From: Elusimicrobiota bacterium
GTDB taxonomy: Bacteria > Elusimicrobiota > Elusimicrobia > UBA1565 > UBA9628
DNA length: 64,000 nt
Assembly: GCA_016182905.1 (NCBI GenBank)
Contig: JACPFR010000041.1
Coordinates: 1 to 64,000 of the forward strand
Direction of reading: 5' to 3'
The notes under the pieces are model-generated. The model did not search any database, was not told where the DNA came from, and worked only from the letters and a program-made list of their open reading frames with translations. This document shows, piece by piece, positions 1 through 64,000 of this stretch (position 1 is its first letter; every line of letters starts with the position of its first letter). The translations under genes were made by a program, and so were the position numbers.

Positions 1-617
1 ACGCGGCCGCGACCGCCCGGGCCTGGGCCGGGCGCGCGGCGCTGCGCGCCGGCGCCGAGACGCCCCGGTCCCGCGCGGCGACCGCCTACCTGCGCGAGGC
101 GCCGAAGCGTCCAGCCGCGCCCGACGAGCCGGGGGGGAGCCCGACGGGCGTCGAGGTCGGCCAGCTGTGCCATCTCACTCTCCAGGGCTGGGACTTCGCC
201 TCGACCGCGGACCCGGCCGCGGCCTGCGCGGCGGCGCGGGCCCTGCTCGAGCGCCGCTCCCCCGGCCCGCGCTGGGCGCAGGCTGAGCGCGAGGCGGCCT
301 CCGTGCTGAAGACCTTCCTGTCGTCTTCGGCTGCGGAGGAATTGGCGGGGGCCGAGATTCTGGGGCGGGAGGTGCCGTTCGCCTACGCCGACGGCGACAC
401 CGTCGTGCGCGGCGCGGCGGACCTCGTGTACCGCTCGAAGGGACGGCTCGTCGTCGCCGACTTCAAGAGCGAGAAGGTCGAGGAGCGCTCCGCGGCGAAG
501 ATCCGCGGCAAGTACGCCGAGCAGGGACGCGCCTATCTCGAGGCCGTCCGGCTCGCCTGGGGAGAGGACGCGGAATTCCGCCTTCTCTTCCTTCGTCGTC
601 CCGACCTGTCCGTTTAA
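1..617 (+). CDS. RecB/AddA-type PD-(D/E)XK nuclease domain, C-terminal part only
   Basis: The frame is open from base 3 and ends at TAA 615-617, so the 5' part lies outside the window. About 200 residues are visible. They show the order typical of the C-terminal nuclease of RecB/AddA or UvrD-like helicase-nucleases: a GQLCH histidine motif near residue 50, GAADLVYRSKGRLVVADFKS carrying the metal-binding Asp and the catalytic D-x-K near residues 140-160, and a KYAEQGRAYLEAV motif. Such enzymes resect double-strand breaks in the cytoplasm. Whether a helicase precedes the nuclease cannot be seen. The gene converges on the coiled-coil gene that ends at 779. Confidence 0.75.
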   Translation, partial: AAATARAWAGRAALRAGAETPRSRAATAYLREAPKRPAAPDEPGGSPTGVEVGQLCHLTLQGWDFASTADPAAACAAARALLERRSPGPRWAQAEREAASVLKTFLSSSAAEELAGAEILGREVPFAYADGDTVVRGAADLVYRSKGRLVVADFKSEKVEERSAAKIRGKYAEQGRAYLEAVRLAWGEDAEFRLLFLRRPDLSV

Positions 618-676
618 CGGGTTGGCGGGGACCGCTCGCCAGGCTCTCACATTTCAATCCTTGATCCTCTCGACGA

Positions 677-706
677 GGGTTTTGATCACAGTTGTGCTCA
701 AAACCC
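677..706. terminator. Inverted repeat between convergent genes, possible bidirectional terminator
   Basis: Arms GGGTTTTGATC (677-687) and GCTCAAAACCC (696-706) pair over 11 positions with one mismatch around an 8-nt loop. The site lies between the ends of the convergent nuclease and coiled-coil genes. No clear T-run follows on either strand, so terminator function is an inference from position and symmetry. Confidence 0.35.
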
Positions 707-778
707 CCGAGGGGGAAATTGAAATCGGACAAAGAGGACGTTCGCCGTGCAGGGGGAATGCGGCGGCCGCCGGGGAGG

Positions 779-3700
779 CTACGCGCCGGGCTTGCGGCGG
801 TTCTCGAGGTCGCGGAGCTTCTGCTCGTAGTCCTTGCGCAGGGCCTCGCGCTCCTCGGCGAGCTTGCGGAGCTTGTCGTCGAACTGCGAGGCGTACTCGA
901 TCTTCGCCATGTTGAGCTCCTGGCGCAGGCGGCGTTCCTGCTCGCCGTAGCGCTCGGAGATCTCGGCTTCCTTCTGGGCGAGCAGGGAGCCCTGGCGGGT
1001 CTTCTCGGCCTCGAGCTCCTTGACGCGCGCCTCGTGCGAGGCGAGCAGGGTCTCGCGCTCGGAGCCGAGGCCCGACTCGAGCTCGCGGCGGCGGCGCTCG
1101 AAGTCGTCCTCGAGCTTCGCGCGGCGCTCGACGAAGGACTTCTCCAGGTCGCGGCGGCGCAGCTCGGCGGCGGCCTCGCGGCGCTCCGACTCCTCGCGCA
1201 GCGCGGTCGACTCGCGCTCGGCGGTCTCCCGCGCCTTCAGACGCAGAGCCTCCTCGCGCTCGCGCAGCGAGTGCTCGAACTCGGCGCGCGCGCGGGCGGC
1301 CTGCTCCTCGTAGGTCGCGATCAGCTCGCGCTCTTTGGCGATCAGCGCGGCGTCGGTCTCCTTCATGCGGCCGCGCAGGGCCTCCTCGACGAGCTTCTCC
1401 CGCTGCGCGAGAGAAGCCTCCAGCTCGCGGCGGCGCTGCTGCAGCTCCACGTCGCGCTCGTCCTCCCACTGCTTGCGCTCGCGCTCGATGGTGTCGCGCT
1501 GGGCCTTGAGCCAGACGGCCTCGCGATGCGAGAGCTCCTCCTGCATCTCGCTCTCCTTGCGGATCCAGGCCTGCTGGAGGGCGGACTCGGCGCGGGCCAG
1601 CTCGGCCATGCGCTCGTCGATGACCTTCTGCATGCGGCCCTCGAGGTCGGCGCGCAGGGTCTGCGCGGCGGCCTCGCGGTCGCGGGCCTCGATCTGGAGC
1701 TGGAGTCTCTGGGTGTCGAGCTCCTGCTGGCGGCGCTTCCAGGACTCCTCCTGCGCGGCGGCCTTGCGGGCGTGCTGGGCGTCGAGCTCCGACACGCGCA
1801 GCTCGAAGCGCTGCTCGAGCTCCTGGCGCAGGGCGGTGACGGCCGACTCCTTCTCGCGGAACGCGGCCTCCAGGCGCTCGCGCTCGGCGCGGAAGATGGC
1901 CTCGCGCTGGGCGGCCCATTCCTTGTCGCGTGAGGTCCACGCCAGCTGGAGGGCGGCCTGCGCGCGGGCGTACTTGTCCTTGAGCGACGCCTCGAGCCCG
2001 GCGGCGCGCTCGGAGAGCACGGCGCGCTCGCGGGCGACGGCGTCCTCATAGGTCTTGCGGTAGCGCTCCTCCTGGGCGGCGGCCTCGGTCTTCACCTGGG
2101 CCTCGCGGGCGAACGCGGCCTCGCGCAGCGCGCGCTCCTTCTCCGCGAAGCCGGCCTCGAGCCGCGTCTGCGTCTCGGCGGCCTGGCGGCGCAGCGTCTC
2201 GCGCTCCTCGTCGAGGGCGGCGCGCTTGGCGTCGAGCTCGGCGGCGGCGACCTCCTCCGCGTGGGCGCGCTCGGAGCGGGCGCGGCCTTCGGCCTCGCGC
2301 GTCAGGGCGGCCTGCTTCGTCTCCTGGCGCTTGAGCTCGTCGGCGAGCCGGCGGCGGAACTGCTCCTCGAGCGCCTGCAGCTTCGCCTCGTGCTGCGCCT
2401 CGTGCTGGGCCTCCTGCTTGAGCGCCTGGTCGAGAAGCTGCTGCTGCAGCGCCTCGGCGGCGTCGTCGTGGGCCTTCTTCCAGCGCGCCTGCTCGGCGGC
2501 GAGCACGCGGCGCAATTCCGCTTCGCGTCCCATGAAGGAGAGCGACAGCTCCTCCTCGCGCTTCGAGGCGGCGGCCTCCATCGCGCGGCGCTCGGCGGCG
2601 GACTGCTCGCCGAACTCGGCGCGGGCGCGCTCCAGGGAGTCGCGGTGCTCCTGCTGCAGCCGGCGCTCGCGCTCGGCCCAGCGTCCGGAGAACGAGGCGT
2701 CGATCTCGGCCTGGCGCTTGGCGAGCTCGGCCTCCATCTCGGCGCGGGCCTTCTCGGCGGCCTGGACGTCGGCGGCGCGCTGCGCGGCCAGCTCCTCCTC
2801 CTTGACCCGGTAGCGGGCCTCGAGCTCGCCGCGCTCGTCTTCGAGCCGCTGGCGGCTCTGGGCCAGGCTCTCGCGCAGCTTGGCCTGGTGGGCCTCCCAC
2901 TGCTGCTTCTCGCGCTCGGTCCACTCCGTCTGCATCTGCAGGAAGCGCCGGCCGAGCTCCTCCTCCTTCGCGCGGTAGTGGTCCTGCAGCTCCTGCTGGC
3001 GGTGGAATATCTCCTCTTCCTTCTTCTGGTACCCGCCCTCCATCTCTCGCAGGCGCTCGTTGAGCGCGGCGTCGCGGGCGGCGTACTCGGCCTCCATCTC
3101 CGCGCGCTGGCTCGCCAGCTCCGCGCGGCTCTTGGCCAGGATGTCCTCGATGCGCTTCTGCTGCTGCTTCCAGACGTCCTTTTCTTTCAGAACGAGTTGA
3201 TCCTGGAGCTGCTGGTACTTCGCGACGAGCTCGGCTTCCTGCTTCTCGTGATGAGCCAGGACGGCTTTATTCCGTTCCTGCAGCGACTCGTCGAGGCGGG
3301 CCTCCTTCTCGCGGTAGTGCTCCTCGAGGAAGCGGCGCTCGGCCTCCAGGCGCTCCTGCAGGCGGCCCCACTCCGCCTCGTTCTTGTGCTGATAGACGCG
3401 GTCGAGCTCGGCGGTGCGCTTGGCGTGCTCCTCGTCGAGGTGCCGGCGATGGTCCTCGAGCGCGTGCTCCTTCTGGCGCAGGCGCGCCTCGAACTGGGCG
3501 ATCTTCGCCTCGAACTTCTCGCCGAGCGCGTGCTCCTCGCGGGCCAGCGCCTCGCGGTTGTGCTTGAGCAGGTCCTCGATGTCGCGCTCGTAGCGGCGGC
3601 GGAACTCGCCCTCCTTCGTCTTGATCTGCTCGTCGAGCAGGCGCTGCTGGCTCTCGAGGTCCTTCTCCTTGGAGCGGATGGCGTCGGTCTGGATCTTCAG

Positions 3701-4249
3701 GCGCTCGAGCAAGGAGGTCTTGGTGTCGGACAGCGCCTTCTCCTGGTGCGCGAGCGCGGCCTGCAGCTCGCGCTCGGCGTCCTGGCGGGCGTCCTTGACC
3801 GCGTCGATGACCTCGCGGCGCAGTCCTCCGATCATGGCCTCGCGGGCGGCGATCTCGCGCTTGAGCGCGTCGATCTGCATCGACAGCTGGAGGCGCTCCT
3901 CCTTTACATGCGCGTCCTGCTCCCGGGACATCTCGCGCTTCAGCTCCTCGCGGAGCGCGTCCTCCATCTTCTTGTGGTCCGAGATGGACGCTTCCCAGGC
4001 CTTGACCGTCTCGCGCCAGCGCTTGACCGTCTCGTCCTTCTCGCGGGAATCGAGGGCCGCCTCGTCGCGCGACTTGAGCGCCTTGGCCGCCTCCTGCCGG
4101 GCCTCGTTGAGCTCCGCGCCGAGCCGGTGCAGGCGCTCCAGCGCCCAGCGCAGGGCCAGGCGGGCGGTGTCGAGGTCGTTGACGGTCGAGGCGTCGAATT
4201 CCCCGGGGGGCTGGTCGGGGAACTGCGGCGGCTCAGGGCGGTTATCCAT
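779..4249 (-). CDS. Very long coiled-coil protein (1156 aa), cytoskeletal or structural candidate
   Basis: I do not recognise a named family. After a short Pro-rich head (about residues 1-20), essentially the whole protein is charged heptad-type sequence rich in Glu, Arg, Lys, Gln, Ala and Leu. Units of the type RYRVKEEEL or HYREKEARL recur throughout. I saw no cysteine, signal peptide, membrane segment, ATPase motif or globular domain. It resembles bacterial intermediate-filament-like or rod proteins such as crescentin in composition only. Start ATG at 4249. It is transcribed alone. The skewed GAG/CTC codon content creates long false ORFs on the opposite strand, which I ignore. Confidence 0.7.
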   Translation of the reverse strand: MDNRPEPPQFPDQPPGEFDASTVNDLDTARLALRWALERLHRLGAELNEARQEAAKALKSRDEAALDSREKDETVKRWRETVKAWEASISDHKKMEDALREELKREMSREQDAHVKEERLQLSMQIDALKREIAAREAMIGGLRREVIDAVKDARQDAERELQAALAHQEKALSDTKTSLLERLKIQTDAIRSKEKDLESQQRLLDEQIKTKEGEFRRRYERDIEDLLKHNREALAREEHALGEKFEAKIAQFEARLRQKEHALEDHRRHLDEEHAKRTAELDRVYQHKNEAEWGRLQERLEAERRFLEEHYREKEARLDESLQERNKAVLAHHEKQEAELVAKYQQLQDQLVLKEKDVWKQQQKRIEDILAKSRAELASQRAEMEAEYAARDAALNERLREMEGGYQKKEEEIFHRQQELQDHYRAKEEELGRRFLQMQTEWTEREKQQWEAHQAKLRESLAQSRQRLEDERGELEARYRVKEEELAAQRAADVQAAEKARAEMEAELAKRQAEIDASFSGRWAERERRLQQEHRDSLERARAEFGEQSAAERRAMEAAASKREEELSLSFMGREAELRRVLAAEQARWKKAHDDAAEALQQQLLDQALKQEAQHEAQHEAKLQALEEQFRRRLADELKRQETKQAALTREAEGRARSERAHAEEVAAAELDAKRAALDEERETLRRQAAETQTRLEAGFAEKERALREAAFAREAQVKTEAAAQEERYRKTYEDAVARERAVLSERAAGLEASLKDKYARAQAALQLAWTSRDKEWAAQREAIFRAERERLEAAFREKESAVTALRQELEQRFELRVSELDAQHARKAAAQEESWKRRQQELDTQRLQLQIEARDREAAAQTLRADLEGRMQKVIDERMAELARAESALQQAWIRKESEMQEELSHREAVWLKAQRDTIERERKQWEDERDVELQQRRRELEASLAQREKLVEEALRGRMKETDAALIAKERELIATYEEQAARARAEFEHSLREREEALRLKARETAERESTALREESERREAAAELRRRDLEKSFVERRAKLEDDFERRRRELESGLGSERETLLASHEARVKELEAEKTRQGSLLAQKEAEISERYGEQERRLRQELNMAKIEYASQFDDKLRKLAEEREALRKDYEQKLRDLENRRKPGA

Positions 4250-4306
4250 GGTCGTTCGACGCGTCGGCGCCGCGCAAAGGAATATTGCCTGATTGCTGTT
4301 ACGAAT

Positions 4307-4588
4307 TTATGCCGCGCCCGCGATCAAGGGGGGTGCGGCGGGTCTTCCGGGAGCAGGCGGGGGGATGTCGACGACGAACCGGCTCAACGTCGTCCGCGCG
4401 TAGACCCAGCTGATGAGGTAGAGCATGACGGCGGGCAGCACGGTCCAGCGCCGGAACGGCGACAGGAGCCGTTTCGTCCTGGGATGGATCGGCGCGCGCT
4501 TCTCCGCCTCCCGGACCGCGGTCATCACGAGCACTATCATGAGGCTGACGACGGCCATCGATAGGATGAGGAGTACGAGGAATCTCAC
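4307..4588 (-). CDS. Small two-helix membrane protein
   Basis: A 93-residue protein of unknown function. Residues 2-24 form a hydrophobic helix (FLVLLILSMAVVSLMIVLVM). A basic stretch with KRAPIHPRTKR follows, then a second helix near residues 50-64, and a Pro/Ala-rich tail (PPPAPGRPAAPP). It starts 4 nt after the peroxiredoxin stop, so the two are probably co-transcribed and translationally linked. No family recognised. Confidence 0.6.
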   Translation of the reverse strand: MRFLVLLILSMAVVSLMIVLVMTAVREAEKRAPIHPRTKRLLSPFRRWTVLPAVMLYLISWVYARTTLSRFVVDIPPPAPGRPAAPPLIAGAA

Positions 4589-4592
4589 GGGA

Positions 4593-5168
4593 TCAGCGCC
4601 CTTTCAACCAGTCCAGCACCTTTTCCGCGTCGCTGTCCGGCGGGAATACCGGATAGAAGCACTTTTCGATCTTATCACCCTTGATCAGCAAAGTGCACCG
4701 CTTGGTCATCGTCTGGCCGCCGAAATGAAACGTCGGCAGGCGGAGAGCCTGAGTGAGCCTGAGCTCATGGTCGCTGAGCACATCGAAGGGAAGGTGCAGC
4801 CGTTCGACCATTTCCTTTTGATATTCGGAGGTTTGCGTGCTCAAACCGAACACTCGCGCGCCGAGACCGGTCAGGGCCGCGTAGTGATCGCGATAGGAGC
4901 AGGACTGAGGCGTGCAGCCGCGGGCGCCGGGGATCGCGTTCCACTCGTCCAGGCCGCCGGGGGGGTTCTGGCCCGGGAGCCCGGTCCTCGGGTAGCAGTA
5001 GACGACGGTCCAGGACGTTCCGAGCCGGGCCAGGTTCACCTTCTTGCCGGAGGTGGACGGAAGCTCGATGTCGGGAAGAGTCATGCCGGCCAAATGGCGG
5101 GCCGCGCCGTCATCGGCGGGAATGGGCAGGTCCGTCGGCAATCGGTGAAGGTCATCTGAGCGGGTCAT
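4593..5168 (-). CDS. Peroxiredoxin, PrxQ/AhpC-TSA type, with an insertion before the active site
   Basis: A thiol peroxidase that reduces peroxides using a peroxidatic Cys. The 191-residue protein has the thioredoxin-like strand SWTVVYCYPRTG. The motif GCTPQSCSYRDHY gives peroxidatic C84 and likely resolving C89 in the CX4C spacing of the PrxQ class. Family members normally run directly from YPxDxTPG into the Cys; here about 20 extra residues (about 62-80, Gly/Pro-rich) intervene. ATG at 5168 is chosen because GAGGAA lies 5 nt upstream; an in-frame ATG at 5183 is the alternative. It heads the pair with the small membrane protein. Confidence 0.85.
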   Translation of the reverse strand: MTRSDDLHRLPTDLPIPADDGAARHLAGMTLPDIELPSTSGKKVNLARLGTSWTVVYCYPRTGLPGQNPPGGLDEWNAIPGARGCTPQSCSYRDHYAALTGLGARVFGLSTQTSEYQKEMVERLHLPFDVLSDHELRLTQALRLPTFHFGGQTMTKRCTLLIKGDKIEKCFYPVFPPDSDAEKVLDWLKGR

Positions 5169-5203
5169 TGGTTCCTCGGCCATCCGTTCGGCTCTCTGGG
5201 AGT

Positions 5204-5512
5204 TTACGCATATGATTCGTCGATCGCAAGGGTCAGCTCTTTCTTGGTCGCGATGAACGGCTGGACATCCAAGCCGGAGTCCCGTTCGAGCCGAGCGATA
5301 AGAGCTCGATCCGTCGGGTCCGCCATCGCGACGGCCAGGACCTTCCCGTCGATGAACAACGGGAGAACGAGGTCTTCCCGGGCAAACACTTCCGGGACCA
5401 TTGCCTTCAGGCCCTGATCTCTTTGCATCACGAGGATCCTGTTCGCGTGCGAAGCGTACGGTATCCCCAACTGTTTCGCCGTTTCGAGGGCAGTGCTTTC
5501 GTCGTCGTTCAT
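5204..5512 (-). CDS. Free-standing GspE/PilB N-terminal (MshEN-like) domain protein
   Basis: A 102-residue protein that looks like only the N-terminal domain of a type II secretion or type IV pilus ATPase. It shows LGIPYASHANRILVMQ, then LVLPLFIDGKVLAVAMADP and a closing helix ending KKELTLAIDESY, the usual GspE-N pattern. No ATPase domain follows. In known proteins related domains can bind c-di-GMP or contact the secretion platform. Its ATG overlaps the stop of the upstream zincin-like gene by 4 bp (ATGA), so the two are one transcription unit. A ligand-binding role is inference. Confidence 0.65.
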   Translation of the reverse strand: MNDDESTALETAKQLGIPYASHANRILVMQRDQGLKAMVPEVFAREDLVLPLFIDGKVLAVAMADPTDRALIARLERDSGLDVQPFIATKKELTLAIDESYA

Positions 5513-6300
5513 CTTTCAGGCTCCAACGCCGTCCCTTTCTCGAGCATGTCGACAGCCAGAACGAGAGCTTCGCGGTGCCCATCGGTTTTCGACGGAGACC
5601 GACCCTTGGCGTCGGCGACCATGCGGCGGTAGTGATCCGGGTAGCGCTCCTTGGCGCCGATCAGCTCGCATGCCTGCGCGAAGGCTTCACGCTGCATCGA
5701 CTCGCGTTCGACCTCTTTGGGAACAGCGGCGGATCGCGAGAGACTCTGGACCGACGCCATCAAGGGAGTCGGGTCCAGTCGTTTCTGCTCTTCATATTGG
5801 TGGCCGTACTCGTGGATCATCGTGGCTAGATAGGCTTGTTCGAATCGATAGTAGCTGCGTTTTCGCGTTTGGGCGCGTCGAAACGATCCCCATGGCGCGC
5901 AGCGTATGCTGTATTCAGCGACGATCCGCCGGTCATCCACCTCCATGACCGACGGTGGTCCGCCCGCGCAGCCCCACATTTCGTGCTCTTGCGGTCGCCT
6001 GTGGGGCAGCCGGTAGACTTGATACTTTCGCCAGCGCTTGATCTTGGGATAGGGGTAGGACAAGTTGCGAGAATAGATATAGAAATCGCTCGTGTCCTGC
6101 ATGATGACATCCACGCCGGTGATCCCGCCAGGGAATAATCTTGCTTCGGTTTGCAGGGCTCCCGCTATCGCCGCCTCGAGCATGAGAAAATCCTTCTCGG
6201 TGGCCTTGTAGTCTTCAAGCGCCGGTCCGTAGAATTCCCGCTTTTCGGCGGCATATGCGGTCACGAGAAGGAGATTTGCGATCAGTAGCGCCGTTATCAT
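5509..6300 (-). CDS. Secreted zincin-like protein with HEYGH motif, function unknown
   Basis: A 263-residue protein. Residues 1-18 (MITALLIANLLLVTAYAA) form a signal peptide, which is why I choose ATG 6300 over the longer frame reaching 6441. Around residue 180 the segment TMIHEYGHQYEEQ has the HEXXH zinc-binding pattern of metallopeptidases. I could not place it in a named peptidase family, and a downstream third zinc ligand is not obvious. It probably acts in the periplasm or outside. It is followed by the GspE-N domain gene with a 4-bp overlap. Confidence 0.6.
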   Translation of the reverse strand: MITALLIANLLLVTAYAAEKREFYGPALEDYKATEKDFLMLEAAIAGALQTEARLFPGGITGVDVIMQDTSDFYIYSRNLSYPYPKIKRWRKYQVYRLPHRRPQEHEMWGCAGGPPSVMEVDDRRIVAEYSIRCAPWGSFRRAQTRKRSYYRFEQAYLATMIHEYGHQYEEQKRLDPTPLMASVQSLSRSAAVPKEVERESMQREAFAQACELIGAKERYPDHYRRMVADAKGRSPSKTDGHREALVLAVDMLEKGTALEPER

Positions 6301-6341
6301 GGCTTCATATCGATGCTTGCTCGCGATGCGCGTAACGCAGG

Positions 6342-6399
6342 GGCTGACCAGCGGCGGCTTCAACAGTCCAACCAAACGAGGCCGCCGGCTGGTCAAGCC
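6342..6399. terminator. Long bulged inverted repeat between two minus-strand genes
   Basis: Arms at 6346-6358 (GACCAGCGGCGGC) and 6381-6394 pair with one bulged base. Pairing extends outward (GGCT with AAGCC) with a second bulge. The hairpin follows the stop of the NTF2-fold gene (6442) and precedes the zincin-like start (6300). It has no T-run, so it may be a Rho-type or simply structural element. Confidence 0.3.
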
Positions 6400-6441
6400 A
6401 ATGGTTCGGCCGGCCGAGGACGGCAAGAAGACGTTGTTCAA

Positions 6442-6765
6442 TCATTTGTAGTGCGTGACCCTAAGAATGCGCCCGTCGTCTTTCGCGATTAGAGCTTCCG
6501 CCGTTCCGCCCTTCCATCCTTCCGGGAGCGTTCCTTCCACCGTCCAAACTCCTTTCGATAGCCGGGCGTGAAACGGCTTTTCGCTTTCAATCTTTTCCTT
6601 GCCGTAAATAGGATTCCAGACAGCCACGGCGATGGCGATTGCCGTCTCTTCGTTCGGAACGCAGCCTTCTTTGGAATTACACGGATCCTTCGGTGGTCCT
6701 TTTGCCGTTGCGGCCAGAGCCGTGCTGAGTGCAAGAGCTACAACGAGTCCTGCGGTCTTATTCAT
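6442..6765 (-). CDS. Exported NTF2-fold immunity-type protein (YbbC/YhhH-like)
   Basis: About 107 residues: a signal peptide (MNKTAGLVVALALSTALAATA), then a short domain with EETAIAIAVAVWNPIYGKEK, PFHARLSKGVWTVEGTLP and a closing GRILRVTHYK. This is the pattern of the NTF2-fold immunity protein family seen in YbbC/YhhH relatives. In polymorphic toxin systems such proteins can be immunity factors, but many are orphans. Start ATG 6765 follows GGAGG closely (3 nt); GTG 6777 is possible. No toxin lies next to it, so an immunity role is only suggested by family. Confidence 0.7.
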   Translation of the reverse strand: MNKTAGLVVALALSTALAATAKGPPKDPCNSKEGCVPNEETAIAIAVAVWNPIYGKEKIESEKPFHARLSKGVWTVEGTLPEGWKGGTAEALIAKDDGRILRVTHYK

Positions 6766-7052
6766 GCGCCTCCGCACTCCGTTCCGTTAATACTTGATGG
6801 GCCGCCGAACGAGTATTAGGCTGACCCGCTCAATTCCGGCATAGATTCGGCCATCCTCGGATTGTACAGCCAAAACCAATAAATATCCAGGATTTCGAGC
6901 CCGTCAGATAAGAGGCGATAGGCCGCCCGGCGGGGGGGGCGATTGTGTGGTGTCGATGGGTGGTTTGGGCCCAATTGGGGTGGGCCTTTCGGCAAATGGG
7001 AGGGGGACCGAAGGCTCAGGTAGATCAGGCGCAGGGGGGCTATTCTAAGGAT
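6766..7052. promoter_or_regulatory. Divergent intergenic region, longest gene-free stretch in the window
   Basis: 287 bp between the divergent NTF2-fold gene and the CPBP protease gene. It holds a 7-bp inverted repeat TAATACT/AGTATTA at 6788-6794 and 6812-6818, a patch richer in A+T at about 6868-6915, a G-run near 6931, and a TATTCT box at 7041-7046 six bases before the GTG of the protease gene. Otherwise I see nothing coding in it. Confidence 0.4.
7041..7046 (+). promoter_or_regulatory. Pribnow-like box directly before a start codon (leaderless candidate)
   Basis: TATTCT is followed by 6 nt and then GTG 7053. With normal -10 to +1 spacing the transcript would start at or beside the start codon. 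No clear -35 was identified. Confidence 0.45.
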
Positions 7053-9224
7053 GTGAAGAAGCATTGGTCCTCCTTAGTCGCCGTATGGCTCGCCCTCAAT
7101 CCTCTCTCCGCCGTCGCCCAGACGAAGGTCGGCGCCGTCGCCGCCCAAGGCTCCTCCGCCGGCGCCGCGTCAGCGGCAATTTCTGCCGTTATTCCTGGGC
7201 CGACGACGAATGCCGTTCTGCCATCGAATTCCGTGTCGTTATCGGTTCAAGGCTTGTCGGCGGCACCCGTACCGACCGCGGTCAAGATATCCGCCGGCAA
7301 CGCCGTTCAATCCGTTCTCCCGCTCGTCGCGCCCGCTTCCATCGAGGTCCGGTCCCGCAAGGTCACCCCCTCCGTTGCCGTTAAGATGGTCGTTAATCCG
7401 TTAAGCGTTCTCAAAACCGGCCCCGCCGTTCCCGTCACCCGCTCAGAAAAGGCCGTCGCGGTCGTCCGCGACGAAGTCGCGAACTGGAGCCCCCGTACCC
7501 CCGAGGACAGCGTCCTCGCTCCGTCGTTCCAGCGCTCGTTCTCGAGCCTTTCCCTGGTCCGGTCCGCCGCTTCGACCCCCGAATCCCGCGACGTCGTCCC
7601 CGCTCCCCGCGCCCCGGCTCCCGTCCCCGGACGCCCGGCCCTCTCGAAGTCGTTCCTCATCGCCGGCGCCTCTTTCGTCGGCGTCGCCCTGATCTCCGCG
7701 GCCGTCCCCGCTCTGATGCCCGCCGCTGTCGTCGTCTGGAAAGGCGCCTTCGCCTGGTCCGGCCTCGCCGCGATGGCCGCCTCCCGGTATTGGCGCTCCC
7801 CCGGTTCCGCCCCCGACGTTCCTCGCGGCCCTCCCGCCAAAGCGGGGGGCTCCTTCTCTTCTTTCAAGGCCGCCTGGGCCGCGGCCCGCGACAGCGCCGC
7901 CGCCCAGCGCTCGTTCGAGAAACGCGTCGGCGGTTCCTCGTGGTCGTCCTTCCGCGACTGGGCCCTCGGCGGCCTGCGCACTGGCCTGTACTGGATGGCT
8001 CCTTCCCTGCTTCTGATGCTCGTCGGCGCCGCCTTAGCCAAGGGCGGCATGCTCCTTCTCGGCCTCAAGGCCGCGGCCGCCGCTCCCGCCGCCGCCGCCA
8101 TGATCCCCCTGACGGCTCTGCTGGGAACCTACCTGCCGATGGCGCTCGCCGCCGAGGCCGGCAGCGTCGCCCTGTTCTTCGGCGTCGCGGCCTTGGCCCG
8201 CAAGCTCGGCGCCGGCCGCGCCGCCCCGTGGCTCGCCGGAGCCGCCGCGCTCGGCGCGTCGGCCGCCGTGCTGATGACCTTGACCTCGGCCCCGTTCATC
8301 ATCCTCGTGAGCCTCGCCCTCGAGGCCGGCGTGCTCTGGACCGCCTGGCGCTCGGATTCCTTCCTGGCGCCGCTGGCCCTGCGCTCCATCCTGACGATGT
8401 TCTCCCTCGAGGCCGCGCGCCTCGGCGCGTGGATCAAGTTCGGCGCCGCGGGCGCCCTCGTCGGCCTGCCCCCGGTGTGGGGTGGCGTCGCCGTGGCCGG
8501 GCTCGTCTTTCTCGCGTTCAAGCTCAAGTCCCCGGGCCTGCGCCTGAGCGAGATCGGCTCCTGGTGGAACGCCGAGGACGGGGCCCAGCGGCCGAAATCG
8601 CCCGGGCGCATCCTCTCGGCCGGCCTCGTCTGGGGCCTGGTCGTCTACGCCATCGGCGACCTGACCTTCTGGGCGATCAACGCCATCGCCCCGGGCGCCG
8701 AGCCCGCCCCCGGCATCCTCGCCAAGATGCTGACCGCGGGCGTGGACCTCGTGCTCTATAACTTCGTCATCGTCGGCCTGCTCGAGGAGTACGTGTTCCG
8801 GCGGGGCCTGTTCAAATCGATGAACGGCTGGCTCGACAAGCGGGGCCTGAAGCCCGGAAAAGCCTTCTGGACGGCCGCGATCGGCTCGGCCCTGATCTTC
8901 TCCGGCGTGCACTACATCGACTGGGGCGCGATGCTGGGCTGGTTCGGGCTGGGAGACCCCGCGGCCTCGTCCGGCCTCGCCGCCGGCGCCTACGCCTTCA
9001 CTTGGGCGGGCTTCGTCGCGCGCTCGGTCCTCGGCGTCGTGCTGGCCTGGATGTACAAGCGCTCGGGCCTTCTGCTGATCCCCATCGTCGCCCACTTCTG
9101 GGCCGACTCGATGGAGGGCCTGGGCTTGGCCTTCGGTCTTCCCGTCTTCCTCGCGCTGGCCGCCGGCGCGCTGCTCCTGTCCTTCGTGTTCCGCCCGAAG
9201 GCGCTCACACCGAAGTCGTCCTGA
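7053..9224 (+). CDS. CPBP-family intramembrane protease with long exported Ala/Pro/Val-rich N-terminus
   Basis: A 723-residue protein. Residues 1-20 form a signal peptide (VWLALNPLSAVAQ), followed by about 190 low-complexity exported residues. Multiple membrane helices begin near residue 205. The C-terminal third is a CPBP (Abi, Rce1-like) glutamic protease: LEEYVFRR near residue 578, GVHYIDWG near 619 and HFWADS near 680 carry the conserved Glu-Glu/Arg, His and His positions. Substrates are unknown. GTG 7053 is the start because TATTCT ends 6 nt before it and the preceding frame lacks protein-like sequence. The 3' end overlaps the convergent PAP2-like gene by 20 bp. Confidence 0.85.
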   Translation: MKKHWSSLVAVWLALNPLSAVAQTKVGAVAAQGSSAGAASAAISAVIPGPTTNAVLPSNSVSLSVQGLSAAPVPTAVKISAGNAVQSVLPLVAPASIEVRSRKVTPSVAVKMVVNPLSVLKTGPAVPVTRSEKAVAVVRDEVANWSPRTPEDSVLAPSFQRSFSSLSLVRSAASTPESRDVVPAPRAPAPVPGRPALSKSFLIAGASFVGVALISAAVPALMPAAVVVWKGAFAWSGLAAMAASRYWRSPGSAPDVPRGPPAKAGGSFSSFKAAWAAARDSAAAQRSFEKRVGGSSWSSFRDWALGGLRTGLYWMAPSLLLMLVGAALAKGGMLLLGLKAAAAAPAAAAMIPLTALLGTYLPMALAAEAGSVALFFGVAALARKLGAGRAAPWLAGAAALGASAAVLMTLTSAPFIILVSLALEAGVLWTAWRSDSFLAPLALRSILTMFSLEAARLGAWIKFGAAGALVGLPPVWGGVAVAGLVFLAFKLKSPGLRLSEIGSWWNAEDGAQRPKSPGRILSAGLVWGLVVYAIGDLTFWAINAIAPGAEPAPGILAKMLTAGVDLVLYNFVIVGLLEEYVFRRGLFKSMNGWLDKRGLKPGKAFWTAAIGSALIFSGVHYIDWGAMLGWFGLGDPAASSGLAAGAYAFTWAGFVARSVLGVVLAWMYKRSGLLLIPIVAHFWADSMEGLGLAFGLPVFLALAAGALLLSFVFRPKALTPKSS

Positions 9225-9984
9225 ACAGGGGCTCGAGCCAGGTCTTGTAGAGCGCGCGCGAGAGCGCGTACACGGAGTAGGACGTGAAGAACGCCGCGAT
9301 CACGTCCACCGTGTAGTGGTTGCGCGAGAGCAGCACGCCCACCGCCATCACGATGGAGCCCCCGAGCATCAGGCGCTTGAGCCCCGGGGTCTTGAACCAG
9401 AGGAAGAAGAGGAACGGGATCGCGGTGTGCCCTGAGAACACGAACTCGTTGGTGAAGGTCCAGGTGCCGAGTATGCGCGAGAAGATCGCGTCGTGCAGCC
9501 TCATGTCCACCATGTCCGTCGGCGCCCCGATCGGCGACAGGAACACGAACGCGGTCCGCACCACCATGTACACCGTCAGGAGGAAAAGGAGGAAGGGGAT
9601 GCGCCGCGGGTTATACGCGACGGCCGCGCCCGCCGCGTACAGATGGAGCCCGAACCAGCCCCAGGACAGGATCGGCAACGTGTTGACGAGCGGCAGACGC
9701 CTCAGCAGCCAGTCGTTGCCGACCGGCAAAGCGCGCTGATCCGCCACCCAGCCGAGCTTGGTATAGAGCGCGTAGGAGAGGCAGAACAGGAACAGGACGC
9801 CCGCCAAAGTGCCGATCCACCACTTGTAGTGGATCCCGTGCCATTCGTCTTTGATCTCGGCGATCTCTTTGCGCGCCGCTTTGGGAAGGAGCTTCCGGAG
9901 CTCCTGGATCTCCCGGGCGGAGTCGGTGAAGCGGCGCTCCAACTCCGCCAGCTTTTCCTCGAGGAGATTCTCGGCAGGGGGCAT
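9205..9984 (-). CDS. PAP2/sphingomyelin-synthase-like membrane phosphatase or lipid transferase
   Basis: A 259-residue protein with a soluble coiled-coil N-terminus (LLEEKLAELERRFTDSAREI) and then about six membrane helices. FVFSGHTAIPFLFFL and SRNHYTVDVIAAFF are the C2 and C3 motifs of the PAP2_C branch (sphingomyelin synthase-related). His in SGHT and His/Asp in HYTVD are the catalytic residues. It probably transfers or removes a phosphate-linked headgroup on a membrane lipid; the substrate is unknown. Start ATG 9984 lies 24 bp from the divergent YgjP-like gene. Confidence 0.75.
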   Translation of the reverse strand: MPPAENLLEEKLAELERRFTDSAREIQELRKLLPKAARKEIAEIKDEWHGIHYKWWIGTLAGVLFLFCLSYALYTKLGWVADQRALPVGNDWLLRRLPLVNTLPILSWGWFGLHLYAAGAAVAYNPRRIPFLLFLLTVYMVVRTAFVFLSPIGAPTDMVDMRLHDAIFSRILGTWTFTNEFVFSGHTAIPFLFFLWFKTPGLKRLMLGGSIVMAVGVLLSRNHYTVDVIAAFFTSYSVYALSRALYKTWLEPLFRTTSV

Positions 9985-9992
9985 GCCCGGAT

Positions 9993-10002
9993 GATATAAA
10001 AT
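9993..10002. promoter_or_regulatory. Shared AT-rich box of two divergent, probably leaderless genes
   Basis: The sequence GATATAAAAT gives TATAAA/TAAAAT on the plus strand, 6-8 nt before GTG 10009, and TATATC on the minus strand, 8 nt before ATG 9984. Both genes lack a Shine-Dalgarno, and only 24 bp separate their start codons, so the two promoters must overlap. Confidence 0.5.
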
Positions 10003-10008
10003 CTCGTC

Positions 10009-10566
10009 GTGGAGCCCACCTCGAGTCCTTCTCTCCTGTCGGAAGTCCGCGACTTCCTGTCAGGTTTAAAGAACGACTGGCCCGAGCTATTCGGCCCGCG
10101 AAAATCCGTCCGGCCGAAGGCCGAAGCTCCCGCCCCGATCGCCGTTCCCCAGACGCCCGTTCCCCGTAAGGCTCTCCCGTCCGTCCTCATCCCTTCCGTT
10201 GCCGTCGATGCTCCCCTGAAAGCCGGTCTTCCCGAGGAGGATCTTGTGGCGTTATTCCGTTCAAGGGCGGAGTACTGGGCCCCCTATTTGGGGGTAACCT
10301 TCAACCGAGTGAGCGTCAAGGACCAGCGCACGCTGTGGGGCTCTTGCACGAGAGAGGGCAACCTCAACTTCTCCTGGCGCCTGGCCCTCGCCCCGGATCC
10401 GGTCCTCGACTACCTGATCGTCCACGAGCTCTCCCATCGCGCCCAGATGAACCATTCCCGTCGTTTCTGGGCCGTCGTCGAGACTTTGTGCCCCGGTCAC
10501 CGGTCCCACCGCCGCTGGCTGCGCAAGAACGGCCGCGCGCTCCACTCAGCGAAGCGGCTTTCTTGA
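10009..10566 (+). CDS. YgjP-like (DUF45) putative metallopeptidase
   Basis: A 185-residue protein. The N-terminal 60 residues are Pro-rich and unassigned. The rest matches the YgjP/SprT-like pattern: LWGSCTREGNLNFSWRLALA, then DYLIVHELSHRAQMNHSRRFW with the HExxH zinc site and the downstream NHS..FW element, and a basic C-terminus with HRRWLRK. Family members are cytoplasmic zinc metallopeptidases of unclear substrate. The start is GTG 10009, just after the TATAAAA box. Confidence 0.8.
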   Translation: MEPTSSPSLLSEVRDFLSGLKNDWPELFGPRKSVRPKAEAPAPIAVPQTPVPRKALPSVLIPSVAVDAPLKAGLPEEDLVALFRSRAEYWAPYLGVTFNRVSVKDQRTLWGSCTREGNLNFSWRLALAPDPVLDYLIVHELSHRAQMNHSRRFWAVVETLCPGHRSHRRWLRKNGRALHSAKRLS

Positions 10567-10607
10567 CCGCCAAGACGAGATAAAGCGGTCGGAGGGCTCC
10601 TCCATCG

Positions 10608-10627
10608 AACTGTTTCCGGAAACAGTT
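10608..10627. repeat. Perfect 20-bp palindrome AACTGTTTCCGGAAACAGTT
   Basis: The palindrome lies between the YgjP-like gene and the promoter of the barnase-like toxin gene. Its central 16 bp (CTGTTTCCGGAAACAG) recurs exactly at 51947-51962, 41 kb away, also between genes. It could be an operator, a small terminator hairpin or a dispersed repeat. Confidence 0.7.
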
Positions 10628-10635
10628 AGACGGGC

Positions 10636-10664
10636 TTGACTCTCCCCGAATGCGGGGTTACCCT
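10636..10664 (+). promoter_or_regulatory. Sigma-70-like promoter of the toxin-immunity pair
   Basis: TTGACT (10636-10641), a 17-bp spacer and TACCCT (10659-10664) lie 12 bp before ATG 10677. The spacer itself contains a hairpin (CCCCG-aatg-CGGGG), and the 20-bp palindrome ends 8 bp upstream of the -35. This layout would suit repression by a dimeric regulator, but none is identified. Confidence 0.5.
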
Positions 10665-10676
10665 AGTCGATAGATT

Positions 10677-12035
10677 ATGATTCTTCGCTTGGCGGCAATC
10701 GCCTTTCTCGCGGCGGTCTCATCCGCCAAAAACATCGCTACTCCCGCCGGAGATTCCGCCGTTCGCCGCGTCTTGATGGAAGCGCGCGGCTCCGTTACAC
10801 CTGCGAAGGGGATCAGTTCGTCGCTCCGAGAGCTCATCGACCCGATGCCGCCGGAGACGCGCGCCGCGGCCCGCGTCGGGCTCGACGCTCTCGATCGGGG
10901 CTCCCTGACCGACGCTGAGCTCGCCGACCTCAGTCGGGCGTATGTTCACCTCGGAGCTGCCGAGCCCGGCGTGCGGGCTGGTCTGACGCTGCAGGAGCGG
11001 GACCCGAAGGGCACCCAGGGACTGGTCCTTGCCGCCTCGGCGAAGCTCGAGCAGCGGGACTTCGCCGCGAGCGCCTCTTTGGCCGAGCAGGCCCTCAAGA
11101 TCAACCCAAGTGATCTCGACGCCAGAGCTGTTCTTGAGATCTCCAAAGGGCGCGGCGCCCCGGTGAAGACCGCCGGCTCCGTCGTCCCGAGCGGAGAGGT
11201 CGGGGGCTTGAACCCGGAGCGTCCCCTCGACGAACGGCCGCTGAAGCCGGCCATCCGGCTCGGTCCCTCGTCCGCTCCACCCGAGGTCTACCATGACTCC
11301 ACACAGACGTCATCTCGCGGCATGCCGTGGCTGCCTTATGCCTTGGGGGGAAGCCTTACGCTTATCGGCTTCGGCCTCGCACTCAAGCACGCCCGCGAAG
11401 AGGCCGGGGAATTCGTGCAGAAGACCGAGGATCAGGCGGTTGACCGAGCGGCTAATCTGTATTTCAAAGCAGAGGAATTCGTCAGAGAGAATCCCAAGAC
11501 GACGATCGCCGCGGGCGTCGTCGCCGTCGCAGTCGCCGGTTGGTTGATTTTACCGGCGGCCGGAGTCGGGGGCGGGGGGATGATGCTCGCTGCGGCCGGC
11601 GGGCCCGCCGCGGGTTCCGTCGCCGCCGGGAGCGGTATCTCCGTGACACAAGCCGCTGTCGCAGGAGCGGTGGCGGCCGCCCCCCTGCTGATGCGGGCCG
11701 GCGCGGACACGGCTCGGGGCAGTGATGTGTCGCCGGATGAGCCCATCTCGTCGAATGGGCGGACGCCCGAGGACATCACCGAAAGTCAATGGAAGCGCAT
11801 ACGCGAGGTGATCAAGCGGATTCGTTCACAGGTCAAGAATCCGTATAAGAAGGACGGAACCCCATTCAAAAATCAGGGTCCGGGCCATCTGCCCGAGAGG
11901 CCGGATGGTTACTACACGGAATATACCGTTCCAGGCGCGGATGGGCAGAGAGGTCTTGAGAGGCTCATCGTTGGAGGCAAGGGAGAGATGTACTTCTCTC
12001 CCGATCACTACTATACTTTCATCCCCTTACCATGA
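10677..12035 (+). CDS. Membrane-anchored barnase-type ribonuclease toxin with TPR-like N-terminal region
   Basis: A 452-residue protein. Residues 1-17 are a signal or anchor. A helical TPR-like part (about 50-160, including AEQALKINPSDLDARAVLEI) follows, then hydrophobic segments near 220-240 and 280-345. The C-terminal 80 residues are a barnase/RNase N1-T1 domain: GTPFKNQ, DGYYTEYTVPG, RGLERLIV and SPDHYYTF. E415, R425, R429 and H444 match the catalytic Glu73, Arg83, Arg87 and His102 of barnase in order and local spacing. The enzyme should cleave RNA, probably after being delivered as a C-terminal toxin tip. A barstar gene overlaps its stop. Confidence 0.85.
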   Translation: MILRLAAIAFLAAVSSAKNIATPAGDSAVRRVLMEARGSVTPAKGISSSLRELIDPMPPETRAAARVGLDALDRGSLTDAELADLSRAYVHLGAAEPGVRAGLTLQERDPKGTQGLVLAASAKLEQRDFAASASLAEQALKINPSDLDARAVLEISKGRGAPVKTAGSVVPSGEVGGLNPERPLDERPLKPAIRLGPSSAPPEVYHDSTQTSSRGMPWLPYALGGSLTLIGFGLALKHAREEAGEFVQKTEDQAVDRAANLYFKAEEFVRENPKTTIAAGVVAVAVAGWLILPAAGVGGGGMMLAAAGGPAAGSVAAGSGISVTQAAVAGAVAAAPLLMRAGADTARGSDVSPDEPISSNGRTPEDITESQWKRIREVIKRIRSQVKNPYKKDGTPFKNQGPGHLPERPDGYYTEYTVPGADGQRGLERLIVGGKGEMYFSPDHYYTFIPLP

Positions 12036-12487
12036 CATCTTACTCACGCCCTCTCTCCGATCGTCTCGCCGATTCCGAAAAAGAACACGTCTGCTGCCTT
12101 TCCTCGGATCGAGAGCGCGAAGCGCATGAAGCGGCCTCTCGATTGGGATTCCTTCATCAAACGATCGATTTGGCGGACTCGCTGAGCCCCTCGGGAATCA
12201 TCGAGGCCTTCGGCAAGGCGCTCGAATTTCCCGAGCCCTACGGCCGTAATTGGGATGCCCTGATCGACTGCCTGCGTTATCTGCCGGATTCCACGGGCTA
12301 TGTCCTGATCGTCAAATCCATCGATCGCCTTTGGAAGTCCGATCCTAACCTTTACTATAAACTGACCCACATCCTCAGGGACATCGGCCAAGAATCTCAT
12401 TCCTGGAAGAACGAGCGCATACCCTTTAAGACGATTCTTTTGACCGAGGATTCGGAGCTTATCCGGGTCGTCGGATGCAGCCTCTAG
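12032..12487 (+). CDS. Barstar-family immunity protein (RNase inhibitor)
   Basis: A 151-residue protein. The segment EFPEPYGRNWDALIDCL is the barstar signature (F-P-E-x-x-G-x-N-W-D-A-L), and downstream IGQESHSWKNERIPFKTILL fits the rest of the fold. Barstars bind and block barnase-type RNases in the cytoplasm. The ATG overlaps the toxin stop (ATGA, 12032-12035), so the pair is translationally coupled. The first 25 residues extend beyond typical barstar, which has about 90 residues. Confidence 0.85.
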   Translation: MTSYSRPLSDRLADSEKEHVCCLSSDREREAHEAASRLGFLHQTIDLADSLSPSGIIEAFGKALEFPEPYGRNWDALIDCLRYLPDSTGYVLIVKSIDRLWKSDPNLYYKLTHILRDIGQESHSWKNERIPFKTILLTEDSELIRVVGCSL

Positions 12488-12512
12488 CTCGCCGGCATGG
12501 CGCGCGGGCGGA

Positions 12513-15500
12513 TCATGCGCGCTTGAGCAAGCGCGCCCAGCGCGCCTTGACCCACGCCATCCACCCGTCCACCGTCACGTACGCCGCCGGGATGAGGAAC
12601 ACCGTCATCGGCATCGCGAAGGTCAGGCCCCAGGCGAGAGCCAGCGCCATGGGCGCCACGAAGGGCTCGTAGCCGCCGAAGCCGTACGCCGTGGGGAACA
12701 GCCCCAGCAAGGTCGTGATCGAGCTCGCGAAGATGGCCCGCAGCCGTTCCGCCCCGGCGTCCACGGCGGCCTGCTCGACGGGCACCCCAGCGGCGCGCTT
12801 CTCGTTGATGAAGTTGACGATCACGATGGCGTTGTTGACGACGACGCCCGTCATCGCCACGACGCCGAGCATGGCCATGAACGACGCCGGCTGGCCGTGG
12901 ACGAGCAGCGCGTAGACCACGCCGATCAGGCCGATCGGGACCGTCAGCAGGATGATGAAGGGCTGCACGTAGGAGCCGAAAAGCACGGCGAGGATCACGA
13001 AGTCGAGCATGACCGCGACGCCGAAGGAGCGGGCGAGCGAGCGCATCGACTTCGCGGTCTCCTCCTCCTCGCCGCCGTAGACCAGCTCGTAGCCGGGGAA
13101 GCGCTTCGGCACGTCGGCGAACTTCTCCTTCAGGAGGCGGTTGGCCTCGCGCGAGGTGACGACCTCCTCGTCCACGTCGGCGTAGACGGAGACCGCGGGC
13201 TTGTAGTTGTAGCGCGGCAGGAACGGGGCCCCGCGCTTCTCCTCGATGCGGGCCACGCGCGACAGGCGCACGGCCTGACCTTTCGGATTGAGGGCGTCGA
13301 GGCCGAGCAGGTCCTGCGGCGAGTCGCGCTGCTCGGGCTTCAGGCGCAGGCGTATCTCGACCTCCTCGTCGGGGAGCTGGATGCGGGAGGCCTTCATGCC
13401 GTCGACCGCGTAGAACAGGTCGCGCGCGATGCTCTCGGCGTCGACGCCGGCGAAGGCGGCCTCGATCTCGTCGGGGATCACGCGCCACTGCCACTTGCCG
13501 TCCTCGAGGGAGTCCCGGATGTCGGAGACGCCCTTCAGGGACTGGAGGTAGGCCCTGATCTCGAGGGCGATCTCGCGGTTGACCGCGGGCTCGCGCCCGC
13601 GCACGCGCACCATGATCGCCTCGCCTACGGGCGGTCCCGGGGCGAGCTCGTTGATGGTGACGCCGGCCGCGCCCGGCGGCAGGCCGATGCGGGCGCGCAG
13701 GTCGGCGACGATCTCCTTGGTGCGGCGCGGGCGCTTCTCCTCGGGGGTGAGGTACACGCGCACCTGGCCGTAGTTGGTGCCGAGGCGCTCCTGATCCTCC
13801 TGCCCCTTCAGCCCGACGGCCGCGGTCTGGACCTCGAGCTCGGAGGGAGGCAGGCCGGCGACGGCCTTCTCGACGTGCCGCACGGCGTCCTCGGTCGCCT
13901 CAAGGTTCGTCCCCGGGGGCATCTCGACCTGGATGAAGAACTGGTCGATGAGGCCCTCCGGGAAGAGGACGAACTTCAGGCGCCAGTAGGCGACGCCGGA
14001 GGTGAAGAGGAGGAAGGCGAGCAGCAGCAGCGCGAACTTGCCTCGGTGGGAGATCACCCAGGTGATCGCGCGGCGGTACCAGCCCACGCCGGCCAGGTAC
14101 CAGCGCCCGCCCGCGCTCTCGCCGACGGGCTTGCCGAACGGCAGCAGCTCGAGGACGTGGCCGGGCAGGATGAAGAAGGCCTCGAACAGGCTCGCCGCGA
14201 AGCACATGATGACGACGACCGGGATCATGAACAGGAACTTGCCCATGATGCCGGTCATCATCGCGAACGGCAGGAACGCGCACGAGGAGACCATGACCGA
14301 GCCGAGCACGGGCCACATCACCTCGCGCGTGCCGTCCACGGCGGCGTCGAACGGCTCCTTGCCCCGCTCCAGGTGCTTGTAGATGTTCTCCGCGACGACG
14401 ACGGAGTCGTCGTCGAGCATGCCGAGGACGATGATGAAGGCGAGCAGGGACATCAGGTTGAAGGTGAAGCCGAGCGGCACGGCGAAGACGAGGGCGGAGG
14501 CGAAGGAGATCGGCACGCCCAGCGCCGCGACCGCGGCCAGGCGCCAGTCGAGGAACAGGAACAGCGCGGCGAGGATCAGGAAGCCGCCCTGGAGCATGTT
14601 GCCGGTCATGACCTTGAGCCGGCGCTTGACGAAGAAGCTCACGTCGTCGGAGATCACGAGCTCCAGGCCCTTCGCCGCGGCCCGCGCGGCCTGTTCGTCG
14701 CGCAGCCTCATCACGCGCCCGGTCAGCTCGATCACGTCGGCGGACTTGTGCTTGCTGACGTGGAGCTCGATCGAGGGCTTGCCGCCGGCGCGCGTGCGGA
14801 TGGCCCCTTCCGCGAAGCCGGCGGCGACGCGGGCGAGGTCGCGCACGCGCAGGTTCTCGCGCGCCTCGTTGCCGCGCACGACGATGGAGCCGACCTCCTC
14901 CGGGGTGAAGACGGCGCCGCGCACGCGCACCCAGTTCTCGAGGGTGCCGGCCCAGGTCGAGCCGGCCGAGCGGTCGACGTTGCGGCCGCGGATCGCGGCG
15001 GCGACCTCGCCCATGGTCAGGCGGTGGCGCGCGAGCTTCTCGCGGTCGACCTCGACCAGGACCTCCCGCTCGCGATCGCCCTTGAAGGCGACGCGGGAGA
15101 CGCCGTCGAGCTCCTCGACCTGGTCCTTGAGCTCCTCGGCGAAGCGGTCCCGCTCCTCGTCCGTGCCGCCGGCGACGGAGAGGGTGATCAGCGGGCGGTC
15201 GGCGGTCAGCTCCTGGACGATCGGCTTGTCGGCGAGGTCGGGCAGGTCCTCGACGCGCTGGGCCGCCTGGTAGAGGTCGTTGACCGCCTTGTCCTTCTCG
15301 CGCTGGGTGAGGTCCTCGTCGAGGCGCAGCACGATGATGGAGAGGTTCTCGAGGGACCAGCTCTCCGCGCGGTCGACGCCGGAGACGCCACGGACCTGGT
15401 CCTCGATCTTGCGGGTGACGAGGGTCTCGACCTCCTCGGGGGAGGCGCCGGGATAGGGGGTGCTGACGAGGACGATGTCGAACTTGATGTCCGGGAAGGC

Positions 15501-15599
15501 CTCCCGGCGCGAGGTGAAGAAGTGCCAGCCGCCGATCACGCAGAGGACGAAGGTGATGAGGTTGGAGAGGACGGGGCGGCGGAGGAAGAACTGGATCAC
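12513..15599 (-). CDS. RND-family efflux transporter, inner-membrane pump
   Basis: About 1028 residues, the usual AcrB/RND length. It starts VIQFFLRRPVLSNLITFVLC with the first membrane helix. A periplasmic porter domain includes YPGASPEEVETLVTRKIE. Helix 4 carries GMLDDDSVVVAENIYKH, which contains the proton-relay Asp pair. A second half repeats the fold and ends AYVTVDGWMAWVKARWARLL. It should export a substrate by proton antiport together with the TolC-like channel encoded just upstream. The start is GTG 15599, overlapping the TolC stop as GTGA. No membrane-fusion adaptor gene lies in the operon. Substrate unknown. Confidence 0.9.
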   Translation of the reverse strand: MIQFFLRRPVLSNLITFVLCVIGGWHFFTSRREAFPDIKFDIVLVSTPYPGASPEEVETLVTRKIEDQVRGVSGVDRAESWSLENLSIIVLRLDEDLTQREKDKAVNDLYQAAQRVEDLPDLADKPIVQELTADRPLITLSVAGGTDEERDRFAEELKDQVEELDGVSRVAFKGDREREVLVEVDREKLARHRLTMGEVAAAIRGRNVDRSAGSTWAGTLENWVRVRGAVFTPEEVGSIVVRGNEARENLRVRDLARVAAGFAEGAIRTRAGGKPSIELHVSKHKSADVIELTGRVMRLRDEQAARAAAKGLELVISDDVSFFVKRRLKVMTGNMLQGGFLILAALFLFLDWRLAAVAALGVPISFASALVFAVPLGFTFNLMSLLAFIIVLGMLDDDSVVVAENIYKHLERGKEPFDAAVDGTREVMWPVLGSVMVSSCAFLPFAMMTGIMGKFLFMIPVVVIMCFAASLFEAFFILPGHVLELLPFGKPVGESAGGRWYLAGVGWYRRAITWVISHRGKFALLLLAFLLFTSGVAYWRLKFVLFPEGLIDQFFIQVEMPPGTNLEATEDAVRHVEKAVAGLPPSELEVQTAAVGLKGQEDQERLGTNYGQVRVYLTPEEKRPRRTKEIVADLRARIGLPPGAAGVTINELAPGPPVGEAIMVRVRGREPAVNREIALEIRAYLQSLKGVSDIRDSLEDGKWQWRVIPDEIEAAFAGVDAESIARDLFYAVDGMKASRIQLPDEEVEIRLRLKPEQRDSPQDLLGLDALNPKGQAVRLSRVARIEEKRGAPFLPRYNYKPAVSVYADVDEEVVTSREANRLLKEKFADVPKRFPGYELVYGGEEEETAKSMRSLARSFGVAVMLDFVILAVLFGSYVQPFIILLTVPIGLIGVVYALLVHGQPASFMAMLGVVAMTGVVVNNAIVIVNFINEKRAAGVPVEQAAVDAGAERLRAIFASSITTLLGLFPTAYGFGGYEPFVAPMALALAWGLTFAMPMTVFLIPAAYVTVDGWMAWVKARWARLLKRA

Positions 15600-17011
15600 G
15601 GGCCTCCGGCGACGCCGGCCTGGCGGGCGAGCTCGAGGAGGGCGAGGGCCTCGTCGGTCTCGGCCCGCGTGAGCTCGGCGCGCGCGCGCCGCAGGTCCTG
15701 CTGGAAACGGACGAGCAGGTCCGTCGTGGCCCGGCCGCTGCGGAAGTCGGACTCGCCCGCGGCGAGCTTGTCGCGCTCGATCGCCTCGAGGCGGCGGGCG
15801 GCCGCGAGGCGGCGGCGGGACAGCGACAGGGTCTCCCGGCCGTCGCGCCAGGCGCGGCGGGCGGCGTTCTCGGCGCCGGCGAGCTCGGCCTCGGCGGCGG
15901 AGAGGGCGAGGGCCGCCTGGCGGCGCGTGAGCCGCTCCTGCCGGAAGGTCAGCGGGACGACGACGCTCATGCCCACCGCCGCGACGGGGTGACGCCAGCC
16001 GCGCATGTCGCTCCACGCGCCGCCGTAGGTCGAGTCGAGGCCGCCGAAGGCGTAGGACGCGTCGAGCGAGAGGTCCGGCAGGGCGTCGAGGTCCGCGACG
16101 CGCGCGGCCCACAGCAGCGCGTCGCGCCGGCTCCGGGCGCTCGCGAGGTCGGGGCGGGCGGCGAGCGCCTCGGTCTCGCCCGGGGGGAGGTCCGCGTCGG
16201 CGGGCAGCCCGCTCGGGGCGGCGGTCGAGACCTCGAGGTCCTGCGCCGGGCCCTCGGCGCGAAGGGCGGCGGAGAGCGCATGACGGGCCCGCTCGCGCGC
16301 GGAGAGGGCGAGCAGGAGCTCGGTCTCCGCCGACTCGAGGGCGGCCTGGGCCTGGAGCTTGTCCGAGGCCTCGGCGGTGCCGTAGCGGCGCTTCTCCTCG
16401 GTCCGCTTCAGGAGGAGCCGCGCGTCCGCCACCGCCTCCTCGCGGATGACCTGGAGCCGCTGGGCGGCGCGCAGCTCGATGACGGCGGAGGCGGCCGCCG
16501 ACGCGGCGGCGGCGCGGGCGAGCGCGAAGTCGGCGGCGGCCGCGGCCGCGCCGGAGCGGGCGCGGGAGCGCCGGGCGACGTCGGGGCGGCCCCAGAAGTA
16601 GCGCAGCAGCCTCTGCTTGAGCTCGAACGCGAGGCGGGAGTCGACGGTCGGGTCGACCGGCCGGAAGGCCGACGGGTTGACGAGGCGCTCGCCGCGCCAG
16701 ACGAGCTTCGCCTCGGTGCCGAGCAGGGTCGTCTGGGACAGCCCCGTCTCCCAGCGCTCGGTGCGCGCGCGCGCGCCCTGGAACGCGGGCGCCGTTCGCG
16801 GCGCGCGGTCGTCCTGATAGGAGTAGGAGCCGAGCGCCTTGGGGTCGAGGTTCGAGAGCAGCAGCGGCTCCTCGAGGGCGGCCGAATCGCGGCGCGCGCG
16901 CGCGGCGGCCGCCTCGGGGGAGCGCTCGACGGCGAGGCGCATCGCCTCGGGCAGGGTCAGCGGCGCGGCCGAGGCCGCGGCGGCGAGGGCGACGGCGAGT
17001 CCGGCGAGCAT
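15596..17011 (-). CDS. TolC-like outer-membrane efflux channel
   Basis: A 471-residue protein. It has a signal peptide (MLAGLAVALAAAASAAP), then LTLPEAMRLAVERSPEAAAARA, the standard opening of outer-membrane efflux proteins. Long Ala/Arg/Glu-rich helices follow in two repeats (for example SAAEAELAGAENAARRAW and RARAELTRAETDEALALLEL). It forms the trimeric exit duct for the RND pump with which it overlaps by 4 bp. It begins 8 bp after the ferredoxin stop, inside one operon. Confidence 0.85.
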   Translation of the reverse strand: MLAGLAVALAAAASAAPLTLPEAMRLAVERSPEAAAARARRDSAALEEPLLLSNLDPKALGSYSYQDDRAPRTAPAFQGARARTERWETGLSQTTLLGTEAKLVWRGERLVNPSAFRPVDPTVDSRLAFELKQRLLRYFWGRPDVARRSRARSGAAAAAADFALARAAAASAAASAVIELRAAQRLQVIREEAVADARLLLKRTEEKRRYGTAEASDKLQAQAALESAETELLLALSARERARHALSAALRAEGPAQDLEVSTAAPSGLPADADLPPGETEALAARPDLASARSRRDALLWAARVADLDALPDLSLDASYAFGGLDSTYGGAWSDMRGWRHPVAAVGMSVVVPLTFRQERLTRRQAALALSAAEAELAGAENAARRAWRDGRETLSLSRRRLAAARRLEAIERDKLAAGESDFRSGRATTDLLVRFQQDLRRARAELTRAETDEALALLELARQAGVAGGP

Positions 17012-17018
17012 CGTCGTC

Positions 17019-17309
17019 CTAGTCCTCCAGCTTCTTGATGATCTCGGGCACGTCGGCCGCGGTCACCCCGGAGAGCCATTCCCCGCCGGGATAGACGAAG
17101 GCGTTGGGGCCCTGCTCGCACAGGTCGAGGCAGCCTGATTTCGCGACGCGCACCTTGCCCTTGAGGCCCTTCTCCTTGACCGCGTGCTTGAGCGACTCGC
17201 ACAGCTCGACTCCGCCGCGGCCGGGGTTCCCGCAGGCGACGCGCCCGCCATGGCGGACGTTCACGCAGACGAAGACGGTCTTCTTGAAGGGAACGGGCTT
17301 CTTGTCCAT
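17019..17309 (-). CDS. Thioredoxin-like [2Fe-2S] ferredoxin
   Basis: A 96-residue electron carrier. Cys15 (VFVCVN), Cys26 (VACGNP), Cys60 and Cys64 (SGCLDLCEQGP) fit the C-x(10-12)-C...C-x3-C ligand pattern of the thioredoxin-fold 2Fe-2S family. The GPNAFVYPGGEW segment after the cluster is also typical. It sits between an EamA transporter and the TolC/RND pair with 7-bp gaps, so it is probably co-transcribed, though a functional link to efflux is not evident. Confidence 0.85.
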   Translation of the reverse strand: MDKKPVPFKKTVFVCVNVRHGGRVACGNPGRGGVELCESLKHAVKEKGLKGKVRVAKSGCLDLCEQGPNAFVYPGGEWLSGVTAADVPEIIKKLED

Positions 17310-17316
17310 GAGGGGA

Positions 17317-18216
17317 TTATAGCGCGACGGGGAGGGCTTCGGCGGCGTGCTGACGCGCCTCCTGGGTGAGGCGAGCGGTCCAGACCGCCCCGGAGAACGA
17401 GCACGCCAGCCCGATGATCTGGACGCCCTGGATCGCGTCCCGGCCGAGGGCCCAGGAGAACACGAGGGTCAGCGCCGGGTAGGAGAGCATGAAGGTCGTC
17501 GCCTTGGAGAGGTCCATGTTGCGGATCGCCATGTACCAGAGGACGAAGTTCAGAGACGACATGAGCAGGCCCTGCAGAACGAGGAAGCCGAGCGCCTCGG
17601 GCGACCAGGACCAGCGGCCGTCGTGGAGGAGCGTCCACAGGCAGACCGGGATCATCGTCAGGATGCCGTAGAACACGCGCCCGCCGGACAAGGTCAGCGC
17701 GTCGAGGTCCCGGGGAAGGCGCTTGGCGAAGATGTGCGAGAGCTGATACAGCCACGGCGTGCAGAGGATCATCAGGTCGCCCTTCCAGCGCGGCGAGGAG
17801 AGGTCGTGCATCATGACGAGGCCGGTGCCGCTCATGACCAGGAGTGCCGCGAGCGTGAGCTTGAGCGTGGGCCGCTCGCCGAGCAGCCACGCGGTCAGCG
17901 CGGCCGAGTAGAGGACCTCGACCTGGGCGACGATCGCGGCGTTGGCGGGGGTCGTGTGCGCGAGTGCGGAGATATAGATGACCGTGGCCGCGCCGCTGCA
18001 CAGTCCCATCATCGCCAGCGACGGGGCGATCTCCCGCGCGACGACGCGCCGCCAGCGGCCCTTGGCCAGCAGCCACGGGGACATCGCGGCCAGGCCGACG
18101 ACCAGGCCGCCGGTCGCGAAGAGCGCTCCGGAGAAATGCGTCATCCCGAACGCGCCGATCAGCGGCCACAGCGCCGTGATGGCCCAGTCGACGACGAGAG
18201 CCGCGATGGGGGACAT
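17317..18216 (-). CDS. EamA/DMT-superfamily transporter
   Basis: A 299-residue protein with about ten hydrophobic helices in two halves, as in drug/metabolite exporters of the EamA family. Diagnostic pieces are SALAHTTPANAAIVAQVEVLYSA ending the first half and YMAIRNMDLSKATTFMLSYP in the second. It probably exports a small metabolite; the substrate is unknown. It starts 9 bp after the OPT transporter stop and ends 7 bp before the ferredoxin start. Confidence 0.85.
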   Translation of the reverse strand: MSPIAALVVDWAITALWPLIGAFGMTHFSGALFATGGLVVGLAAMSPWLLAKGRWRRVVAREIAPSLAMMGLCSGAATVIYISALAHTTPANAAIVAQVEVLYSAALTAWLLGERPTLKLTLAALLVMSGTGLVMMHDLSSPRWKGDLMILCTPWLYQLSHIFAKRLPRDLDALTLSGGRVFYGILTMIPVCLWTLLHDGRWSWSPEALGFLVLQGLLMSSLNFVLWYMAIRNMDLSKATTFMLSYPALTLVFSWALGRDAIQGVQIIGLACSFSGAVWTARLTQEARQHAAEALPVAL

Positions 18217-18225
18217 CCGCGGCGG

Positions 18226-20142
18226 CTAGTTCAGCATCCCCGTCGCCGCGAGCAGCGCGACGGCCACGCCGATCAGCGACTCGCCGGCGATGAGGCCGGA
18301 GCTGACGGTGATGATGTAGCGGTCCGCGAACGCGGGCTTCTTCTCCTCCAGGATCAGCGCGATCAGCGCGCCGAGGAACATGGACAGGGAGTTGAAGAAG
18401 GGGATGACCATGGACAGCCCCAGGCCCGTCGCCGAGGGGATGTACTTCTGGTATTTCGGGAGGCTCTTCTCGACGAGCGGGATGAGGATGCCGAGGATGC
18501 CGCCGATGATCATGCCGTTGCGGGCCGTGGGATGCAGGGCGTGGATGCCCGTGGCCAGGAGCTTGGCCACCGCCGCCCAGACCTGCGCGGACGGGGCGGG
18601 CCACTGGTTGGTGCCCAAGGACGCGGCCGTCGGCACGAGCAGATAGAAGGCCGGGATCACGACGAGGGTGCCCGCGAAGATGCCCAGGAACTGGGCGATG
18701 AACTGCTTGCGCGGGTTGGCGCCGAGCAGGTAGCCGCTCTTGAGGTCGGTGAGCAGGTCGGCCGACGCGCCGGCCGCGCCCGCCGTCGCGCTGGCGGTCA
18801 TCAGGTTCGTCGCGATGTCGGCGGGAGCCAGGAAGCCGAACGCGAGCTGGGTGATCTTGCCCATGGCGCCGATCGGCGTGGTGTCCGACTCTCCGGTCAC
18901 GCGGCAGGCCACGATGGAGAGGAAGAAGGTCATGAGGACCGCGACGCAGCCCATCCACCAGCGCGTCTCGAAGGCGAAGTAGAGCACGGCGACGACGCCC
19001 AGGCCCGACAACGCGGTGCCCAGCAGGAACCACGAGCTGGGGACCTCGATGGCCTCCATCGCGTCCTCGGTCGCGGTGTTCTTGCGCTTCGCGCCCTGGG
19101 CGGAGACGAGGGACGCCATGCCGCTGAAGGCGCGCACGATGGTCTTCCACTGGAGCAGGAACATGAACAGGCCCGAGGTGACCATCATCGAGGCGCCGGT
19201 CCACGTGGACCACGTCACGATGGCCCGGTAGCCGAGCTTGGTTCCGTCGATGGCGCCGAGGCTCACCATCCACGGGGCGAGCACGCCGTAGTTGATGCAG
19301 GCGCCGAGGAGCAAGGACCACGCGATCTTCCAGCCCATGATGGCGCCGGCGGCGAGCATGATGGTGCTCATCTCGAAGGAGATCGTGTACTTGGAGAGGG
19401 CGTAGCCGCCGATGGAGCCGGGGAAGTCCAGGCTGCCGGGGATGGCGAAGGGCTTGCCCGCGTCGCGCAGCCAGGCGACGACGCCGCCGACGACGCCGGC
19501 GAGGCCCAGCGAGCGCGCCTTCAGGGCCGCTTCCGCGCCCTTGGAGTGGAGGCTCTTCAGGGTCTCGGCGGCGGCGATGCCGCTGGGGAACTTGAGCTGC
19601 TCGACGTTGATCATCTGCCGCTTCATCGGGATGGCCATGAACACGCCGAGCGCCGACAGGAAAAGGGTCCAGAAGGCCAAGGTCGGCCAGGGCATGTGGT
19701 GCCCGGTGACCATCAGGTAGGCCGCGATCGCGCTCGTCATCGTGCCGCCGGTGGAGTAGCCGGCCGAGGAGGCGGTGGACTGCATGCAGTTGTTCTCGAG
19801 GATGGACATCTCCGTCGGGAACCAGCGCGGGAAGGCCGCCATCATCGTCTTGTGGATGGCGTAGGAGAGGATGCAGGCCGTGATGGCGACGCCCAGGCCC
19901 CAGCCGGTCTTGAGGCCGACGTACAGATTGGACAGGGCCATGAAGCCGCCGAGGAACGAGCCCATGACGACGGCGCGAAGGGTCAGCTGGGGCATGTCGT
20001 CGCCCTGGTAGACCTTCTTGTACCACCGCATCTCGAGCTGGGCCGGGGTCAGCTTCGACTTGAGGCCGGGATGGTCCTCGGGCAGGTCGAGGAATTCCTC
20101 GCCCATCACTTCCACTTTGGGTTCGTTCATGGAAGAAATCAT
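18226..20142 (-). CDS. OPT/YSL-family oligopeptide or metal-chelate transporter
   Basis: A 638-residue inner-membrane protein with about 15 hydrophobic helices. NLYVGLKTGWGLGVAI near the N-terminus and ADRYIITVSSGLIAGESLIGV near the C-terminus are hallmarks of the oligopeptide transporter family. Members import peptides or metal-chelator complexes by proton symport. It heads the five-gene minus-strand operon (OPT, EamA, ferredoxin, TolC, RND). Start ATG 20142 or 20130; neither has a Shine-Dalgarno, and a TAGTAT box overlaps this site. Confidence 0.85.
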   Translation of the reverse strand: MISSMNEPKVEVMGEEFLDLPEDHPGLKSKLTPAQLEMRWYKKVYQGDDMPQLTLRAVVMGSFLGGFMALSNLYVGLKTGWGLGVAITACILSYAIHKTMMAAFPRWFPTEMSILENNCMQSTASSAGYSTGGTMTSAIAAYLMVTGHHMPWPTLAFWTLFLSALGVFMAIPMKRQMINVEQLKFPSGIAAAETLKSLHSKGAEAALKARSLGLAGVVGGVVAWLRDAGKPFAIPGSLDFPGSIGGYALSKYTISFEMSTIMLAAGAIMGWKIAWSLLLGACINYGVLAPWMVSLGAIDGTKLGYRAIVTWSTWTGASMMVTSGLFMFLLQWKTIVRAFSGMASLVSAQGAKRKNTATEDAMEAIEVPSSWFLLGTALSGLGVVAVLYFAFETRWWMGCVAVLMTFFLSIVACRVTGESDTTPIGAMGKITQLAFGFLAPADIATNLMTASATAGAAGASADLLTDLKSGYLLGANPRKQFIAQFLGIFAGTLVVIPAFYLLVPTAASLGTNQWPAPSAQVWAAVAKLLATGIHALHPTARNGMIIGGILGILIPLVEKSLPKYQKYIPSATGLGLSMVIPFFNSLSMFLGALIALILEEKKPAFADRYIITVSSGLIAGESLIGVAVALLAATGMLN

Positions 20143-20198
20143 ACTACACGACGGCCCGGCGGGCGCTGTTTTTCGCGGGGGGCGTCAGCTGTCCGGGC

Positions 20199-20792
20199 TC
20201 AATGGCACATCCCGCCGGAGGGGCGAGCCAGCTCCGGCGCGGGATAAGCGGCCAGCAATCGATCGACGAGCGCGATATACCCGGCCCGGCGCTCGGGGCC
20301 CATGCGCTCGGCCTCGACGCGGTCGAACTGTTCCTTAAGAGCCGTCCAGCGCGCCTCGGGGAGGGCTTCCATCGCCATCGGGTAGAGGATGCCGTCCTCC
20401 TTGCCGATGTGCGCGGCGAGGAGGGCGGAATAGCCCGAGGCGGCGCGGGCGGCGTCCTTCAGCGCGGCCGTCTCGCCGGCGCGGACGCGTTCGAGCGCCT
20501 CGGACAGCAGCTTGACGTACGCGCGTCCTTGGGCGTGCTCCATGAGCATCACCGCGATGGGGCCGCCCTGGCGCGGGAACCCGGCTTCCTCCATCGCGGG
20601 GAACAAGAGGTCCTCCTCCTTCCCGTGGTGGGCGTGGTCGGCGAAGACCTTGATGAAGTCGAGCGCGGCGTCGAGGTCGGCCAGCGCCACGGTCTTGCTC
20701 TCGCCGAGGCGCAGGCACATCCCGTTGAGCGCGCGCAGCATGCGCAGGATGGTCTGGTGGTCGTCCATGAGTTCTTTGATCGCGGGCTTCAT
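20199..20792 (-). CDS. Hemerythrin HHE-domain protein
   Basis: A 197-residue cytoplasmic di-iron protein. The metal ligands fit the HHE pattern: H12 (MDDHQTI), H53/H56 and E60 (FADHAHHGKEEDLLFP), a later LMEHAQGRAYV, and AAHIGKEDGILYPMA. Such proteins bind oxygen, NO or peroxide and may sense or buffer them. ATG 20792 is supported by GGAGGAGG 6 nt upstream. It stands alone between the OPT operon and a histidine kinase; the kinase on the same strand ends 72 bp upstream. Confidence 0.85.
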   Translation of the reverse strand: MKPAIKELMDDHQTILRMLRALNGMCLRLGESKTVALADLDAALDFIKVFADHAHHGKEEDLLFPAMEEAGFPRQGGPIAVMLMEHAQGRAYVKLLSEALERVRAGETAALKDAARAASGYSALLAAHIGKEDGILYPMAMEALPEARWTALKEQFDRVEAERMGPERRAGYIALVDRLLAAYPAPELARPSGGMCH

Positions 20793-20864
20793 CGTTCGCC
20801 TCCTCCTCCGCAGAGCGGTAGGAAGAGTCTAGCAATTCCGGAAATGAATATCCGGTATTATCGG

Positions 20865-22016
20865 TCAGCGGGCGAGGAGGCCCGCGGGGAGGCGGAGCGT
20901 GAACGTGGAGCCGGCGCCGGGGACGCCGTCGGCGGTCAAAGTCCCGCCGTAGCGCAGGGCGACGCGGCGGCAGATCGCCAGGCCGATGCCGCTGCCCGAG
21001 TAGTCGCTGGAGGCGTGCAGGCGCAGGAACGGCTGGAAGATCTTCTCCGCGTACGCCGGGTCGAAGCCGATGCCGTCGTCGGCGACGGTGATCTCCAGGA
21101 CGTCGCCGTCCCGCCGGCCGGCGATCCTCACGACGGGAGGCCGGTCGGGGCGCCGGAACTTGACGGCGTTGGAGACCAGGTTCAGCAGGAGGTTGTGCAT
21201 CGGGATCGCGTGCGCGCGCACGACCGGCAGGGGCCCAGCCTCGATGCGGGCGCCGGAGGCGGCGATCTCGGCGGCCAGGTCGGACCTCACCTCGGCGAGG
21301 ACGGCGTTCAGGTCGACGTCCTCGATGGGGAGGGCGTCTCGTCCGATCCGGGACAAGGTGAGCATGTCGGTCACGAGCTTCAGCGCGGCGGCGGCCGACC
21401 GCCTGATGCGCTCGACGTAGTCGAGGTCGCCGGCGTCGAGCTTGCTCTTCGCGCGAGCCTCCAGGAGGTCGCCGAAGCCGATGATCCGGCGCAGCGGCGC
21501 GCTGAGGTCGTGGGAGGCCGCGTAGGCGTACATCTCGAGCTCGGCGTTGGACTGGGCGAGCGCCTCGGTCTTCTCGCCGATCTCCTTGTCGTGGCGCACG
21601 CGGTCGGTGATGTCGTGGAAGTTCCAGATGCGCCCGTAGCGGCGCCCGTCCTCGCCGACCACCGGGCTCGAGTAGCGCTCGAAGACCCGCCCGTCGCGCA
21701 GCGCGAGCTCGTCGGAGCTCTTCTCGTCCGGATGCTGATACAGGTGCCGCACCCGCTCGACGAAGCCCTCCGGATCGACGAGCTTCGACAGCACGCTCGC
21801 GATCGCCTGCTCGTCGGAGCCGGTCGCCAGCACGGCCTCCGGGATGCCCCACATCTCCACGAACCTCTTGTTTCGCGAGACGATCATCCCCTTCGGATCG
21901 ACGACGAGGATGCCGTCGGGAGAGCTTTCCAGCTGGGCCGCCAGCAGCGCGGCGTGATAGGACAGCTCGGAGGCGCCGGGGGAACGAGGGCGCGGCACTT
22001 TCTTGGGAGCGGCCAC
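20865..22016 (-). CDS. PAS-domain sensor histidine kinase, cytoplasmic
   Basis: A 383-residue protein with no membrane segment. A PAS domain spans about residues 30-145 (DGILVVDPKGMIVSRNKRF). The HisKA box is YAAASHDLSAPLRRI, with the phospho-acceptor His near 168. The HATPase carries NLVSNAVKFR, VADDGIGFDP and SGSGIGLAICRR. No response regulator is adjacent; the hemerythrin gene follows. The start is GTG 22016, 6 nt after a TATAAT box, so the mRNA is probably leaderless. Confidence 0.85.
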   Translation of the reverse strand: MAAPKKVPRPRSPGASELSYHAALLAAQLESSPDGILVVDPKGMIVSRNKRFVEMWGIPEAVLATGSDEQAIASVLSKLVDPEGFVERVRHLYQHPDEKSSDELALRDGRVFERYSSPVVGEDGRRYGRIWNFHDITDRVRHDKEIGEKTEALAQSNAELEMYAYAASHDLSAPLRRIIGFGDLLEARAKSKLDAGDLDYVERIRRSAAAALKLVTDMLTLSRIGRDALPIEDVDLNAVLAEVRSDLAAEIAASGARIEAGPLPVVRAHAIPMHNLLLNLVSNAVKFRRPDRPPVVRIAGRRDGDVLEITVADDGIGFDPAYAEKIFQPFLRLHASSDYSGSGIGLAICRRVALRYGGTLTADGVPGAGSTFTLRLPAGLLAR

Positions 22017-22022
22017 GCCGGT

Positions 22023-22028
22023 ATTATA
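22023..22028 (-). promoter_or_regulatory. TATAAT box 6 nt before GTG (leaderless candidate)
   Basis: The minus strand reads TATAAT, six bases, then GTG 22016. No Shine-Dalgarno fits in the gap, so transcription probably starts at the start codon. Confidence 0.55.
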
Positions 22029-22075
22029 TGAAAGTCCCCGGCGAAACAGGACCTTCGTGATCGGACCGGCCCCCG

Positions 22076-23806
22076 CTATCTCGAGGGGAACGTCTCAAGG
22101 ACCGAGCCGCGGAGCACGGGCAGGGGAAGAGGGCCGTGCCGCAGGACGGCGTCGTGGAAGGCCTTGATGTCGAAGCGGCGGCCGGTGCGCGCCTTGACCT
22201 CGTCGCGCAGGGCCGCGATCTCCAGCTGACCGACCTTGTAGGCGAGCGCCTGTCCGGGCCAGACGGTGTAGCGGTCCACCTCGGCCTCGATCTCCTCCCG
22301 CGACATCGGGGTGTTGGAGCGCATGAACTCGACCGCCTTTTCCCGCGTCCAGCCTTTCGCGTGGATCCCGGTGTCGACGACGAGGCGCGCGGCGCGCAGG
22401 GCCTGGTCGGAGAGCATGCCGAGCCGCGAGAGGTCGTCCCCGTACAGGCCCATCTCGTCGCCGAGGCGCTCGGCGTACAGCGCCCAGCCCTCGACGTACG
22501 CGGTGAAGCCGGCGCTGCGGCGGAACTGCGGCAGCTCCCTGTTCTCGAGCGCGAGCGCGATCTGCAGGTGATGCCCCGGCACGCCCTCATGGACGGCGAG
22601 CGAGGTCATCGAGAAGCGCGGGCGCGACTCCGGCTTGTACGTGTTGATGTAGTACGCGCCGGGCCGGGAGAGATCGGTCGGGGGCTGGAAGTAGCGGGCC
22701 GCCGCCTCGTTCTTCTCCTGGAACGCCTCGACGGGCTTCACGACGAGGGCGGTCCGCGGCAAGGTCCCGAACCATTCCGGAAGCCTCGCCGTCGCCCTGC
22801 CGACGAGGAGCTCCGCGTCCTTGAGCACCTCCTCGCGCGTCTTGAAGAAGTTGGCGGGATCCGCCCGCACGGTCTCGAGATAGCTCTCCAGGTCCCCCGC
22901 GTGGCCGGCGCGCCGGGCGATCTGCGTCATCTCGCCGCGGAGGACCTCGAGCTCGGCGAGGCCGATCCTGTGAAGCTCGTCGGCGGACTTGTCCGCGGTG
23001 GTGTGGGAGCGGATCTTATGCCGGTACATCGCGCGCCCGCCCGGCACGGCGGACAGGCCGATGTCCCCGCCGGTCCGCGTCTTCTCGAGATAGCCGTCCT
23101 TGAGGAAATCCGCCAGCTCCTTGACGGCGGGCAGCACCTCGTCCGAGACGATCTTCAGCAGGCGGGGCTTCCACTCCGAAAGCAGGGGCTCCGGCAGGCG
23201 CTCGCACGCCTCCGCGTAGGGCGACTCGTCGACGGGGGCAGCGAGCATCTCTTCGAGCTGGCGGATCAGCTTCTCGGTCGGGACGCGCGCGGCGACGCGG
23301 CCGGTCTTCAGGCCCGAGGCGACGTTCTCGCGGTGGCGCTTGAGGTAGAGCGGCACCGCCTTCAGGCGCCTCTCGAGCGCGGCGGCGTCCGCGGCGTCCC
23401 TCATCGGCTGGGCGGTCTGGATGACGGTCGGGATCCACGACTGGCCGCCGTCCATGTGGTCGACCTCGAACTCCGGGAACGGGAACGAGAGGCCGTCGAG
23501 CTCGTCGTCGAGCATGGCCTTCATCACTTCCACCGACAGGCGCTCCTCGGGCGTCAAGGCCTTGAGGTTGAGCGCGCGCGCCCGCTTGAGCAGGGCCTCG
23601 TCGGCCGTCCTGCGTTCGGCGCGGCCGGCGGGGCTGTTGTCGTCGAGCCGGTCGTCGTGCCCGCGCTCGCCGTAGAACGTGGCGAGCAGGGGGGAGAGGC
23701 GCATCTGGGCCGCCCAGTAGTCGGCGAAGAGCCGGGAGGAGGCCTCGTCGGCGCGGACGGGAGCGGCGATCAGCAGCGCGGCCAGCAGCAGAGGGAATCT
23801 GGCCAT
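22076..23806 (-). CDS. DUF885-family secreted peptidase-like protein
   Basis: About 576 residues, the normal size for DUF885 proteins. A signal peptide (MARFPLLLAALLIAAPVRA) is followed by LRLSPLLATFYG-type sequence. The zinc-like motif SLAVHEGVPGHHLQIALALE lies near residue 400, and AYVEGWALYAERLG follows, both characteristic of the family. Members are thought to be periplasmic metallocarboxypeptidase-like hydrolases. ATG 23806 is chosen for its signal peptide; ATG 23827 would add seven residues. Confidence 0.8.
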   Translation of the reverse strand: MARFPLLLAALLIAAPVRADEASSRLFADYWAAQMRLSPLLATFYGERGHDDRLDDNSPAGRAERRTADEALLKRARALNLKALTPEERLSVEVMKAMLDDELDGLSFPFPEFEVDHMDGGQSWIPTVIQTAQPMRDAADAAALERRLKAVPLYLKRHRENVASGLKTGRVAARVPTEKLIRQLEEMLAAPVDESPYAEACERLPEPLLSEWKPRLLKIVSDEVLPAVKELADFLKDGYLEKTRTGGDIGLSAVPGGRAMYRHKIRSHTTADKSADELHRIGLAELEVLRGEMTQIARRAGHAGDLESYLETVRADPANFFKTREEVLKDAELLVGRATARLPEWFGTLPRTALVVKPVEAFQEKNEAAARYFQPPTDLSRPGAYYINTYKPESRPRFSMTSLAVHEGVPGHHLQIALALENRELPQFRRSAGFTAYVEGWALYAERLGDEMGLYGDDLSRLGMLSDQALRAARLVVDTGIHAKGWTREKAVEFMRSNTPMSREEIEAEVDRYTVWPGQALAYKVGQLEIAALRDEVKARTGRRFDIKAFHDAVLRHGPLPLPVLRGSVLETFPSR

Positions 23807-23838
23807 GGGTCCGGGATTATCGCGCATGAGCGGGTTCG

Positions 23839-24483
23839 CTAGTCCTTTTTAGGAACCCACTTCGGGCCCCGCACGGGCGGCTTGCGCTCGAACGGCTTCT
23901 TGGCGGCGTCGAAGGGCTTCTTCTCCCAAGGCTTCTTCGCGGCGTCGAAGGGCTTCCTCTCCCAAGGCTTCTTCGCGGCGTCGAAGGGCTTCTTCTCCCA
24001 AGGCTTCTTCGCCGCGTCGAAAGGCTTCTTGACCCAGGGCTTCTTCGCGAACGGGGCGGCGGGGGCGGCGGGCGCTGCGGGAGGCGGCGCGGAGTCGCGG
24101 CGGTCCGAGGCGGCGGGCTGGCCGCGGCGGTCCTTGCCGGAGCGGCGTTCGACGAAGCCGGGCCGATTCGCCTTCGGCGGATCGCCGGCGGGCGCGGCGA
24201 AGCTGGGCTTGGGCGCGTAGCCCGCGGGACGGTCCTTCTGGGGGCGGCCCTCGACGACGAAGATCTTCCGGTCGCCGACGAACGCGCCGTTGAGCTTCTC
24301 GACGGCGGCCTTAGCCTCGGCGTCGGTGGACATCTCGACGAACCCGAACCCCTTGGGGCGTCCGGTCTCGCGGTCGAGGATCACCTTGGCGCTCAGGACG
24401 GTGCCGCACGCGGAGAAGAGCTTGGCCAGGTCTTCCTTCGTGGTCTTATAAGGGAAGCCGCCGACATAGATGTTGTTAGCCAT
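23839..24483 (-). CDS. RRM RNA-binding protein with 12-residue tandem-repeat basic tail
   Basis: About 214 residues. Residues 1-80 form a canonical RNA recognition motif with RNP2 (NIYVGGFPY) and RNP1 (KGFGFVEM), like the small Rbp proteins of cyanobacteria and other bacteria. A linker (RPGFVERRSGKDRRGQ) leads to about 4.5 copies of the unit KKPFDAAKKPWE ending in KWVPKKD. The tail is highly basic and probably disordered, and may add RNA affinity or promote condensation. ATG 24483 sits 7 nt after a TACAAT box without a Shine-Dalgarno. Confidence 0.85.
   Translation of the reverse strand: MANNIYVGGFPYKTTKEDLAKLFSACGTVLSAKVILDRETGRPKGFGFVEMSTDAEAKAAVEKLNGAFVGDRKIFVVEGRPQKDRPAGYAPKPSFAAPAGDPPKANRPGFVERRSGKDRRGQPAASDRRDSAPPPAAPAAPAAPFAKKPWVKKPFDAAKKPWEKKPFDAAKKPWERKPFDAAKKPWEKKPFDAAKKPFERKPPVRGPKWVPKKD
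23883..24051 (-). repeat. 36-bp tandem coding repeat (about 4.5 units)
   Basis: In-frame DNA repeat encoding the KKPFDAAKKPWE units of the RRM protein tail. Copies are nearly identical at DNA level, with differences such as cttcctctcc versus cttcttctcc, so the array is recent or kept uniform by slippage or conversion. There are no spacers, so it is not a CRISPR array. Confidence 0.85.
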
Positions 24484-24490
24484 GAAGGTC

Positions 24491-24496
24491 ATTGTA
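24491..24496 (-). promoter_or_regulatory. TACAAT box 7 nt before ATG (leaderless candidate)
   Basis: The minus strand reads TACAAT, seven bases, then ATG 24483 of the RRM gene, with no Shine-Dalgarno in between. Confidence 0.45.
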
Positions 24497-24570
24497 CGAT
24501 TCTTGACGGCCTCGCAGGAGGTCACGAGGGCCAAATAATAGGTTTACGCTCCCGTTCGGGCGTCCGGGGT

Positions 24571-24576
24571 TATACT
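24571..24576 (+). promoter_or_regulatory. TATACT -10 box of the 48-residue gene
   Basis: TATACT lies 23 bp before ATG 24600. TTTACG at 24543-24548 is the only -35-like hexamer, but the spacing is 22 bp, so the -35 is doubtful. Confidence 0.35.
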
Positions 24577-24599
24577 CAAAGGGTTCAGGAGGTGCCTTT

Positions 24600-24746
24600 A
24601 TGGCCACCGAAAGGAAGGCGAAGAAGGGTCTGCGGCGGGCGCACCCCGACCGCCCCGGACACGTCGGCGAGGTCCGCATCCTGGAGTCCTCCCGGACGCG
24701 AGGCCTGAACATCCGCGTCCACCGTCCCTCGAAGCGCGCGCGCTGA
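24600..24746 (+). CDS. 48-residue Arg/Lys-rich small protein
   Basis: A short gene (48 codons plus TGA). AGGAGGT sits 7 nt before the ATG, a textbook ribosome binding site, and a TATACT box lies further upstream. The product starts MATERKAKKGLRRAHPDR, contains VGEVRILES, and ends RVHRPSKRAR; 16 of 48 residues are Lys or Arg. A basic, probably nucleic-acid-binding or ribosome-associated protein is plausible but unproven; I recognise no family. It ends 1 bp before the stop of the convergent PLD gene, which argues for a real gene in compact packing. Confidence 0.6.
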   Translation: MATERKAKKGLRRAHPDRPGHVGEVRILESSRTRGLNIRVHRPSKRAR

Positions 24747-24747
24747 G

Positions 24748-27675
24748 CTACGCGTCGGGCGTGGAGGCGGGGACCGCGAACTTCGGCTCGCGCCTCGGCG
24801 CGCGCGGCTTCATGCCCCGCTCGAACATCTGCAGGAAGGCGGCCGCGTAGCGCGCGATCTCGTCGGCGTCGTTGAAGAAGTTCGCGTTCTCGAAGCTCAG
24901 GGTCTCGGCGCGCGACGAGAAGTTGAAGGAGCCGCTCTCGAGCATCTTCCCGTCGAAGATGGCGAACTTGTTGTGCATCTTCTGGTAGCGCGGGTCGCGC
25001 GTCCGGTCGGGTCCGGCGATCAGACGCAGATCGAAGCCGTGCCAGGCGAACCACTCGTCGAGCTTCGAGGTCCCGGTCTGGCTCTTGTCCATGACGATCC
25101 GGACGTCGACGCCCCGCTCCTTGGCGCGCAGCAGCGCCTCGGCGATCGGCTGGGAGAAGAAGCTGAACATCGCGACCTGTATCGTGGCTTTCGAGGCCTC
25201 GATCGCCCGGATCAAGGCCTGCTCGATGCCCGCGTTGGGCGAGAACATGTGGACCGGGAAGCGCTGGCGGCCGAGCTTGATCGGCTTGTCGGTCTCCATC
25301 GGGGGATCGGGCGGCAGGGGCTTGCTCCTGCCGGCCATCTCGGGCTCGGCGTCGTCGGCCTCGGGCAGGGCGGCGTCGGTCCGGTTGACCACCTCGTCGA
25401 GCTTGTCCATGTCGACGTCCTCGGCGAGGGCGCGCATGTAGTCGAAATACCTGACGTAGCCCGAGACGCGGGCCTTCTCGATGGAGAAGAAGACGTTCTC
25501 GTAATGGTCCTCCTCCGACTGACGGGTGTAGTTGAAGGAGCCCATCGAGACGAGGCCGTCGTCGGCGATGATGAACTTGTTGTGCATGATGCCGCCGAGG
25601 CGGCCCTTGAGGAGGAGCACGTCGAAGCCTTCCTTGATGAGGTCGACGATCATCTGCTTCGGCTTGCGCGGGGTGACGCCGTCGTCCTCGTAGCCGGTCG
25701 TGTACACGTGGCTGCGGTCGAGCACGACCTCGATCTTGACCCCGCGCTTCTTCGCCCGGTGGAGCGCGTCCCAGACGCTCTCCATGTTGAACTCGTACAT
25801 CGCGATGCGCAGCGTCTTGGCGGCGGCGTCGATCTGCTTGACGAGCTCGGCCTCGATCGGCTCATGAGGGCGGATGGCGCTCGCGGGAAAGTCCACGCCG
25901 TTGAAGGCGACCCGGCGGGCCGGGGGCAGCGGATCGTGGCCGGGCTCGGGCGCCGGGGGCGGCCCGCGCGGCTCGAGGGCGTTCTCGCGCATCTGCGCGT
26001 CGGTCGGGACCTCGCCCTCGGGGTAGGCCGGGGCCGTCTCCGCGATGTCGAACATGTGCTGGAACGTCTTCGCGAAGGCCGCGACGTCGGTCTTGTCGTC
26101 GATGAAGTTCGCGTTCTCGAAGTTGGCGATGCCCGCGTTCTTGCTCGCGTTGCCCGAGCCGGTCTCCACGAGTTCGCCGTCGAAGATGAAGTACTTGTTG
26201 TGCATCTTCTCGGCGAGCGGGTAGTCGCTCTCCTCGCCGTTCGGGCCGCCGAGGATGCGGACCTGGATGCCGCGGCGCTGCAGCCAGCCCAGGAAGAGCT
26301 GGACGTGCTCGTGCTGGGTCTGGCTCTTGTCGGCGACGAGGCGGACCTTCACGCCGCGCTTGACGGCGCGCTCCAGGGCGTCGATGATCTTGCGGGAGGT
26401 GATGACGAAGGCCGCGGCGTCGACGGCGGTCTTGGAGGCGTCGATCGCGGCGGCGATCGAGTCCTCGAACAGCTCGCCGGGGTTGAAGATCCAGGCCGGC
26501 AGTCTGGTCCCGTTGAAGACGATCCGCTTCTGCGCGTCGGAGGGAGGCGCGGGGATGTCGAGCGTCCACTGCTTCGTCGCCGACTCGGCGACGCTGACGC
26601 TGAGCGCCCGCAGATGCGCCCAGGCGTCCTGGTAGGCCTTGACGCGGTCGGCGTCGGCGGAGAAGAGGACGTTCTCGTAGTGGTTCTTCTCCGAGGTGTA
26701 GGTCCAGTTGTAAGAGCCGAACTCGGCCATCTTGCCGTCGAACACGGCGAACTTGTGGTGGTTGATGCCGTACTTGGTCGGGCTGCCGATCACGGTGACG
26801 TCGACCTGGTTGCGGATCAGTGCCCAGATCTGCTCGCTGCGGTAGCGCTTGTAGTCGGCGTCGGGCTCGTTGCGCGGGTTGACGCTGGTGTCGCACAGGA
26901 TCACCTCGACCTTGACGCCGCGCTTCTTGGCGGCGAGCAGGGCCTTGAGGATCCCGCGCGAGGTGAACTCGTACAGCGCGATCTGGATGGAGTCCTTCGC
27001 GGTCTCGATGGCCCGGACGATGTGAGACTCGACGGGCTCGTTCGGCCGGAAGGCGACCGAGGGGAAGTTCTCCCCGTTGAACGCGACCGGGCGGGGGGTC
27101 GTCGGGCCGCCGCCGTCGTCGCCGGGCTGGGCGGGCGGGGGCGTCTTGACCTTGGCGAGCGGGTGGAACGCGCCCTCGGTGAAGGCGGCCAGGGAAGCGG
27201 GGACGTAGGACTCGACGCCGAGCTTGGCCTCGAAGGAGCGCGCGGCGTGCTCGCGGCCGCCGGCGAGGTCGCGAGCGTCGGGGGCCGGGGTCTCGAGCTC
27301 GGTCTTCAGGCCCTCGAGGGCGGTCTTCGGCGCCTGCTGCTCGCCGGGGCGGGCGGGCTTGCTCGGCTTGGCCGCGGCGGGCAGGACCGGCCGGGCGGCG
27401 AGCGCGGACGCAACGGCGGCGGCCGGCAGCGCGGGGATCGCGGCCGCCGGCGCGGCGAGGGACGGCGCGAGAGCCGGGGCCGTCAGAGCGGAGCCGGAAA
27501 GTCCGGGGGCGACCGGGGTCGGACCCGGGACGAACGATCCCGCCGTGCCGAACGAGCCGGAGACCGGCGCGATCGGGGCGCTGAGGCTGACCCGGACGGG
27601 TGCCGCGACTTGGGCGAAGACCGGCCCGGGTCCGGCGACGATGAGGGCGAGCGCGAGCCGCCACATTCGACGCAT
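24748..27675 (-). CDS. Exported protein with four phospholipase D-like domains
   Basis: 975 residues. A signal peptide (LALALIVAGPGPVFA) and about 150 residues of Ala/Pro-rich exported sequence precede four PLD-like domains. Each has the HxKx4D-type motif: NHHKFAVFDGKMAEFGSYN near residue 306, HNKYFIFDGELVETGSGN near 492, HNKFIIADDGLVSMGSFN near 698 and HNKFAIFDGKMLESGSFN near 899. PLD enzymes use pairs of HKD motifs for phosphodiester cleavage, so this could make two active sites. Substrates may be phospholipid or nucleic acid. ATG 27675 lies 7 nt after a TATACT box; an in-frame ATG at 27666 is the alternative. Confidence 0.85.
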   Translation of the reverse strand: MRRMWRLALALIVAGPGPVFAQVAAPVRVSLSAPIAPVSGSFGTAGSFVPGPTPVAPGLSGSALTAPALAPSLAAPAAAIPALPAAAVASALAARPVLPAAAKPSKPARPGEQQAPKTALEGLKTELETPAPDARDLAGGREHAARSFEAKLGVESYVPASLAAFTEGAFHPLAKVKTPPPAQPGDDGGGPTTPRPVAFNGENFPSVAFRPNEPVESHIVRAIETAKDSIQIALYEFTSRGILKALLAAKKRGVKVEVILCDTSVNPRNEPDADYKRYRSEQIWALIRNQVDVTVIGSPTKYGINHHKFAVFDGKMAEFGSYNWTYTSEKNHYENVLFSADADRVKAYQDAWAHLRALSVSVAESATKQWTLDIPAPPSDAQKRIVFNGTRLPAWIFNPGELFEDSIAAAIDASKTAVDAAAFVITSRKIIDALERAVKRGVKVRLVADKSQTQHEHVQLFLGWLQRRGIQVRILGGPNGEESDYPLAEKMHNKYFIFDGELVETGSGNASKNAGIANFENANFIDDKTDVAAFAKTFQHMFDIAETAPAYPEGEVPTDAQMRENALEPRGPPPAPEPGHDPLPPARRVAFNGVDFPASAIRPHEPIEAELVKQIDAAAKTLRIAMYEFNMESVWDALHRAKKRGVKIEVVLDRSHVYTTGYEDDGVTPRKPKQMIVDLIKEGFDVLLLKGRLGGIMHNKFIIADDGLVSMGSFNYTRQSEEDHYENVFFSIEKARVSGYVRYFDYMRALAEDVDMDKLDEVVNRTDAALPEADDAEPEMAGRSKPLPPDPPMETDKPIKLGRQRFPVHMFSPNAGIEQALIRAIEASKATIQVAMFSFFSQPIAEALLRAKERGVDVRIVMDKSQTGTSKLDEWFAWHGFDLRLIAGPDRTRDPRYQKMHNKFAIFDGKMLESGSFNFSSRAETLSFENANFFNDADEIARYAAAFLQMFERGMKPRAPRREPKFAVPASTPDA

Positions 27676-27682
27676 TGACGCC

Positions 27683-27688
27683 AGTATA
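27683..27688 (-). promoter_or_regulatory. TATACT box 7 nt before ATG (leaderless candidate)
   Basis: The minus strand reads TATACT, seven bases, then ATG 27675 of the PLD gene. No Shine-Dalgarno is present. Confidence 0.5.
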
Positions 27689-27743
27689 GCCTGCGTCCCC
27701 CCGGCCGGCTCAGGGGTATAGGGCCCAAGGACCGCGAGGCAAA

Positions 27744-27763
27744 GGGCCCGGAAAGCCGGGTCC
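27744..27763 (-). terminator. Short hairpin after the parvulin gene
   Basis: On the minus strand, 8-bp arms GGACCCGG and CCGGGCCC (one G-T pair) with loop CTTT are followed by TTTG, just downstream of the stop at 27775. A weak intrinsic terminator is possible. Confidence 0.35.
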
Positions 27764-27774
27764 GGAGGACCTAA

Positions 27775-28656
27775 CTACTTGCCTTTGGGCCGGCCGGGCG
27801 TCTTGATGTCGGCCTTGCGGCGCAGCTCGAGGAGGTACGGCTGGGAGGCGTCCTTGAGCTTCTCGGCGAGGAGCATCTCGCGGAGGTCTTCCTTGACCTC
27901 GTCGAACGACGCGGCCTGGGCGGCGCGCTTGGCGACGACCTGGAGGATGTGCTGGCCGCGGGGGCCGGGAACGATCTTCAGCTCGCCGGCGTCGAGGGAG
28001 AAGGCGACCTCGTCGATCTCGGGAGGCAGCATCCCGCGCGAGACGAAGCCGTAGTCGCCTCCGGCGGCCTTGCCGCTGGCGGCCAGCGACTTCTCGCGGG
28101 CCAGGGCCTGAAAGTCCGCGCCGCCCTTGATCTTGGCGGCGAGCTCGTTCGCGTCGGCCTCGTTCTTCGCCAGGATGTGGCGCAGGTGCACGGCCTCGGG
28201 CTTGCCGAGCTTGTCCTTGTTGGCGTCGAAGGCCTTCTTCAGCTCGTCGTCGCCGACCTTGATGCCTTTGGCGTCCATGACGAGGCGCTCCCGCACGAGC
28301 TCCTCGGCGAGGTCCTCCCGGACCTTGGCGACCGTCGTCCCGGCCTGCTCGAGCTGGCTGACGAGGAGCTCGCGGCTGCCGAACTGGGCCTGGAGCCGGG
28401 CGAAGCGGCGGTCCACCTCGGCGGGGGCGGCCGTGATCTTCTTGGAGGCCGCGGCCTGGCGCATGAGCAGCTCGTCGATCATCTCCTCGAGCGTCTGGGA
28501 GCCGTAGCGCTTCCAGAGGCGCTCCAGCACCTCGGACTGCCGGATGGCCGTGCCGTTGACGCGCACGACGTCGAAGTCGCCGGGGACGGCCGCGGCGTGG
28601 GCGGCGGGAACGAGGGCGGCAATCAGCGCGGCGGCGGCGATGGCGTTGCGGTACAT
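27775..28656 (-). CDS. Periplasmic SurA/PrsA-like parvulin peptidyl-prolyl isomerase
   Basis: 293 residues. A signal peptide (MYRNAIAAAALIAALVPAAHA) is followed by an N-terminal chaperone region (QTLEEMIDELLMRQAA) and one parvulin domain (VHLRHILAKNEADANELA, then GGDYGFVSRGMLPPEIDEVAFSL and RGQHILQVV). Its role is folding of exported or outer-membrane proteins in the periplasm. AAGGAGA 4 nt before ATG 28656 fixes the start; the longer upstream frame is not protein-like. Confidence 0.9.
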   Translation of the reverse strand: MYRNAIAAAALIAALVPAAHAAAVPGDFDVVRVNGTAIRQSEVLERLWKRYGSQTLEEMIDELLMRQAAASKKITAAPAEVDRRFARLQAQFGSRELLVSQLEQAGTTVAKVREDLAEELVRERLVMDAKGIKVGDDELKKAFDANKDKLGKPEAVHLRHILAKNEADANELAAKIKGGADFQALAREKSLAASGKAAGGDYGFVSRGMLPPEIDEVAFSLDAGELKIVPGPRGQHILQVVAKRAAQAASFDEVKEDLREMLLAEKLKDASQPYLLELRRKADIKTPGRPKGK

Positions 28657-28683
28657 GGGCTCTCCTTTAATAGTGCGGAGATG

Positions 28684-28691
28684 ATATAATA
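28684..28691. promoter_or_regulatory. Bidirectional AT-rich -10 region
   Basis: ATATAATA contains TATAAT (28685-28690) for the plus-strand DUF971 operon, 21 bp before its ATG at 28712. It also contains TATTAT on the minus strand, about 30 bp before the parvulin ATG. No convincing -35 was found for either. Confidence 0.45.
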
Positions 28692-28711
28692 AAATTCTGA
28701 AGAACCCTGTC

Positions 28712-29047
28712 ATGCTGAATTTCACTCCCCGCTCCATCGAGAAAGTCGAGGACGCCCGCCTGCGCATCGTCTGGGACGACGGCCACCAGACCGAGCTGCC
28801 CTTCCATCTTCTGCGCCGCCATTGTCCCTGCGCCATGTGCAAGGACGAGTGGACGGGGGAATCCCTGCTCGATCCCGCGACCGTGCCCGAAACCCTCGGC
28901 GCCACGCGCGCCGACGTCGTCGGAAACTACGCGCTGAGCTTCGCGTTCAGCGACGGCCACGGCACGGGCATCTACACCTTCGAGATGCTGCGCAAGCTCT
29001 GCCGCTGCAAGGACTGCGAGTATCACCCGGGCTCGGAGACCAACTGA
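28712..29047 (+). CDS. DUF971 (GBBH-like N-terminal domain) protein
   Basis: 111 residues with the DUF971 layout: RIVWDDGHQTELPFHLLRRH, then CPCAMCKDEWTG, and a closing CRCKDCEYHPG. The two Cys clusters suggest metal binding. Related domains occur in gamma-butyrobetaine hydroxylase and in proteins linked to Fe-S or carnitine metabolism, but the bacterial role is unsettled. It opens the plus-strand operon, and its TGA overlaps the tryptophanase ATG. Confidence 0.8.
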   Translation: MLNFTPRSIEKVEDARLRIVWDDGHQTELPFHLLRRHCPCAMCKDEWTGESLLDPATVPETLGATRADVVGNYALSFAFSDGHGTGIYTFEMLRKLCRCKDCEYHPGSETN

Positions 29048-30435
29048 TGGACGAGGGCTGGAAGACGATCATCGAGCCGTTCAAGATCAAGAGCGTCGAG
29101 CCGCTCGGCTTCACGACGCGCGCGCAGCGCGAGAAGGCCCTGCGCGACGCGGACTAAAACCTGTTCTCCATCCCCGCCGACAAGGTCCTCATCGACCTGC
29201 TGACCGACTCCGGCACCTCGGCGATGTCCGCCGAGCAGTGGTCGGCGATCATGCGCGGCGACGAGTCGTACGCCGGCGCGCGCAGCTTCTACGAGCTGGA
29301 GCGGACGGTGCGCGACCTGACCGGCCTGCGCTTCGTGATGCCCGTCCACCAGGGGCGCGCGGCCGAGCGGGTCCTGTTCTCCGTCGCGGGCGGCAAGGGC
29401 AAGGTCGTCCTTTCGAACTCCCACTTCGACACGACGCGCGCCAACGTCGAGGCGTCCGGCGCCGAGGCGATCGACCTGCCGGTCCCCGAGGCGCTCGACT
29501 TCGCGTCGCCCGGCGACTTCAAGGGCGACATCGACCTGCGCGCGCTCGAGGCGAAGCTCAAGGAGCTCGGCCGCGAGCGGGTCACGATGATCGTGATGAC
29601 GCTGACGAACAACTCCCTCGGCGGCCAGCCCGTCTCGATGGCGAACCTGCGCGCGGCCGCCGAGATCGCCCGGCACTACAAGGTCCCGCTCTTCCTCGAC
29701 ATCGCGCGCTTCGCCGAGAACGCCTGGTTCATCAAGCGCCGCGAGTCCGGGTACGCCACGCGGCCGGTGCGCGAGATCGTCCGGGAGATGTTCTCCTACG
29801 CCGACGGCTGCTGGATGAGCGCGAAGAAGGACGCCTTCGTCAACATCGGCGGCTTCCTCGCGCTCAACGACGAGAAGTGGATGAACGAGGCGCGCGAGAC
29901 GCTCATCCTCGGCGAGGGCTTCACCACCTACGGCGGCCTGGCGGGCCGGGACCTGGAAGCGATGGCCGTCGGCCTGCGCGAGGTCCTCGACGAGCACTAT
30001 CTCGAGTACCGCATCCGCTCGATCGAATACCTCGGAGACGGCCTGCGCAAGGCGGGCGTTCCGATCGTGGAGCCGCCCGGCGGCCACGCCGTCTACCTCG
30101 ACGCCCGGCGCCTGCTGCCGCACATCCCGGCCTCCGGCTATCCGGCCCAGGCCCTGGCCTGCGAGCTGTATCTGACGGCGGGCGTGCGCTCGGTCGAGAT
30201 CGGGTCCCTGATGTTCGGCCGCCGCGAGGACGGGAAGTTCCTGCCCGCGCGCATGGAGCTCGTGCGCCTGGCGATCCCGCGCCGCGTGTACACGCAGAGC
30301 CACGTGGACTTCCTGATCGAGGTCGTCTCCGACGTCGCCCGGCGCGCGAAGTCGATCCGGCCGCTGCGGCTGGTGTCGGCGTCGCCGCGCCTGGCCCATT
30401 TCACCGCGAAGCTGGCACCCGAGGTCCTGGCGTGA
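29047..30435 (+). pseudogene. tnaA: Tryptophanase/tyrosine phenol-lyase gene interrupted by one in-frame TAA
   Basis: The PLP beta-eliminating lyase frame begins at ATG 29047 with EPFKIKSVEPLGFTTRAQRE. Codon 37 is TAA (29155-29157), exactly where the family has Tyr or Met before N-P/L-F. The same frame continues with KVLIDLLTDSGTSAMS and is intact to 30435. The PLP lysine context SAKKDAFVNIGGF, the GDESYAGARSFY motif and the end SPRLAHFTAKL are present. TAC to TAA is one base. Tryptophanase makes indole, pyruvate and ammonia. Restart at ATG 29224 would remove 59 conserved residues and has no Shine-Dalgarno. It may be a pseudogene or a sequence error; recoding is unlikely because TAA ends other genes here. 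Confidence 0.85.
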
Positions 30436-32492
30436 ACCCGAAGGGCCGCGTCCTGCTCGTCGGCGCCGATACCGCGCTCGTCAACGAGATGGCGCCGTCC
30501 ATGGTCGGCCGGGAGTTCGAGCTGGTCGCCTCGCCCGACGCCCGCGCCGCCGCGCTGCGCCTGGCCACCGAGGCCTTCTCCGCCGTCGTGATCGACGCGA
30601 CCCGCGTGCCGCCGGCGGACCGCGACTCGCTCTCCCACCTGCAGAAGGACAAGGGCGGCTTCGCGTTGTTCGTCCTGGAGCCCGCGACCTTGCTCTCGCC
30701 CGCGCAGGCGGCGCCGCTGCGCCGGCTGATGTGGCCGTCGCCGAAGGGCTTCCTCGACCAGGTGCGCGCCGTCGAAGTCCCCGTCGTCTTCCTCGTCGAG
30801 CAGAGCCTGTACATCGCCCAGGCGGTCCAGAACGCCCTGCGGCAGTCCGGCATCGTCTTCATCCAGATGGAGACCCCGGTCGGGCTCGTCGAGATGCTGG
30901 CCGATCAGAACCGCCTCGCCGAGGAGCAGCGCGCCTCGGCGCAGAAGGCGACCGGCTTCTGGGAGCGGCTCGCCGGCAAGGCCGAGGAGGCCGAGGCGCC
31001 GCAGGCGATGCTCGGCAAGGTGGCGGTCGTGCGCTTCAGCCGGGCCTGGGCCGACGCCGCGGCCCTCGACGCCAAGCTGCGCCAGACGATCCCCGGCGCC
31101 GTCGCCTACCAGGTGACGACCGTCGATCCCATCCGCGCCGCGACGGCGTCCGTCAAGGGCGGCGTTCCCACGGTCCTGCCGCGCGAGGCGGCCGTTCGCG
31201 TCGCCGAGATCCTGACCGACGGGCTCGAGGCGGTGCGCTCCGGCCCTCGCGAGGTCGAGCGCATCCTCCTCATCGACAACGAGCTGACCACGCTGGCGCG
31301 CCTCTCCGAGGCCCTGCTCGCGCGCGGCTACGAGGTCGCGACGACGACCGACGGCGAAGAGGGCATGCGGCTCATGGAGAAGAAGCCCTTCGCGCTCGCG
31401 GCCGTCGGCGGCAGCGCCCTGGAGGCGACGAAGCTCGCCGGGGCTAAGCTGGCCCTGGCGATGCGCGAGAAGGACAAGGACCTGCGCATCGTCCTCATGA
31501 TCGACCAGTTCCCGGCCCAGGACGCGCTCAAGGGCGTCAGCCGCGCCGTCGAGCTCGGCCTCGACGACGCCATCCTCAAGCCCATCGACGTCACGCGCCT
31601 GATGCTCTCCATCGAGCGCGCGCTCGAGCGCCGCTTCCTGCTCCTCGAGAACCTCCGCCTGCGCAAGGCCGCCGAGGTCGCCGCGCAGAAGCTCGCCGAG
31701 GTCAACGGCTTCCAGACCAAGTTCTTCGCGACCGTCGCGCACGACGTCAAGAACCCGCTGACCGCCATCCTCGGCTACTCCGAGGTGCTCGGCATGCGGC
31801 TGAAGGACAAGCCCGACGACCTCAAGTGCGCCTCGCACATCCATAACGCGGCGAAGACCTTGAACCTGCTCGTCTCCGACCTCGTGGACCTGGCCGCCAT
31901 CGAGTCCGGCAAGCTTCGCGTCGAGATCGGGGCCATGGACCTCGCCGCCGTCATCAACGAGGTCAAGTCGCGGGTGGACGTCGTCGCCTCGCGCAAGCAG
32001 ATCCAGTTCGGGACGGCCCTCCCCGCCGCGATCCCTCCGCTGCAGGGCGACCCCAACCGCATCGGCCAGGTCATCCAGAACCTGAGCACGAACGCGATCC
32101 AGTACACGAAAGAAGGCGGCAAGGTCGTCATCGAGGTCCGGGTCGAGCCCGAGTGGGTCATCGTCGGCGTGCGCGACACCGGCATCGGCATCTCCAAAGA
32201 GGACCTTCCGCGCGTCTGGGAGCGCTTCTTCCAGACGAAGGAGGCGCAGACGATGCGCAAGGCCGGCTTCGGCCTGGGCCTGAAGATCTCGCGCGAGATC
32301 GTGCAGATGCACGGCGGCGACATGGGCATCGAGTCCGAGCTCGGCGTCGGCTCCTTCTTCTTCTTCAAGCTGCCGATCCCCAAGACGCAGCCGGCGACGG
32401 CCGCCGCGCCGCCCGCGCCTCCGGCGCCGCCGGGCCCGGCCATGATCCGCATGGCCACGCAGCCCCCGCCGACGAACCCGCCGGGGGCCTGA
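30432..32492 (+). CDS. Cytoplasmic histidine kinase with two degenerate receiver-like domains
   Basis: 686 residues, starting GTG 30432, which overlaps the preceding stop (GTGA). An N-terminal receiver-like region (GRVLLVGADTALVNEM) and a second near residue 280 (RILLIDNELTTLARL) both lack the usual phospho-acceptor Asp; the second has AAVGGSAL at that place but keeps the LKP lysine. A HisKA box (FFATVAHDVKNPLTAILGYS, His near 440) and HATPase (NLSTNAIQYTK, DTGIGISKED, GFGLGLKISREI) follow, then a Pro-rich tail. No membrane segments. It is probably a signalling hub reading protein partners; the link to the neighbouring oxidase genes is only contextual. Confidence 0.8.
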   Translation: MNPKGRVLLVGADTALVNEMAPSMVGREFELVASPDARAAALRLATEAFSAVVIDATRVPPADRDSLSHLQKDKGGFALFVLEPATLLSPAQAAPLRRLMWPSPKGFLDQVRAVEVPVVFLVEQSLYIAQAVQNALRQSGIVFIQMETPVGLVEMLADQNRLAEEQRASAQKATGFWERLAGKAEEAEAPQAMLGKVAVVRFSRAWADAAALDAKLRQTIPGAVAYQVTTVDPIRAATASVKGGVPTVLPREAAVRVAEILTDGLEAVRSGPREVERILLIDNELTTLARLSEALLARGYEVATTTDGEEGMRLMEKKPFALAAVGGSALEATKLAGAKLALAMREKDKDLRIVLMIDQFPAQDALKGVSRAVELGLDDAILKPIDVTRLMLSIERALERRFLLLENLRLRKAAEVAAQKLAEVNGFQTKFFATVAHDVKNPLTAILGYSEVLGMRLKDKPDDLKCASHIHNAAKTLNLLVSDLVDLAAIESGKLRVEIGAMDLAAVINEVKSRVDVVASRKQIQFGTALPAAIPPLQGDPNRIGQVIQNLSTNAIQYTKEGGKVVIEVRVEPEWVIVGVRDTGIGISKEDLPRVWERFFQTKEAQTMRKAGFGLGLKISREIVQMHGGDMGIESELGVGSFFFFKLPIPKTQPATAAAPPAPPAPPGPAMIRMATQPPPTNPPGA

Positions 32493-34486
32493 TGGGCCTT
32501 GCCGAGCTCCAGGCGCAGGTGGCGCCCGGCTCGCTCCGCTGCGAGCCCGCCGAGCTCGCGGTCTATTCCTACGACGGCGCGCTCGCCCGGGCCCGGCCGG
32601 ACGCGGTCCTCATCGCGAGCAGCGCGGCGGACGTCCGCCGCGCGGTGGCCTGGTGCGCGGAGAACAAGGTCCCTTTCATCGCGCGCGGCGCCGGCACGAA
32701 CCTCTCCGGCGGCTGCATCCCGGCCAAGGGCGGCCTCGTGATCTCGCTGGCGCGGCTCAACCGCATCCTGTCGCTCGACGCCGCCCGGCGCGTCGCCTGC
32801 GTCGAGCCCGGCGTCGTCAACCTCGACCTCCAGAAGGAAGCGGAGAAGGTCGGGCTGTTCTACGCTCCCGACCCGGCGAGCTTCCGGGTCTCCACGCTCG
32901 GCGGCAACGCCGCCGAGAACGCGGGGGGGCCGCGCTGCCTGAAGTACGGCGTGACGACGAACCACGTGCTCGCCGTCGAGGCGGTGATGCCGAACGGGGA
33001 GATCGCGCGTTTCTCCTTGGATGACGACGGCCCCGAGCTGCTGAGCCTGCTCATCGGCGCCGAGGGCACGCTCGGCGTGCTCGTCAAGCTTTGGCTCAAG
33101 CTGACGCCGCTGCCGGAGGACACGCGCACCGTCCTCGCGGGCTTCCCGTCCATCGACGCGGCGGTCGCCTGCGTGTCGGCGATCATCGCGGCCGGCGTCC
33201 TGCCGCGCGCCCTCGAGGCGATGGACCGGCCGACCGTCGAGTCGGTCGAGGTCGGACGCTCGCTCGGCTATCCGAAGGATCCCGCGATCCTGCTCATCGA
33301 GCTGGACGGCCCCGCCGCCGTCTGCGCGCGCGAGGCGGCCGAGGTCGAGCGCCTGTGCGCCCAGTCCGGCGCGACCACCGTGCGCGCCGCGACCGACCCC
33401 GTCGAGCGCGAACGCCTGTGGGAGGGCCGGCGCGGGGCCTACGCGGCGCTCGCCCGCCTGGCGCCGAACGTGCTCGTCGAGGACGGGGTCGTGCCGCGCG
33501 ACAAGCTGCCCGACATCGTCCGGCGCATCCAGGAGATCGCGGCCGAGCACAAGGTGAAGGCCTACCTGCTGTTCCACGCGGGGGACGGCAACATCCACCC
33601 GAACATCGCCTACGACGAGCGGGACGCGGAGGAGACCGCGCGGGTCAAGGCCGCGGGCCATGAGATGCTCCAGGCCTGCGTGGAGCTCGGGGGCTCGCTG
33701 TCGGGGGAGCACGGGATAGGGCTGGACAAGCGCGACGCCATGGCGTGGCTCTTCTCTAATGAAACATTGAAACTCTTTCATCGGGTGAAGGACGCGGTCG
33801 ACCCCGAGCATCTGGCGAATCCCGACAAGATCTTTCCGGCCGCCGGAAAGGCGGCGGGCGGAAAGTCCTTCATTCGTCCGCTCTCCGGCGCCCTGTCGGA
33901 GTACGCGAAGCTGCTCGTCGACAAGGTCCGGACGGCGCCGGCCGGCGCCTCGTTCCGCGTCCGCGGCGCGTCCACGCGCTGGAAGGACGAGACCCCCGAG
34001 GGCGCCGTCGAGCTGCTGACCACGGGCCTCGGCCGCATCGCCGACCTCGACAAGCGCAACTACACGCTCACCGTCGAGACCGGCGTCTCGGTCCACGCCC
34101 TGCAGCGCGAGCTGGAAAGCCAGGGCGTCTTCGTGCGCCTGCCCAAGTCCGGAGGCACGGTCGGCGGGCTGCTCGCGACGCGTCCCTGGGCCGGCCTGCG
34201 CGAGGACATCCTGGGCATGCGCGTGCTCCTCTCGAACGGCGAGGTCGTCGAGCTGGGGGGCAAGGTCGTCAAGAACGTGGCGGGCTACGACCTGGCCCGC
34301 CTGCTGCTCGGCTCGTGGGGGACCTTCGGCGTCATCCTCGAGGCGACCATGAAGCTCCACGCCCGCCCCGTCGAGGCTCCTGCGTCCCCGCCGCCCGCTT
34401 CGCCGCCCAAGCTCTCGCGCTGGGCCTTGCGGGTCCGCAAGGCGTTCGACGCGGACGGCCGCCTGAACCCGGGGCTGGCGGGCTGA
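32492..34486 (+). CDS. glcD: GlcD-GlcE fusion: FAD-linked glycolate/D-lactate dehydrogenase subunit
   Basis: 664 residues. Residues 1-440 are a GlcD-type FAD-linked oxidase: the PCMH site FIARGAGTNLSGGCIPAKGG, STLGGNAAENAGGPRC, and the C-terminal HAGDGNIHPN and SGEHGIGLDKR motifs. After a short linker, residues 465-620 repeat a FAD-binding half like GlcE (LTVETGVSVHALQREL, LPKSGGTVGGLLAT, NVAGYDLARLLLGSWGTFG). In E. coli these are separate proteins. It oxidises a 2-hydroxyacid such as glycolate and passes electrons to GlcF. ATG overlaps the kinase stop. Confidence 0.85.
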   Translation: MGLAELQAQVAPGSLRCEPAELAVYSYDGALARARPDAVLIASSAADVRRAVAWCAENKVPFIARGAGTNLSGGCIPAKGGLVISLARLNRILSLDAARRVACVEPGVVNLDLQKEAEKVGLFYAPDPASFRVSTLGGNAAENAGGPRCLKYGVTTNHVLAVEAVMPNGEIARFSLDDDGPELLSLLIGAEGTLGVLVKLWLKLTPLPEDTRTVLAGFPSIDAAVACVSAIIAAGVLPRALEAMDRPTVESVEVGRSLGYPKDPAILLIELDGPAAVCAREAAEVERLCAQSGATTVRAATDPVERERLWEGRRGAYAALARLAPNVLVEDGVVPRDKLPDIVRRIQEIAAEHKVKAYLLFHAGDGNIHPNIAYDERDAEETARVKAAGHEMLQACVELGGSLSGEHGIGLDKRDAMAWLFSNETLKLFHRVKDAVDPEHLANPDKIFPAAGKAAGGKSFIRPLSGALSEYAKLLVDKVRTAPAGASFRVRGASTRWKDETPEGAVELLTTGLGRIADLDKRNYTLTVETGVSVHALQRELESQGVFVRLPKSGGTVGGLLATRPWAGLREDILGMRVLLSNGEVVELGGKVVKNVAGYDLARLLLGSWGTFGVILEATMKLHARPVEAPASPPPASPPKLSRWALRVRKAFDADGRLNPGLAG

Positions 34487-34489
34487 CTT

Positions 34490-35785
34490 ATGGCCGAATC
34501 CCTCGGACGCCTCATCACGGACCTCGGGGAGCGCTCCCTGTACGACTCGGTGGCCCAGTGCTCCCGCTGCGGCTACTGCGAGCAGGCCTGCCCCACCTAC
34601 GTCGCCACCGGCGACGAGTCCAGGTCTCCCCGCGGCCGCAACCAGATCGTGCGGCTGATGATCGAGGGGAAGCTCGACGATCCGAAGGCCGCGATGGAGG
34701 CATTGTCGACGTGTCTGACGTGCGGGGCCTGCACGACGGCCTGTTACGCGAAGGTTCCCGTCGTCGACATCGTCCTCGAGGGAAGGCGCATGCTCCGGGG
34801 CGAGACGCATTGGCTCGTGAAGGCGGCGTGCCGGATCATGGTGACGGGTCCCCGGCTCTTCGCCGTCCTGTTGAAGATCGGTTTTCTGTTCAAAAAGTCC
34901 GGCCTATCGGCGTTGGGGCGGCCGGCGCTGCGCGCCGCCGGACTGTCCGTCCTCGCCTCGATGGACGAGCACACGGCCGAATCCCCGTTCTGGAACCTCG
35001 ACGACCTGACCCACAAGCGCGAGGACCCGGAGTCTCCCGCCTACCGCTACTTCGCTCCCTGCGGCCCCCGCTATCTGTTCCCGCGCGTCGGCCAGGCGAC
35101 GATGTCCGCTCTGGACGCGCTGATGGGCCAAGGGGCCTACCTCGACAACCCGTGCTGCGGCCTGCTGGCGCACAACTACGGGGAGCTCGAGGACGCCCGC
35201 GCGCTCGCCAAAAAGAACATCGAGCACGCGGAGAAGCGGCAGGACGCGGCGCCGATCATCGGCGACTGCTCCTCGTGCGTGGCCTTCCTCAAGTCCTATC
35301 CCCAGCTCTTCCTGAGGCCGGAGGACGCGCCTTGGCGGACGCGCGCCGAGGCGTTCTCCAAGCGCGTGCGCGACGCGATCGAGGTCTACGGCGAATGCGC
35401 CGACAAGCTTCCCGCCGCCGTCGCGGAGGGCGTCGAGACCACGTACCACGATTCCTGCCGCGCGATCAATCCTCAGGGGATCAAGACCCAGCCTCGTCTC
35501 GCCGCCAAGAAGGCCGCGGGCGCTTCCTACTGCGAGATGGCCGGCGCCGACGCCTGCTGCGGCGGCGCCGGGGCGTTCGCTTTCGTCCATGAGGAACTCT
35601 CCGAGGAGCTTCTCAAGAAGAAGATCGGCAACGCCGCGGCCGTGCAGGCGGGGCTCGTCCTGACGAGCTCGACTTCCTGCCTCATCCAGCTTGCCCGGGG
35701 TTTGAGGAAATACTATCCTGACGCCCGGGTGCTCCATCTCTCCGAGTTCGTCGCGGGGGCCCTCGAGAAAAAACATGGGGCGTAG
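34490..35785 (+). CDS. glcF: GlcF-like iron-sulfur subunit of glycolate/D-lactate dehydrogenase
   Basis: 431 residues. Two [4Fe-4S] motifs lie near the N-terminus: QCSRCGYCEQACP, and TCLTCGACTTACY, where the last Pro is replaced by Tyr. The CCG domains follow with NPCCGLLAHN and DACCGGAGAF. It accepts electrons from the GlcD-GlcE fusion encoded 3 bp upstream and delivers them to the membrane quinone pool. The hydrophobic stretch LFAVLLKIGFLF near residue 125 may help membrane contact. Its end overlaps the next gene by 11 bp. Confidence 0.9.
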   Translation: MAESLGRLITDLGERSLYDSVAQCSRCGYCEQACPTYVATGDESRSPRGRNQIVRLMIEGKLDDPKAAMEALSTCLTCGACTTACYAKVPVVDIVLEGRRMLRGETHWLVKAACRIMVTGPRLFAVLLKIGFLFKKSGLSALGRPALRAAGLSVLASMDEHTAESPFWNLDDLTHKREDPESPAYRYFAPCGPRYLFPRVGQATMSALDALMGQGAYLDNPCCGLLAHNYGELEDARALAKKNIEHAEKRQDAAPIIGDCSSCVAFLKSYPQLFLRPEDAPWRTRAEAFSKRVRDAIEVYGECADKLPAAVAEGVETTYHDSCRAINPQGIKTQPRLAAKKAAGASYCEMAGADACCGGAGAFAFVHEELSEELLKKKIGNAAAVQAGLVLTSSTSCLIQLARGLRKYYPDARVLHLSEFVAGALEKKHGA

Positions 35786-36971
35786 ACAAGAACTGGAGCA
35801 GCGGCAGTCCCTTTTGGCCCGGTTCGGCCGCATGGTCGCGGCGGAAACCAGCCTCGACACCCTCCTGACGATCATCGCCGAGGAGGTGCGCAACATCCTC
35901 TCCGCCGACCGCTGCTCGGTGTTCCTCGTCGACTTCTACAAGGGCGAGCTGTGGACGAAGATCGCGCTCGGCATGGAGGAGAAGGTCCTTCGCATCCCGA
36001 TCGGCCAGGGCATCGCCGGCTTCGTTGCGCGCACCGGCTCCGCGGTCAACATCCGCGACGCCTACAAGGACACCCGCTTCGCCCAGGACCTCGACCGCAT
36101 CACCGGCTACCAGACCCGCACCGTGCTCGCCGTGCCCCTGCGCGGCCGCGACGGCAAGGCCCTCGGCGTCTTCGAGGTCCTGAACAAATCCAGAGGTTCG
36201 TTTACCGAAGAGGACGAGGGGCTGCTGCGCATCCTCGCCACCATGGCCGCCACCTTCATCGAGAACGCCACCCTCTACGACGACCTGCGCCGCTCGCACC
36301 TCGAGACCATCTACCGCATGGCGCTCGTGGCCGAGTACCGCGACCAGGAGGACACCGGCCGCCACCTGCGCCGCATGAGCCGCTTCTCCGGCATACTCGC
36401 CCAGGGCATGGGCCTCTCCTTCCTCGAGGCCGAGGAGATCCGCTACGCGGCGCCTCTGCACGACATCGGCAAGGTCGCCATCCCCGACTCGATCCTCCGC
36501 AAGCCGGCGAAGCTCACGCCCGAGGAGTTCGAGGAGATGAAGAAGCACACGATCTACGGCGCGAAGATGCTGGCCAACGCCGAGAGCCGCCTGCTGCGCC
36601 TGGCCGCGAAGATCGCCGTCGGCCACCACGAGTGGTACGACGGCACCGGCTATCCGTACGCGCTCAAGGGCGACGCGATCTCGATCGAGGCGCGCATCGT
36701 CACCGTCGCCGACGTCTTCGACGCGCTGTCGTCGAAGCGCGTCTACAAGGGCGAGTGGAGCGTGTCGGACGCCGTCAAGTACATCCAGGAGAAGTCCGGG
36801 AAGCAGTTCGACCCGAAGGTCGTCGCCGTCCTCGTCGAGAAGCTCGGGGAGATCCTCGAGGCCCGCGACGAGGAGAACCGGCGCATGGTCGAAGACGAGG
36901 CCGCCTCCCTCCAGCAGCACTTCCCGCTCCCGCAGCCCACGACGCCGCCGCCCGCCCCCAAGACCGCCTAG
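35775..36971 (+). CDS. GAF-HD-GYP cyclic-di-GMP phosphodiesterase
   Basis: 398 residues, cytoplasmic. A GAF sensor domain spans about 15-170 (AERCSVFLVD-like segment SADRCSVFLVD, PIGQGIAGFVARTG). The HD-GYP domain has HDIGKVAIPD, GHHEWYDGTGYP and VADVFDALSSKRVY, with the HD metal residues and the GYP signature intact. It should hydrolyse c-di-GMP under control of a GAF ligand or redox signal. A Pro/Gln-rich tail ends the protein. It is the last gene of the plus-strand operon. Confidence 0.9.
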   Translation: MGRRQELEQRQSLLARFGRMVAAETSLDTLLTIIAEEVRNILSADRCSVFLVDFYKGELWTKIALGMEEKVLRIPIGQGIAGFVARTGSAVNIRDAYKDTRFAQDLDRITGYQTRTVLAVPLRGRDGKALGVFEVLNKSRGSFTEEDEGLLRILATMAATFIENATLYDDLRRSHLETIYRMALVAEYRDQEDTGRHLRRMSRFSGILAQGMGLSFLEAEEIRYAAPLHDIGKVAIPDSILRKPAKLTPEEFEEMKKHTIYGAKMLANAESRLLRLAAKIAVGHHEWYDGTGYPYALKGDAISIEARIVTVADVFDALSSKRVYKGEWSVSDAVKYIQEKSGKQFDPKVVAVLVEKLGEILEARDEENRRMVEDEAASLQQHFPLPQPTTPPPAPKTA

Positions 36972-36975
36972 GCGC

Positions 36976-37437
36976 TCAACGCGCCTTCAGGTGGGGGGAC
37001 AGCTCGATGTCGAGCGCGCGCAGCCCCAGCGACAAGTCGAGCAGGAAGTACGCCACTCCGGCCATCAGCGCGAGCACGTCGAGCGCGAAGACGGTCACCG
37101 CCAGGCCTCCGACGGGCCAGCCCGCCAGGATCTTCAGGAAGAGAAGGAAGACCATCAGGCACGACAGGAATAGGCTCGCGCCGTAAAACGTGATGCAGGC
37201 CTGCAGCCAGTGGGCGCGCTTCTGCGTGATGACGAGCTGCTCATGGAGCGCCTCGCGGCCGGCGGCGGCCGGGTTCCCGAGCTCGCGGCCGAGCGAGCGG
37301 CAGCGGTCGATCGCCCGCCCCAGGCGGCTCGTCGCCGGGCCGAGCAGGAGCCCGACGGCCGTGACCAGCACGGCGGGGGAGATCGCGAACTGGAGGACGC
37401 GCGCCAGCGTCTCGGGGTCGGCCTCGGGAAAGCTCAT
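36976..37437 (-). CDS. DUF2721 membrane protein
   Basis: 153 residues with three hydrophobic helices. LQFAISPAVLVTAVGLLLGPATSRLGRAIDRCRSL is split over the first helix and loop, as in DUF2721 proteins; two helices near 80-130 follow. The function of the family is unknown. ATG 37437 is preferred, with a GGATGGGG purine tract 5 nt upstream; GTG 37455 is possible. It diverges from the tRNA-Gly gene. Confidence 0.75.
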   Translation of the reverse strand: MSFPEADPETLARVLQFAISPAVLVTAVGLLLGPATSRLGRAIDRCRSLGRELGNPAAAGREALHEQLVITQKRAHWLQACITFYGASLFLSCLMVFLLFLKILAGWPVGGLAVTVFALDVLALMAGVAYFLLDLSLGLRALDIELSPHLKAR

Positions 37438-37438
37438 G

Positions 37439-37468
37439 TTGCCCCATCCTACCAATTCTTGCTATGAT
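37439..37468 (+). promoter_or_regulatory. tRNA-Gly promoter
   Basis: TTGCCC (37439-37444), 18-bp spacer, TATGAT (37463-37468), 11 bp before the tRNA 5' end. It partly overlaps the upstream region of the divergent DUF2721 gene. Confidence 0.55.
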
Positions 37469-37479
37469 GGTCGGGAACC

Positions 37480-37553
37480 GCGGGCGTGGTTCAATGGTAG
37501 AACGGGTCCTTGCCAAGGATCAGACGGCGGTTCGATTCCGCTCGCCCGCTCCA
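37480..37553 (+). tRNA. tRNA-Gly (anticodon GCC), CCA encoded
   Basis: Acceptor arms GCGGGCG (37480-37486) and CGCCCGC (37543-37549) pair fully. The D arm includes TTCAATGGTAGAA, the anticodon loop TTGCCAA holds GCC at 37512-37514, the T loop is GGTTCGATTCC, and discriminator T plus CCA ends at 37553. No strong terminator hairpin follows, only ATTTTCT. Confidence 0.95.
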
Positions 37554-37574
37554 ATTTTCTCCCCCTCCCGAAAC

Positions 37575-38027
37575 ATGCTGAACGTCAACCGCCGCATCCT
37601 CATCAGCGCTCCCTACGAATCGGTCCGCAGCTACCTGCGCGATCTCTCCGAGATCGTCCATTATGAACCCAAGGTCGACTCCATCTCGGTCTCCTCCGAG
37701 GGCGAGGCTGCCGAGGCCGCCGGCCATTTCTTCGGGATGCCGTGGCACGGCACCTTCCGCTTCGACTTCGAGCCGGACGGCGGCTACCGCGGCGTCATGC
37801 TCTCCGGCCCGCTCAAACGGATGGAGTGCCGCATGCTGATCCGTCCCGTCAACGGCGGCACCATCCTCGAGCACGACGAGGAGTACGAGCTGCCCCTCTT
37901 CCTCCGCCCGCTTCAGCCGATGGTCCGCCGCTGGCTGAACCACACCCTCGAGACCGAGCTCGACGTCATCAAGGAGCGCGCCGAGGCCCTCAACCGGCGC
38001 ATCCAGCTCAAAGTCCTCGAGTCTTAA
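37575..38027 (+). CDS. SRPBCC/polyketide-cyclase-like protein
   Basis: 150 residues. The opening NRRILISAPYESVRSYLRDLSEIVHYEPKV is split as in START/SRPBCC lipid-binding-fold proteins, with a curved-sheet middle (GTFRFDFEPDGGYRGVML) and a long C-terminal helix (LETELDVIKERAEALNRRI). The fold binds hydrophobic ligands; the ligand is unknown. Start ATG 37575 follows the tRNA-Gly gene by 21 bp and may share its transcript. It overlaps the convergent gene by 4 bp. Confidence 0.65.
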   Translation: MLNVNRRILISAPYESVRSYLRDLSEIVHYEPKVDSISVSSEGEAAEAAGHFFGMPWHGTFRFDFEPDGGYRGVMLSGPLKRMECRMLIRPVNGGTILEHDEEYELPLFLRPLQPMVRRWLNHTLETELDVIKERAEALNRRIQLKVLES

Positions 38028-38440
38028 GCGGCGATCAGCCGATAAGCGCGCTCGAAGACGAGCGCGCCCGCCGCCCACGCCGGAAAGAAGTCCAGGCGCA
38101 CGAGGCTCATGACGGCCCATTTGCGGCCGCGGTACTCGGGCTCCCACGGCGCCTCGCCGACCGCCGCGCGCAGCGCGAGGCCGGTCAGCAGCTCGCAGAT
38201 CATGATGACCGCGGCGTAGAAGGCGGCGCGCAGCGGCCACGCCCATCCCCCGACGAGCGGCAGCAGCAGCCGGAACCCCGGGTACAGCAAGGCGTATATG
38301 GGGAACATCCACACATAGGAATATCCCAACAGCCGCCGGTCGCGCTTGCCCGAGGTCAGGGCCGTGAAGACCACCTCGGCCGCCACCCCCACGCACGCCA
38401 GGAGCATCGTTCTCTCGAGATGGATCATGGTGTCAGGCAT
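38024..38440 (-). CDS. Four-helix membrane protein, CmpB/TMEM229-like
   Basis: 138 residues with about four hydrophobic helices. The segments GYSYVWMFPIYALLYP, ICELLTGLALR and MSLVRLDFFPAWAAGALVFE recall the layout of bacterial CmpB-type and animal TMEM229 proteins (WMFPIYG, E-x2-TG, IRLDYAPAWF). Function unknown. The first codons (MPDTM) are written by one arm of the 26-bp inverted repeat at 38428-38505, so the true start may be the next ATG at 38428. Confidence 0.55.
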   Translation of the reverse strand: MPDTMIHLERTMLLACVGVAAEVVFTALTSGKRDRRLLGYSYVWMFPIYALLYPGFRLLLPLVGGWAWPLRAAFYAAVIMICELLTGLALRAAVGEAPWEPEYRGRKWAVMSLVRLDFFPAWAAGALVFERAYRLIAA

Positions 38441-38505
38441 TCCGCTTTTTTCAGTTTTCCCTGGTCGGACCGGTCAAAGTGAAAAAAGCGGAATGCCTGA
38501 CACCA
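38428..38505. repeat. Perfect 26-bp inverted repeat, REP-like hairpin
   Basis: Arms at 38428-38453 and 38480-38505 are exact reverse complements (starting TGGTGTCAGGCATTCC) around a 26-nt loop that itself contains GGTC/GACC and ACCGGT. The GTGTCAGGCA...TGCCTGACAC signature resembles repeats tied to RAYT/IS200-like transposases in many bacteria. It lies between two minus-strand genes, and one arm enters the 5' end of the membrane-protein gene. A related partial string TGGTGTCACCTGAAAAAA occurs at about 38931. Confidence 0.85.
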
Positions 38506-38509
38506 ATAT

Positions 38510-38929
38510 TCAGGCGCCGTGGCACTTCTTGAACTTCTTGCCGGAGCCGCAGTGGCAGGGGTCGTTGCGGCCGACCTCGGGCCCGGTCTTCACCACGGTC
38601 ACGCCGGGCTTGTGCGCCTCTTCCTCGAAGTCGCCCTTCTCGACGCGGTCCTTGTTCTTCTCGAGCCAGGCCTGGACGGCCTTCATGTCCTTGATGTCGA
38701 CGCCTTCCTTCTGCATGTGGCCGGCGAGGACGCGCAGCTGCTTGAGGAAGGCCGGGTCCTTCCACTTGCGGAAGAAGGTGCCCATCATGCCCTTCATCTT
38801 GGGATCGTTGGCGATCTCGGGGGGCAGGGGCGGCATGCCCGCGGGCATGCCGGGGATCGAAGCGCCGCCCTGGACGGGGGCGGGCTCCTCTTTCTTGAAC
38901 GGGTTCTTTATCTTGGGGAGCCAGGACAT
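38510..38929 (-). CDS. SEC-C motif protein
   Basis: 139 residues. The C-terminus [19 protein letters not shown] is the zinc-binding SEC-C motif first known from SecA. The rest is a Pro/Met-rich linker ([18 protein letters not shown]) and a helical domain ([19 protein letters not shown]). It is probably a cytoplasmic protein that contacts ribosomes or SecB-like partners. ATG 38929 has AGGTGA 4 nt upstream. The frame upstream is occupied by tRNA-Ser. Confidence 0.8.
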
Positions 38930-38947
38930 GGTGTCACCTGAAAAAAA

Positions 38948-39037
38948 TGGCGGAAGGGGAGGGATTCGAACCCTCGAGGGACTTGCATCCCTGGCAGTTT
39001 TCGAGACTGCTACCTTCAACCGCTCGGTCACCCTTCC
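38948..39037 (-). tRNA. tRNA-Ser (anticodon CGA), CCA encoded
   Basis: On the minus strand the acceptor arms GGAAGGG and CCCTTCC pair. The anticodon stem GCAGT/ACTGC encloses CTCGAAA (anticodon CGA), a long variable arm (CAGGGATGCAAGTCCCT) marks a class II tRNA, the T loop is GGTTCGAATCC, and G-CCA ends at 38948. Confidence 0.95.
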
Positions 39038-39106
39038 GTGTACGCGCGCGAAGAGCGGTTGATGAGGGATTTTAGCATACCCGCGAGGGGCGGGGCGCGC
39101 CGAGGA

Positions 39107-39907
39107 TCAGCGGGGCGTCAGCGTGCACTCCAGCTCTTCGTCCTGCGAGGCGCTCCAGTCCCCGTCGTACTGGCAGGTGTGGAGGTTCGCCTTGAACTTG
39201 CCGGAGGAGCGCAGGGCGGCCTGGGGCAGCTGGAGGACGTCCTCGCCCCAGTAGCCGCGCGGGGTGACCTCGTAGTTGAGGCTGCCCTCGTACGCCGCGG
39301 GCAGGGCGTCGCAGCGGGAGTCGATGGCCGAGCCGAGGCGCGGGCTCGCTCCCTCCGCGCGGGAGGTCTTGAGCGCCAGCATGCCGAGGTCGAGCTCGCC
39401 CGTGAAGGCGGAATCGGCGCTCTTGCCCGTGCAGCGCAGGGCGGCGGTCTTTGGCTGGGCGGCGGGGCAGGCGTCGTAGGCGATCGCGCCGGTCTTGAAG
39501 CGGACCAGGTCCTCGCAGCGGACCGAGTGGGCGGCCACGGCGCTCGTCACCTGGTAGGTCTTGAGGTCCACGCGGTCCACGTCCGCGCAGATGTCGCAGC
39601 TCTCGTAGTAGTAATACGCCGCGGAGTCGGTCAGCAGGACGAGCGAGACTCCGACGGAGCGGGACGCGGAGTAGCCCACGGCCCCGAAGCCGCGGAAGGG
39701 CTTGCCGTCCGCGGCCGAGAACACCGGAGACGCCCACTTCATGGATCGCGTCAGGGCCGCCTCGCAGACCGGCCTCTGGGGGAAATCGCCTTCCTTTGCG
39801 CGGGCGGGCGCGGCGGCGAGCGCCGACTCCAAGGTCGCGACCTGGGCGGGAGCGCGGAGCGGGAAAAGAGCGGCGGCGGCGGCGACGGCGCAAAGGGTCT
39901 TCTTCAT
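39107..39907 (-). CDS. Cys-rich secreted protein, unknown function
   Basis: 266 residues. A signal peptide (MKKTLCAVAAAAALFPLRAPAQ) precedes a mature part with about nine cysteines spaced through the chain (for example ESCDICADVD, VRCEDLV, LRCTGKS, HTCQYDGDW, ELECTLT), which suggests disulfides in the periplasm or outside. Repeating beta-like stretches follow. I recognise no family. ATG 39907 is chosen from the signal peptide; a longer frame to 39949 is unlikely. It diverges from the glutaredoxin-DsbD-like gene. Confidence 0.55.
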   Translation of the reverse strand: MKKTLCAVAAAAALFPLRAPAQVATLESALAAAPARAKEGDFPQRPVCEAALTRSMKWASPVFSAADGKPFRGFGAVGYSASRSVGVSLVLLTDSAAYYYYESCDICADVDRVDLKTYQVTSAVAAHSVRCEDLVRFKTGAIAYDACPAAQPKTAALRCTGKSADSAFTGELDLGMLALKTSRAEGASPRLGSAIDSRCDALPAAYEGSLNYEVTPRGYWGEDVLQLPQAALRSSGKFKANLHTCQYDGDWSASQDEELECTLTPR

Positions 39908-39955
39908 CGGAGGGGGCTCCATTCGGTCGGTTGGTCGGCGATAAGACATTCTACA

Positions 39956-40041
39956 GGCGATCGCTCTTGCCCGTGCGACGCGGGCGTGACGATCGCCGCG
40001 GGCTTTGGGCCTCCGGCGTTCAGGGCCTTAGGTCCTAGGCC
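39956..40041 (+). promoter_or_regulatory. Two structured hairpins in the leader of the glutaredoxin-DsbD-like gene
   Basis: Hairpin 1: GGCGATCG (39956-39963) pairs with CGATCGCC (39990-39997), with an inner GCCCG/CGGGC stem. Hairpin 2: GGCC-t-TAGG (40024-40032) pairs with CCTA-GGCC (40034-40041), ending 9 bp before the first start codon. They could be a terminator for the divergent gene plus a translational control element; the function is open. Confidence 0.4.
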
Positions 40042-40050
40042 GGCGCGCGG

Positions 40051-41178
40051 ATGGCAAGAACGTCGCACCTTATTCTCCTCATGGCAAGGCTCGCGATCAT
40101 CCTGGCGCTGGCGCTCGCGGGCTCGGTCCGGTCGGCTGAAGCCCCGCCCGCCGTCGAGGCCTTCACCCGTCCGGGCTGCCCGCACTGCGCCCGGGCCGCG
40201 GTCTGGCTGTCCGGGCTCGAGTCGCGGCGGCCGGGCGTGCGGGTCGTCCGGCACGACATCGCGAGCGACCCTCTCGCGGCGGCGCGGCTCGTGCGCCTGT
40301 CGCGCCGGGACGGTCATCCGGGGGCGCTCGTGCCCTCGTTCCTCGTGGGTGAACGGCTCGTCGTCGGCTTCCGCGACGGGGACACGACCGGCCGCCTGAT
40401 CGAGGACCTGCTTTCCGGCGCGGCTCCCGCGTCGCCTGAAGAGGTGGTGCTGCCGGTGCTCGGCCGCGTCAGCGCGGCGCGCTCCGGCCTGCTCGCCTTC
40501 ACGCTCGCGGTCGGGCTGGCCGACGGCTTCAACCCCTGCGCGATGTGGGTGCTGCTCTTCCTGTTGTCGCTGCTCGCCCACGTCCATAGCCGCGCCCGGA
40601 TGATCGCGATCGCGGGGACCTTCCTGTTCGTGAGCGGCGCGGTGTACTACCTGTTCATGACGGCCTGGCTCGGGGCCTTCCTCGCGCTGGGAGATTCCCG
40701 GCCCCTTCAGGCGGGATTGGGATTGCTGGCGCTGGCGGCCGCGGCCATCCACCTCAAGGACGCGCTGGCCCCCGGCGCCGGCCCGAGCCTGAGCATACCC
40801 GACTCCGCCAAGCCGGGGATCTACGCCCGCGTCCGCGAGATCGTCACGGCCCGGAACCTGCCGGCCGCGCTGGCCGCCGCCTGCGCGCTCGCCGTCGGGG
40901 TCAATCTCGTCGAGATGCTGTGCACGGCGGGGCTGCCCGCCATCTACACCCAGGTGCTCGCCTCCCACCACCTCGGCTTCTGGGAGCGGCAGGGTTACCT
41001 GCTGGTCTACATCGCCGCCTACATGCTCGACGACGGACTCATGACCGCGGCGGCCGTGGCGACCCTGTCGACGGCGCGACTGCAGGAGCGCGGAGGCCGG
41101 ATCCTTCAGCTGGTCAGCGGCGCCGTGCTCGCGGCGTTGGGGCTGGCTTTGCTGTTCAAGCCGGAGTGGCTGAGCTGA
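40051..41178 (+). CDS. Signal peptide-glutaredoxin-DsbD/CcdA-like membrane fusion
   Basis: 375 residues. A signal or anchor spans about 12-28, then a glutaredoxin-like domain (AFTRPGCPHCARAAVWL, CPHC active site near residue 45, and PSFLVGERLVVGF). About seven membrane helices follow, beginning LADGFNPCAMWVLLFLLSLL, the N-P-C motif of CcdA/DsbD transporters; a second Cys lies in VEMLCTAGLPA. It probably moves electrons across the inner membrane to periplasmic thiols, for example for cytochrome maturation. ATG 40081 is an alternative start. The protein is a domain order variant of DsbD. Confidence 0.8.
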   Translation: MARTSHLILLMARLAIILALALAGSVRSAEAPPAVEAFTRPGCPHCARAAVWLSGLESRRPGVRVVRHDIASDPLAAARLVRLSRRDGHPGALVPSFLVGERLVVGFRDGDTTGRLIEDLLSGAAPASPEEVVLPVLGRVSAARSGLLAFTLAVGLADGFNPCAMWVLLFLLSLLAHVHSRARMIAIAGTFLFVSGAVYYLFMTAWLGAFLALGDSRPLQAGLGLLALAAAAIHLKDALAPGAGPSLSIPDSAKPGIYARVREIVTARNLPAALAAACALAVGVNLVEMLCTAGLPAIYTQVLASHHLGFWERQGYLLVYIAAYMLDDGLMTAAAVATLSTARLQERGGRILQLVSGAVLAALGLALLFKPEWLS

Positions 41179-41202
41179 TGCCGCGGGCGGTTTTCCCGGG
41201 TG

Positions 41203-41208
41203 TACAAT
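41203..41208 (+). promoter_or_regulatory. TACAAT -10 box before the YgfK-like gene
   Basis: TACAAT lies 25 bp before ATG 41234, leaving room for a short leader with GAGGGT. No clear -35 was found. Confidence 0.35.
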
Positions 41209-41233
41209 ATCCCAGAATGAGAGGGTCGCTCTG

Positions 41234-43126
41234 ATGGCCGATTTCGTCCCGCAGCCGCTCGGACGGCTGGCCGCGCGCATGTTCCGCGAGCTCGAGCTCA
41301 AGGACGCGATCTTCGACCTTCCTCGCCGCTCCTTCTTCATGGGGGACCCGAAGAAGGACTTCTCCGTCCGCTTCCACGGCATGACCGCCTCCTCGCCGCT
41401 GGGGCCGGCCGCGGGGCCGCACACCCAGCTGGCCCAGAACATCGTGCTGGCCTGGCTCGGCGGCGCGCGGATCTTCGAGCTGAAGACCGTGCAGGTCATG
41501 GACCGCCTCAAGATCCCGCGGCCGTGCATCGACATGCGCAACGTGGGCTACAACGTCGAGTGGTCCCAGGAGCTGCGCGCCGAGGAGTCGCTCGACGAGT
41601 ACGTGAAGGCCTCGATGCTCATCGACCTCTTGAAGGCGAGCGGGAAGATCCCGCTGGCGCCCGGCTTCGACCGTTCGGTGTTCGACCTGAGCGTCGGCTA
41701 CGACCTGAAAGGGGTGAAGAGCGACAAGGTCCGGACCTTCATCGCCGGCATGAAGGACGCGGGCGCGGTCGTCGCGCGCCTGCGCGCGGAGCTGCCCGAG
41801 AGCCTGCGCCGGACCGGGTTCTCGACGAGGATCTCCGGCTCGGTCACGCTCAGCACCTTCCACGGCTGCCCGCCCGACGAGATCGAGGCCATCGCCGACT
41901 TCATGATGTCGGAGCTGGGGCTCGACTGCATCATCAAGCTCAACCCGACCTTGCTCGGCCCCAAGGACCTGCGCGCCTTGTTCAACGACGCGTTGGGCTA
42001 CGCCGACATCGCCGTTCCGGAAGAGGCCTTCGCCAAGGACGCGACCTGGGAGCAGGCCTGCGGCTTCGTGACGCGCCTGTCGGCGAATGCCAGGACGCTC
42101 GGCCGCGGCTTCGGGGTCAAGTTCAGCAACACCCTCGTCGTCGAGAACAAGGAGGGCTTCCTGCCCGCCGCGGAGAAGACGATGTACCTCTCGGGGGCGC
42201 CGCTGCACGTCCTGGCGATGACCTTGGTCGGCCGCTTCCGCGAGCGCTTCGGCGACTCGGTGCCGGTCTCGTTCTCGGCGGGCATCGACAAGACGAACTT
42301 CCCGGACGCCGTCTCCCTCGGCCTCGTGCCCGTGACGGTGTGCAGCGACCTGCTCGCCCCCGGCGGCTACGGGCGGCTCAAGGGCTACTCCGAGGAGCTG
42401 GCCCGGCGCATGGACGCCGCCGGCGCCGCGACGATCCCGCAGTTCATCGCCAAGACCCGAGGCGGCTCGGTCCTCGCCAATACCAAGGCCTACGTCGCCG
42501 AGGCGACGAACGACCCGCGCTACGCGAAGGCGAAGAACTCGGCTTTGCCCAAGAAGCTGGGCACCCACCTGGTCCTCTTCGACTGCGTGACGTGCGACAA
42601 GTGCGTCCCGGTGTGTCCCAACGACGCCAACTTCACCTACGTCCTGCCGCGCGGCGAGGTGCCCGTCGTCAAGCTCCGGCGCGAGGGCGGCTCCTGGACG
42701 AGCCGGACCGAGGGCTCCCTGCGCTTTGACAAGAAGCACCAGCTCGCCAACTTCGCCGACTTCTGCAACGAGTGCGGCAACTGCGACGTGTTCTGCCCCG
42801 AGGACGGGGGACCGTACATCGTCAAGCCGCGCTTTTTCGGTACACGTGGATTCTGGGCGCAAAGCAAGGAGCGCGACGGATTCTTCATCGAGAACGGCGC
42901 CGTGCTCGGACGCTTCTCGGGGCGGGAGTACGGCCTGACTTTCCGCGACGGCGAAGCCGAATACTCGGGGCCGGGGTTCCGGGTGACCTACCGCCCCGAG
43001 GACCCGGCGGGCACCGCGCGGGGCGCGGCCGAGGACGAGGTGGACCTCACCTACGCCCTGATCATGGACCTCCTGCGCAAGGCGCTCCTGGCGCCCGACG
43101 CCGTGAGCTACGTCAACGCCGGCTAG
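41234..43126 (+). CDS. ygfK: Compact YgfK-like oxidoreductase with two [4Fe-4S] sites
   Basis: 630 residues. The first 450 match the N-terminal TIM-barrel-like part of YgfK (the so-called selenate reductase subunit): SPLGPAAGPHTQLAQNIV, ELKTVQVMDRLKIPRPCID, TLSTFHGCPPDEIEAI and LNPTLLGPKDLR. The C-terminus has ferredoxin motifs CVTCDKCVPVCP and CNECGNCDVFCP. E. coli YgfK has about 1030 residues because a GltD-like FAD/NAD(P)H module lies between these parts; here that module is absent. It probably acts with the molybdenum hydroxylase cluster on the other strand. Reaction unknown. Confidence 0.8.
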   Translation: MADFVPQPLGRLAARMFRELELKDAIFDLPRRSFFMGDPKKDFSVRFHGMTASSPLGPAAGPHTQLAQNIVLAWLGGARIFELKTVQVMDRLKIPRPCIDMRNVGYNVEWSQELRAEESLDEYVKASMLIDLLKASGKIPLAPGFDRSVFDLSVGYDLKGVKSDKVRTFIAGMKDAGAVVARLRAELPESLRRTGFSTRISGSVTLSTFHGCPPDEIEAIADFMMSELGLDCIIKLNPTLLGPKDLRALFNDALGYADIAVPEEAFAKDATWEQACGFVTRLSANARTLGRGFGVKFSNTLVVENKEGFLPAAEKTMYLSGAPLHVLAMTLVGRFRERFGDSVPVSFSAGIDKTNFPDAVSLGLVPVTVCSDLLAPGGYGRLKGYSEELARRMDAAGAATIPQFIAKTRGGSVLANTKAYVAEATNDPRYAKAKNSALPKKLGTHLVLFDCVTCDKCVPVCPNDANFTYVLPRGEVPVVKLRREGGSWTSRTEGSLRFDKKHQLANFADFCNECGNCDVFCPEDGGPYIVKPRFFGTRGFWAQSKERDGFFIENGAVLGRFSGREYGLTFRDGEAEYSGPGFRVTYRPEDPAGTARGAAEDEVDLTYALIMDLLRKALLAPDAVSYVNAG

Positions 43127-43183
43127 TCCGACCGCCCGTCGGTGCTATCTCCGGCCTGACTTATCCACGCTGTTCACGGCGGC

Positions 43184-43201
43184 ACTGTCGTCAACGACAG
43201 T
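43184..43201. terminator. Near-perfect 18-bp palindrome between convergent genes
   Basis: ACTGTCGT-ca-ACGACAGT (8-bp arms) lies between the ends of the YgfK-like gene and the convergent 43244 gene. A compact hairpin without a T-run; possible bidirectional terminator. Confidence 0.35.
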
Positions 43202-43243
43202 CGAACCACGCGGCCAGGAAACGGCGCTCCAGCGGCGGTTGGG

Positions 43244-43942
43244 CTAGCGCAGGCCGGCGGAGCTGCGGATGTCCCGTTCGTCGAGCAGGAAGATGACGAA
43301 GCGCTTGTTGGCCGCCTCGACCGCCGGGCTCTCCTTGAGCTCGTAGAGCTCGGGGAGGTTCTCGGCCTGTCCGATCTTGTACAGGGCCATCTGTGCCGCG
43401 TCGGTCGCCCAGGCGCCCATCGCCTCGGAGACGGCGGGGACCTTCAGGCCCGCGAGGCCCTCGATGACGGGCAGGTTCGACGGCTCGCCGCCGAGCTCGA
43501 CCCAGACGCGGCCGGCCGTGCCGCGGACCATGTAGGACCGCTCGGCGCTGGCGGGCATGTCGGCGTACATCAGCGCCGCGGCTTCCTTGGCGATGAGCGG
43601 GCCGTACACGCGGGGGTAGGCGGGGAGCGAGGGGGCGAGCCAGATCGTCGTCTTGCCGGAGCGGACCGTCACGCTGACGGCCTCGGTCTGGACGTCGGTG
43701 CCGAGCTTGACCTCGATGCCCTTGTCGTTGAGGTAAGCGACGACGCGGCCGCCGGCCTCGGGGCCGTCGTTCATCGCGACGAGGGCACGCTCGATCGCGG
43801 CGATGGACTTGGCGCGATCGACGGCCTGCGCGGCCTTCCTCGATTCGAGGTCCTGGAGGTGGTTCTCGAAATCGATCTCGGCGGCACGGTCCTGGGCGGC
43901 GGCGGGGACGGCGAGGATCAAAGCGAGGATCGCGTACTTCAA
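43244..43942 (-). CDS. Secreted protein of unknown function, TTG start
   Basis: 232 residues. AAGGAGG sits 7 nt upstream of TTG 43942, and from there a signal peptide (LKYAILALILAVPAAAQ) begins, so I choose TTG over longer frames. The mature part is mixed alpha/beta (AYLNDKGIEVKLGTDVQTEA, WLAPSLPAYPRVYGPLIAKE, YKIGQAENLPELYELKESPA). No catalytic motif or family recognised. Probably periplasmic. Confidence 0.6.
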   Translation of the reverse strand: MKYAILALILAVPAAAQDRAAEIDFENHLQDLESRKAAQAVDRAKSIAAIERALVAMNDGPEAGGRVVAYLNDKGIEVKLGTDVQTEAVSVTVRSGKTTIWLAPSLPAYPRVYGPLIAKEAAALMYADMPASAERSYMVRGTAGRVWVELGGEPSNLPVIEGLAGLKVPAVSEAMGAWATDAAQMALYKIGQAENLPELYELKESPAVEAANKRFVIFLLDERDIRSSAGLR

Positions 43943-44079
43943 GAGGGGCCTCCTTGCGGCGATGAGGCATTGTACCCTGTCCCCCGGGGCGCGCGCGCGG
44001 GCCTTGCGGCCCAGCCCGTTCCTGCCAAAGGTCCCAGGAAGGCCGGTTCGTTGCTCCAATGAACGAGGGGGGTGAGCCC

Positions 44080-44496
44080 ATGACCGGAAGAATCGTCGTG
44101 CTCATTCTGGCGGCGGCGCTCGCGGCGTGCCAGACGCCCCAGTCGCGCATCAAGAAGAACCAGGCCGCGTTCGACGCCTACCCGCCGGAGGTCCAGACGG
44201 CCATCCGGGAGGGCCGGGTGGAGGTCGGCTTCACGGGGGAGCAGGCCGTGATGGCCCTCGGCAAGCCCACCCGAGTCTACTCGCAGAAGACGGCCGCCTC
44301 GAGCCAGGAGGTGTGGGAATACGGCAGCGGCGGCGGCTCGAGCGTGGGGTTCGGCTTCGGCATGTCCAGCATGGGAGGCGGCAGCGGCTACGGCACCGGG
44401 ATCGGCGTCAACTCCGACGTCTCGGACCCGCGGGCGCGGACGCGCCTGATCCTGGAGAGCGGCAAGATCGTCACCATCGAGCGCCGCGAGAAGTGA
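44080..44496 (+). CDS. Small outer-membrane lipoprotein, unknown function
   Basis: 138 residues. The signal ends in LAAALAAC, a lipobox with the lipid-modified Cys near residue 17. The mature part includes PPEVQTAIREGRVEVGFTGEQ and VMALGKPTRVYSQ, resembling SmpA/OmlA-like small lipoproteins in which a G-x-P loop precedes a strand. A Gly/Ser-rich stretch (GSGGGSSVGFGFGMSSMGGG) and RLILESGKIVTIERRE follow. ATG 44080 has an AGGGGGGTGA ribosome site. Converges on the amidase gene. Confidence 0.65.
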   Translation: MTGRIVVLILAAALAACQTPQSRIKKNQAAFDAYPPEVQTAIREGRVEVGFTGEQAVMALGKPTRVYSQKTAASSQEVWEYGSGGGSSVGFGFGMSSMGGGSGYGTGIGVNSDVSDPRARTRLILESGKIVTIERREK

Positions 44497-44502
44497 CGAG
44501 CC

Positions 44503-45435
44503 TCAGTAGATCTTGGGCCGGACGTCGCGCTTGAGGTCCCAGCCCGACGGGTCGGGCTTCTTGAGCGACCCGAGGTCGAGGTCGGCGATCACGAGGTCCG
44601 GGCGCGGGGAGCGGTTGGAGACCTTTTCGCCGTCGGGGCCGGCGAAGTAGCTCGCGCCGAAGTAGGGCTGGTTCCACGGCTTCTCCTCGCCGCGGCGGTT
44701 GGAGCCGCCGATGAAGAGGCGGTGGCGGCATGCGTCGACGAGGAATTCCTGATTCCATAGACGCCGCGATTTGGCCCCGAAGGTGACGGCGGGGGAGAAC
44801 ACGAGCTCCGCGCCCGCCTCGGCCAAGGCCGCGACGACGCCCTCGAAATGGCGGTCGTAGCAGATGGCCACGCCGACCTTCCCGACCGAGGTCTTGAAGA
44901 CGGGAAAGTAAGGGTTCTTGCCGAGTATCTTCGGCGATCTCTTATTCTGCGGCCCTTCGCTGCGTCCGTAATAATACGTCTCCGCGAACTCGCCCTGCTC
45001 GTTGGCGCCGCAGGGGATGTGCGTCTTGCGGTACTTGCCGATGATCGTCCCGTCGGCCTCGATGACGACCGCGGTGTTGAAGCGCTTCTTCGACTCGGCG
45101 TCGAGCTCGTAGATCGGCGCCACGACGACGATGCCGTTGTCCCTCGCGGCCTCGGCGAAGGCGTTCACGCTGGGCCCCGTCGCCGCGTCCTCGGCCATGG
45201 CCAGCCACATCGGGTCCTTGGTCATGGCGAAGTACGGCCCGGTGCACAGCTCCCCGAGGCAGACGATCTTCCCCCCGGCCTTCGCGGCGACGCGGATCAG
45301 GCCGGCGTTGTGCTCCACGTTCGCGCCGCGGACCGCGTCGAGGCGGCGCTTGAGCCCCCGAAGGTCCTTCACGGACTCCGGCATGTCCGGGTACGCGTTG
45401 ACCGTCTGGATCATAGCCGCGCGGACGAGGCTCAT
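44503..45435 (-). CDS. Carbon-nitrogen hydrolase (nitrilase superfamily), carbamoyl-amidase-like
   Basis: 310 residues. The Glu-Lys-Cys triad is visible: GELCTGPYF (Glu), GKYRKTHIP (Lys) and VAICYDRHFEG (Cys). The YDRH context and GPDG near the C-terminus recall beta-ureidopropionase and N-carbamoyl amidases, which release CO2 and ammonia from ureido compounds. Last gene of the operon with M20 carbamoylase, SsnA-like deaminase and Se-XDH; its ATG overlaps the M20 stop. This placement suits a late step in heterocycle breakdown, but the substrate is inferred. Confidence 0.85.
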   Translation of the reverse strand: MSLVRAAMIQTVNAYPDMPESVKDLRGLKRRLDAVRGANVEHNAGLIRVAAKAGGKIVCLGELCTGPYFAMTKDPMWLAMAEDAATGPSVNAFAEAARDNGIVVVAPIYELDAESKKRFNTAVVIEADGTIIGKYRKTHIPCGANEQGEFAETYYYGRSEGPQNKRSPKILGKNPYFPVFKTSVGKVGVAICYDRHFEGVVAALAEAGAELVFSPAVTFGAKSRRLWNQEFLVDACRHRLFIGGSNRRGEEKPWNQPYFGASYFAGPDGEKVSNRSPRPDLVIADLDLGSLKKPDPSGWDLKRDVRPKIY

Positions 45436-46697
45436 CGCGTTTCCTCGGCCAAGGCGAGGGCCGCGCCCAGAAGGACGTTCACGCCGTTCGCGCACTGCTT
45501 CAGCGTCGAGAACTCCCGCGGGTTGTGGCTGATCCCGTCGTACTCGCCCGGGACGAAGACCATCGCCGTCTTGCACACCCGGCTCCACTCCTGGGCGTCG
45601 TGGCCGGCGCCGGAGAGGATGGGCTCGTGCGACAGCCCCAGACGGTCGGCCTGGGCGGCGATGAGGGACTGCACGGACGCGTCGAAGGGCACGTGCGGGG
45701 TCTTGGCCGTGCGGCGGCTGGTGATGGTCACGCCGTCCCGTTTGGCGACCTCGCGGCACAGGGCGGCGAAGTCCTTCTCCGCCTTCTTCATCAGCGCGTC
45801 GGAGGGGTTGCGCAGGTCCACGGAGACGATCGCGCGGCCGGGCACGACGTTGACCATGCCCGGGACGTGGCGCACCGCGCCCATCGCCGCGCGCATCTCG
45901 CGGCCGTAGCGGCCCGAGGCCGTCATCTCGCGCAGGGCGACGTTGAGCCGGGCGGCGGCCAGGCCCGCGTCGCGGCGGAAGCTCATCGGCGTGGTGCCCG
46001 CGTGGCAGGACTTGCCGATGATGGTCAGCTCCTGCCACGAGATCGCCTGCACGCCCATGACGACGCCGCAGTCGAGGCCTTTGTGGCGGAGGATCGGGCC
46101 TTGCTCGATGTGGCACTCGACGTAGGCGTGGGGCGCGAGCTTGCCGACCGGCTCGGTCCCGAGGAAGCCGATCTTCTCGAGCTCGCCCTTGACGGTCAGG
46201 CCGTCGCGGTCCTGGAGGGCGTAGGCCGCTTCGAGCGGCAGGCGGCGCGTGGCCACGGCGCTGCCCAGCATGTCGGTGCCGAAGCGGCAGCCCTCCTCGT
46301 CGGTGAAGAAGCCGACGATCAGCGGGCGGCGCGTGACGACCTTGGCGTCGTTGAGCGTGCGCACGACCTCGAGCGCGCCGAGCACGCCGAGGCAGCCGTC
46401 GAAGCGGCCGGCGGTGGGGACGGAGTCGATGTGCGAGCCGAGCATGACGGGGGCGAGATGATCCTCGAGGCCGCGGCGGCGGCCGTACACGTTGCCGATG
46501 CGGTCGATCGTCACGTGCAGACCGGCCTGCCGGAACCATTTCACGACGAGGCGACGGCCCGCGCCGTCGGCGGCGGTCAACGCGAGGCGGTTCACACCCA
46601 TGATTCCGGTGCGTTCGTCCTTGTAGGCGCCGATCTTCCCGAGCTCCGACAACGAGGAATAGAGCCGCTTGCCGTCGATGCTCAAAGCCTTCGCCAT
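45432..46697 (-). CDS. M20 Zn-dependent N-carbamoyl-amino-acid hydrolase-like amidase
   Basis: 421 residues. Metal ligands of the hydantoinase/carbamoylase branch of M20 are present: GSHIDSVPTAGRFDGCLG (His, Asp), FFTDEEGCRFG (Glu), ECHIEQGP (His) and a late DGISHNPREFS (His). GKSCHAGTTPMSFRRDA is the dimerisation and substrate region. Such enzymes open N-carbamoyl or allantoate-type compounds in the cytoplasm. ATG 46697 has GGAGAGG 2 nt upstream and lies inside the end of the SsnA-like gene (16-bp overlap), so expression is coupled. Confidence 0.85.
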   Translation of the reverse strand: MAKALSIDGKRLYSSLSELGKIGAYKDERTGIMGVNRLALTAADGAGRRLVVKWFRQAGLHVTIDRIGNVYGRRRGLEDHLAPVMLGSHIDSVPTAGRFDGCLGVLGALEVVRTLNDAKVVTRRPLIVGFFTDEEGCRFGTDMLGSAVATRRLPLEAAYALQDRDGLTVKGELEKIGFLGTEPVGKLAPHAYVECHIEQGPILRHKGLDCGVVMGVQAISWQELTIIGKSCHAGTTPMSFRRDAGLAAARLNVALREMTASGRYGREMRAAMGAVRHVPGMVNVVPGRAIVSVDLRNPSDALMKKAEKDFAALCREVAKRDGVTITSRRTAKTPHVPFDASVQSLIAAQADRLGLSHEPILSGAGHDAQEWSRVCKTAMVFVPGEYDGISHNPREFSTLKQCANGVNVLLGAALALAEETR

Positions 46698-47935
46698 AAC
46701 CTCTCCGTCTGCTTGAGGGTGAAATCCCGGACCTTGTCCTCTCTCACCGTCGTCATCCGTCCGCGCCGGACGATCACCTTCCCCTGGCTGACGACGCTGT
46801 CGACATGTTTGCTCGTGAGGCCGTACAGAAAATGTCCCGCGGCGTTTTGGGCCGTCACCGGCGTCGGAGGCCGGTAATCGAGGATGACGAGGTTGTTCTC
46901 CCCGTCGCCCGAGAATCTGTTCTCGGCGATGTAATCGTGAGCCCGCCGCAGGCGCCGGTACGCCGCGAGCGGGGACAGCCCGCCGCGGGGCTGGGCCGCG
47001 AGATACGCCGCGCGCGCCGAGGCGAGCATGTCGCCATGCATCCCATCGGTCCCCAACAGGAGGCGGTCGCCCAATCCCTTGGGGTCGAAGCCCCCGACGG
47101 CGTTGTTTTGGTTGCTCTCTTCGTTTTGAACGAACCACGAACGGCTGGAACGGAAGAGGGCTCGTTCCGCGGCGTTCAGGTGAAGACCATGCACGAGCAA
47201 GGTTTTCGGGGACTCGAGTATGCCCGTGCGCGCGAGGCGCTGAATGACGCGCATCCCGTGCCGGCGCTGGCAGTCCTGTTGATCGTCGACGGCTTCGGCG
47301 ACATGGATATGGATGCCGCTGTTGTGGCCGATGGCCATCGCGATGGCGCGGTACAAAAGATCGTCGCCGACGGTGAAGGACGCGTGAAGGCCCACGAGGC
47401 CTTGGCGCTTGCGCAGGTAGCGATCGGTTTCTTCGAGGCCCGCCTCGCGCTTGGCCTTCCCGTCGCGGTCGGAGAGCTCCACGCACAGCAGATGGGAAAG
47501 GCCGATCTCGTCGAGGGCGTCGGCGATGATGTCGAGGCTTCCTTTGACGGAGTTTGGAGACGAATGATGATCAATAATAAACGTCGCGCCGGCCTTCGCC
47601 GCCGCGATGCCGCCCGCCATGGCGCTGGCGCGGATCATGTCCTTGTCGAGCCGCTTGTCGAGGTTCCACCAGACGAGCTTGAGCATGTCGGGGAAATTCC
47701 TCGGGGCGCGCTTCGCCGGCGGCATCCCGCAGGCGAGGGCGGAGTAGAGATGATGATGCGCGACGACGAAGGACTTGGTGACCAGCCGCCCGGAGCAGTC
47801 GACGGCCCTCGCGCCGCGGGGGATCCGCGGGATGAAGCGGGACTTCCCTTGAGAGCCCGGCTCGACCGCCAGATGGCCGCGGCGGACCTTCAGCGTGCGC
47901 CAGTCGACGAACGACGCGTCCCGGAGGTAGAGCAT
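46682..47935 (-). CDS. ssnA: SsnA-like amidohydrolase/aminohydrolase
   Basis: 417 residues of the amidohydrolase fold. VVAHHHLYSALACGMP carries the HxH metal site, then FIIDHHSSPNSVKGSLDII, HIHVAEA and LLGTDGMHGDM with the metal Asp. The HHHLYS and DHHSSP segments are closer to SsnA than to other deaminases. SsnA proteins sit in selenium-dependent molybdenum hydroxylase loci and are thought to deaminate purine-type rings. It is flanked by Se-XDH (ATG 47935 overlaps its stop) and the M20 carbamoylase. Confidence 0.8.
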   Translation of the reverse strand: MLYLRDASFVDWRTLKVRRGHLAVEPGSQGKSRFIPRIPRGARAVDCSGRLVTKSFVVAHHHLYSALACGMPPAKRAPRNFPDMLKLVWWNLDKRLDKDMIRASAMAGGIAAAKAGATFIIDHHSSPNSVKGSLDIIADALDEIGLSHLLCVELSDRDGKAKREAGLEETDRYLRKRQGLVGLHASFTVGDDLLYRAIAMAIGHNSGIHIHVAEAVDDQQDCQRRHGMRVIQRLARTGILESPKTLLVHGLHLNAAERALFRSSRSWFVQNEESNQNNAVGGFDPKGLGDRLLLGTDGMHGDMLASARAAYLAAQPRGGLSPLAAYRRLRRAHDYIAENRFSGDGENNLVILDYRPPTPVTAQNAAGHFLYGLTSKHVDSVVSQGKVIVRRGRMTTVREDKVRDFTLKQTERLWRRL

Positions 47936-50487
47936 CAGTCCTTCATGGGCAAGGTGCGCCGGCGCTTGCCGTCGAACGCCCAGAGGGCGTTGGCCACGGC
48001 TCCGGCCGTCGGCACCAGGCCGATCTCGCCCACGCCCTTGGCGCCGTAAGGGCCGAGCGGGTCGGGGACCTCGACGGCGATGACGGTGAGCTTCGGGGTC
48101 TCCTTGGCGCGCAGCACGCCGCAGTCGCGCAGCTTCGTCGACTTCGGGCGGCCGTTCTCCATGACCAACTCCTCGCTGATCGCGTAGCCGAGGCCCATGT
48201 GGAGCGACCCCTCGATCTGGCCTTCGAACAAGGTCGGGTTCATGACCTTGCCCGCGTCATGGGCGGCGATGAGCTCTTCGACGCGGCCGTCCTCGTCGAC
48301 GACGGCGACCTGGGTCGCGTAGCTGTAGGAGTAATGGGTGACGATCGGCTTGCCGTGGGTGTCGTAGCCGGGCTTGGTGGTCCAGTCGCAGACCCACTTG
48401 CCGCGGTAGCGGCGTCCGGCCATCGCGGCGAGGCCGTCGCGCTTGAGGTCGCTCTTGAACGCCCTGCAGGCGTCGATGAGCGCGTTGCCGACGAGGCTCG
48501 TCGCGCGGGAGGCGGTGGTCATGCCCGCAGGGGCGCCGTCGCTCGTGCGCGCGCGCACGGAGAGCTTGTCCGGGGCCAGCCCCGTCTCGGAGCAGACGAC
48601 CTGCACCGCGATCGTATCCACGCCCTGGCCCATCTCGGTCCAGCCGTGGTGTATCTCGACGCGGCCGGCCGGGAGGACCACGAGCTCCACCTCGGAGAAA
48701 TCGGGCATGCCGTTGCCGATGCCGGTGTTCTTGATGCCGCAGCCGATTCCCGCGTGTTTCGCGGCCTGGAAGCGGTCCTTCACCGCCTCGAGCGTCGCGC
48801 GCACGCCGACGCCGCCGGTCAGAATCTGACCGGTCGAGGTGGTCAGGCCGTCGACCAGGGCGTTGTCCCAGCGGAACTGCCAGCGGTCGAATTTGCCTTT
48901 TTCGCAGAGCTCATCGACGGAACACTCCATCGCGAAGGTCGCTTGATTCGCGCCGAAGCCGCGCATCGCGCCGCAGGGGACGTTGTTGGTGATGACCGCC
49001 GTCGCCTCCACGTCGACATGGGGCACGCAGTAGCCGCCGGTGGAGTGTCCCGCGGCCCGCTCGAGGACCTTCATGCCCACGGACGCGTAGGCGCCGGAGT
49101 CGCCGTAGATGCGCGCATATAACGCTTTCAGCTTTCCGTCCTTCCCGCAGCCGAGTTTGTATTCCATCCGCAGCGGGTGACGCTTGGAGTGCATCAAAAT
49201 GGATTCTTCCCGGGTGATCTCGAGCTTGACGGGCTTGCCGAGGAGATGCGCCGCCAAGGCCGCCTGGCTTTGCGCGAGCATGTCTTCCTTCCCGCCGAAT
49301 CCGCCCCCGTTAGGCACCAGCACGACATCCACTTCCGTTTCTTCGACGTTGAGCATGGCCGCGAGCTGCTTGCGGTCCTCGTAAATCCCTTGGCTTTGGG
49401 TGTAGACGATGATCCGCCCGTCCTCGGGCAAGGCCAAGGCGGCCTCCGGCTCCATGTACGCGTGCTCGATCCACTGCGTCTGGTACACCGCCTCGTGAAC
49501 GAAGTCGCACTCGGCCAAGGCTTTTGTCGCGTCGCCCTTCTTGGCTTTCGAGACGCTCAATACGTTGCCTTTGGGCTGGAGTTTCGGGGCCCCCGGAGCG
49601 AGAGCCGAGGGCACGTCGAGGACAGGCGTGAGGACCTCGTACTCGACCTTCACGGCCTTCGCGGCGGCCTGGGCGTGGGCGCGGGTGTCGGCCACGACCA
49701 GGGCCAGCACGTCTCCCACGTAGCCGGTGATCTCTCCGGCGGCGACCATCACGGGCCAGTCCTGTATGATCGAACCCTGCAAACGGCGGCCCGGGATGTC
49801 GGCCGCGAGGAAGACCTTGGTCACGCCCGTCATGGCCGACGCGGCGGAGGTATCGATTTTGAGCACCTTCGCGCGGGGATGGTCGGAGAGGCGCACCGCC
49901 GCGTGGAGCATGCCGGGGACCGTCATGTCGGCCACGTACGGCCGGCGGCCCAGCACCGCGTCCTTGATGTCGTACTTGGGCAGGCGCGTGCCGACCGGGC
50001 CCGCTCCCTCGGGCGGCGCCGAGGGCTTGCCGGTGCGCAAGGTCTTCGCCGCGTCCGCGATCGAGGCGACGATCTTCTTGTAGCCGGTGCAGCGGCACAG
50101 ATGCTGGTTCAGGCCGCGCTCGATCTCGTCGTGCGTGGGCTCCGGAGTCTTCTTGACCAGGTTCCAGGCCCGCATCACGATGCCCGGGATGCAGAAGCCG
50201 CACTGCGCGCCGCCGTTGTGGGCGAAGGCGTCGGCGAAGGCGTCCTGCGCGGGCTTGCCCATGCCCTCGGTGGTGACGACCTCCTTGCCTTCGACCTGCT
50301 TCATCGCGGTCACGCAGGACAGCACGGCCTTGCCGCCGAGCTCGACGGTGCAGCAGCCGCAGGCGGCCTGGGGGGAGCAGCCGTCCTTGGCGGAGATGAC
50401 GCCTTCCTCGTCGCGCAGCCAGCGCAGCAGCGAGCCCTCGGGCGCTCCTTTATATTCCTTCTCGACGCCGTTGAGCTTGAACTTCAT
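47935..50487 (-). CDS. Selenium-dependent xanthine dehydrogenase-type molybdenum hydroxylase
   Basis: 850 residues. The N-terminal 2Fe-2S domain is SAKDGCSPQAACGCC. The second 2Fe-2S domain has QCGFCIPG and QHLCRCTGYKK. It is fused directly to the molybdopterin domains (GGGFGGKEDMLAQ, GAMRGFGANQATFA, YGAKGVGEIGLVP with the catalytic Glu). There is no FAD domain. This fused layout and the neighbours fit the Se-dependent XDH family, in which a labile non-Sec selenium ligand occupies Mo; that ligand cannot be read from DNA. It hydroxylates purine-like rings. Start ATG 50487 overlaps the PLP lyase stop. Confidence 0.85.
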   Translation of the reverse strand: MKFKLNGVEKEYKGAPEGSLLRWLRDEEGVISAKDGCSPQAACGCCTVELGGKAVLSCVTAMKQVEGKEVVTTEGMGKPAQDAFADAFAHNGGAQCGFCIPGIVMRAWNLVKKTPEPTHDEIERGLNQHLCRCTGYKKIVASIADAAKTLRTGKPSAPPEGAGPVGTRLPKYDIKDAVLGRRPYVADMTVPGMLHAAVRLSDHPRAKVLKIDTSAASAMTGVTKVFLAADIPGRRLQGSIIQDWPVMVAAGEITGYVGDVLALVVADTRAHAQAAAKAVKVEYEVLTPVLDVPSALAPGAPKLQPKGNVLSVSKAKKGDATKALAECDFVHEAVYQTQWIEHAYMEPEAALALPEDGRIIVYTQSQGIYEDRKQLAAMLNVEETEVDVVLVPNGGGFGGKEDMLAQSQAALAAHLLGKPVKLEITREESILMHSKRHPLRMEYKLGCGKDGKLKALYARIYGDSGAYASVGMKVLERAAGHSTGGYCVPHVDVEATAVITNNVPCGAMRGFGANQATFAMECSVDELCEKGKFDRWQFRWDNALVDGLTTSTGQILTGGVGVRATLEAVKDRFQAAKHAGIGCGIKNTGIGNGMPDFSEVELVVLPAGRVEIHHGWTEMGQGVDTIAVQVVCSETGLAPDKLSVRARTSDGAPAGMTTASRATSLVGNALIDACRAFKSDLKRDGLAAMAGRRYRGKWVCDWTTKPGYDTHGKPIVTHYSYSYATQVAVVDEDGRVEELIAAHDAGKVMNPTLFEGQIEGSLHMGLGYAISEELVMENGRPKSTKLRDCGVLRAKETPKLTVIAVEVPDPLGPYGAKGVGEIGLVPTAGAVANALWAFDGKRRRTLPMKD

Positions 50488-51929
50488 CAGTCGAGGCCGG
50501 TCCTCGCGTTGAACTCTCCGATGAGCTTGTCCCACTCCTTCGCGCTCGCGAACGTCTCGGCCCAGAACTCGGGGTCCCACAGGCGGCGCAGCTCGTCGGA
50601 GGTCCGTCCCTGCTGCTCGACCCAGGTGAAGTACTTGAGGTTGTGCAGGGCCTTGCGGTCGCGGTAGTTCAGCTCGCGCAGGTTGTCCGTGTTCGCCCCG
50701 CGCATGCGGCGGTCCATGTCCATCGCCGCCTGCAACGGCGTGTACTTGCCATGGGCCTCCTCGAGCTCGACGAGTCGGGAGCCGTACAGGTCCACCGAGT
50801 CGGTGAAGATGGTGAACACGACGTCGTCCTTGCCGAGCTCGTAGTACTTGGCGAGCTTGACGGCGGAGAGCATGTTGGAGATGCCGGAGATGCCGAGCAG
50901 GCCCAGGTTCTCCACGGCGGCTTTGTCCACGCCCTCGGTGAGCAGGTGCTTGCGGCCCGCGGGGTCGTTGAACAGGCGCAGCAGGCGCATGCAGTCCTCG
51001 TCGTCGATGGCGACGACCATGTCGGTGTTGCGCACGTTGTGCACCCAGGGGATGTGCTTGTCGCCGATGCCCTCGATGCGGTGCTCGCCGAAGCCGTTCA
51101 TGAACAAGGTCGGGCACTGCTGGGCCTCGGAGGCGGCCACGCGCACCGCCGGGAACTTCGTGCGCAGGTAGTCGCCGGCGGCGATGGTGCCCGCCGAGCC
51201 GGTGGCGGAGACGTAGCCCGCCAGGCGGCCGTTCTTGCCCTTCACCTTCTCGAAGACTTCCTCGATCGCCCCGCCGGTCACGTGGTAGTGCCAGGTCGGG
51301 TTGCCGAACTCCTCGAACTGGTTGAAGATCACGCAGTCCTTGCGCGTCTTCTTGATCTCCCAGCATTTATCGTAAATCTCTTTGACGTTGGATTCCGTTC
51401 CGGGCGTCGCGATGACCTCGGCCCCGATGGACTTGAGCCACGCGAAGCGCTCCTTGCTCATGCCCTCGGGCAGGATCGCCACGGCGGTGCAGCCGAGCAA
51501 AGCGCTGTCGAACGCCCCGCCGCGGCAGTAGTTGCCCGTCGAAGGCCACACCGCTTTCTGGGACGTGGGATCGAACTCTCCCGTCACGAGGCGGGGGGCG
51601 AGGCAGGAGAAGGCCGCGCCGACCTTATGGGCGCCGGTGGGGAAGTGCTTCCCGACGAGGCCGATGACGCGGGCGTCGATGCCGGTGATCGACTTCGGTA
51701 TCTCGAGATAGTTCACGCCGCCGAAGAGGCCGGTCTTGGCGTCGTTCTTCCAGGTGATGCGGAACAGGTTGGCCGGGTCGAGGTCGTTCATGCCGACCTT
51801 CTTGAGGCGGGCGTGGGCCGAGGCGGGAGCCTTGGAGGGATCCTTCATCTGCGCGAAGGTGGGGATGACGACGCCGCGCTCCTTGCACAGCTTGGCCGTC
51901 TTCTTCAGCACCGCTTCGTTGATCTTCAT
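50487..51929 (-). CDS. Fold-type II PLP enzyme, TrpB/cysteine-synthase-like lyase
   Basis: 480 residues. GKHFPTGAHKVGAAFSCL contains the likely PLP lysine in a TrpB-like context (TGAHK). VWPSTGNYCRGGAFDSALLG is the substrate/phosphate region, and SATGSAGTIAAGDYL is a Gly-rich PLP-phosphate loop. It should catalyse beta-elimination or replacement on an amino acid. In the E. coli locus the PLP enzyme is diaminopropionate ammonia-lyase (YgeX); this protein differs clearly in sequence, so it may replace that step or do another. GGAG lies 5 nt before ATG 51929. Confidence 0.7.
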   Translation of the reverse strand: MKINEAVLKKTAKLCKERGVVIPTFAQMKDPSKAPASAHARLKKVGMNDLDPANLFRITWKNDAKTGLFGGVNYLEIPKSITGIDARVIGLVGKHFPTGAHKVGAAFSCLAPRLVTGEFDPTSQKAVWPSTGNYCRGGAFDSALLGCTAVAILPEGMSKERFAWLKSIGAEVIATPGTESNVKEIYDKCWEIKKTRKDCVIFNQFEEFGNPTWHYHVTGGAIEEVFEKVKGKNGRLAGYVSATGSAGTIAAGDYLRTKFPAVRVAASEAQQCPTLFMNGFGEHRIEGIGDKHIPWVHNVRNTDMVVAIDDEDCMRLLRLFNDPAGRKHLLTEGVDKAAVENLGLLGISGISNMLSAVKLAKYYELGKDDVVFTIFTDSVDLYGSRLVELEEAHGKYTPLQAAMDMDRRMRGANTDNLRELNYRDRKALHNLKYFTWVEQQGRTSDELRRLWDPEFWAETFASAKEWDKLIGEFNARTGLD

Positions 51930-51946
51930 GGATCTCCCTGACGCAG

Positions 51947-51982
51947 CTGTTTCCGGAAACAGTCGACTGACGGTACCGTCAG
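51947..51982. repeat. Three overlapping palindromes: CTGTTTCCGGAAACAG, CAGTCGACTG, CTGACGGTACCGTCAG
   Basis: Perfect palindromes at 51947-51962 (16 bp), 51960-51969 (10 bp) and 51967-51982 (16 bp) share ends and fill almost the whole gap between the threonine-synthase-like and PLP-lyase genes. The first is identical to the core of the palindrome at 10608-10627. In RNA they would form two consecutive hairpins; as DNA they could bind a dimeric regulator. Confidence 0.75.
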
Positions 51983-51983
51983 T

Positions 51984-53222
51984 TTAAGAAATCTTCTCGC
52001 GAGCGGCCACGCGCCGGACCGAGGCCATGCTCGTCCCCACCTCGTGTGGCCGTCCCGCCGCCTTCATCGCGCTGCCGACGTCCTTCAAGCCGCTGCCCGT
52101 GATCACGATCACCGCCGTGTCGTTCTCGCGGACCTTTCCCGACGCCGCGCACTTGGCCAGGCCGGCGTAGGCGGCCGCTCCGGCCGGCTCGGCGAAAACG
52201 CCGGCGCCCCGGGCGACCGCCGGTATCGCGGCGAGTATCTCGCGGTCGGTCACGGTCACGGCGAAGCCGTCGGACTGCTTGAGGGCATGGACGGCGGCCG
52301 CGCCGTCGCGGGGGATGCTCACCGAGATGCTGTCAGCAACAGTCCTGCCACTCGCCGCGCGGATGGGGCCGCCGGATCTCCAGGCGTCCGCGACGGCCGC
52401 GCTGCCCTCGGCCTGCACGGCGACCATCCGGGGCAGACTGTCGATGAGGCCGAGCGCGTGGAATTCGGCGAAGCCTTTCCAGAGGCCGCTGATGATGTTC
52501 CCGTCTCCGACGGAGACGAACACGAGATCGGGGACCTTCCAATCCAGCTGCTCGCAGATCTCGAAGGCGCAGGTCTTCTTGCCCTCGCGGGTGAAGGGGT
52601 TGTAGCCGGTGTTGCGGTTGTACCAGCCGAACTCGTCGCAGGCCTGGCGGCACAGGTCGAAGGCCTGGTCGTAGGTGCCGTCCACGCTGAGGACGGTCGC
52701 CCCGAAGACGAGGAGCTGGGCCAGCTTGGCGGGGGGCGCGGTCCGGGGCACGAAGATGACGGGCTTGGTCTCGCGCTGGGCCATCATGCAGGCCAAGGAC
52801 GCGGCGGCGTTCCCGGTCGAGGCGCCGGCGACGGTCTTCTCTCCGGTCTCGAAGGCGCGCGCCGCGACGACGGCGCTCGCCCGGTCTTTGAAGGAGGCCG
52901 ACGGGTTGCGGCCGTCGTCCTTCAGGTACAGGTGCTTAAGCCCGAGTCCGGCGCCGAGCTTTCGGGCGTGGTAGAGAGGCGTCCAGCCGGCGGACACGGG
53001 CGGAATTCCCGTTCTGCCGTCGAGCGGCAGGATGTCGAGGTAGCGCCAGAGGCTGCGCTCCGGATCGGCCTTCAGCGACTTCCGGCCTATCCGTTTTCGA
53101 AGGGCCTTGTGATCATAGACGACCGAGAGGTTCCCGCCGCAGCGCGGGCAGACGTATTTCGCGTCGGACAGGCCGCACTGCGACCCGCACGCGACGCAGC
53201 GGAATCCCTCGATCTTCTTCAT
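51984..53222 (-). CDS. thrC: Threonine synthase-like PLP enzyme with N-terminal zinc ribbon
   Basis: 412 residues. FRCVACGSQCGL and KYVCPRCGG form an N-terminal zinc-ribbon-like part. NPSASFKDRASAV holds the PLP lysine, ASTGNAAASLACM the substrate loop, and VSVGDGNIISGLWKGF the phosphate loop; all are typical of threonine synthase (O-phosphohomoserine to threonine). Because it sits at the head of the Se-hydroxylase operon and threonine synthase relatives have varied substrates, a catabolic role (for example beta-elimination) is possible. GAGAGG lies just before ATG 53222. Confidence 0.75.
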   Translation of the reverse strand: MKKIEGFRCVACGSQCGLSDAKYVCPRCGGNLSVVYDHKALRKRIGRKSLKADPERSLWRYLDILPLDGRTGIPPVSAGWTPLYHARKLGAGLGLKHLYLKDDGRNPSASFKDRASAVVAARAFETGEKTVAGASTGNAAASLACMMAQRETKPVIFVPRTAPPAKLAQLLVFGATVLSVDGTYDQAFDLCRQACDEFGWYNRNTGYNPFTREGKKTCAFEICEQLDWKVPDLVFVSVGDGNIISGLWKGFAEFHALGLIDSLPRMVAVQAEGSAAVADAWRSGGPIRAASGRTVADSISVSIPRDGAAAVHALKQSDGFAVTVTDREILAAIPAVARGAGVFAEPAGAAAYAGLAKCAASGKVRENDTAVIVITGSGLKDVGSAMKAAGRPHEVGTSMASVRRVAAREKIS

Positions 53223-53249
53223 GACCTCTCGACGACGGTGCGGCTCGCG

Positions 53250-53939
53250 CTACTTGACGAGGACGGCGTCCTCGAGGGCCACGGGGAACTTGTACATCCC
53301 TCCGAGGTCCTTGTTGAGCACGACCTTGCCCTTCACGGTGATGACCTGGCCGACGGCGGACTCGTCCTTGAGGATGACCGTCAGGTCGTCGCTGCCGTCC
53401 TTCGCCTTGCCGGAGCCGTCGCGCAGATGGGCCCAGTTGCGCTCGAGGATGCCGGAGTTGTACTTGACGACCTTGCCGGCGACGGCGACTTCCTTGCCGG
53501 CGAGGGCGGCCTTCTGCGCGTAGACCTCGCCGATGGTGCGGCCGTCGGGGCCGGCTGCCTTCTCCACCTTGATCGGGCCCTTCACCTCGGCGCGGCCGCC
53601 GTGCGCGCCCGCGGGCGCGCCCTTCGAGGCTCCGGCGTGCGGGTCCGCGGGGGCCGCGGCGTCGCCGAGGGTGCCGAACGCGATGACGTCGAACTTGCGC
53701 TTCAGGGACGGGCTCTCGAAATCCCGCATGTCCATCGCGTTGGTCACGGTCGCCGCGGCGCCCTTCTTGACGGTCGCCTTGGCGACGGCGGCCCATTTCT
53801 TCTCGCCGGCGGGGGTCTTGATGAGCAGATAGGTGTAGCCGCCGGCGTCCATGGTCTCGACCACGGTGCCGGTCAGGTCGCCGGCCGAGGCGAGGGGGAA
53901 GAGGGCGATCACGGCGAAGACGGCCAGAAGAAGTTTCAT
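53250..53939 (-). CDS. Periplasmic OB-fold protein of the cytochrome locus
   Basis: 229 residues. A signal peptide (MKLLLAVFAVIALFPLASA) is followed by a small beta-rich domain (LTGTVVETMDAGGYTYLLIK) and a C-terminal OB-fold (GEVYAQKAALAGKEVAVAG, then SGILERNWAHLRDGSG and DLTVILKDESAVGQVITVKG). Similar proteins occur beside multiheme cytochromes in metal-reducing bacteria; their role is not established. ATG 53939 has GGAGG 5 nt upstream. A His/Pro-rich linker (PHAGASKGAPAGAHGG) may bind metal. Confidence 0.7.
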   Translation of the reverse strand: MKLLLAVFAVIALFPLASAGDLTGTVVETMDAGGYTYLLIKTPAGEKKWAAVAKATVKKGAAATVTNAMDMRDFESPSLKRKFDVIAFGTLGDAAAPADPHAGASKGAPAGAHGGRAEVKGPIKVEKAAGPDGRTIGEVYAQKAALAGKEVAVAGKVVKYNSGILERNWAHLRDGSGKAKDGSDDLTVILKDESAVGQVITVKGKVVLNKDLGGMYKFPVALEDAVLVK

Positions 53940-53989
53940 TGAGTCCTCCACGGGATTATAGCGGCATCATAGCAATCGGAGCGGGCGTC

Positions 53990-55630
53990 TCATAGCGTGC
54001 GGGACAAGGTGACGCTGATGTGGGAAAACGACGACGGCAAGGGGGTGGCGGTGTAGGTGTATTTGAGGGCGAGGCTGGTCTTGCCCATGGCGTAGGTCAG
54101 GCCGGCGGTCGTCGTATACTGCTCGATCGCGGCGAAGCTCGCGTCGGCGTTCAGGCTCAGGCCCCAGAGCGTCGCGTAAGTCAGCGCGCCGGTGAGGTGC
54201 TTCGAGTCGTAGACCGTCCCCTCGGTAGTCCGGGTCTCGCTGAAGCTTGCCCCCAGGCTGGTGTTCAGGCGCGGGGCGGGCGTGGCGGAGGCGTTCAAGT
54301 TTACCTGGTCGCTGTCCGATCCGCCTCCCGTGGCGTAGGAGCGGTCGCGCGCGTGGTCGTAGCGCAAGGTGGTCTCGCCGCCGCCGTATCGGCGGGTGCC
54401 GCCCAGGCCGGCGCGGCTGCTGCGGTGGCCGGCCGGGGCGTCCGCGGTCAGCGGGATGGATTCGTTGGTGTTCAGGTCGGCGAAGAAGTTGAGCGTCTTG
54501 CGGGGCCTGAGGTCCAATCGGGTTCCCAGGGAATCGCCCAGGGAGGCGGCGCCCGAGGCCGAGCGAGACCATCCCGCGAACCCGTTGAAGGCCGTCAGAA
54601 GCTTCCCCTCGCGGAAGGCGAGGCTGAGATAGGGGGAGACGCTGGCCCGGCGCGTCGCCAGGCCGCGGCCGGAGGCCCCCGCCGCCGTGGAGTTGACGAA
54701 GTTGCCGCGCCGGACGGGACGGCTGCTGGTGATGAGCATGGAATGAGACATGTCGTGGGTCCTTCGCAGGAGGTCCCGCCGCGAGTCGTTGGTGTAGTTG
54801 AGCGAGTGCTTCCAGGCCCCGGCCCTGACGTCGTTCGTCCTCAGGCTGACGAAATTGGAGAGCGATTTCGACTTTGTCGCGCCGTCGGTCGCGAAGCGCA
54901 GGTATTCCGTGTGCAAGGTCAGGTACTGCAGCCGAAGACGCTTGAGATTGCTCAGGCCGTAGTCGAGGGAGCCTCTCTGAGTCGTCGCGAGAGGGGAGGG
55001 CAGGACGGCGCCGGGGTCCTCGGTCCGCTGGCGCTCCTGATTGAGGCGCAAGCGCAGGCCCCGCAGCTGGTAGGAGAGGTCTTCGCTCATGAGGGTCTGG
55101 CGCTGATCGGTGGAGACGTCTCCGAAGGCGTTCTTGATCCGGTTGTATTGCCTGTTGGCGTTGATCGCGGGAAGGCGGGGCAACGAGAGGCCGGTGCTGT
55201 ACCCCCAGAAATTATTCGTGTATCTGCTCTCGGGGCTGCCCAGGTATTTCGTGCTCTGGACCGAGTAGTTGGGAGCGAAGCGGACATAGCGCCGGACGTC
55301 GTGATGGAATAAGTCCAGCGAGGCGTTGCCGCCGATGACGCGCTGGCCGGTCGCGCCGGTATTCACCGTGGAGTTGATGTTGGAGCCCTCGGAGTATTCT
55401 CCGCCGGCGGCGAAGGTTCCTAAGTAGGGGTGCAGCAGGTTCCCGCTGAGGTTCAGGCCGTAGGCCTGGCCCCAGGAGGAGAAGCGCCCCCTCCCGGAAG
55501 GGTCCCGGGTCGTGATGTCGTTGAAGTTCCAGCTCATCGATCCCGAGCGCGTGAGCGCGCGCGCCGGTCCCCCCGCCAGATTCAGCAGAAGGACCAAAGC
55601 GGCTGCCCGGCTCCGGTGCGACCGCGGCAT
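53990..55630 (-). CDS. Outer-membrane beta-barrel protein of the cytochrome locus
   Basis: 546 residues. A signal peptide (AAALVLLLNLAGGPARA) precedes alternating hydrophobic/polar strands rich in Asn, Ser, Arg, Tyr and Thr with strand-like repeats (SWNFNDITTRDPSGRG, GLRLRLNQERQRTEDPG, NLKRLRLQYLTLHTEYLRF). The layout recalls the porins of porin-cytochrome conduits. The C-terminus is SVTLSRTL, not the usual aromatic end. Six bases after the multiheme cytochrome gene, so a conduit role is plausible. No named family recognised. Confidence 0.65.
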   Translation of the reverse strand: MPRSHRSRAAALVLLLNLAGGPARALTRSGSMSWNFNDITTRDPSGRGRFSSWGQAYGLNLSGNLLHPYLGTFAAGGEYSEGSNINSTVNTGATGQRVIGGNASLDLFHHDVRRYVRFAPNYSVQSTKYLGSPESRYTNNFWGYSTGLSLPRLPAINANRQYNRIKNAFGDVSTDQRQTLMSEDLSYQLRGLRLRLNQERQRTEDPGAVLPSPLATTQRGSLDYGLSNLKRLRLQYLTLHTEYLRFATDGATKSKSLSNFVSLRTNDVRAGAWKHSLNYTNDSRRDLLRRTHDMSHSMLITSSRPVRRGNFVNSTAAGASGRGLATRRASVSPYLSLAFREGKLLTAFNGFAGWSRSASGAASLGDSLGTRLDLRPRKTLNFFADLNTNESIPLTADAPAGHRSSRAGLGGTRRYGGGETTLRYDHARDRSYATGGGSDSDQVNLNASATPAPRLNTSLGASFSETRTTEGTVYDSKHLTGALTYATLWGLSLNADASFAAIEQYTTTAGLTYAMGKTSLALKYTYTATPLPSSFSHISVTLSRTL

Positions 55631-55636
55631 AAGCTC

Positions 55637-57502
55637 TTATGGTTCGTAGGTCCCCGACCCCGAGCCATGGCAGCCCGTCGTGCCTTGCATGCTGCAATTG
55701 GGTTCGTCGTAGCCGGTCCGGCTCGAGGCCTTCCGGAAACCCGTGATGACGAGTTTTTCATAGGTGCCGGTGCCGCCGTAGTTGTACGGCTTCGGATCGG
55801 AGGCGTAGCCGATCAAGCGCGAGCGCTGGGACCCGTGCGGGACGACGGTGTGGCAGGTGACGCAGTAGACGCCGGTCCTGCGGTGATCGCTCTTCTCGTG
55901 AACGTTGTTGACGAAGTTGCTTCCCGACAGCATCGGGTGGCAGTTCACGCAGAACAAGTTCGTGGACCACGAGTTCCGGTTGCTCTTGACGTCATCGAGG
56001 CTCCACAAGCCGCCGGACGCGTTCTTGGGCCAGTAGCGGCGCGGCCCTGCGAGAAGCTTGTTCGCGGCGGAGCCGTGAGGCCCCTTGGGGTCGCTGGGGT
56101 TGTCGGACGCATGGCAGTCGGAGCAGGTCATGGTCTGATTGCCGGGGCCGCCGCCCGCGTTCCACGGCGACGACAGCTGCTCCGCCGTCAGGGCCCTGGG
56201 CGAGACCGCCCCGGTCTGCTCGTTTGCCGGGTTGCGCACGGGGTGGGCGGAGCGGTTGTTCGGATTGAACTCGATGGACTGGTCGCTCGAGTTCGCCGGG
56301 GGGGTGTTGCCGAACGCGTAGTAGGTGTGGCACTTGAAGCAGAGCTGATACTCCTTATAATTCACCGTGTCGTTGAAGACTTGGCGAACGTAGGAGGCGG
56401 CGGCGAGCCAGGAGCCCGCGCCGTAAGCGGGCTCGACGCCCCAGGCTCCGAGGAGGGCCTCCCCGATCCCGTTGCCGGGCGTGGCATGGGTGCCGGTCCT
56501 GGCGCGGTGGGGATTGTGGCAGTCCCAGCATTCGGCGTGGCGCTTGCCCGGTCCCAGGTTCGAGGCGTCGAGTTCGGGGTTCTTGTGGACTCCGGAGACG
56601 GTCTCCGCCGGATGCTTCGAGGCTTTCGCGTAGAGGTTCTTTATGTTCTTCGCGCCGAGCAGGGCGGGGGCGCCGTGGCACGTGAAGCAGGTGTTCTCCT
56701 CCGCGTCGCGAAGGACGTAGGCCTGCGCGGACGAGGCCCCGTGGACCTTGTGGCAGTTCCGGCAGGAGTATTCTCCGACCGTCGTCGGCGCCGCGCCCGC
56801 CGGCGTGTAGACCGCGTTCGAGAGCGCGTGGGCGCTGGCGGTGTAGTCCGTCTTGACGTGGCAGGAGGTGCACAGCGCCGCGTTGGCGTTGGACTTCACG
56901 AGGAAGCTGCCGTAGGTGTTGTCGTGGGCGTCGTGACAGGAGGTGCATTCGACGCGGTTCGTCTCCCCGTAGACCTTCACCGGGTCCCCGGCCGGGGGCA
57001 GCTGGATCTCAGGGTCGGTGCCGGGCTGCGCGGGGGGGCCGGCGCCGGGCTTGACGTCGTAGAGCACCGGGTGGTCGTTGGCGAGATTGGTGCCGATGAC
57101 CTTCGACGATCCGAGTCCGCCGGTCATCTCCAGCGAGTTGGGTGCCGCGCTGAACACCGCGCCCAAAGCCGTCACGCCGTCGTGGCAGGACAGGCAGAGC
57201 TTCGTTTTCGACGCGTTGAGGTCGCTCATCGTCGGCGTCTTCATGCCAAGGTAGTTGTTCAGGTAGTTGGAAGAATAGAAGGTGAAGTCGACCGGGGCGC
57301 CGACGCGGTTCCACAGGGCGGTCATCTGCGCGGGCTTATGCATGGTGTGGCAGAATAGGCAGGTCAGCAGCTCATTGACCGCCTTCGGTCCGGAGGTGGC
57401 GCTGGTCGCGGCCAGGTCGTGCTTGGAGTCGATCACGGAGAGGGCTTGCGCGGGGAGAGCCCCTGCCAGGAGGATGAACGCGGAGAGCAGGATGTTGTTC
57501 AT
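55637..57502 (-). CDS. Multiheme c-type cytochrome, 11 CXXCH motifs plus one CX7CH
   Basis: 621 residues. A signal peptide (LLSAFILLAGALPAQA) is followed by SVIDSKHDLAATSAT and eleven CXXCH heme sites (CLFCH, CLSCH, CTSCH twice, CRNCH, CFTCH, CWDCH, CFKCH, CSDCH, CVNCH, CVTCH). A C-terminal CSMQGTTGCH could hold a twelfth heme in an unusual spacing. Many His residues can be distal ligands. It should carry electrons in the periplasm or at the cell surface. The N-terminus is similar to that of the tetraheme protein at 59001, so the two are paralogues. ATG 57502 has AGAGG upstream and overlaps the NHL gene stop. Confidence 0.9.
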   Translation of the reverse strand: MNNILLSAFILLAGALPAQALSVIDSKHDLAATSATSGPKAVNELLTCLFCHTMHKPAQMTALWNRVGAPVDFTFYSSNYLNNYLGMKTPTMSDLNASKTKLCLSCHDGVTALGAVFSAAPNSLEMTGGLGSSKVIGTNLANDHPVLYDVKPGAGPPAQPGTDPEIQLPPAGDPVKVYGETNRVECTSCHDAHDNTYGSFLVKSNANAALCTSCHVKTDYTASAHALSNAVYTPAGAAPTTVGEYSCRNCHKVHGASSAQAYVLRDAEENTCFTCHGAPALLGAKNIKNLYAKASKHPAETVSGVHKNPELDASNLGPGKRHAECWDCHNPHRARTGTHATPGNGIGEALLGAWGVEPAYGAGSWLAAASYVRQVFNDTVNYKEYQLCFKCHTYYAFGNTPPANSSDQSIEFNPNNRSAHPVRNPANEQTGAVSPRALTAEQLSSPWNAGGGPGNQTMTCSDCHASDNPSDPKGPHGSAANKLLAGPRRYWPKNASGGLWSLDDVKSNRNSWSTNLFCVNCHPMLSGSNFVNNVHEKSDHRRTGVYCVTCHTVVPHGSQRSRLIGYASDPKPYNYGGTGTYEKLVITGFRKASSRTGYDEPNCSMQGTTGCHGSGSGTYEP

Positions 57503-58518
57503 GGCTTGACCTCTTTGACGTACTGGAAGACCTGGACGCGGGCGTTCTGGGTGTCCGCCACGTAGACCCGGTCCCGGCCGTCGATGAAGACGCCTCCCGG
57601 CATGCTGAACTGGCCCGGCCCCGCGCCGGCGCGGCCGACGAACAGGAGAAAGTTCTTTTTGTCGTCGAACACCTGGAAGGCCTCGAAGGCCGCGTCGACG
57701 ACGAAGACATGCCCATCTGAGTCGACGGCCGCGCCGCGGGGGCGTGCCAGGTAGCCGGGGCGGTTCCCGTTCTCGCCGATGAAGCCCCCGAACCGACCAT
57801 CCGGGGTGAACCACTGCAGGCGGAAGTTGCCCGAATCGGTGACCCAGAGCCGGTCGGTCGTCTCGTCGAACGACATGTAGGTGGGGAAGTTGAATTCTCC
57901 CGGCTTGCTCCCGCGGCGGCCGAAGGCCTGCAGGAAGGTTCCGTCGATGCCGTAGACCGAGACGCGGTGTTTCTTGGCGTCGCTCACATAGATCCTGTTC
58001 GCCGATACGGTCAACGCGGCGGGACGGCCCATGCCTTCAGGGTCGCCCTCGAGCTCGCCTTTGACTTTCCCCTCGCCGTCGAGGATGAGCACCTTCCCGA
58101 GTTGGGAATCCAGGACCAACAGGCGCCCGTCCGGCGTGCCGGCTACGCTCACGGGGCTGGGGAGCTTCGCGTCGACGCCGCGCGGCCACCACTCGCCCCG
58201 GCCGCTCGCTTCCTCGTAGCGCAGGACGCCGCGCATGCCGGGGTCGGCGACGAAGACGGTCCCGCTGCTGACGAAGAGGCCCGTGGGCTTGACGAGACGG
58301 TCGGCGGCGACCTCTCCGGCCTTGTCGAGTCCGATCAGGACGCGGAGGAAGCGTCCGATCTTGCCCGTTCCGGCCACGCGCGGGCCGGCGATCTCCCCGG
58401 CGAAGCGCAGTCGCGCGGCCTGCGGGGCGGGCGGCCATTGCAGCGGGGGCGTCTCGGCCGGCGGAGCCGCGGCGGTGAGGATCAGCAGCAGGAAGGCGGT
58501 AGCGATGGCGCGGTTCAT
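57499..58518 (-). CDS. Exported NHL-repeat beta-propeller protein
   Basis: 339 residues. A signal peptide (AIATAFLLLILTAAAPPA) is followed by LQWPPAPQAARLRFAGEI and about six NHL blades (for example RGSKPGEFNFPTYMSFDE, GYLARPRGAAVDSDGHVFVVDA, QFSMPGGVFIDGRDRVYVADT). NHL propellers are binding platforms and often accompany multiheme cytochromes in Geobacter-type gene sets. ATG 58518 has GAGGA 6 nt upstream and overlaps the zinc-ribbon gene stop. It is paralogous to the protein at 59873. Confidence 0.85.
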   Translation of the reverse strand: MNRAIATAFLLLILTAAAPPAETPPLQWPPAPQAARLRFAGEIAGPRVAGTGKIGRFLRVLIGLDKAGEVAADRLVKPTGLFVSSGTVFVADPGMRGVLRYEEASGRGEWWPRGVDAKLPSPVSVAGTPDGRLLVLDSQLGKVLILDGEGKVKGELEGDPEGMGRPAALTVSANRIYVSDAKKHRVSVYGIDGTFLQAFGRRGSKPGEFNFPTYMSFDETTDRLWVTDSGNFRLQWFTPDGRFGGFIGENGNRPGYLARPRGAAVDSDGHVFVVDAAFEAFQVFDDKKNFLLFVGRAGAGPGQFSMPGGVFIDGRDRVYVADTQNARVQVFQYVKEVKP

Positions 58519-58907
58519 GGCATGTCCTCGGTGACGAGAGTCCGGCGGAGGTCGGCGTCCTTCAGCGCTTCGGTGAGGATTTTGCGCACGCGCCAGGCCG
58601 TGGCGAGCTTGACCTCGAGCTTGACCGACAAGGTCGAGCAGGTCTGGTGCCCGGAGACCATCAGGCGGGCGGCTTTGGCCCATAGGGTCAGCGGAAGATG
58701 GGTCCGGGCCAGCGGCGTGCCCGTAAGGTCGTTGAAGGTCCGTCCGCAGCCGGAGCAGCGCAGCTTGCGGCGGCCGTCCTTGCCGCGGGCGTGGACCGAG
58801 CAGTCGCGGTGGCCGCAGCGGGGGCAGCGAAGGCCCGCCTTCCAGCGGAGGTTCTGGAGGCGGGCCATCAGCACGGATTCAGTCGTCGTCGTGTCGATCA
58901 TATTCAA
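58515..58907 (-). CDS. Stand-alone IS1595-type transposase zinc-ribbon/HTH protein
   Basis: 130 residues. C28/C31 (LRCPRCGHRDC) and C51/C54 (LRCSGCGRTFNDLTGTPL) form the zinc ribbon that opens IS1/IS1595-family transposases. LTLWAKAARLMVSGHQTCSTLSVKL and ATAWRVRKIL are the helical DNA-binding part. The catalytic DDE domain is absent, and no inverted repeats or transposase remains are nearby. The stop overlaps the NHL gene start (ATGA), so it is a member of the cytochrome operon. A domesticated DNA-binding regulator is plausible, not shown. Confidence 0.7.
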   Translation of the reverse strand: MNMIDTTTTESVLMARLQNLRWKAGLRCPRCGHRDCSVHARGKDGRRKLRCSGCGRTFNDLTGTPLARTHLPLTLWAKAARLMVSGHQTCSTLSVKLEVKLATAWRVRKILTEALKDADLRRTLVTEDMP

Positions 58908-58943
58908 CCTAGGCCGAACACCGCAAAGCGGAAACCGAAGTCC

Positions 58944-58991
58944 AAAAAAGACCCCCGCCCGATTCGCCTTCGGCGAATCGCCAGGGGTCTT
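58944..58991 (-). terminator. Strong Rho-independent terminator after the tetraheme cytochrome
   Basis: On the minus strand a long stem (AAGACCCC plus GCGATTCGCC pairing with GGCGAATCG plus GGGGGTCTT) with loop GAA ends in TTTTTT. It follows the stop at 59001 by about 10 bp and separates the two cytochrome/NHL units. Confidence 0.85.
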
Positions 58992-59000
58992 GGTGAGGAT

Positions 59001-59714
59001 TTATTTGCCGCCGTGGCAGTCCAAGCAGACCGGACCGTGGTGGCCGTCGCGCGAATTGACGAGCAGCTTGCGGTTCTCCATGGGGCTGCTGTGCATGCTG
59101 TGGCAGGTCGTGCAGCCGACGAAGTAGCGCGTCTTGACGATGCCGCTGACGTTGGTGATGCTGACCGCGTCGCCGGCTTTCATGGAAACGTCGGTCACCG
59201 TGCCGTACTTGCTGACCGGCGTCCGCTCGTTGCCGATGCGGTGGTTCTGAGACAGGTCGCCGGGGGCGATCGTCAGGTTGGCGCGCCCCGTGATCATCCC
59301 GCCGTCGCTGACGGTCTGCGTGCCGTCGTGACAGGACAAGCACAGGCCGGAACGGCTGTCCACGAAGGCCCAAGCCGGGATCAGCGAACCGGCCGCCGTC
59401 GAGGCCACGATGGGGTCGGCATCGAACGCGGTGTTGGTGTACTCCACGGGCAGGATGCCGCTCTTGACCTTCCAAGTAAGGTTCTTGTCGGGGTTCTGAC
59501 GGGCCCAGAGGGGCTTCATCTTGACGGGTTTGTGCATCTCATGACAGGTCGAGCACTGGTTGATGGCTCCGGCTCCGCCGCCTGTATAGGTGAGCGTGAA
59601 GTCATGCTTCGAGTCCGCGATCACGTTCATGCCGGTCGCGGCCGACGCATGTACCTTTCCAACGAGGACGAGACTCGCGACGAGCAGTCCCGTCAGTTTG
59701 AGTAGGGCTTTCAT
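59001..59714 (-). CDS. Tetraheme c-type cytochrome
   Basis: 237 residues. A signal peptide (LLVASLVLVGKVHA) is followed by NVIADSKHDFTLTYTGG and four heme sites: CSTCH, CLSCH, CTTCH and CLDCH. The segment DSKHD...CxxCHxMHKPxxMxxLWxR is shared with the 11-heme protein at 55637. It is probably a periplasmic electron carrier. GGAGG 6 nt before ATG 59714 and the terminator behind it define a single-gene unit or the end of the upstream operon. Confidence 0.9.
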   Translation of the reverse strand: MKALLKLTGLLVASLVLVGKVHASAATGMNVIADSKHDFTLTYTGGGAGAINQCSTCHEMHKPVKMKPLWARQNPDKNLTWKVKSGILPVEYTNTAFDADPIVASTAAGSLIPAWAFVDSRSGLCLSCHDGTQTVSDGGMITGRANLTIAPGDLSQNHRIGNERTPVSKYGTVTDVSMKAGDAVSITNVSGIVKTRYFVGCTTCHSMHSSPMENRKLLVNSRDGHHGPVCLDCHGGK

Positions 59715-59872
59715 TGTGTTCCTCCTGAGATTTTGCGACGGCGACTACTCGCCGACATCTTCGGTGGCAACGAAGCTGCCGCCGATTTCTCCTCGGAGGG
59801 ACGTTTAAATCTCTATTTTGTGACTCCCGAGCGCGGGATTGCGGCCGGGGGTGCGCGAATGCGCGCAGGATG
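59715..59872 (-). promoter_or_regulatory. Structured leader before the tetraheme cytochrome
   Basis: 158 bp between the NHL gene and the tetraheme gene. Plus-strand coordinates 59739-59754 (CGGCGA/TCGCCG) and 59761-59785 (9-bp arms TCGGTGGCA and TGCCGCCGA, one mismatch) form two hairpins just before the ribosome site. I looked for the GGGCAAACC-type core of c-di-GMP/cGAMP GEMM riboswitches and did not see it. An AAAATAGAGATTTAAA tract may hold a promoter. Confidence 0.4.
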
Positions 59873-60982
59873 CTATTTTTGCTCCGCCGGCGCTCCGGAC
59901 GCCTTTTCTTCCGGGTACGTGATGTATTGATAGACCCCGACGCGCTTGTTCTTGGTGTCGGCGACGTAGATCATGCCGTCCTTGTCGATGAAAATCCCCG
60001 CCGGCAGGTTGAGCTGGCCGGCGACGTCGCCGGGGCTGCCGTACCAGACCAGGAGCTGGCCCGCGCGGTCGAAGACCTGGACCCTGGAGAAAAGGGCGTC
60101 GACCACGTGGATGTTGCCGTCGGAGTCCGCGGCGATGCCGCGCGGCCGGGACATGTAGCCCGGAGCGTCTCCGGACTCGCCGAAGCCCCCGATGGCCGCT
60201 CCGGTCGAGGAAAAGATGTGGACTCGGGCGGCCAGGGGGTCGCTGACCATGAAGTCGCCGTTCGCGAACGCCCAGACGTTGTTGGGGTTGGGCAGAGCGT
60301 AATACTCTTTTTTGGCGTGTACGCACATCTCCCGGATGAAATTCCCGTCCTTGCCTAGCAGCACGATGCGGCGGTTGCTGCTGTCGGCGACCAGCAGCTC
60401 GCCGGACGGGGTCAGCGCGATCCCGGCGGGCCGGTTGAGCCTGCCCGCCCCGCCCCCCGCTCCCTCCGACTTCCACAGGAACTTCCCGTCGGGAGAGTAG
60501 GCCTTGACCGTTCCCTCGCTCGTGTCCGAGACGTAGGCGATGCCCGCGTCGTCGACCGCGACGCTGACCGGGGACTTCAAGCTGTCCTCGCCGCGGTCGC
60601 CCATGTAGCGGAAGGTCCCTGCCTTCGGGTCGACGACCGTCAGATGCTGGGCGCCGGTGTCGGTGGCGTATATCCTGCCTTCATGGCTCCAGACGCCGTA
60701 GGGATTGTTGAAGATATCGGGGGTGATCTTGCCGCCCGAGAACATGGCGATGAGCCTGGCGAAGAAGCCCTCTTTTTTCTTCTCGACCTTGGGGGCTATA
60801 TCGTCGGCGCTCTTGATCGTGCGCACGTAGCGTATACGCGGCTTGTCCGGCGGCGGGGGCCAGACGAGTTCCCTCGTGCTGGTCGAAACGGCCGGCGACT
60901 CCGCGGCCGAGGACCGGGCGTCGGCGGCTTTGGCGGCGCAAACCGCCAGGATGACGGCAAGGGTCAAAGTGATGGTTTTCAT
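59873..60982 (-). CDS. Exported NHL-repeat beta-propeller protein
   Basis: 369 residues. A signal peptide (ITLTLAVILAVCAAKAADA) is followed by ELVWPPPPDKPRIRYVRTI and five to six NHL blades (AGRLNRPAGIALTPSGELLVAD, PGYMSRPRGIAADSDGNIHVVD, QLNLPAGIFIDKDGMIYVADT). Paralogue of the protein at 57499, which shares the WPPxPxxxRxR opening. A short membrane-like stretch (GFFARLIAMFSGG) lies near residue 75. Its ATG overlaps the stop of the regulator-cytochrome fusion by 4 bp. Confidence 0.85.
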   Translation of the reverse strand: MKTITLTLAVILAVCAAKAADARSSAAESPAVSTSTRELVWPPPPDKPRIRYVRTIKSADDIAPKVEKKKEGFFARLIAMFSGGKITPDIFNNPYGVWSHEGRIYATDTGAQHLTVVDPKAGTFRYMGDRGEDSLKSPVSVAVDDAGIAYVSDTSEGTVKAYSPDGKFLWKSEGAGGGAGRLNRPAGIALTPSGELLVADSSNRRIVLLGKDGNFIREMCVHAKKEYYALPNPNNVWAFANGDFMVSDPLAARVHIFSSTGAAIGGFGESGDAPGYMSRPRGIAADSDGNIHVVDALFSRVQVFDRAGQLLVWYGSPGDVAGQLNLPAGIFIDKDGMIYVADTKNKRVGVYQYITYPEEKASGAPAEQK

Positions 60983-63318
60983 TTTTTATGGCACTCCGCG
61001 CACAGGGTGAAGATATCGCCGCGCATCAGCTTCGGGTTCTTGCCGGCGTGCGGTTCGTGGCAGGACGCGCAGTCGAAAGGCTTGCCTTCGCGGCGCGGGT
61101 CGGCCTTGCCTTCCTTCGCGGTCGGATGGCGAGAGACGGGATGGGAGTCCTTGAGAGCGTCCGCGTCGTGGCAGCCGAAGCAGACGTCGCCGAGGGGTTT
61201 GCGGACCAGGGACGCGCGCTTGCTCACGTGCGGATTGTGGCAGGTCGTGCAGTCTCCGGAGGAGAAGGGCTGATGGACGACCACGCTCGCGCCCAGCTTG
61301 CGGAAGTTGGAGTGGCAGACGAAGCACGACTCCTCCGGCAGCTTCTTGAGGGCGGTCTTCCCGTCGGCCCCGGTCTTGGCGTGGCACATCTCGCAGGAGC
61401 GCGAGCCGAAGGGGATGTGTTCTTTCGCCTCGACGATGAGCTTGGGGCTTTTCGAGGCGTGCGGCTCGTGGCAGTCCGTGCACTTCCCCTCGAAGGCGCT
61501 GACGCCGAAATGCGCTTTCGATATCGCGGCGTCCTTCGGGTCGTGGCAGGTCGCGCACAGCTCGTTGACCGGGGAGTTGAGCAGGGGTGCGTTGTCCGAC
61601 GCGTGAGGCTGATGGCAGGTGCTGCAGTCCATATCCTTGAACGCGGAGTGGACGGTCGCCTTGTTCATATCGGCCGCCTTCCCCGCGTGGCAGGACAGGC
61701 ACAGGGGCTTCTGCTCCATCGTCAGCTTGGCCGGATCCTTCGGGTCGGCGTGGCATTTGGAGCATTCGCCGGACTTTACCGGCGAATGCGCGCCCGCCTT
61801 CTCCATCATCGGCTTGGCCTTCTCCTCGTTGGCCGAGCGGAATTTGTCCTTCGGGGCGCTCTTGCCGAACCAGCCCTCGGCGGAGGCGGCGCCCGCGAGG
61901 AAGGCGAGCATCAGCAAAGCGCCGATGGCTTCCTTAAGACCGAATTTTTCCATGCGCCGGCGCAGGGCGTCCCGCGACAGGCCCAAGGACTGCGCGGCCT
62001 TCTGCTGGTTGCCGCCGCTGCGCTTGAGGGCCTGGACGACGAGATCCTTCTCCACGTCCTCCAGGCGGATGCCGTTCGGGGGCAAGGTCACGGCGGCGTC
62101 GTCCGCCTTCGCGGGCGTGGGCGCCTCCGCCGCGGCCTGCGCGCGCGCGATGTGCGCGGGCTGCGCGGCGGCGACGGGATGGAACTCCAGCTCGTCGAGG
62201 ATCATCATTCTCTCCAGAACGTTGCGAAGCTCCCGGACGTTGCCGGGCCACTTATAAGCTTGGAACTGCTCGAGGGTCTCGGGGGACAGGACGGGCTTGG
62301 GCTTGAGCATCTCCGCGCTGAGCTTGCCGAGCAGGCGGTCCATCAGCGGCAGGATGTCCTCCTTGCGCTGGCGCAGCGGAAGCAGGGAGATCGTCAGCAC
62401 GTTGATGCGGTAGTAGAGGTCCTGGCGGAAGCGCCCCTCGGACACCGCGCGCGGCAGGTCCTCGTTGGTGGCGGCGATGACGCGCACGTCCACGGTGATG
62501 TCGTCGCGCCCGCCGACGCGCTTGAAGGTCTTGTCCTCGAGCGCGCGCAGGATCTTGCCTTGGAGGGCCATCGGCATGTGGCCGATCTCATTGAGGAAGA
62601 TCGTGCCGCCGTTGGCGATCTCGAAGAGGCCCTTCTTCTGGCCGACGGCGCCGGTGAAGGAGCCCTTTTCGTAGCCGAACAGCTCGCTTTCCAGCAGGTT
62701 GTCGGGGATGGCCGTGCAGGAGATCTCCATGAACGGCTCGAAGGCGCGGGGGCTGCCGTAGTGGATGGCGCGGGCCAGGCGGTCCTTGCCGCAGCCGCTC
62801 TCGCCCAGGATGAGGACGGTGCCGAAGGGGCTCGCCGAGATCTTCCTGGCCACGGCGAGCGCGTCCTTCATGGAGGGGCTCTCGGCGACGATCGAGGCGA
62901 AGTTGTACTTGTCGAGGCCCTTCTGGTGCGCGCGGTCGAGGCGGCGCTTGAGCTGGGCGGTCTCGAGCACGCGCTTGAGCGTGATCTTCAGGCCCGCGAG
63001 CTGGAGGGGCTTGGAGATGTAGTCGGCGGCGCCCTCGCGCAGGGCCTCGACGGCGCTGGCCAGGTCGGCGAAGGCGGTCATGATGATGACCGGGAGCTCG
63101 GGGTTGCCGCGGCGCGCGGACTTGAGCACGTCGAGCCCGCTCTCCCGGCCGAGGCGCAGGTCGGAGAGGACGACGTCCGGGTTCTCGGCCTCGAGCGCGG
63201 CCTCGGCCTCGGCCAGGTCGGCGGCGACGACGGTCTTGTAGCCGGAGTTGGTCAGGTCCTGCGACAGGGACCACCGGATCAGCTCTTCGTCGTCCACGAT
63301 AAGGATCTTCGCCGACAT
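60979..63318 (-). CDS. NtrC-type sigma-54 response regulator fused in frame to an 11-heme cytochrome c
   Basis: 779 residues in one open frame. REC (1-120) has LSDLRLG with the phospho-Asp and ISKPL. AAA+ (about 145-380) has GESGCGKD, GSFTGA and FLNEIGHMP, where the Walker B Asp is Asn. The Fis-type HTH (about 425-462) has NQQKAAQSLGLSRDALRRR. Directly after it, MEKFGLKEAIGALLMLAFLA is a membrane/signal segment ending AGAASA (cleavage near 480), then eleven CXXCH sites (CSKCH, CLSCH, CSTCH, CATCH, CTDCH, CEMCH, CFVCH, CTTCH, CFGCH, CASCH, CAECH). An internal ATG at 61953 could start a separate 324-residue cytochrome, but it has no Shine-Dalgarno. Confidence 0.85.
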   Translation of the reverse strand: MSAKILIVDDEELIRWSLSQDLTNSGYKTVVAADLAEAEAALEAENPDVVLSDLRLGRESGLDVLKSARRGNPELPVIIMTAFADLASAVEALREGAADYISKPLQLAGLKITLKRVLETAQLKRRLDRAHQKGLDKYNFASIVAESPSMKDALAVARKISASPFGTVLILGESGCGKDRLARAIHYGSPRAFEPFMEISCTAIPDNLLESELFGYEKGSFTGAVGQKKGLFEIANGGTIFLNEIGHMPMALQGKILRALEDKTFKRVGGRDDITVDVRVIAATNEDLPRAVSEGRFRQDLYYRINVLTISLLPLRQRKEDILPLMDRLLGKLSAEMLKPKPVLSPETLEQFQAYKWPGNVRELRNVLERMMILDELEFHPVAAAQPAHIARAQAAAEAPTPAKADDAAVTLPPNGIRLEDVEKDLVVQALKRSGGNQQKAAQSLGLSRDALRRRMEKFGLKEAIGALLMLAFLAGAASAEGWFGKSAPKDKFRSANEEKAKPMMEKAGAHSPVKSGECSKCHADPKDPAKLTMEQKPLCLSCHAGKAADMNKATVHSAFKDMDCSTCHQPHASDNAPLLNSPVNELCATCHDPKDAAISKAHFGVSAFEGKCTDCHEPHASKSPKLIVEAKEHIPFGSRSCEMCHAKTGADGKTALKKLPEESCFVCHSNFRKLGASVVVHQPFSSGDCTTCHNPHVSKRASLVRKPLGDVCFGCHDADALKDSHPVSRHPTAKEGKADPRREGKPFDCASCHEPHAGKNPKLMRGDIFTLCAECHKK

Positions 63319-63319
63319 G

Positions 63320-64000
63320 TCAGCCCTCCGCCTTCGCCGCGGGCAGGCGCACGAACACGCTCGTGCCCCGGCCCGGCTCGCTTTCGATCCAGATGTCCCC
63401 GTTGTGCGCCATGACGATCTGCCGCGACAGCGGCAGGCCGAGCCCGCTGCCGTTCTCCCGGGTGGTGAAGAACGGGCGGAAGACGTGCTCGAGGTCGGCG
63501 CTCGAGATGCCCTTGCCCGTGTCGGAGACCTCGACGAGCAAGGAGCCGTCCTGCTCGGCGCGCGCGCGGACGCCGAGCGTCCCGCCGCGATCCATCGCGT
63601 GGGCGGCGTTGATGAAGAGGTTCAGGAAGACCTGCTCGATCTGGCCGGGGTCGCCCTTGAGGCGGGGGAGGTCGCGCGCGATGTCGCGATCGATCCCGAT
63701 CTTCTGGGTGCGCAGGCGGACCTCGATGAGGTCGAGCATGCGCTCGAGCGGCTCGCGCAGGTCGAAGGGGCGCACGACCGCCTCGGGCATGCGCGCGAAG
63801 CGCAGGAAGTTGCCCATGGTCTGCTCCATGCGGTTGAGCTGGCCGAGGACCTTGCTCAGCACCTCGCGCCGCGGGCTGCCGTCGGGGATCTCGCTTTGCA
63901 TGACTTGGATGGCGGAGCTGATGCCCGTCAGCGGGTTGCGGACCTCGTGGGCGAGGTGCGCCGACAGCTCGCCGAGCGCGGCGAGGCGCTCCATGTGGCC
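63320..64000 (-). CDS. NtrB-type sensor histidine kinase, C-terminal part (continues past the window)
   Basis: At least 226 residues. The frame is still open at the window edge, where it reads GHMERLAALGELSAHLAHEVRNPL. The HisKA His is in AHEVRNPL. The HATPase has NLFINAAHAMD, EVSDTGKGISSAD and NGSGLGLPLSRQI. The sensor part is outside. It ends 1 bp before the regulator-cytochrome gene and is surely its cognate kinase. The class activates NtrC-type regulators by phosphorylation. Confidence 0.9.
   Translation of the reverse strand, partial: GHMERLAALGELSAHLAHEVRNPLTGISSAIQVMQSEIPDGSPRREVLSKVLGQLNRMEQTMGNFLRFARMPEAVVRPFDLREPLERMLDLIEVRLRTQKIGIDRDIARDLPRLKGDPGQIEQVFLNLFINAAHAMDRGGTLGVRARAEQDGSLLVEVSDTGKGISSADLEHVFRPFFTTRENGSGLGLPLSRQIVMAHNGDIWIESEPGRGTSVFVRLPAAKAEG

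Follow-up and report, generated by a model that had tools for sequence, protein, structure and literature searches.

How does a YgfK protein operate when the module that handles NAD(P)H is missing? This question is raised by a gene within the 64,000-nucleotide stretch of DNA analyzed here (hereafter the window), whose 630-residue product resembles both ends of Escherichia coli YgfK (b2878, TIGR03315) but has no counterpart of the GltD-like FAD/NAD(P)H module that separates them in that enzyme. In 2025, E. coli YgfK was shown to be a flavin-dependent enzyme that uses NAD(P)H to reduce and dearomatize 2,8-dioxopurine (yanthine) before cleavage by SsnA, as revealed by an assay coupled to SsnA, during anaerobic urate degradation (PMC12507026). 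The preliminary description of this locus, which regarded the YgfK reaction as still unknown, is outdated in this respect. The name “putative selenate reductase subunit YgfK” persists in databases, and one metagenome study employed YgfK to mark selenium cycling (PMC8443593). Short ygfK-type genes probably mark purine use, not selenium cycling.

Domain layout and predicted fold

The short ygfK frame (Table 1) is open from its ATG start codon and exhibits strong codon bias, with a GC3 of 0.96. A profile search with TIGR03315 yielded 411.7 bits in two stretches, about half of the curated full-length cut-off of 835.3 bits, wherein the best stretch pairs profile positions 6–453 of 1012 with residues 6–463. 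By blastp, residues 1–389 align with residues 1–405 of E. coli YgfK at 39.8% identity, and a C-terminal stretch (residues 453–579) aligns with residues 904–1004 at 28%. The gap between these two alignments covers the GltD-like module and two further Cys motifs at its N-terminus. Thus, the module is absent as the preliminary description had it, although the missing block is nearer 450 residues than the 400 or so given there.

Table 1. Features of the short ygfK gene and of the purine cluster next to it, in window coordinates.
Feature	Coordinates	Strand	Basis or remark
Short YgfK, 630 aa, putative FMN/2x[4Fe-4S] 2,8-dioxopurine (yanthine) reductase without GltD module	41234..43126	+	Profile, blastp, motif and model evidence
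FMN-type DHODH/DPD barrel region, residues ~1–442	41234..42560	+	Cofactor identity inferred from fold and motif register
First [4Fe-4S] motif, C451-x2-C-x2-C-x3-C461	42584..42616	+	Motif, alignment
Second [4Fe-4S] motif, C511-x2-C-x2-C-x3-C521	42764..42796	+	Motif, alignment
Carbamoylase/nitrilase-superfamily amidase	44503..45435	-	Best NCBIfam model N-carbamoylputrescine amidase, below cut-off
M20-family hydantoinase/carbamoylase-type amidohydrolase	45432..46697	-	TIGR01879, 352.8 bits (cut-off 204)
SsnA-like aminohydrolase	46682..47935	-	Best models SsnA, below cut-offs
Xanthine dehydrogenase (XDH), [2Fe-2S] and Mo domains fused, no FAD domain	47935..50487	-	TIGR03311 selenium-dependent xanthine dehydrogenase, 877.8 bits (cut-off 830.45)
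Diaminopropionate ammonia-lyase-like PLP enzyme, YgeX position	50487..51929	-	Only weak local similarity to E. coli YgeX
Threonine-synthase-like PLP enzyme	51984..53222	-	Recurrent in related clusters

Both C-terminal [4Fe-4S] motifs are retained, as had been noted, and their eight cysteines (C451, C454, C457 and C461; C511, C514, C517 and C521) are unchanged in all 46 aligned sequences. With two such motifs and no FAD/NADPH domain in one ORF, the protein has the layout of ferredoxin-dependent enzymes such as PydAc. The earlier view that it might represent a “minimal catalytic core” holds only in part, because an additional C-terminal part (residues ~540–630) remains beyond the barrel and the Fe-S motifs, and the FAD-less enzymes UacX and PydAc, which carry out this kind of step, were already known. 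The 64-kb window contains no GltD-like sequence, in agreement with the initial observation that no flavin module lies nearby, and the genome search placed none of the Pyr_redox_2 matches listed on the window’s contig. PF01180 (DHO_dh) is likewise missing from the Pfam matches of the window protein at E values up to 1. Judged by its sequence, the protein belongs to a distinct short subfamily, in which the barrel matches TIGR03315 but the score falls short of the full-length cut-off, and it is thus not a TIGR03315 equivalog.

An AlphaFold2 model computed from 46 sequences (mean pLDDT 83.1, pTM 0.86, with low values near the cluster loops) has pig dihydropyrimidine dehydrogenase (DPD) as its top Foldseek match, and VIA-align superimposes it on DHODH with a Z score of 24.5 and an rmsd of 2.8 over 291 aligned residues. 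Based on this predicted fold, the N-terminal part, previously described as barrel-like, is a DHODH/DPD-type barrel. Sequence and profile comparisons of the barrel gave weak results. Specifically, phmmer against PDB sequences returned nothing useful for the barrel, a profile search returned marginal DHODH matches only (best E 0.01), and hhalign gave no confident match to the genome’s PreA (probability 0.3) and a weak one to its own DHODH-like protein (probability 4.8). The motif register in this last alignment is sensible, pairing VKLNPTLLG with VKLSPDLAG, SNTLVV with SNTTIS, and LSGAPL with LSGRPL of the DHODH-like protein. Because these comparisons are weak, it is on the fold and the motifs that we base the prediction that the barrel likely holds FMN.

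The conserved barrel residues are K235-N237-P238, H210-G211-C212-P213, K296, N299-T300 and G350. The catalytic cysteine of DPD is C671, and C671 mutants occur among the titles of the Foldseek matches. By analogy, the conserved C212 is likely to serve as proton donor in short YgfK. In a comparison of 14 long and 95 short rows, 70 barrel positions are at least 90% conserved in both long and short YgfK, and 7 are group-specific.

Distribution of short YgfK among bacterial phyla

Scanning one genome per species yielded 584 candidate stretches with 560 relatives among them, and the best 80 were retained. The record titles of the relatives name Elusimicrobia, Planctomycetota, Myxococcota, SAR324, Acidobacteria, Gemmatimonadetes, Proteobacteria and Eisenbacteria. 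In a tree of the barrel, built from 94 of 110 deduplicated rows after near-copies were thinned out, 79 short rows fall on one side of a branch that has SH-aLRT support of 100 and a length of 1.03 changes per column. One “short” row, L183, groups with the long rows; its ORF runs off a contig end. The overall counts of 114 short and 14 long proteins include duplicates between loci L009–L088 and L089–L118. One of 340 genomes from the window’s phylum passes the full-length TIGR03315 cut-off, as does 1 of the 50 genomes that carry short YgfK. These sequence data indicate that short YgfK is an old subfamily present in at least eight, mostly environmental, phyla.

Given that most of the known enzyme’s middle is absent, one might suspect that the window genome merely carries a broken or recently shortened YgfK. 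The frame is open, with a GC3 of 0.96, and the cysteines are invariant in 46 of 46 sequences; the protein also belongs to one old clade that spans at least eight phyla. These features make such a defect extremely improbable, and a recent deletion or pseudogene is ruled out by the open frame, the cysteines and the tree.

A literature search confined to main texts, most of them outside subscription journals, found no description of short YgfK. The report on the urate pathway names YgfK, UacX and an F420-type enzyme as variants, and the parts of it covered here make no mention of a short YgfK (PMC12507026). At one locus from a Thermoanaerobaculia MAG (L069:7040-12848), an ssnA-like gene, a full-length YgfK (1194 aa), a short YgfK (686 aa) and ygeW stand in a row. 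Either the two forms may differ in their job, or one operon may keep two electron routes.

Genes surrounding short ygfK

Neighboring genes of the window operon (44503–51929, minus strand) overlap or touch by a few bases, and the threonine-synthase-like gene lies 54 bases further. The gene finder merged some frames in this GC-rich DNA; operon boundaries were hand-checked, and the start of the M20-family gene at 46697 was taken from the upstream sequence. Short ygfK is arranged tail to tail with the operon on the opposite strand, 1.4 kb apart, with two unrelated small genes between. The SsnA of the window matches that of E. coli at 32%. No match to E. coli ygeY, ygeW or hyuA was found in the window, which by the HyuA search lacks the hydantoinase step, and a HyuA homologue (43%) resides on another contig of the genome (C17).

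Several other features of the window were noted. The two small genes (43244–44496) have tblastn matches in the closest relatives only, and look like a lineage-specific insertion. The threonine-synthase-like gene recurs beside the diaminopropionate lyase in related clusters. Positions 34490–35785, some 5.4 kb upstream of short ygfK, encode an Fe-S protein with two C..C..C...C motifs that is similar to GlcF and to the C-terminal part of LdhH.

Among the relatives, the genome’s best SsnA-model match lies within 25 kb of short ygfK on the same contig in 31 of 50 genomes, compared to 0.57 expected by chance, and within 10 kb in 25 of those 31. At least one of seven core genes is present in 59 of 80 loci and at least two are present in 52, with a core gene located no more than 600 bp from short ygfK in 41. 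None of 20 control stretches carries any core gene; these came from contig 1 in each of 20 genomes among the 50, and some were very short. The window operon and these 59 loci place short YgfK in a reductive uricolytic gene neighborhood. This linkage to purine genes is not universal, as core genes are missing from 21 of the 80 loci, among them 12 of the 56 that are 12 kb or longer.

The arrangement seen in the window has parallels. In 12 of the 80 relatives, the core gene closest to short ygfK is a homologue of the carbamoylase in tail-to-tail orientation, and the ends of these two genes overlap in L011, L012, L030 and L040. Same-strand contacts also occur, for example in the order ssnA-ygfK-xdh, and ssnA sits directly upstream of short ygfK on the same strand in five relatives (three titled SAR324). 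Clustering of the neighbors recovered the purine genes, with no conserved electron carrier among the clusters listed.

Proposed reaction and electron source

We consider it fairly probable that short YgfK is a yanthine-reductase core, equipped with FMN and two [4Fe-4S] clusters and fed by a ferredoxin-type carrier, that operates in a reductive urate-degrading cluster. In this scheme, the FAD-less xanthine dehydrogenase homologue of the cluster would make yanthine, which short YgfK would reduce and dearomatize at FMN in the barrel, with C212 as the likely proton donor. SsnA would then hydrolyze the product, which would drive the reductase step. The two C-terminal [4Fe-4S] clusters would be the entry point for electrons, which a reduced ferredoxin-type carrier would supply in place of NAD(P)H.

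This proposal has precedents among known enzymes. E. coli YgfK, whose barrel, C-terminal [4Fe-4S] pair and ssnA/xdh neighborhood are of the same kind, differs by its NAD(P)H module. The barrel fold is shared, judging from the model match, with mammalian DPD and bacterial PreA/PreT. In DPD and PreA the Fe-S part is C-terminal, as it is in short YgfK; in contrast, DPD carries an FAD/NADPH module, and PreA is supplied with one by its partner PreT. In Clostridioides difficile, YgfK is replaced by UacX, which acts at the same pathway step, carries an FMN site, has no FAD domain and received reduced methyl viologen in its assay; the XDH of its cluster also lacks an FAD subunit, and the authors suggest ferredoxin as the donor for both (PMC12507026). 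However, UacX, known here by description, belongs to the PF01180 (DHO_dh) family, whereas the window protein groups with YgfK. PydAc, the ferredoxin-dependent dihydropyrimidine dehydrogenase of Clostridium chromiireducens, has an FMN domain together with two ferredoxin domains encoded by a single ORF, lacks the FAD/NADPH domains and uses reduced ferredoxin or viologen (PMC7332683). Unlike the predicted substrate of short YgfK, that of PydAc is uracil. The best reading is that short YgfK is an ancient electron-input variant of YgfK that converges on the layout of clostridial UacX and PydAc.

A separate GltD partner adjoins short ygfK in 0 of 80 loci, and the sole GltD match, at L069, is the second, full-length YgfK. 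The absence of both the module and a linked GltD gene implies that electrons come from another protein, most likely a ferredoxin, consistent with the original proposal of a ferredoxin or separate flavoprotein as donor. No linked ferredoxin recurs in the 80 loci: a scan for ORFs of at least 40 aa with a C..C..C...C motif, outside ygfK, found one in only 7. The window’s genome has three POR-domain matches, and a source of reduced ferredoxin is therefore plausible.

The XDH enzymes show a related pattern. Of 22 short loci, 1 encodes an XDH FAD subunit close to XDH, against 5 of 7 long ones (L069, L234, L235 and L236 left out). The Fisher p of 0.001 is not corrected for descent and overstates this contrast, which depends largely on a single long/short split of the tree. 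The window’s genome has 0 matches to PF00941. We infer, as the simplest reading, that one ferredoxin-type donor serves both short YgfK and XDH. An exception to the pairing of long YgfK with the FAD subunit is a Collinsella locus (L200:11012-14281), wherein genes for a 4Fe-4S binding protein and a selenium-dependent XDH come after that for a long YgfK, and no FAD subunit was found in the vicinity.

Some findings count against the ferredoxin-fed yanthine reductase that we propose. These include the lack of a linked ferredoxin, the 21 loci with no core gene, and the tandem at L069, given that the two forms may not be interchangeable. Furthermore, the window enzymes are distant from those of E. 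coli, and ygfK is off-strand and two genes away from the operon.

One alternative is that the reaction is the same, but that NAD(P)H electrons arrive via a separate GltD-type flavoprotein encoded elsewhere, here PreT. The window genome does encode a PreT-like GltD-type protein next to PreA, in two pieces at the ends of contigs C51 and C17; the genome’s one GltD-type match (E. coli module as query, E up to 1e-10) belongs to it, and the HyuA homologue on C17 is ~4 kb from PreT-PreA. This pair is itself a precedent for a split enzyme, and many of the 50 genomes have TIGR03315 matches in the GltD part. We nevertheless regard this route as unlikely, since PreT is already paired with PreA. In addition, 79 of 80 loci have no GltD-type gene linked to short ygfK, and that of L069 belongs to the full-length protein. 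It is quite unlikely that short YgfK is a paralogue that acts on another purine-derived or hydantoin-type substrate of the pathway, not yanthine. Such a role could account for the L069 tandem, the long branch between the short and long clades, and the differences between the downstream enzymes of short clusters and those of E. coli. However, only 1 of 50 short-YgfK genomes has a full-length match that could perform the yanthine step, no other linked reductase candidate was seen elsewhere, and 70 conserved barrel positions are shared, against 7 that are group-specific.

If short YgfK is a ferredoxin-fed yanthine reductase, then a pathway just worked out in gut bacteria extends, with another source of electrons, to lineages of soil, groundwater and marine origin, and the question of how anaerobic urate reduction is fed with electrons outside the gut becomes testable. 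We also entertain a rather doubtful extension, in which at least eight mostly environmental phyla would carry out both reductive steps of urate degradation without an NAD(P)H module. One low-potential carrier would be common to FAD-less XDH and short YgfK, or electrons would pass directly from one enzyme to the other, and the two NAD(P)H modules would have been gained or lost together. If true, the cost of reducing urate and yanthine could be covered by oxidizing hypoxanthine or xanthine to urate, in a redox-closed purine loop.

Two additional observations concern other genes of the window’s genome. The C51 and C17 ends that bear the split dihydropyrimidine dehydrogenase PreT-PreA (L237, L203) share sequence, and the PreA frame appears shifted near residue 275. 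On contig C4 (164888-168038; L243, L204), a DHO_dh-family gene lies close to a gene for a POR-domain protein, an arrangement that resembles the “X2” described in the part of the source consulted (PMC4016543).

Follow-up and report, generated by a model that had tools for sequence, protein, structure and literature searches.

The locus analysed here raises the question of which compound is broken down by a six-gene operon of an Elusimicrobiota genome, first taken to be selenium-dependent, and by which route. All coordinates refer to the window, i.e., the whole stretch of 64,000 nucleotides that was analysed. In our reading, the operon and an adjoining YgfK-family gene would encode a selenium-independent variant of anaerobic reductive urate degradation (probability of roughly 0.72), and the assignment to the reductive urate pathway as such appears very likely. 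All six minus-strand genes described by the first-pass annotation as overlapping or closely spaced were present where it had placed them (start codons were refined here), and a seventh member, the YgfK-family gene on the plus strand 1.4 kb beyond the operon end, had been overlooked. The members are listed below.

51984-53222, minus strand: PLP2, threonine-synthase-like PLP enzyme (PF00291); proposed 2,3-diaminopropionate ammonia-lyase
50487-51929, minus strand: PLP1, CysK/TrpB-like PLP enzyme (PF00291); SsnA companion
47935-50487, minus strand: XDH, fused 2Fe-2S and molybdopterin subunit (TIGR03311); proposed urate reductase, forming yanthine
46682-47935, minus strand: SsnA, SsnA-family amidohydrolase (TIGR03314, NF005540); proposed ring opening
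45432-46697, minus strand: M20, N-carbamoyl-amino-acid/allantoate-type amidohydrolase (TIGR01879); proposed 2-ureido hydrolase
44503-45435, minus strand: NIT, nitrilase-family, beta-ureidopropionase-like enzyme (CN_hydrolase); proposed 3-ureido hydrolase
41234-43126, plus strand: YgfK-family reductase (TIGR03315) without FAD/NAD(P)H domain; proposed yanthine reductase

Five of these genes form an overlapping string (1 base for PLP1/XDH, 1 base for XDH/SsnA, 16 bases for SsnA/M20 and an ATGA overlap for M20/NIT), and PLP2 is separated from PLP1 by 54 bases. All genes of the operon are conserved in related Elusimicrobiota as well as in one Phycisphaerales MAG, with matching gene order in loci L035-L038, L043, L134 and L211, while L142 holds all seven genes in a rearranged form. 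The YgfK-family gene was linked to operon genes in L035-L037, L142 and L211. Since the gene order recurs elsewhere at 58-98% identity, the arrangement is not due to chance.

The characterised pathway proceeds by reduction of urate to yanthine by an XDH homologue, followed by dearomatisation by YgfK and ring opening by SsnA (PMC12507026). The complete upstream trio of this reductive urate-degradation cluster (XDH-type enzyme, YgfK/UacX reductase and SsnA; Li et al., 2025) was identified here. In profile searches, XDH scored 878 bits against the TIGR03311 'selenium-dependent XDH' cut-off of 830 and contained MoCoBD and Fer2_2 domains; its identity to XdhD was 24%, a level at which the loop carrying XdhD Glu606 is poorly aligned. 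SsnA retained the amidohydrolase motifs and was 32% identical to E. coli SsnA, with 280 bits for TIGR03314 and 315 bits for NF005540 (cut-offs 455.5 and 444). Thus, the earlier family assignment held for XDH, and SsnA is a divergent relative below the cut-offs. The YgfK-family protein matched TIGR03315 over residues 6-463 (412 bits, below the family cut-off, the FAD domain being missing) and aligned to residues 1-405 and 904-1004 of E. coli YgfK. No FAD subunit adjoins XDH and no FAD domain was found in the YgfK-family protein; with the NAD(P)H module thus missing from both reductases, their electrons probably come from a ferredoxin-like donor. The ring hydroxylation proposed previously would probably run in the opposite direction, as the XDH homologue of the characterised pathway acts as a urate reductase.

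The M20 carbamoylase, the nitrilase-family gene and the two PLP genes of the first-pass annotation were borne out by profile matches (TIGR01879, CN_hydrolase and PF00291 twice). M20 belongs to the TIGR01879 hydantoinase/carbamoylase-family amidases (353 bits, cut-off 204) rather than to YgeY, and NIT matched CN_hydrolase with 133 bits; it is a paralogue (36% identity) of the nitrilase-family enzyme in the genome's own Pyd operon on contig C17. The same Pyd operon, which is unlinked to the operon studied here, encodes a dihydropyrimidinase/D-hydantoinase (596 bits, cut-off 393), and an NCS1 gene of the allantoin/nucleobase permease type lies near it. The first-pass annotation saw no dihydropyrimidinase-like enzyme at the locus, and the operon indeed lacks a HyuA-type hydantoinase; in the genome, the C17 copy can be counted as this member of the cluster. 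The reported absence of YgeX and of the carbamoyltransferase YgeW extends to the whole genome; judged by these two and by the family of the operon M20, the tail of the published cluster (YgeW or UacY, YgeY and YgeX; Li et al., 2025) is missing. As judged from the sequences, the tail is a genuine variant, in which YgeW, YqeA and YgeY give way to a predicted N-carbamoyl-amino-acid amidohydrolase and a nitrilase resembling beta-ureidopropionase, and its operation with two hydrolases (M20 and NIT) is likely.

Based on these assignments, we infer all reactions in this organism, as well as the order of ureido cleavage, as follows. Yanthine (2,8-dioxopurine) would be formed from urate by XDH and its pyrimidine ring reduced by the short YgfK, both steps probably with electrons from a ferredoxin-like donor, and SsnA would open the reduced ring to give ureidomethyl-hydantoin. 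The dihydropyrimidinase/D-hydantoinase of the C17 Pyd operon may then convert the hydantoin to 2,3-diureidopropionate, whose 2-ureido group would be hydrolysed by M20 and whose 3-ureido group by NIT, yielding 2,3-diaminopropionate. In the place of YgeX, PLP2, alone or with PLP1, would convert diaminopropionate to pyruvate with elimination of ammonia; the final beta-elimination suggested earlier is thus plausible.

Compared with the E. coli reductive urate cluster (ygeW-ygeX-ygeY-hyuA-yqeA and ygfK-ssnA-ygfM-xdhD; PMC12507026), the XDH homologue, the YgfK-family reductase, SsnA and the presumed course of degradation, in which a C3 diamino acid is reached via two ureido groups, are shared. In contrast, YgeX, YgeW and YqeA are absent from the Elusimicrobiota genome, YgeY is replaced by an M20 carbamoylase of a different family, a nitrilase-family enzyme is present in addition, PLP1 and PLP2 stand for YgeX, the hydantoinase is unlinked, and neither a FAD module on XDH or YgfK nor SelD is present. 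The uricolytic cluster of C. difficile and C. sporogenes (UacX, UacY, XdhAC) has in common with the present one an XDH without FAD subunit, a reductase without FAD domain and a hydrolytic, not phosphorolytic, removal of a ureido group; on the other hand, its UacX is PydA-like, its UacY is a D-aminoacylase homologue and YgeX is kept. The Pyd pathway of C17 likewise combines a reductase, a ring-opening amidohydrolase and a nitrilase-family ureido hydrolase, whereas the operon also has a molybdenum enzyme, PLP enzymes and one more ureido hydrolase, with a diamino acid as the proposed product instead of beta-alanine.

It is conceivable, although unlikely, that similar chemistry is applied not to urate but to another, related ureide or heterocycle (such as a hydantoin, an allantoin-like ureide or a modified pyrimidine). 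Enzymes of the M20 and NIT families accept many different N-carbamoyl substrates, the SsnA and XDH sequences diverge from the characterised enzymes, and the permease-type gene near the C17 hydantoinase would fit such a substrate. However, the pair of YgfK and SsnA is, as known, specific to the urate pathway (PMC12507026), related SsnA loci adjoin an 8-oxoguanine deaminase, which is a urate-forming enzyme, and in the sister genome G224 the operon reads NIT-M20-SsnA-XDH-YgeX, with YgeX in the exact slot of PLP1-PLP2 (which this genome also has, on another contig). These observations point to urate.

The two PLP enzymes were then considered, since their top family names (threonine synthase and cysteine synthase) would suit biosynthetic enzymes that are merely neighbours of a purine operon. 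Like threonine synthase, PLP2 is a fold type II PLP enzyme; it passes TIGR00260 (218 bits, cut-off 167), scores 297 bits for NF006050 (cut-off 303) and has relatives at 49-54% identity in small genomes without SsnA. However, the genome has its canonical Hom-ThrC-ThrB operon at another site, and likewise a cystathionine beta-synthase. PLP2 shares 39% identity with the ThrC of this genome (contig C24), and PLP2 and its homologues carry NPxxxEGKKT and VGDG where this ThrC has NPFRIEGQKT and VGNAGN. The Arg and Asn of the ThrC phosphate site are thereby changed to Thr and Asp in PLP2, and are replaced in about 60 PLP2 homologues; we take the compared sites to be Arg160 and Asn188 of threonine synthase (T. 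thermophilus numbering). With a true ThrC on C24 and these residues replaced, a role of PLP2 as housekeeping threonine synthase was rejected, and a function as diaminopropionate lyase is slightly favoured.

PLP1 shares fold type II with cysteine synthase and CBS, but is longer (480 aa) with extra conserved ends. Its structure model (pLDDT 83) is CysK/CBS-like, with Z of 28-29.4 and rmsd of ~3 Å over ~300 residues against CysK, CBS and beta-cyanoalanine synthase; the structural neighbours listed did not include YgeX, which carries no weight in either direction. The cysK profile gave 109 bits, far under the cut-off of 351, and both cysteine synthase and TrpB were discarded on missed curated cut-offs and the wrong genomic context. 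Both PLP1 and PLP2 have STGN in place of TDGN, the Asp120-type motif of diaminopropionate ammonia-lyase, and neither passes NF006058 (the YgeX/diaminopropionate ammonia-lyase profile), which bears on family membership and not on similar function. PLP1 does not just stand in for YgeX, because locus L223 has YgeX and PLP1 together in one cluster with no PLP2 nearby; this weakens a plain equivalence. There is about an even chance that PLP1 acts on diaminopropionate or albizziin.

PLP1 followed SsnA across genomes, even where the two are unlinked. Among 248 genomes of the phylum, PLP1 was found in 62 and strong SsnA in 62, with 60 having both. Of the 46 PLP1 genomes that the species-wide scan yielded, most of them outside the phylum, 42 had SsnA of at least 260 bits and 3 more had it as fragments. 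YgeX was missing in 61 of the 62 SsnA-positive phylum genomes; YgeW was present in 54 of them and absent in genomes of the window type, and in other loci PLP1/PLP2 lie beside a YgeW-type carbamoyltransferase, carbamate kinase and YgeY. This co-occurrence, together with the XDH, YgfK and SsnA set, upholds the earlier view of a purine/urate-type catabolic operon whose different tail includes both PLP enzymes, and makes a coincidental biosynthetic neighbourhood very improbable.

The least probable reading is the original one, in which the products of a selenium-dependent molybdenum hydroxylase operon would hydroxylate a purine or another heterocycle before deamination and elimination: the XDH score for TIGR03311, the selD requirement of C. 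difficile for growth on urate (PMC11448449) and the presence of SelD in 28 of the 46 PLP1 genomes of the species-wide scan are in its favour, but the presence of a YgfK partner suggests reductive chemistry, and SelD was absent from the 97%-complete genome itself (search at E 0.001) and from all 62 SsnA-positive Elusimicrobiota genomes, a result named beforehand as speaking against it, and selenium dependence of the operon was rejected accordingly. SelD exceeded the cut-off in only 1 of the 248 phylum genomes, which lacks SsnA. The markers YqeB and YqeC were not seen in the operon.

For this variant, our literature search retrieved only papers on E. coli and C. difficile and older selenium work, and an earlier mention elsewhere is possible. 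When the anaerobic reductive urate pathway was elucidated in 2025, it was presented as a pathway of the gut; a commentary does not decide between an ancient origin and a recent adaptation to the gut, but inclines to the second (PMC12990295). Here, the pathway core with another tail was observed in bacteria from aquifers, peat, lakes, sediment and soil belonging to about ten phyla, in which PLP1/PLP2 genes accompany the pathway. Published PF00291 counts (PMC12507026, Fig. 3g) cannot separate YgeX from PLP1 or PLP2, and the labels 'selenium-dependent XDH' and 'threonine synthase' are misleading here. Tentatively, PLP1 might have a new PLP activity specific to reductive urate breakdown (e.g., racemisation of diaminopropionate, or beta-lyase action on albizziin with release of urea), and the variant with PLP1/PLP2 might be an old pathway form of environmental bacteria, spread across many phyla, and a possible source of the gut YgeX version, a combination that we consider possible rather than probable. 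Anaerobic, selenium-independent degradation of uric acid is the probable function of the Elusimicrobiota gene set; its environmental spread bears on the published question of the origin of the pathway, and the PLP1 and PLP2 families are thereby given a testable role.

The six minus-strand genes reported by the first-pass annotation were all present in this Elusimicrobiota window with clean open frames, and end-to-start overlaps join five of them (PLP1, XDH, SsnA, M20 and NIT). On the opposite strand, a YgfK-family reductase that had been overlooked was identified:

51984-53222, minus strand: PLP2, threonine-synthase-like PF00291 PLP enzyme (first from the 5' end of the minus strand)
50487-51929, minus strand: PLP1, CysK/TrpB-like PF00291 PLP enzyme (second)
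47935-50487, minus strand: XDH, fused Fe-S/molybdopterin protein (third)
46682-47935, minus strand: SsnA-family amidohydrolase (fourth)
45432-46697, minus strand: M20 carbamoylase (fifth)
44503-45435, minus strand: NIT, nitrilase-family enzyme (sixth)
41234-43126, plus strand: YgfK-family reductase (TIGR03315, 412 bits)

Work on E. coli (Li et al., 2025, PMC12507026) assigned the reduction of urate to yanthine to XdhD, the following dearomatisation and ring opening to YgfK and SsnA, opening of the hydantoin to HyuA, loss of the two ureido groups to YgeW (or UacY) and YgeY, and cleavage of diaminopropionate into pyruvate and ammonia to YgeX. The upstream set of XDH, YgfK and SsnA is common to this pathway and the window, and the gene set is a variant of a known pathway and not a new kind of system. 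Amidohydrolase motifs are retained in the window SsnA. The YgfK-family protein aligns with E. coli YgfK residues 1-405 and 904-1004, implying that the FMN-type domain and the C-terminal [4Fe-4S] motifs are kept and the FAD/NAD(P)H part is missing. A dihydropyrimidinase/D-hydantoinase (596 bits) is encoded on another contig of the same genome (C17), in an apparent reductive pyrimidine operon (L112), so that the HyuA step could be supplied in trans. The window's genome has another hydantoinase-like match (187 bits; L080, G000:C28:41827-43140), interrupted by an in-frame TGA that may reflect either a pseudogene or a sequencing error.

The operon had initially been regarded as selenium-dependent, a claim to be abandoned if SelD was absent, and it fails: SelD was not found in the window's genome (97% complete; search at E 0.001) or in any SsnA-positive genome of the phylum, and the only one of 248 Elusimicrobiota genomes with SelD above cut-off lacks SsnA. 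Thus, the family name 'selenium-dependent XDH' cannot be read as a need for selenium here. Elsewhere, growth of C. difficile on urate requires selD (PMC11448449), and 28 of 46 PLP1 genomes from a species-wide scan contain SelD.

The gene order NIT-M20-SsnA-XDH-PLP1-PLP2 recurs unchanged in four congeneric genomes (L035-L038), as well as in L043 (another family of the same order), L134 and a Phycisphaerales MAG (L211). All seven genes occur, rearranged, in L142, a MAG labelled Myxococcaceae, although such labels can be wrong. YgfK adjoins the gene set in L035-L037, L142 and L211. In related Elusimicrobiota, a PydA-like fused reductase often adjoins SsnA, and an 8-oxoguanine deaminase (644 bits, cut-off 532) does so at several loci; both are adjacent to SsnA in L118, L121, L123 and L131. 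The product of 8-oxoguanine deaminase is urate, which offers another way of feeding the pathway.

YgeW was detected in 54 of the 62 SsnA-positive genomes of the phylum; the other eight are six operon carriers (the window's own, G113, G167, G182, G218 and G089), G224 and G109. At many loci of YgeW-positive genomes, PLP1 and PLP2 accompany a YgeW-type carbamoyltransferase, carbamate kinase and YgeY (418 bits, cut-off 321). The M20 and NIT hydrolases thus take the place of the carbamoyltransferase/kinase/YgeY set. M20 falls in the N-carbamoyl-alpha-amino-acid/allantoate family; NIT has a paralogue (36% identity) in the nitrilase-family enzyme of the Pyd operon of its own genome. Of the two ureido groups of diureidopropionate, one is alpha and the other beta. 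Given these families, it would follow naturally that M20 removes the 2-ureido and NIT the 3-ureido group.

YgeX is missing from 61 of the 62 SsnA-positive Elusimicrobiota genomes. The clearest natural experiment among the gene swaps is G224, whose operon reads NIT-M20-SsnA-XDH-YgeX: YgeX fills the slot of PLP1-PLP2, and a PLP1-PLP2 pair lies on a separate contig. In G210, of the same genus, at L221:7403-9393, YgeX overlaps a NIT-like gene whose product has lost two catalytic residues (Glu and Cys apparently replaced by Gln and Gly); SsnA was not found in this genome, and the pair is possibly a pathway remnant.

The sequence of PLP2 resembles threonine synthase, and a normal Hom-ThrC-ThrB operon is present elsewhere in the genome. 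Canonical ThrC has the phosphate-binding residues Arg160 and Asn188 (T. thermophilus numbering); at these sites PLP2 and about 60 homologues read NPxxxEGKKT and VGDG. Judged from these residues, exchanging a phosphate-binding Asn for Asp would help to accommodate a side chain with a positive charge, for instance the beta-ammonium group of diaminopropionate. An Aminicenantes cluster contains YgeX, XDH, SsnA, PLP1 and HyuA with no PLP2 nearby; this speaks for PLP2 as the counterpart of YgeX and for a distinct role of PLP1. Relatives of PLP2 (49-54%) are also present in many small Elusimicrobiota genomes that have no SsnA (L213-L216, family f3), likewise lacking the ThrC phosphate-site residues.

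PLP1 and strong SsnA (at least 270 bits) were each found in 62 of the 248 genomes; 60 genomes have both, so the two co-occur although they are often unlinked (Fisher p about 1e-52 uncorrected for kinship; about 1e-16 when genera are the units). The modelled PLP1 has a CysK/CBS-type fold (pLDDT 83; Z about 29 over about 300 residues), relative to which its ends are extra and conserved. The scan, covering genomes of 84,980 species, revealed more than 570 PLP1 relatives. The 80 kept, many of them environmental as judged by record title, include Elusimicrobiota, Bacteroidota, Phycisphaerae and other Planctomycetota, Ignavibacteria, Acidobacteriota, Spirochaetota, Sumerlaeota, Aminicenantes, Gemmatimonadales and others. 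At these 80 loci, the genes counted no more than 10 kb from PLP1 were PLP2 (39), SsnA (29), XDH (26), YgeW (24), YgfK (23), YgeY (21) and YgeX (1). All 46 scan genomes tested gave a match to the SsnA family (42 of at least 260 bits, 3 fragments and 1 weak), the E-value limit alone being loose, as 6 of 14 control genomes also match.

Two further loci of the window were noted. A GlcD/GlcF-like pair (32153-35785, plus strand) comprises an FAD-linked oxidase followed by an Fe-S/CCG protein. A single open frame (60979-63318, minus strand) combines an NtrC-type response regulator (receiver, sigma-54 activator and Fis HTH) with a multihaem CXXCH cytochrome; the signal-peptide-like stretch LKEAIGALLMLAFLAGAASA at the junction suggests that the frame may span two separate genes.

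No description of the PLP1/PLP2 variant was found in the literature searched, in which coverage of the main papers was incomplete. A published neighbourhood survey counted YgeX via PF00291 (PMC12507026), a family that matches PLP1 and PLP2 as well. A commentary (PMC12990295) has raised the question of whether this route to urate breakdown is ancient or arose as an adaptation to the gut. Although not decisive without rooted trees, the environmental and multi-phylum spread observed here argues against a purely gut origin.
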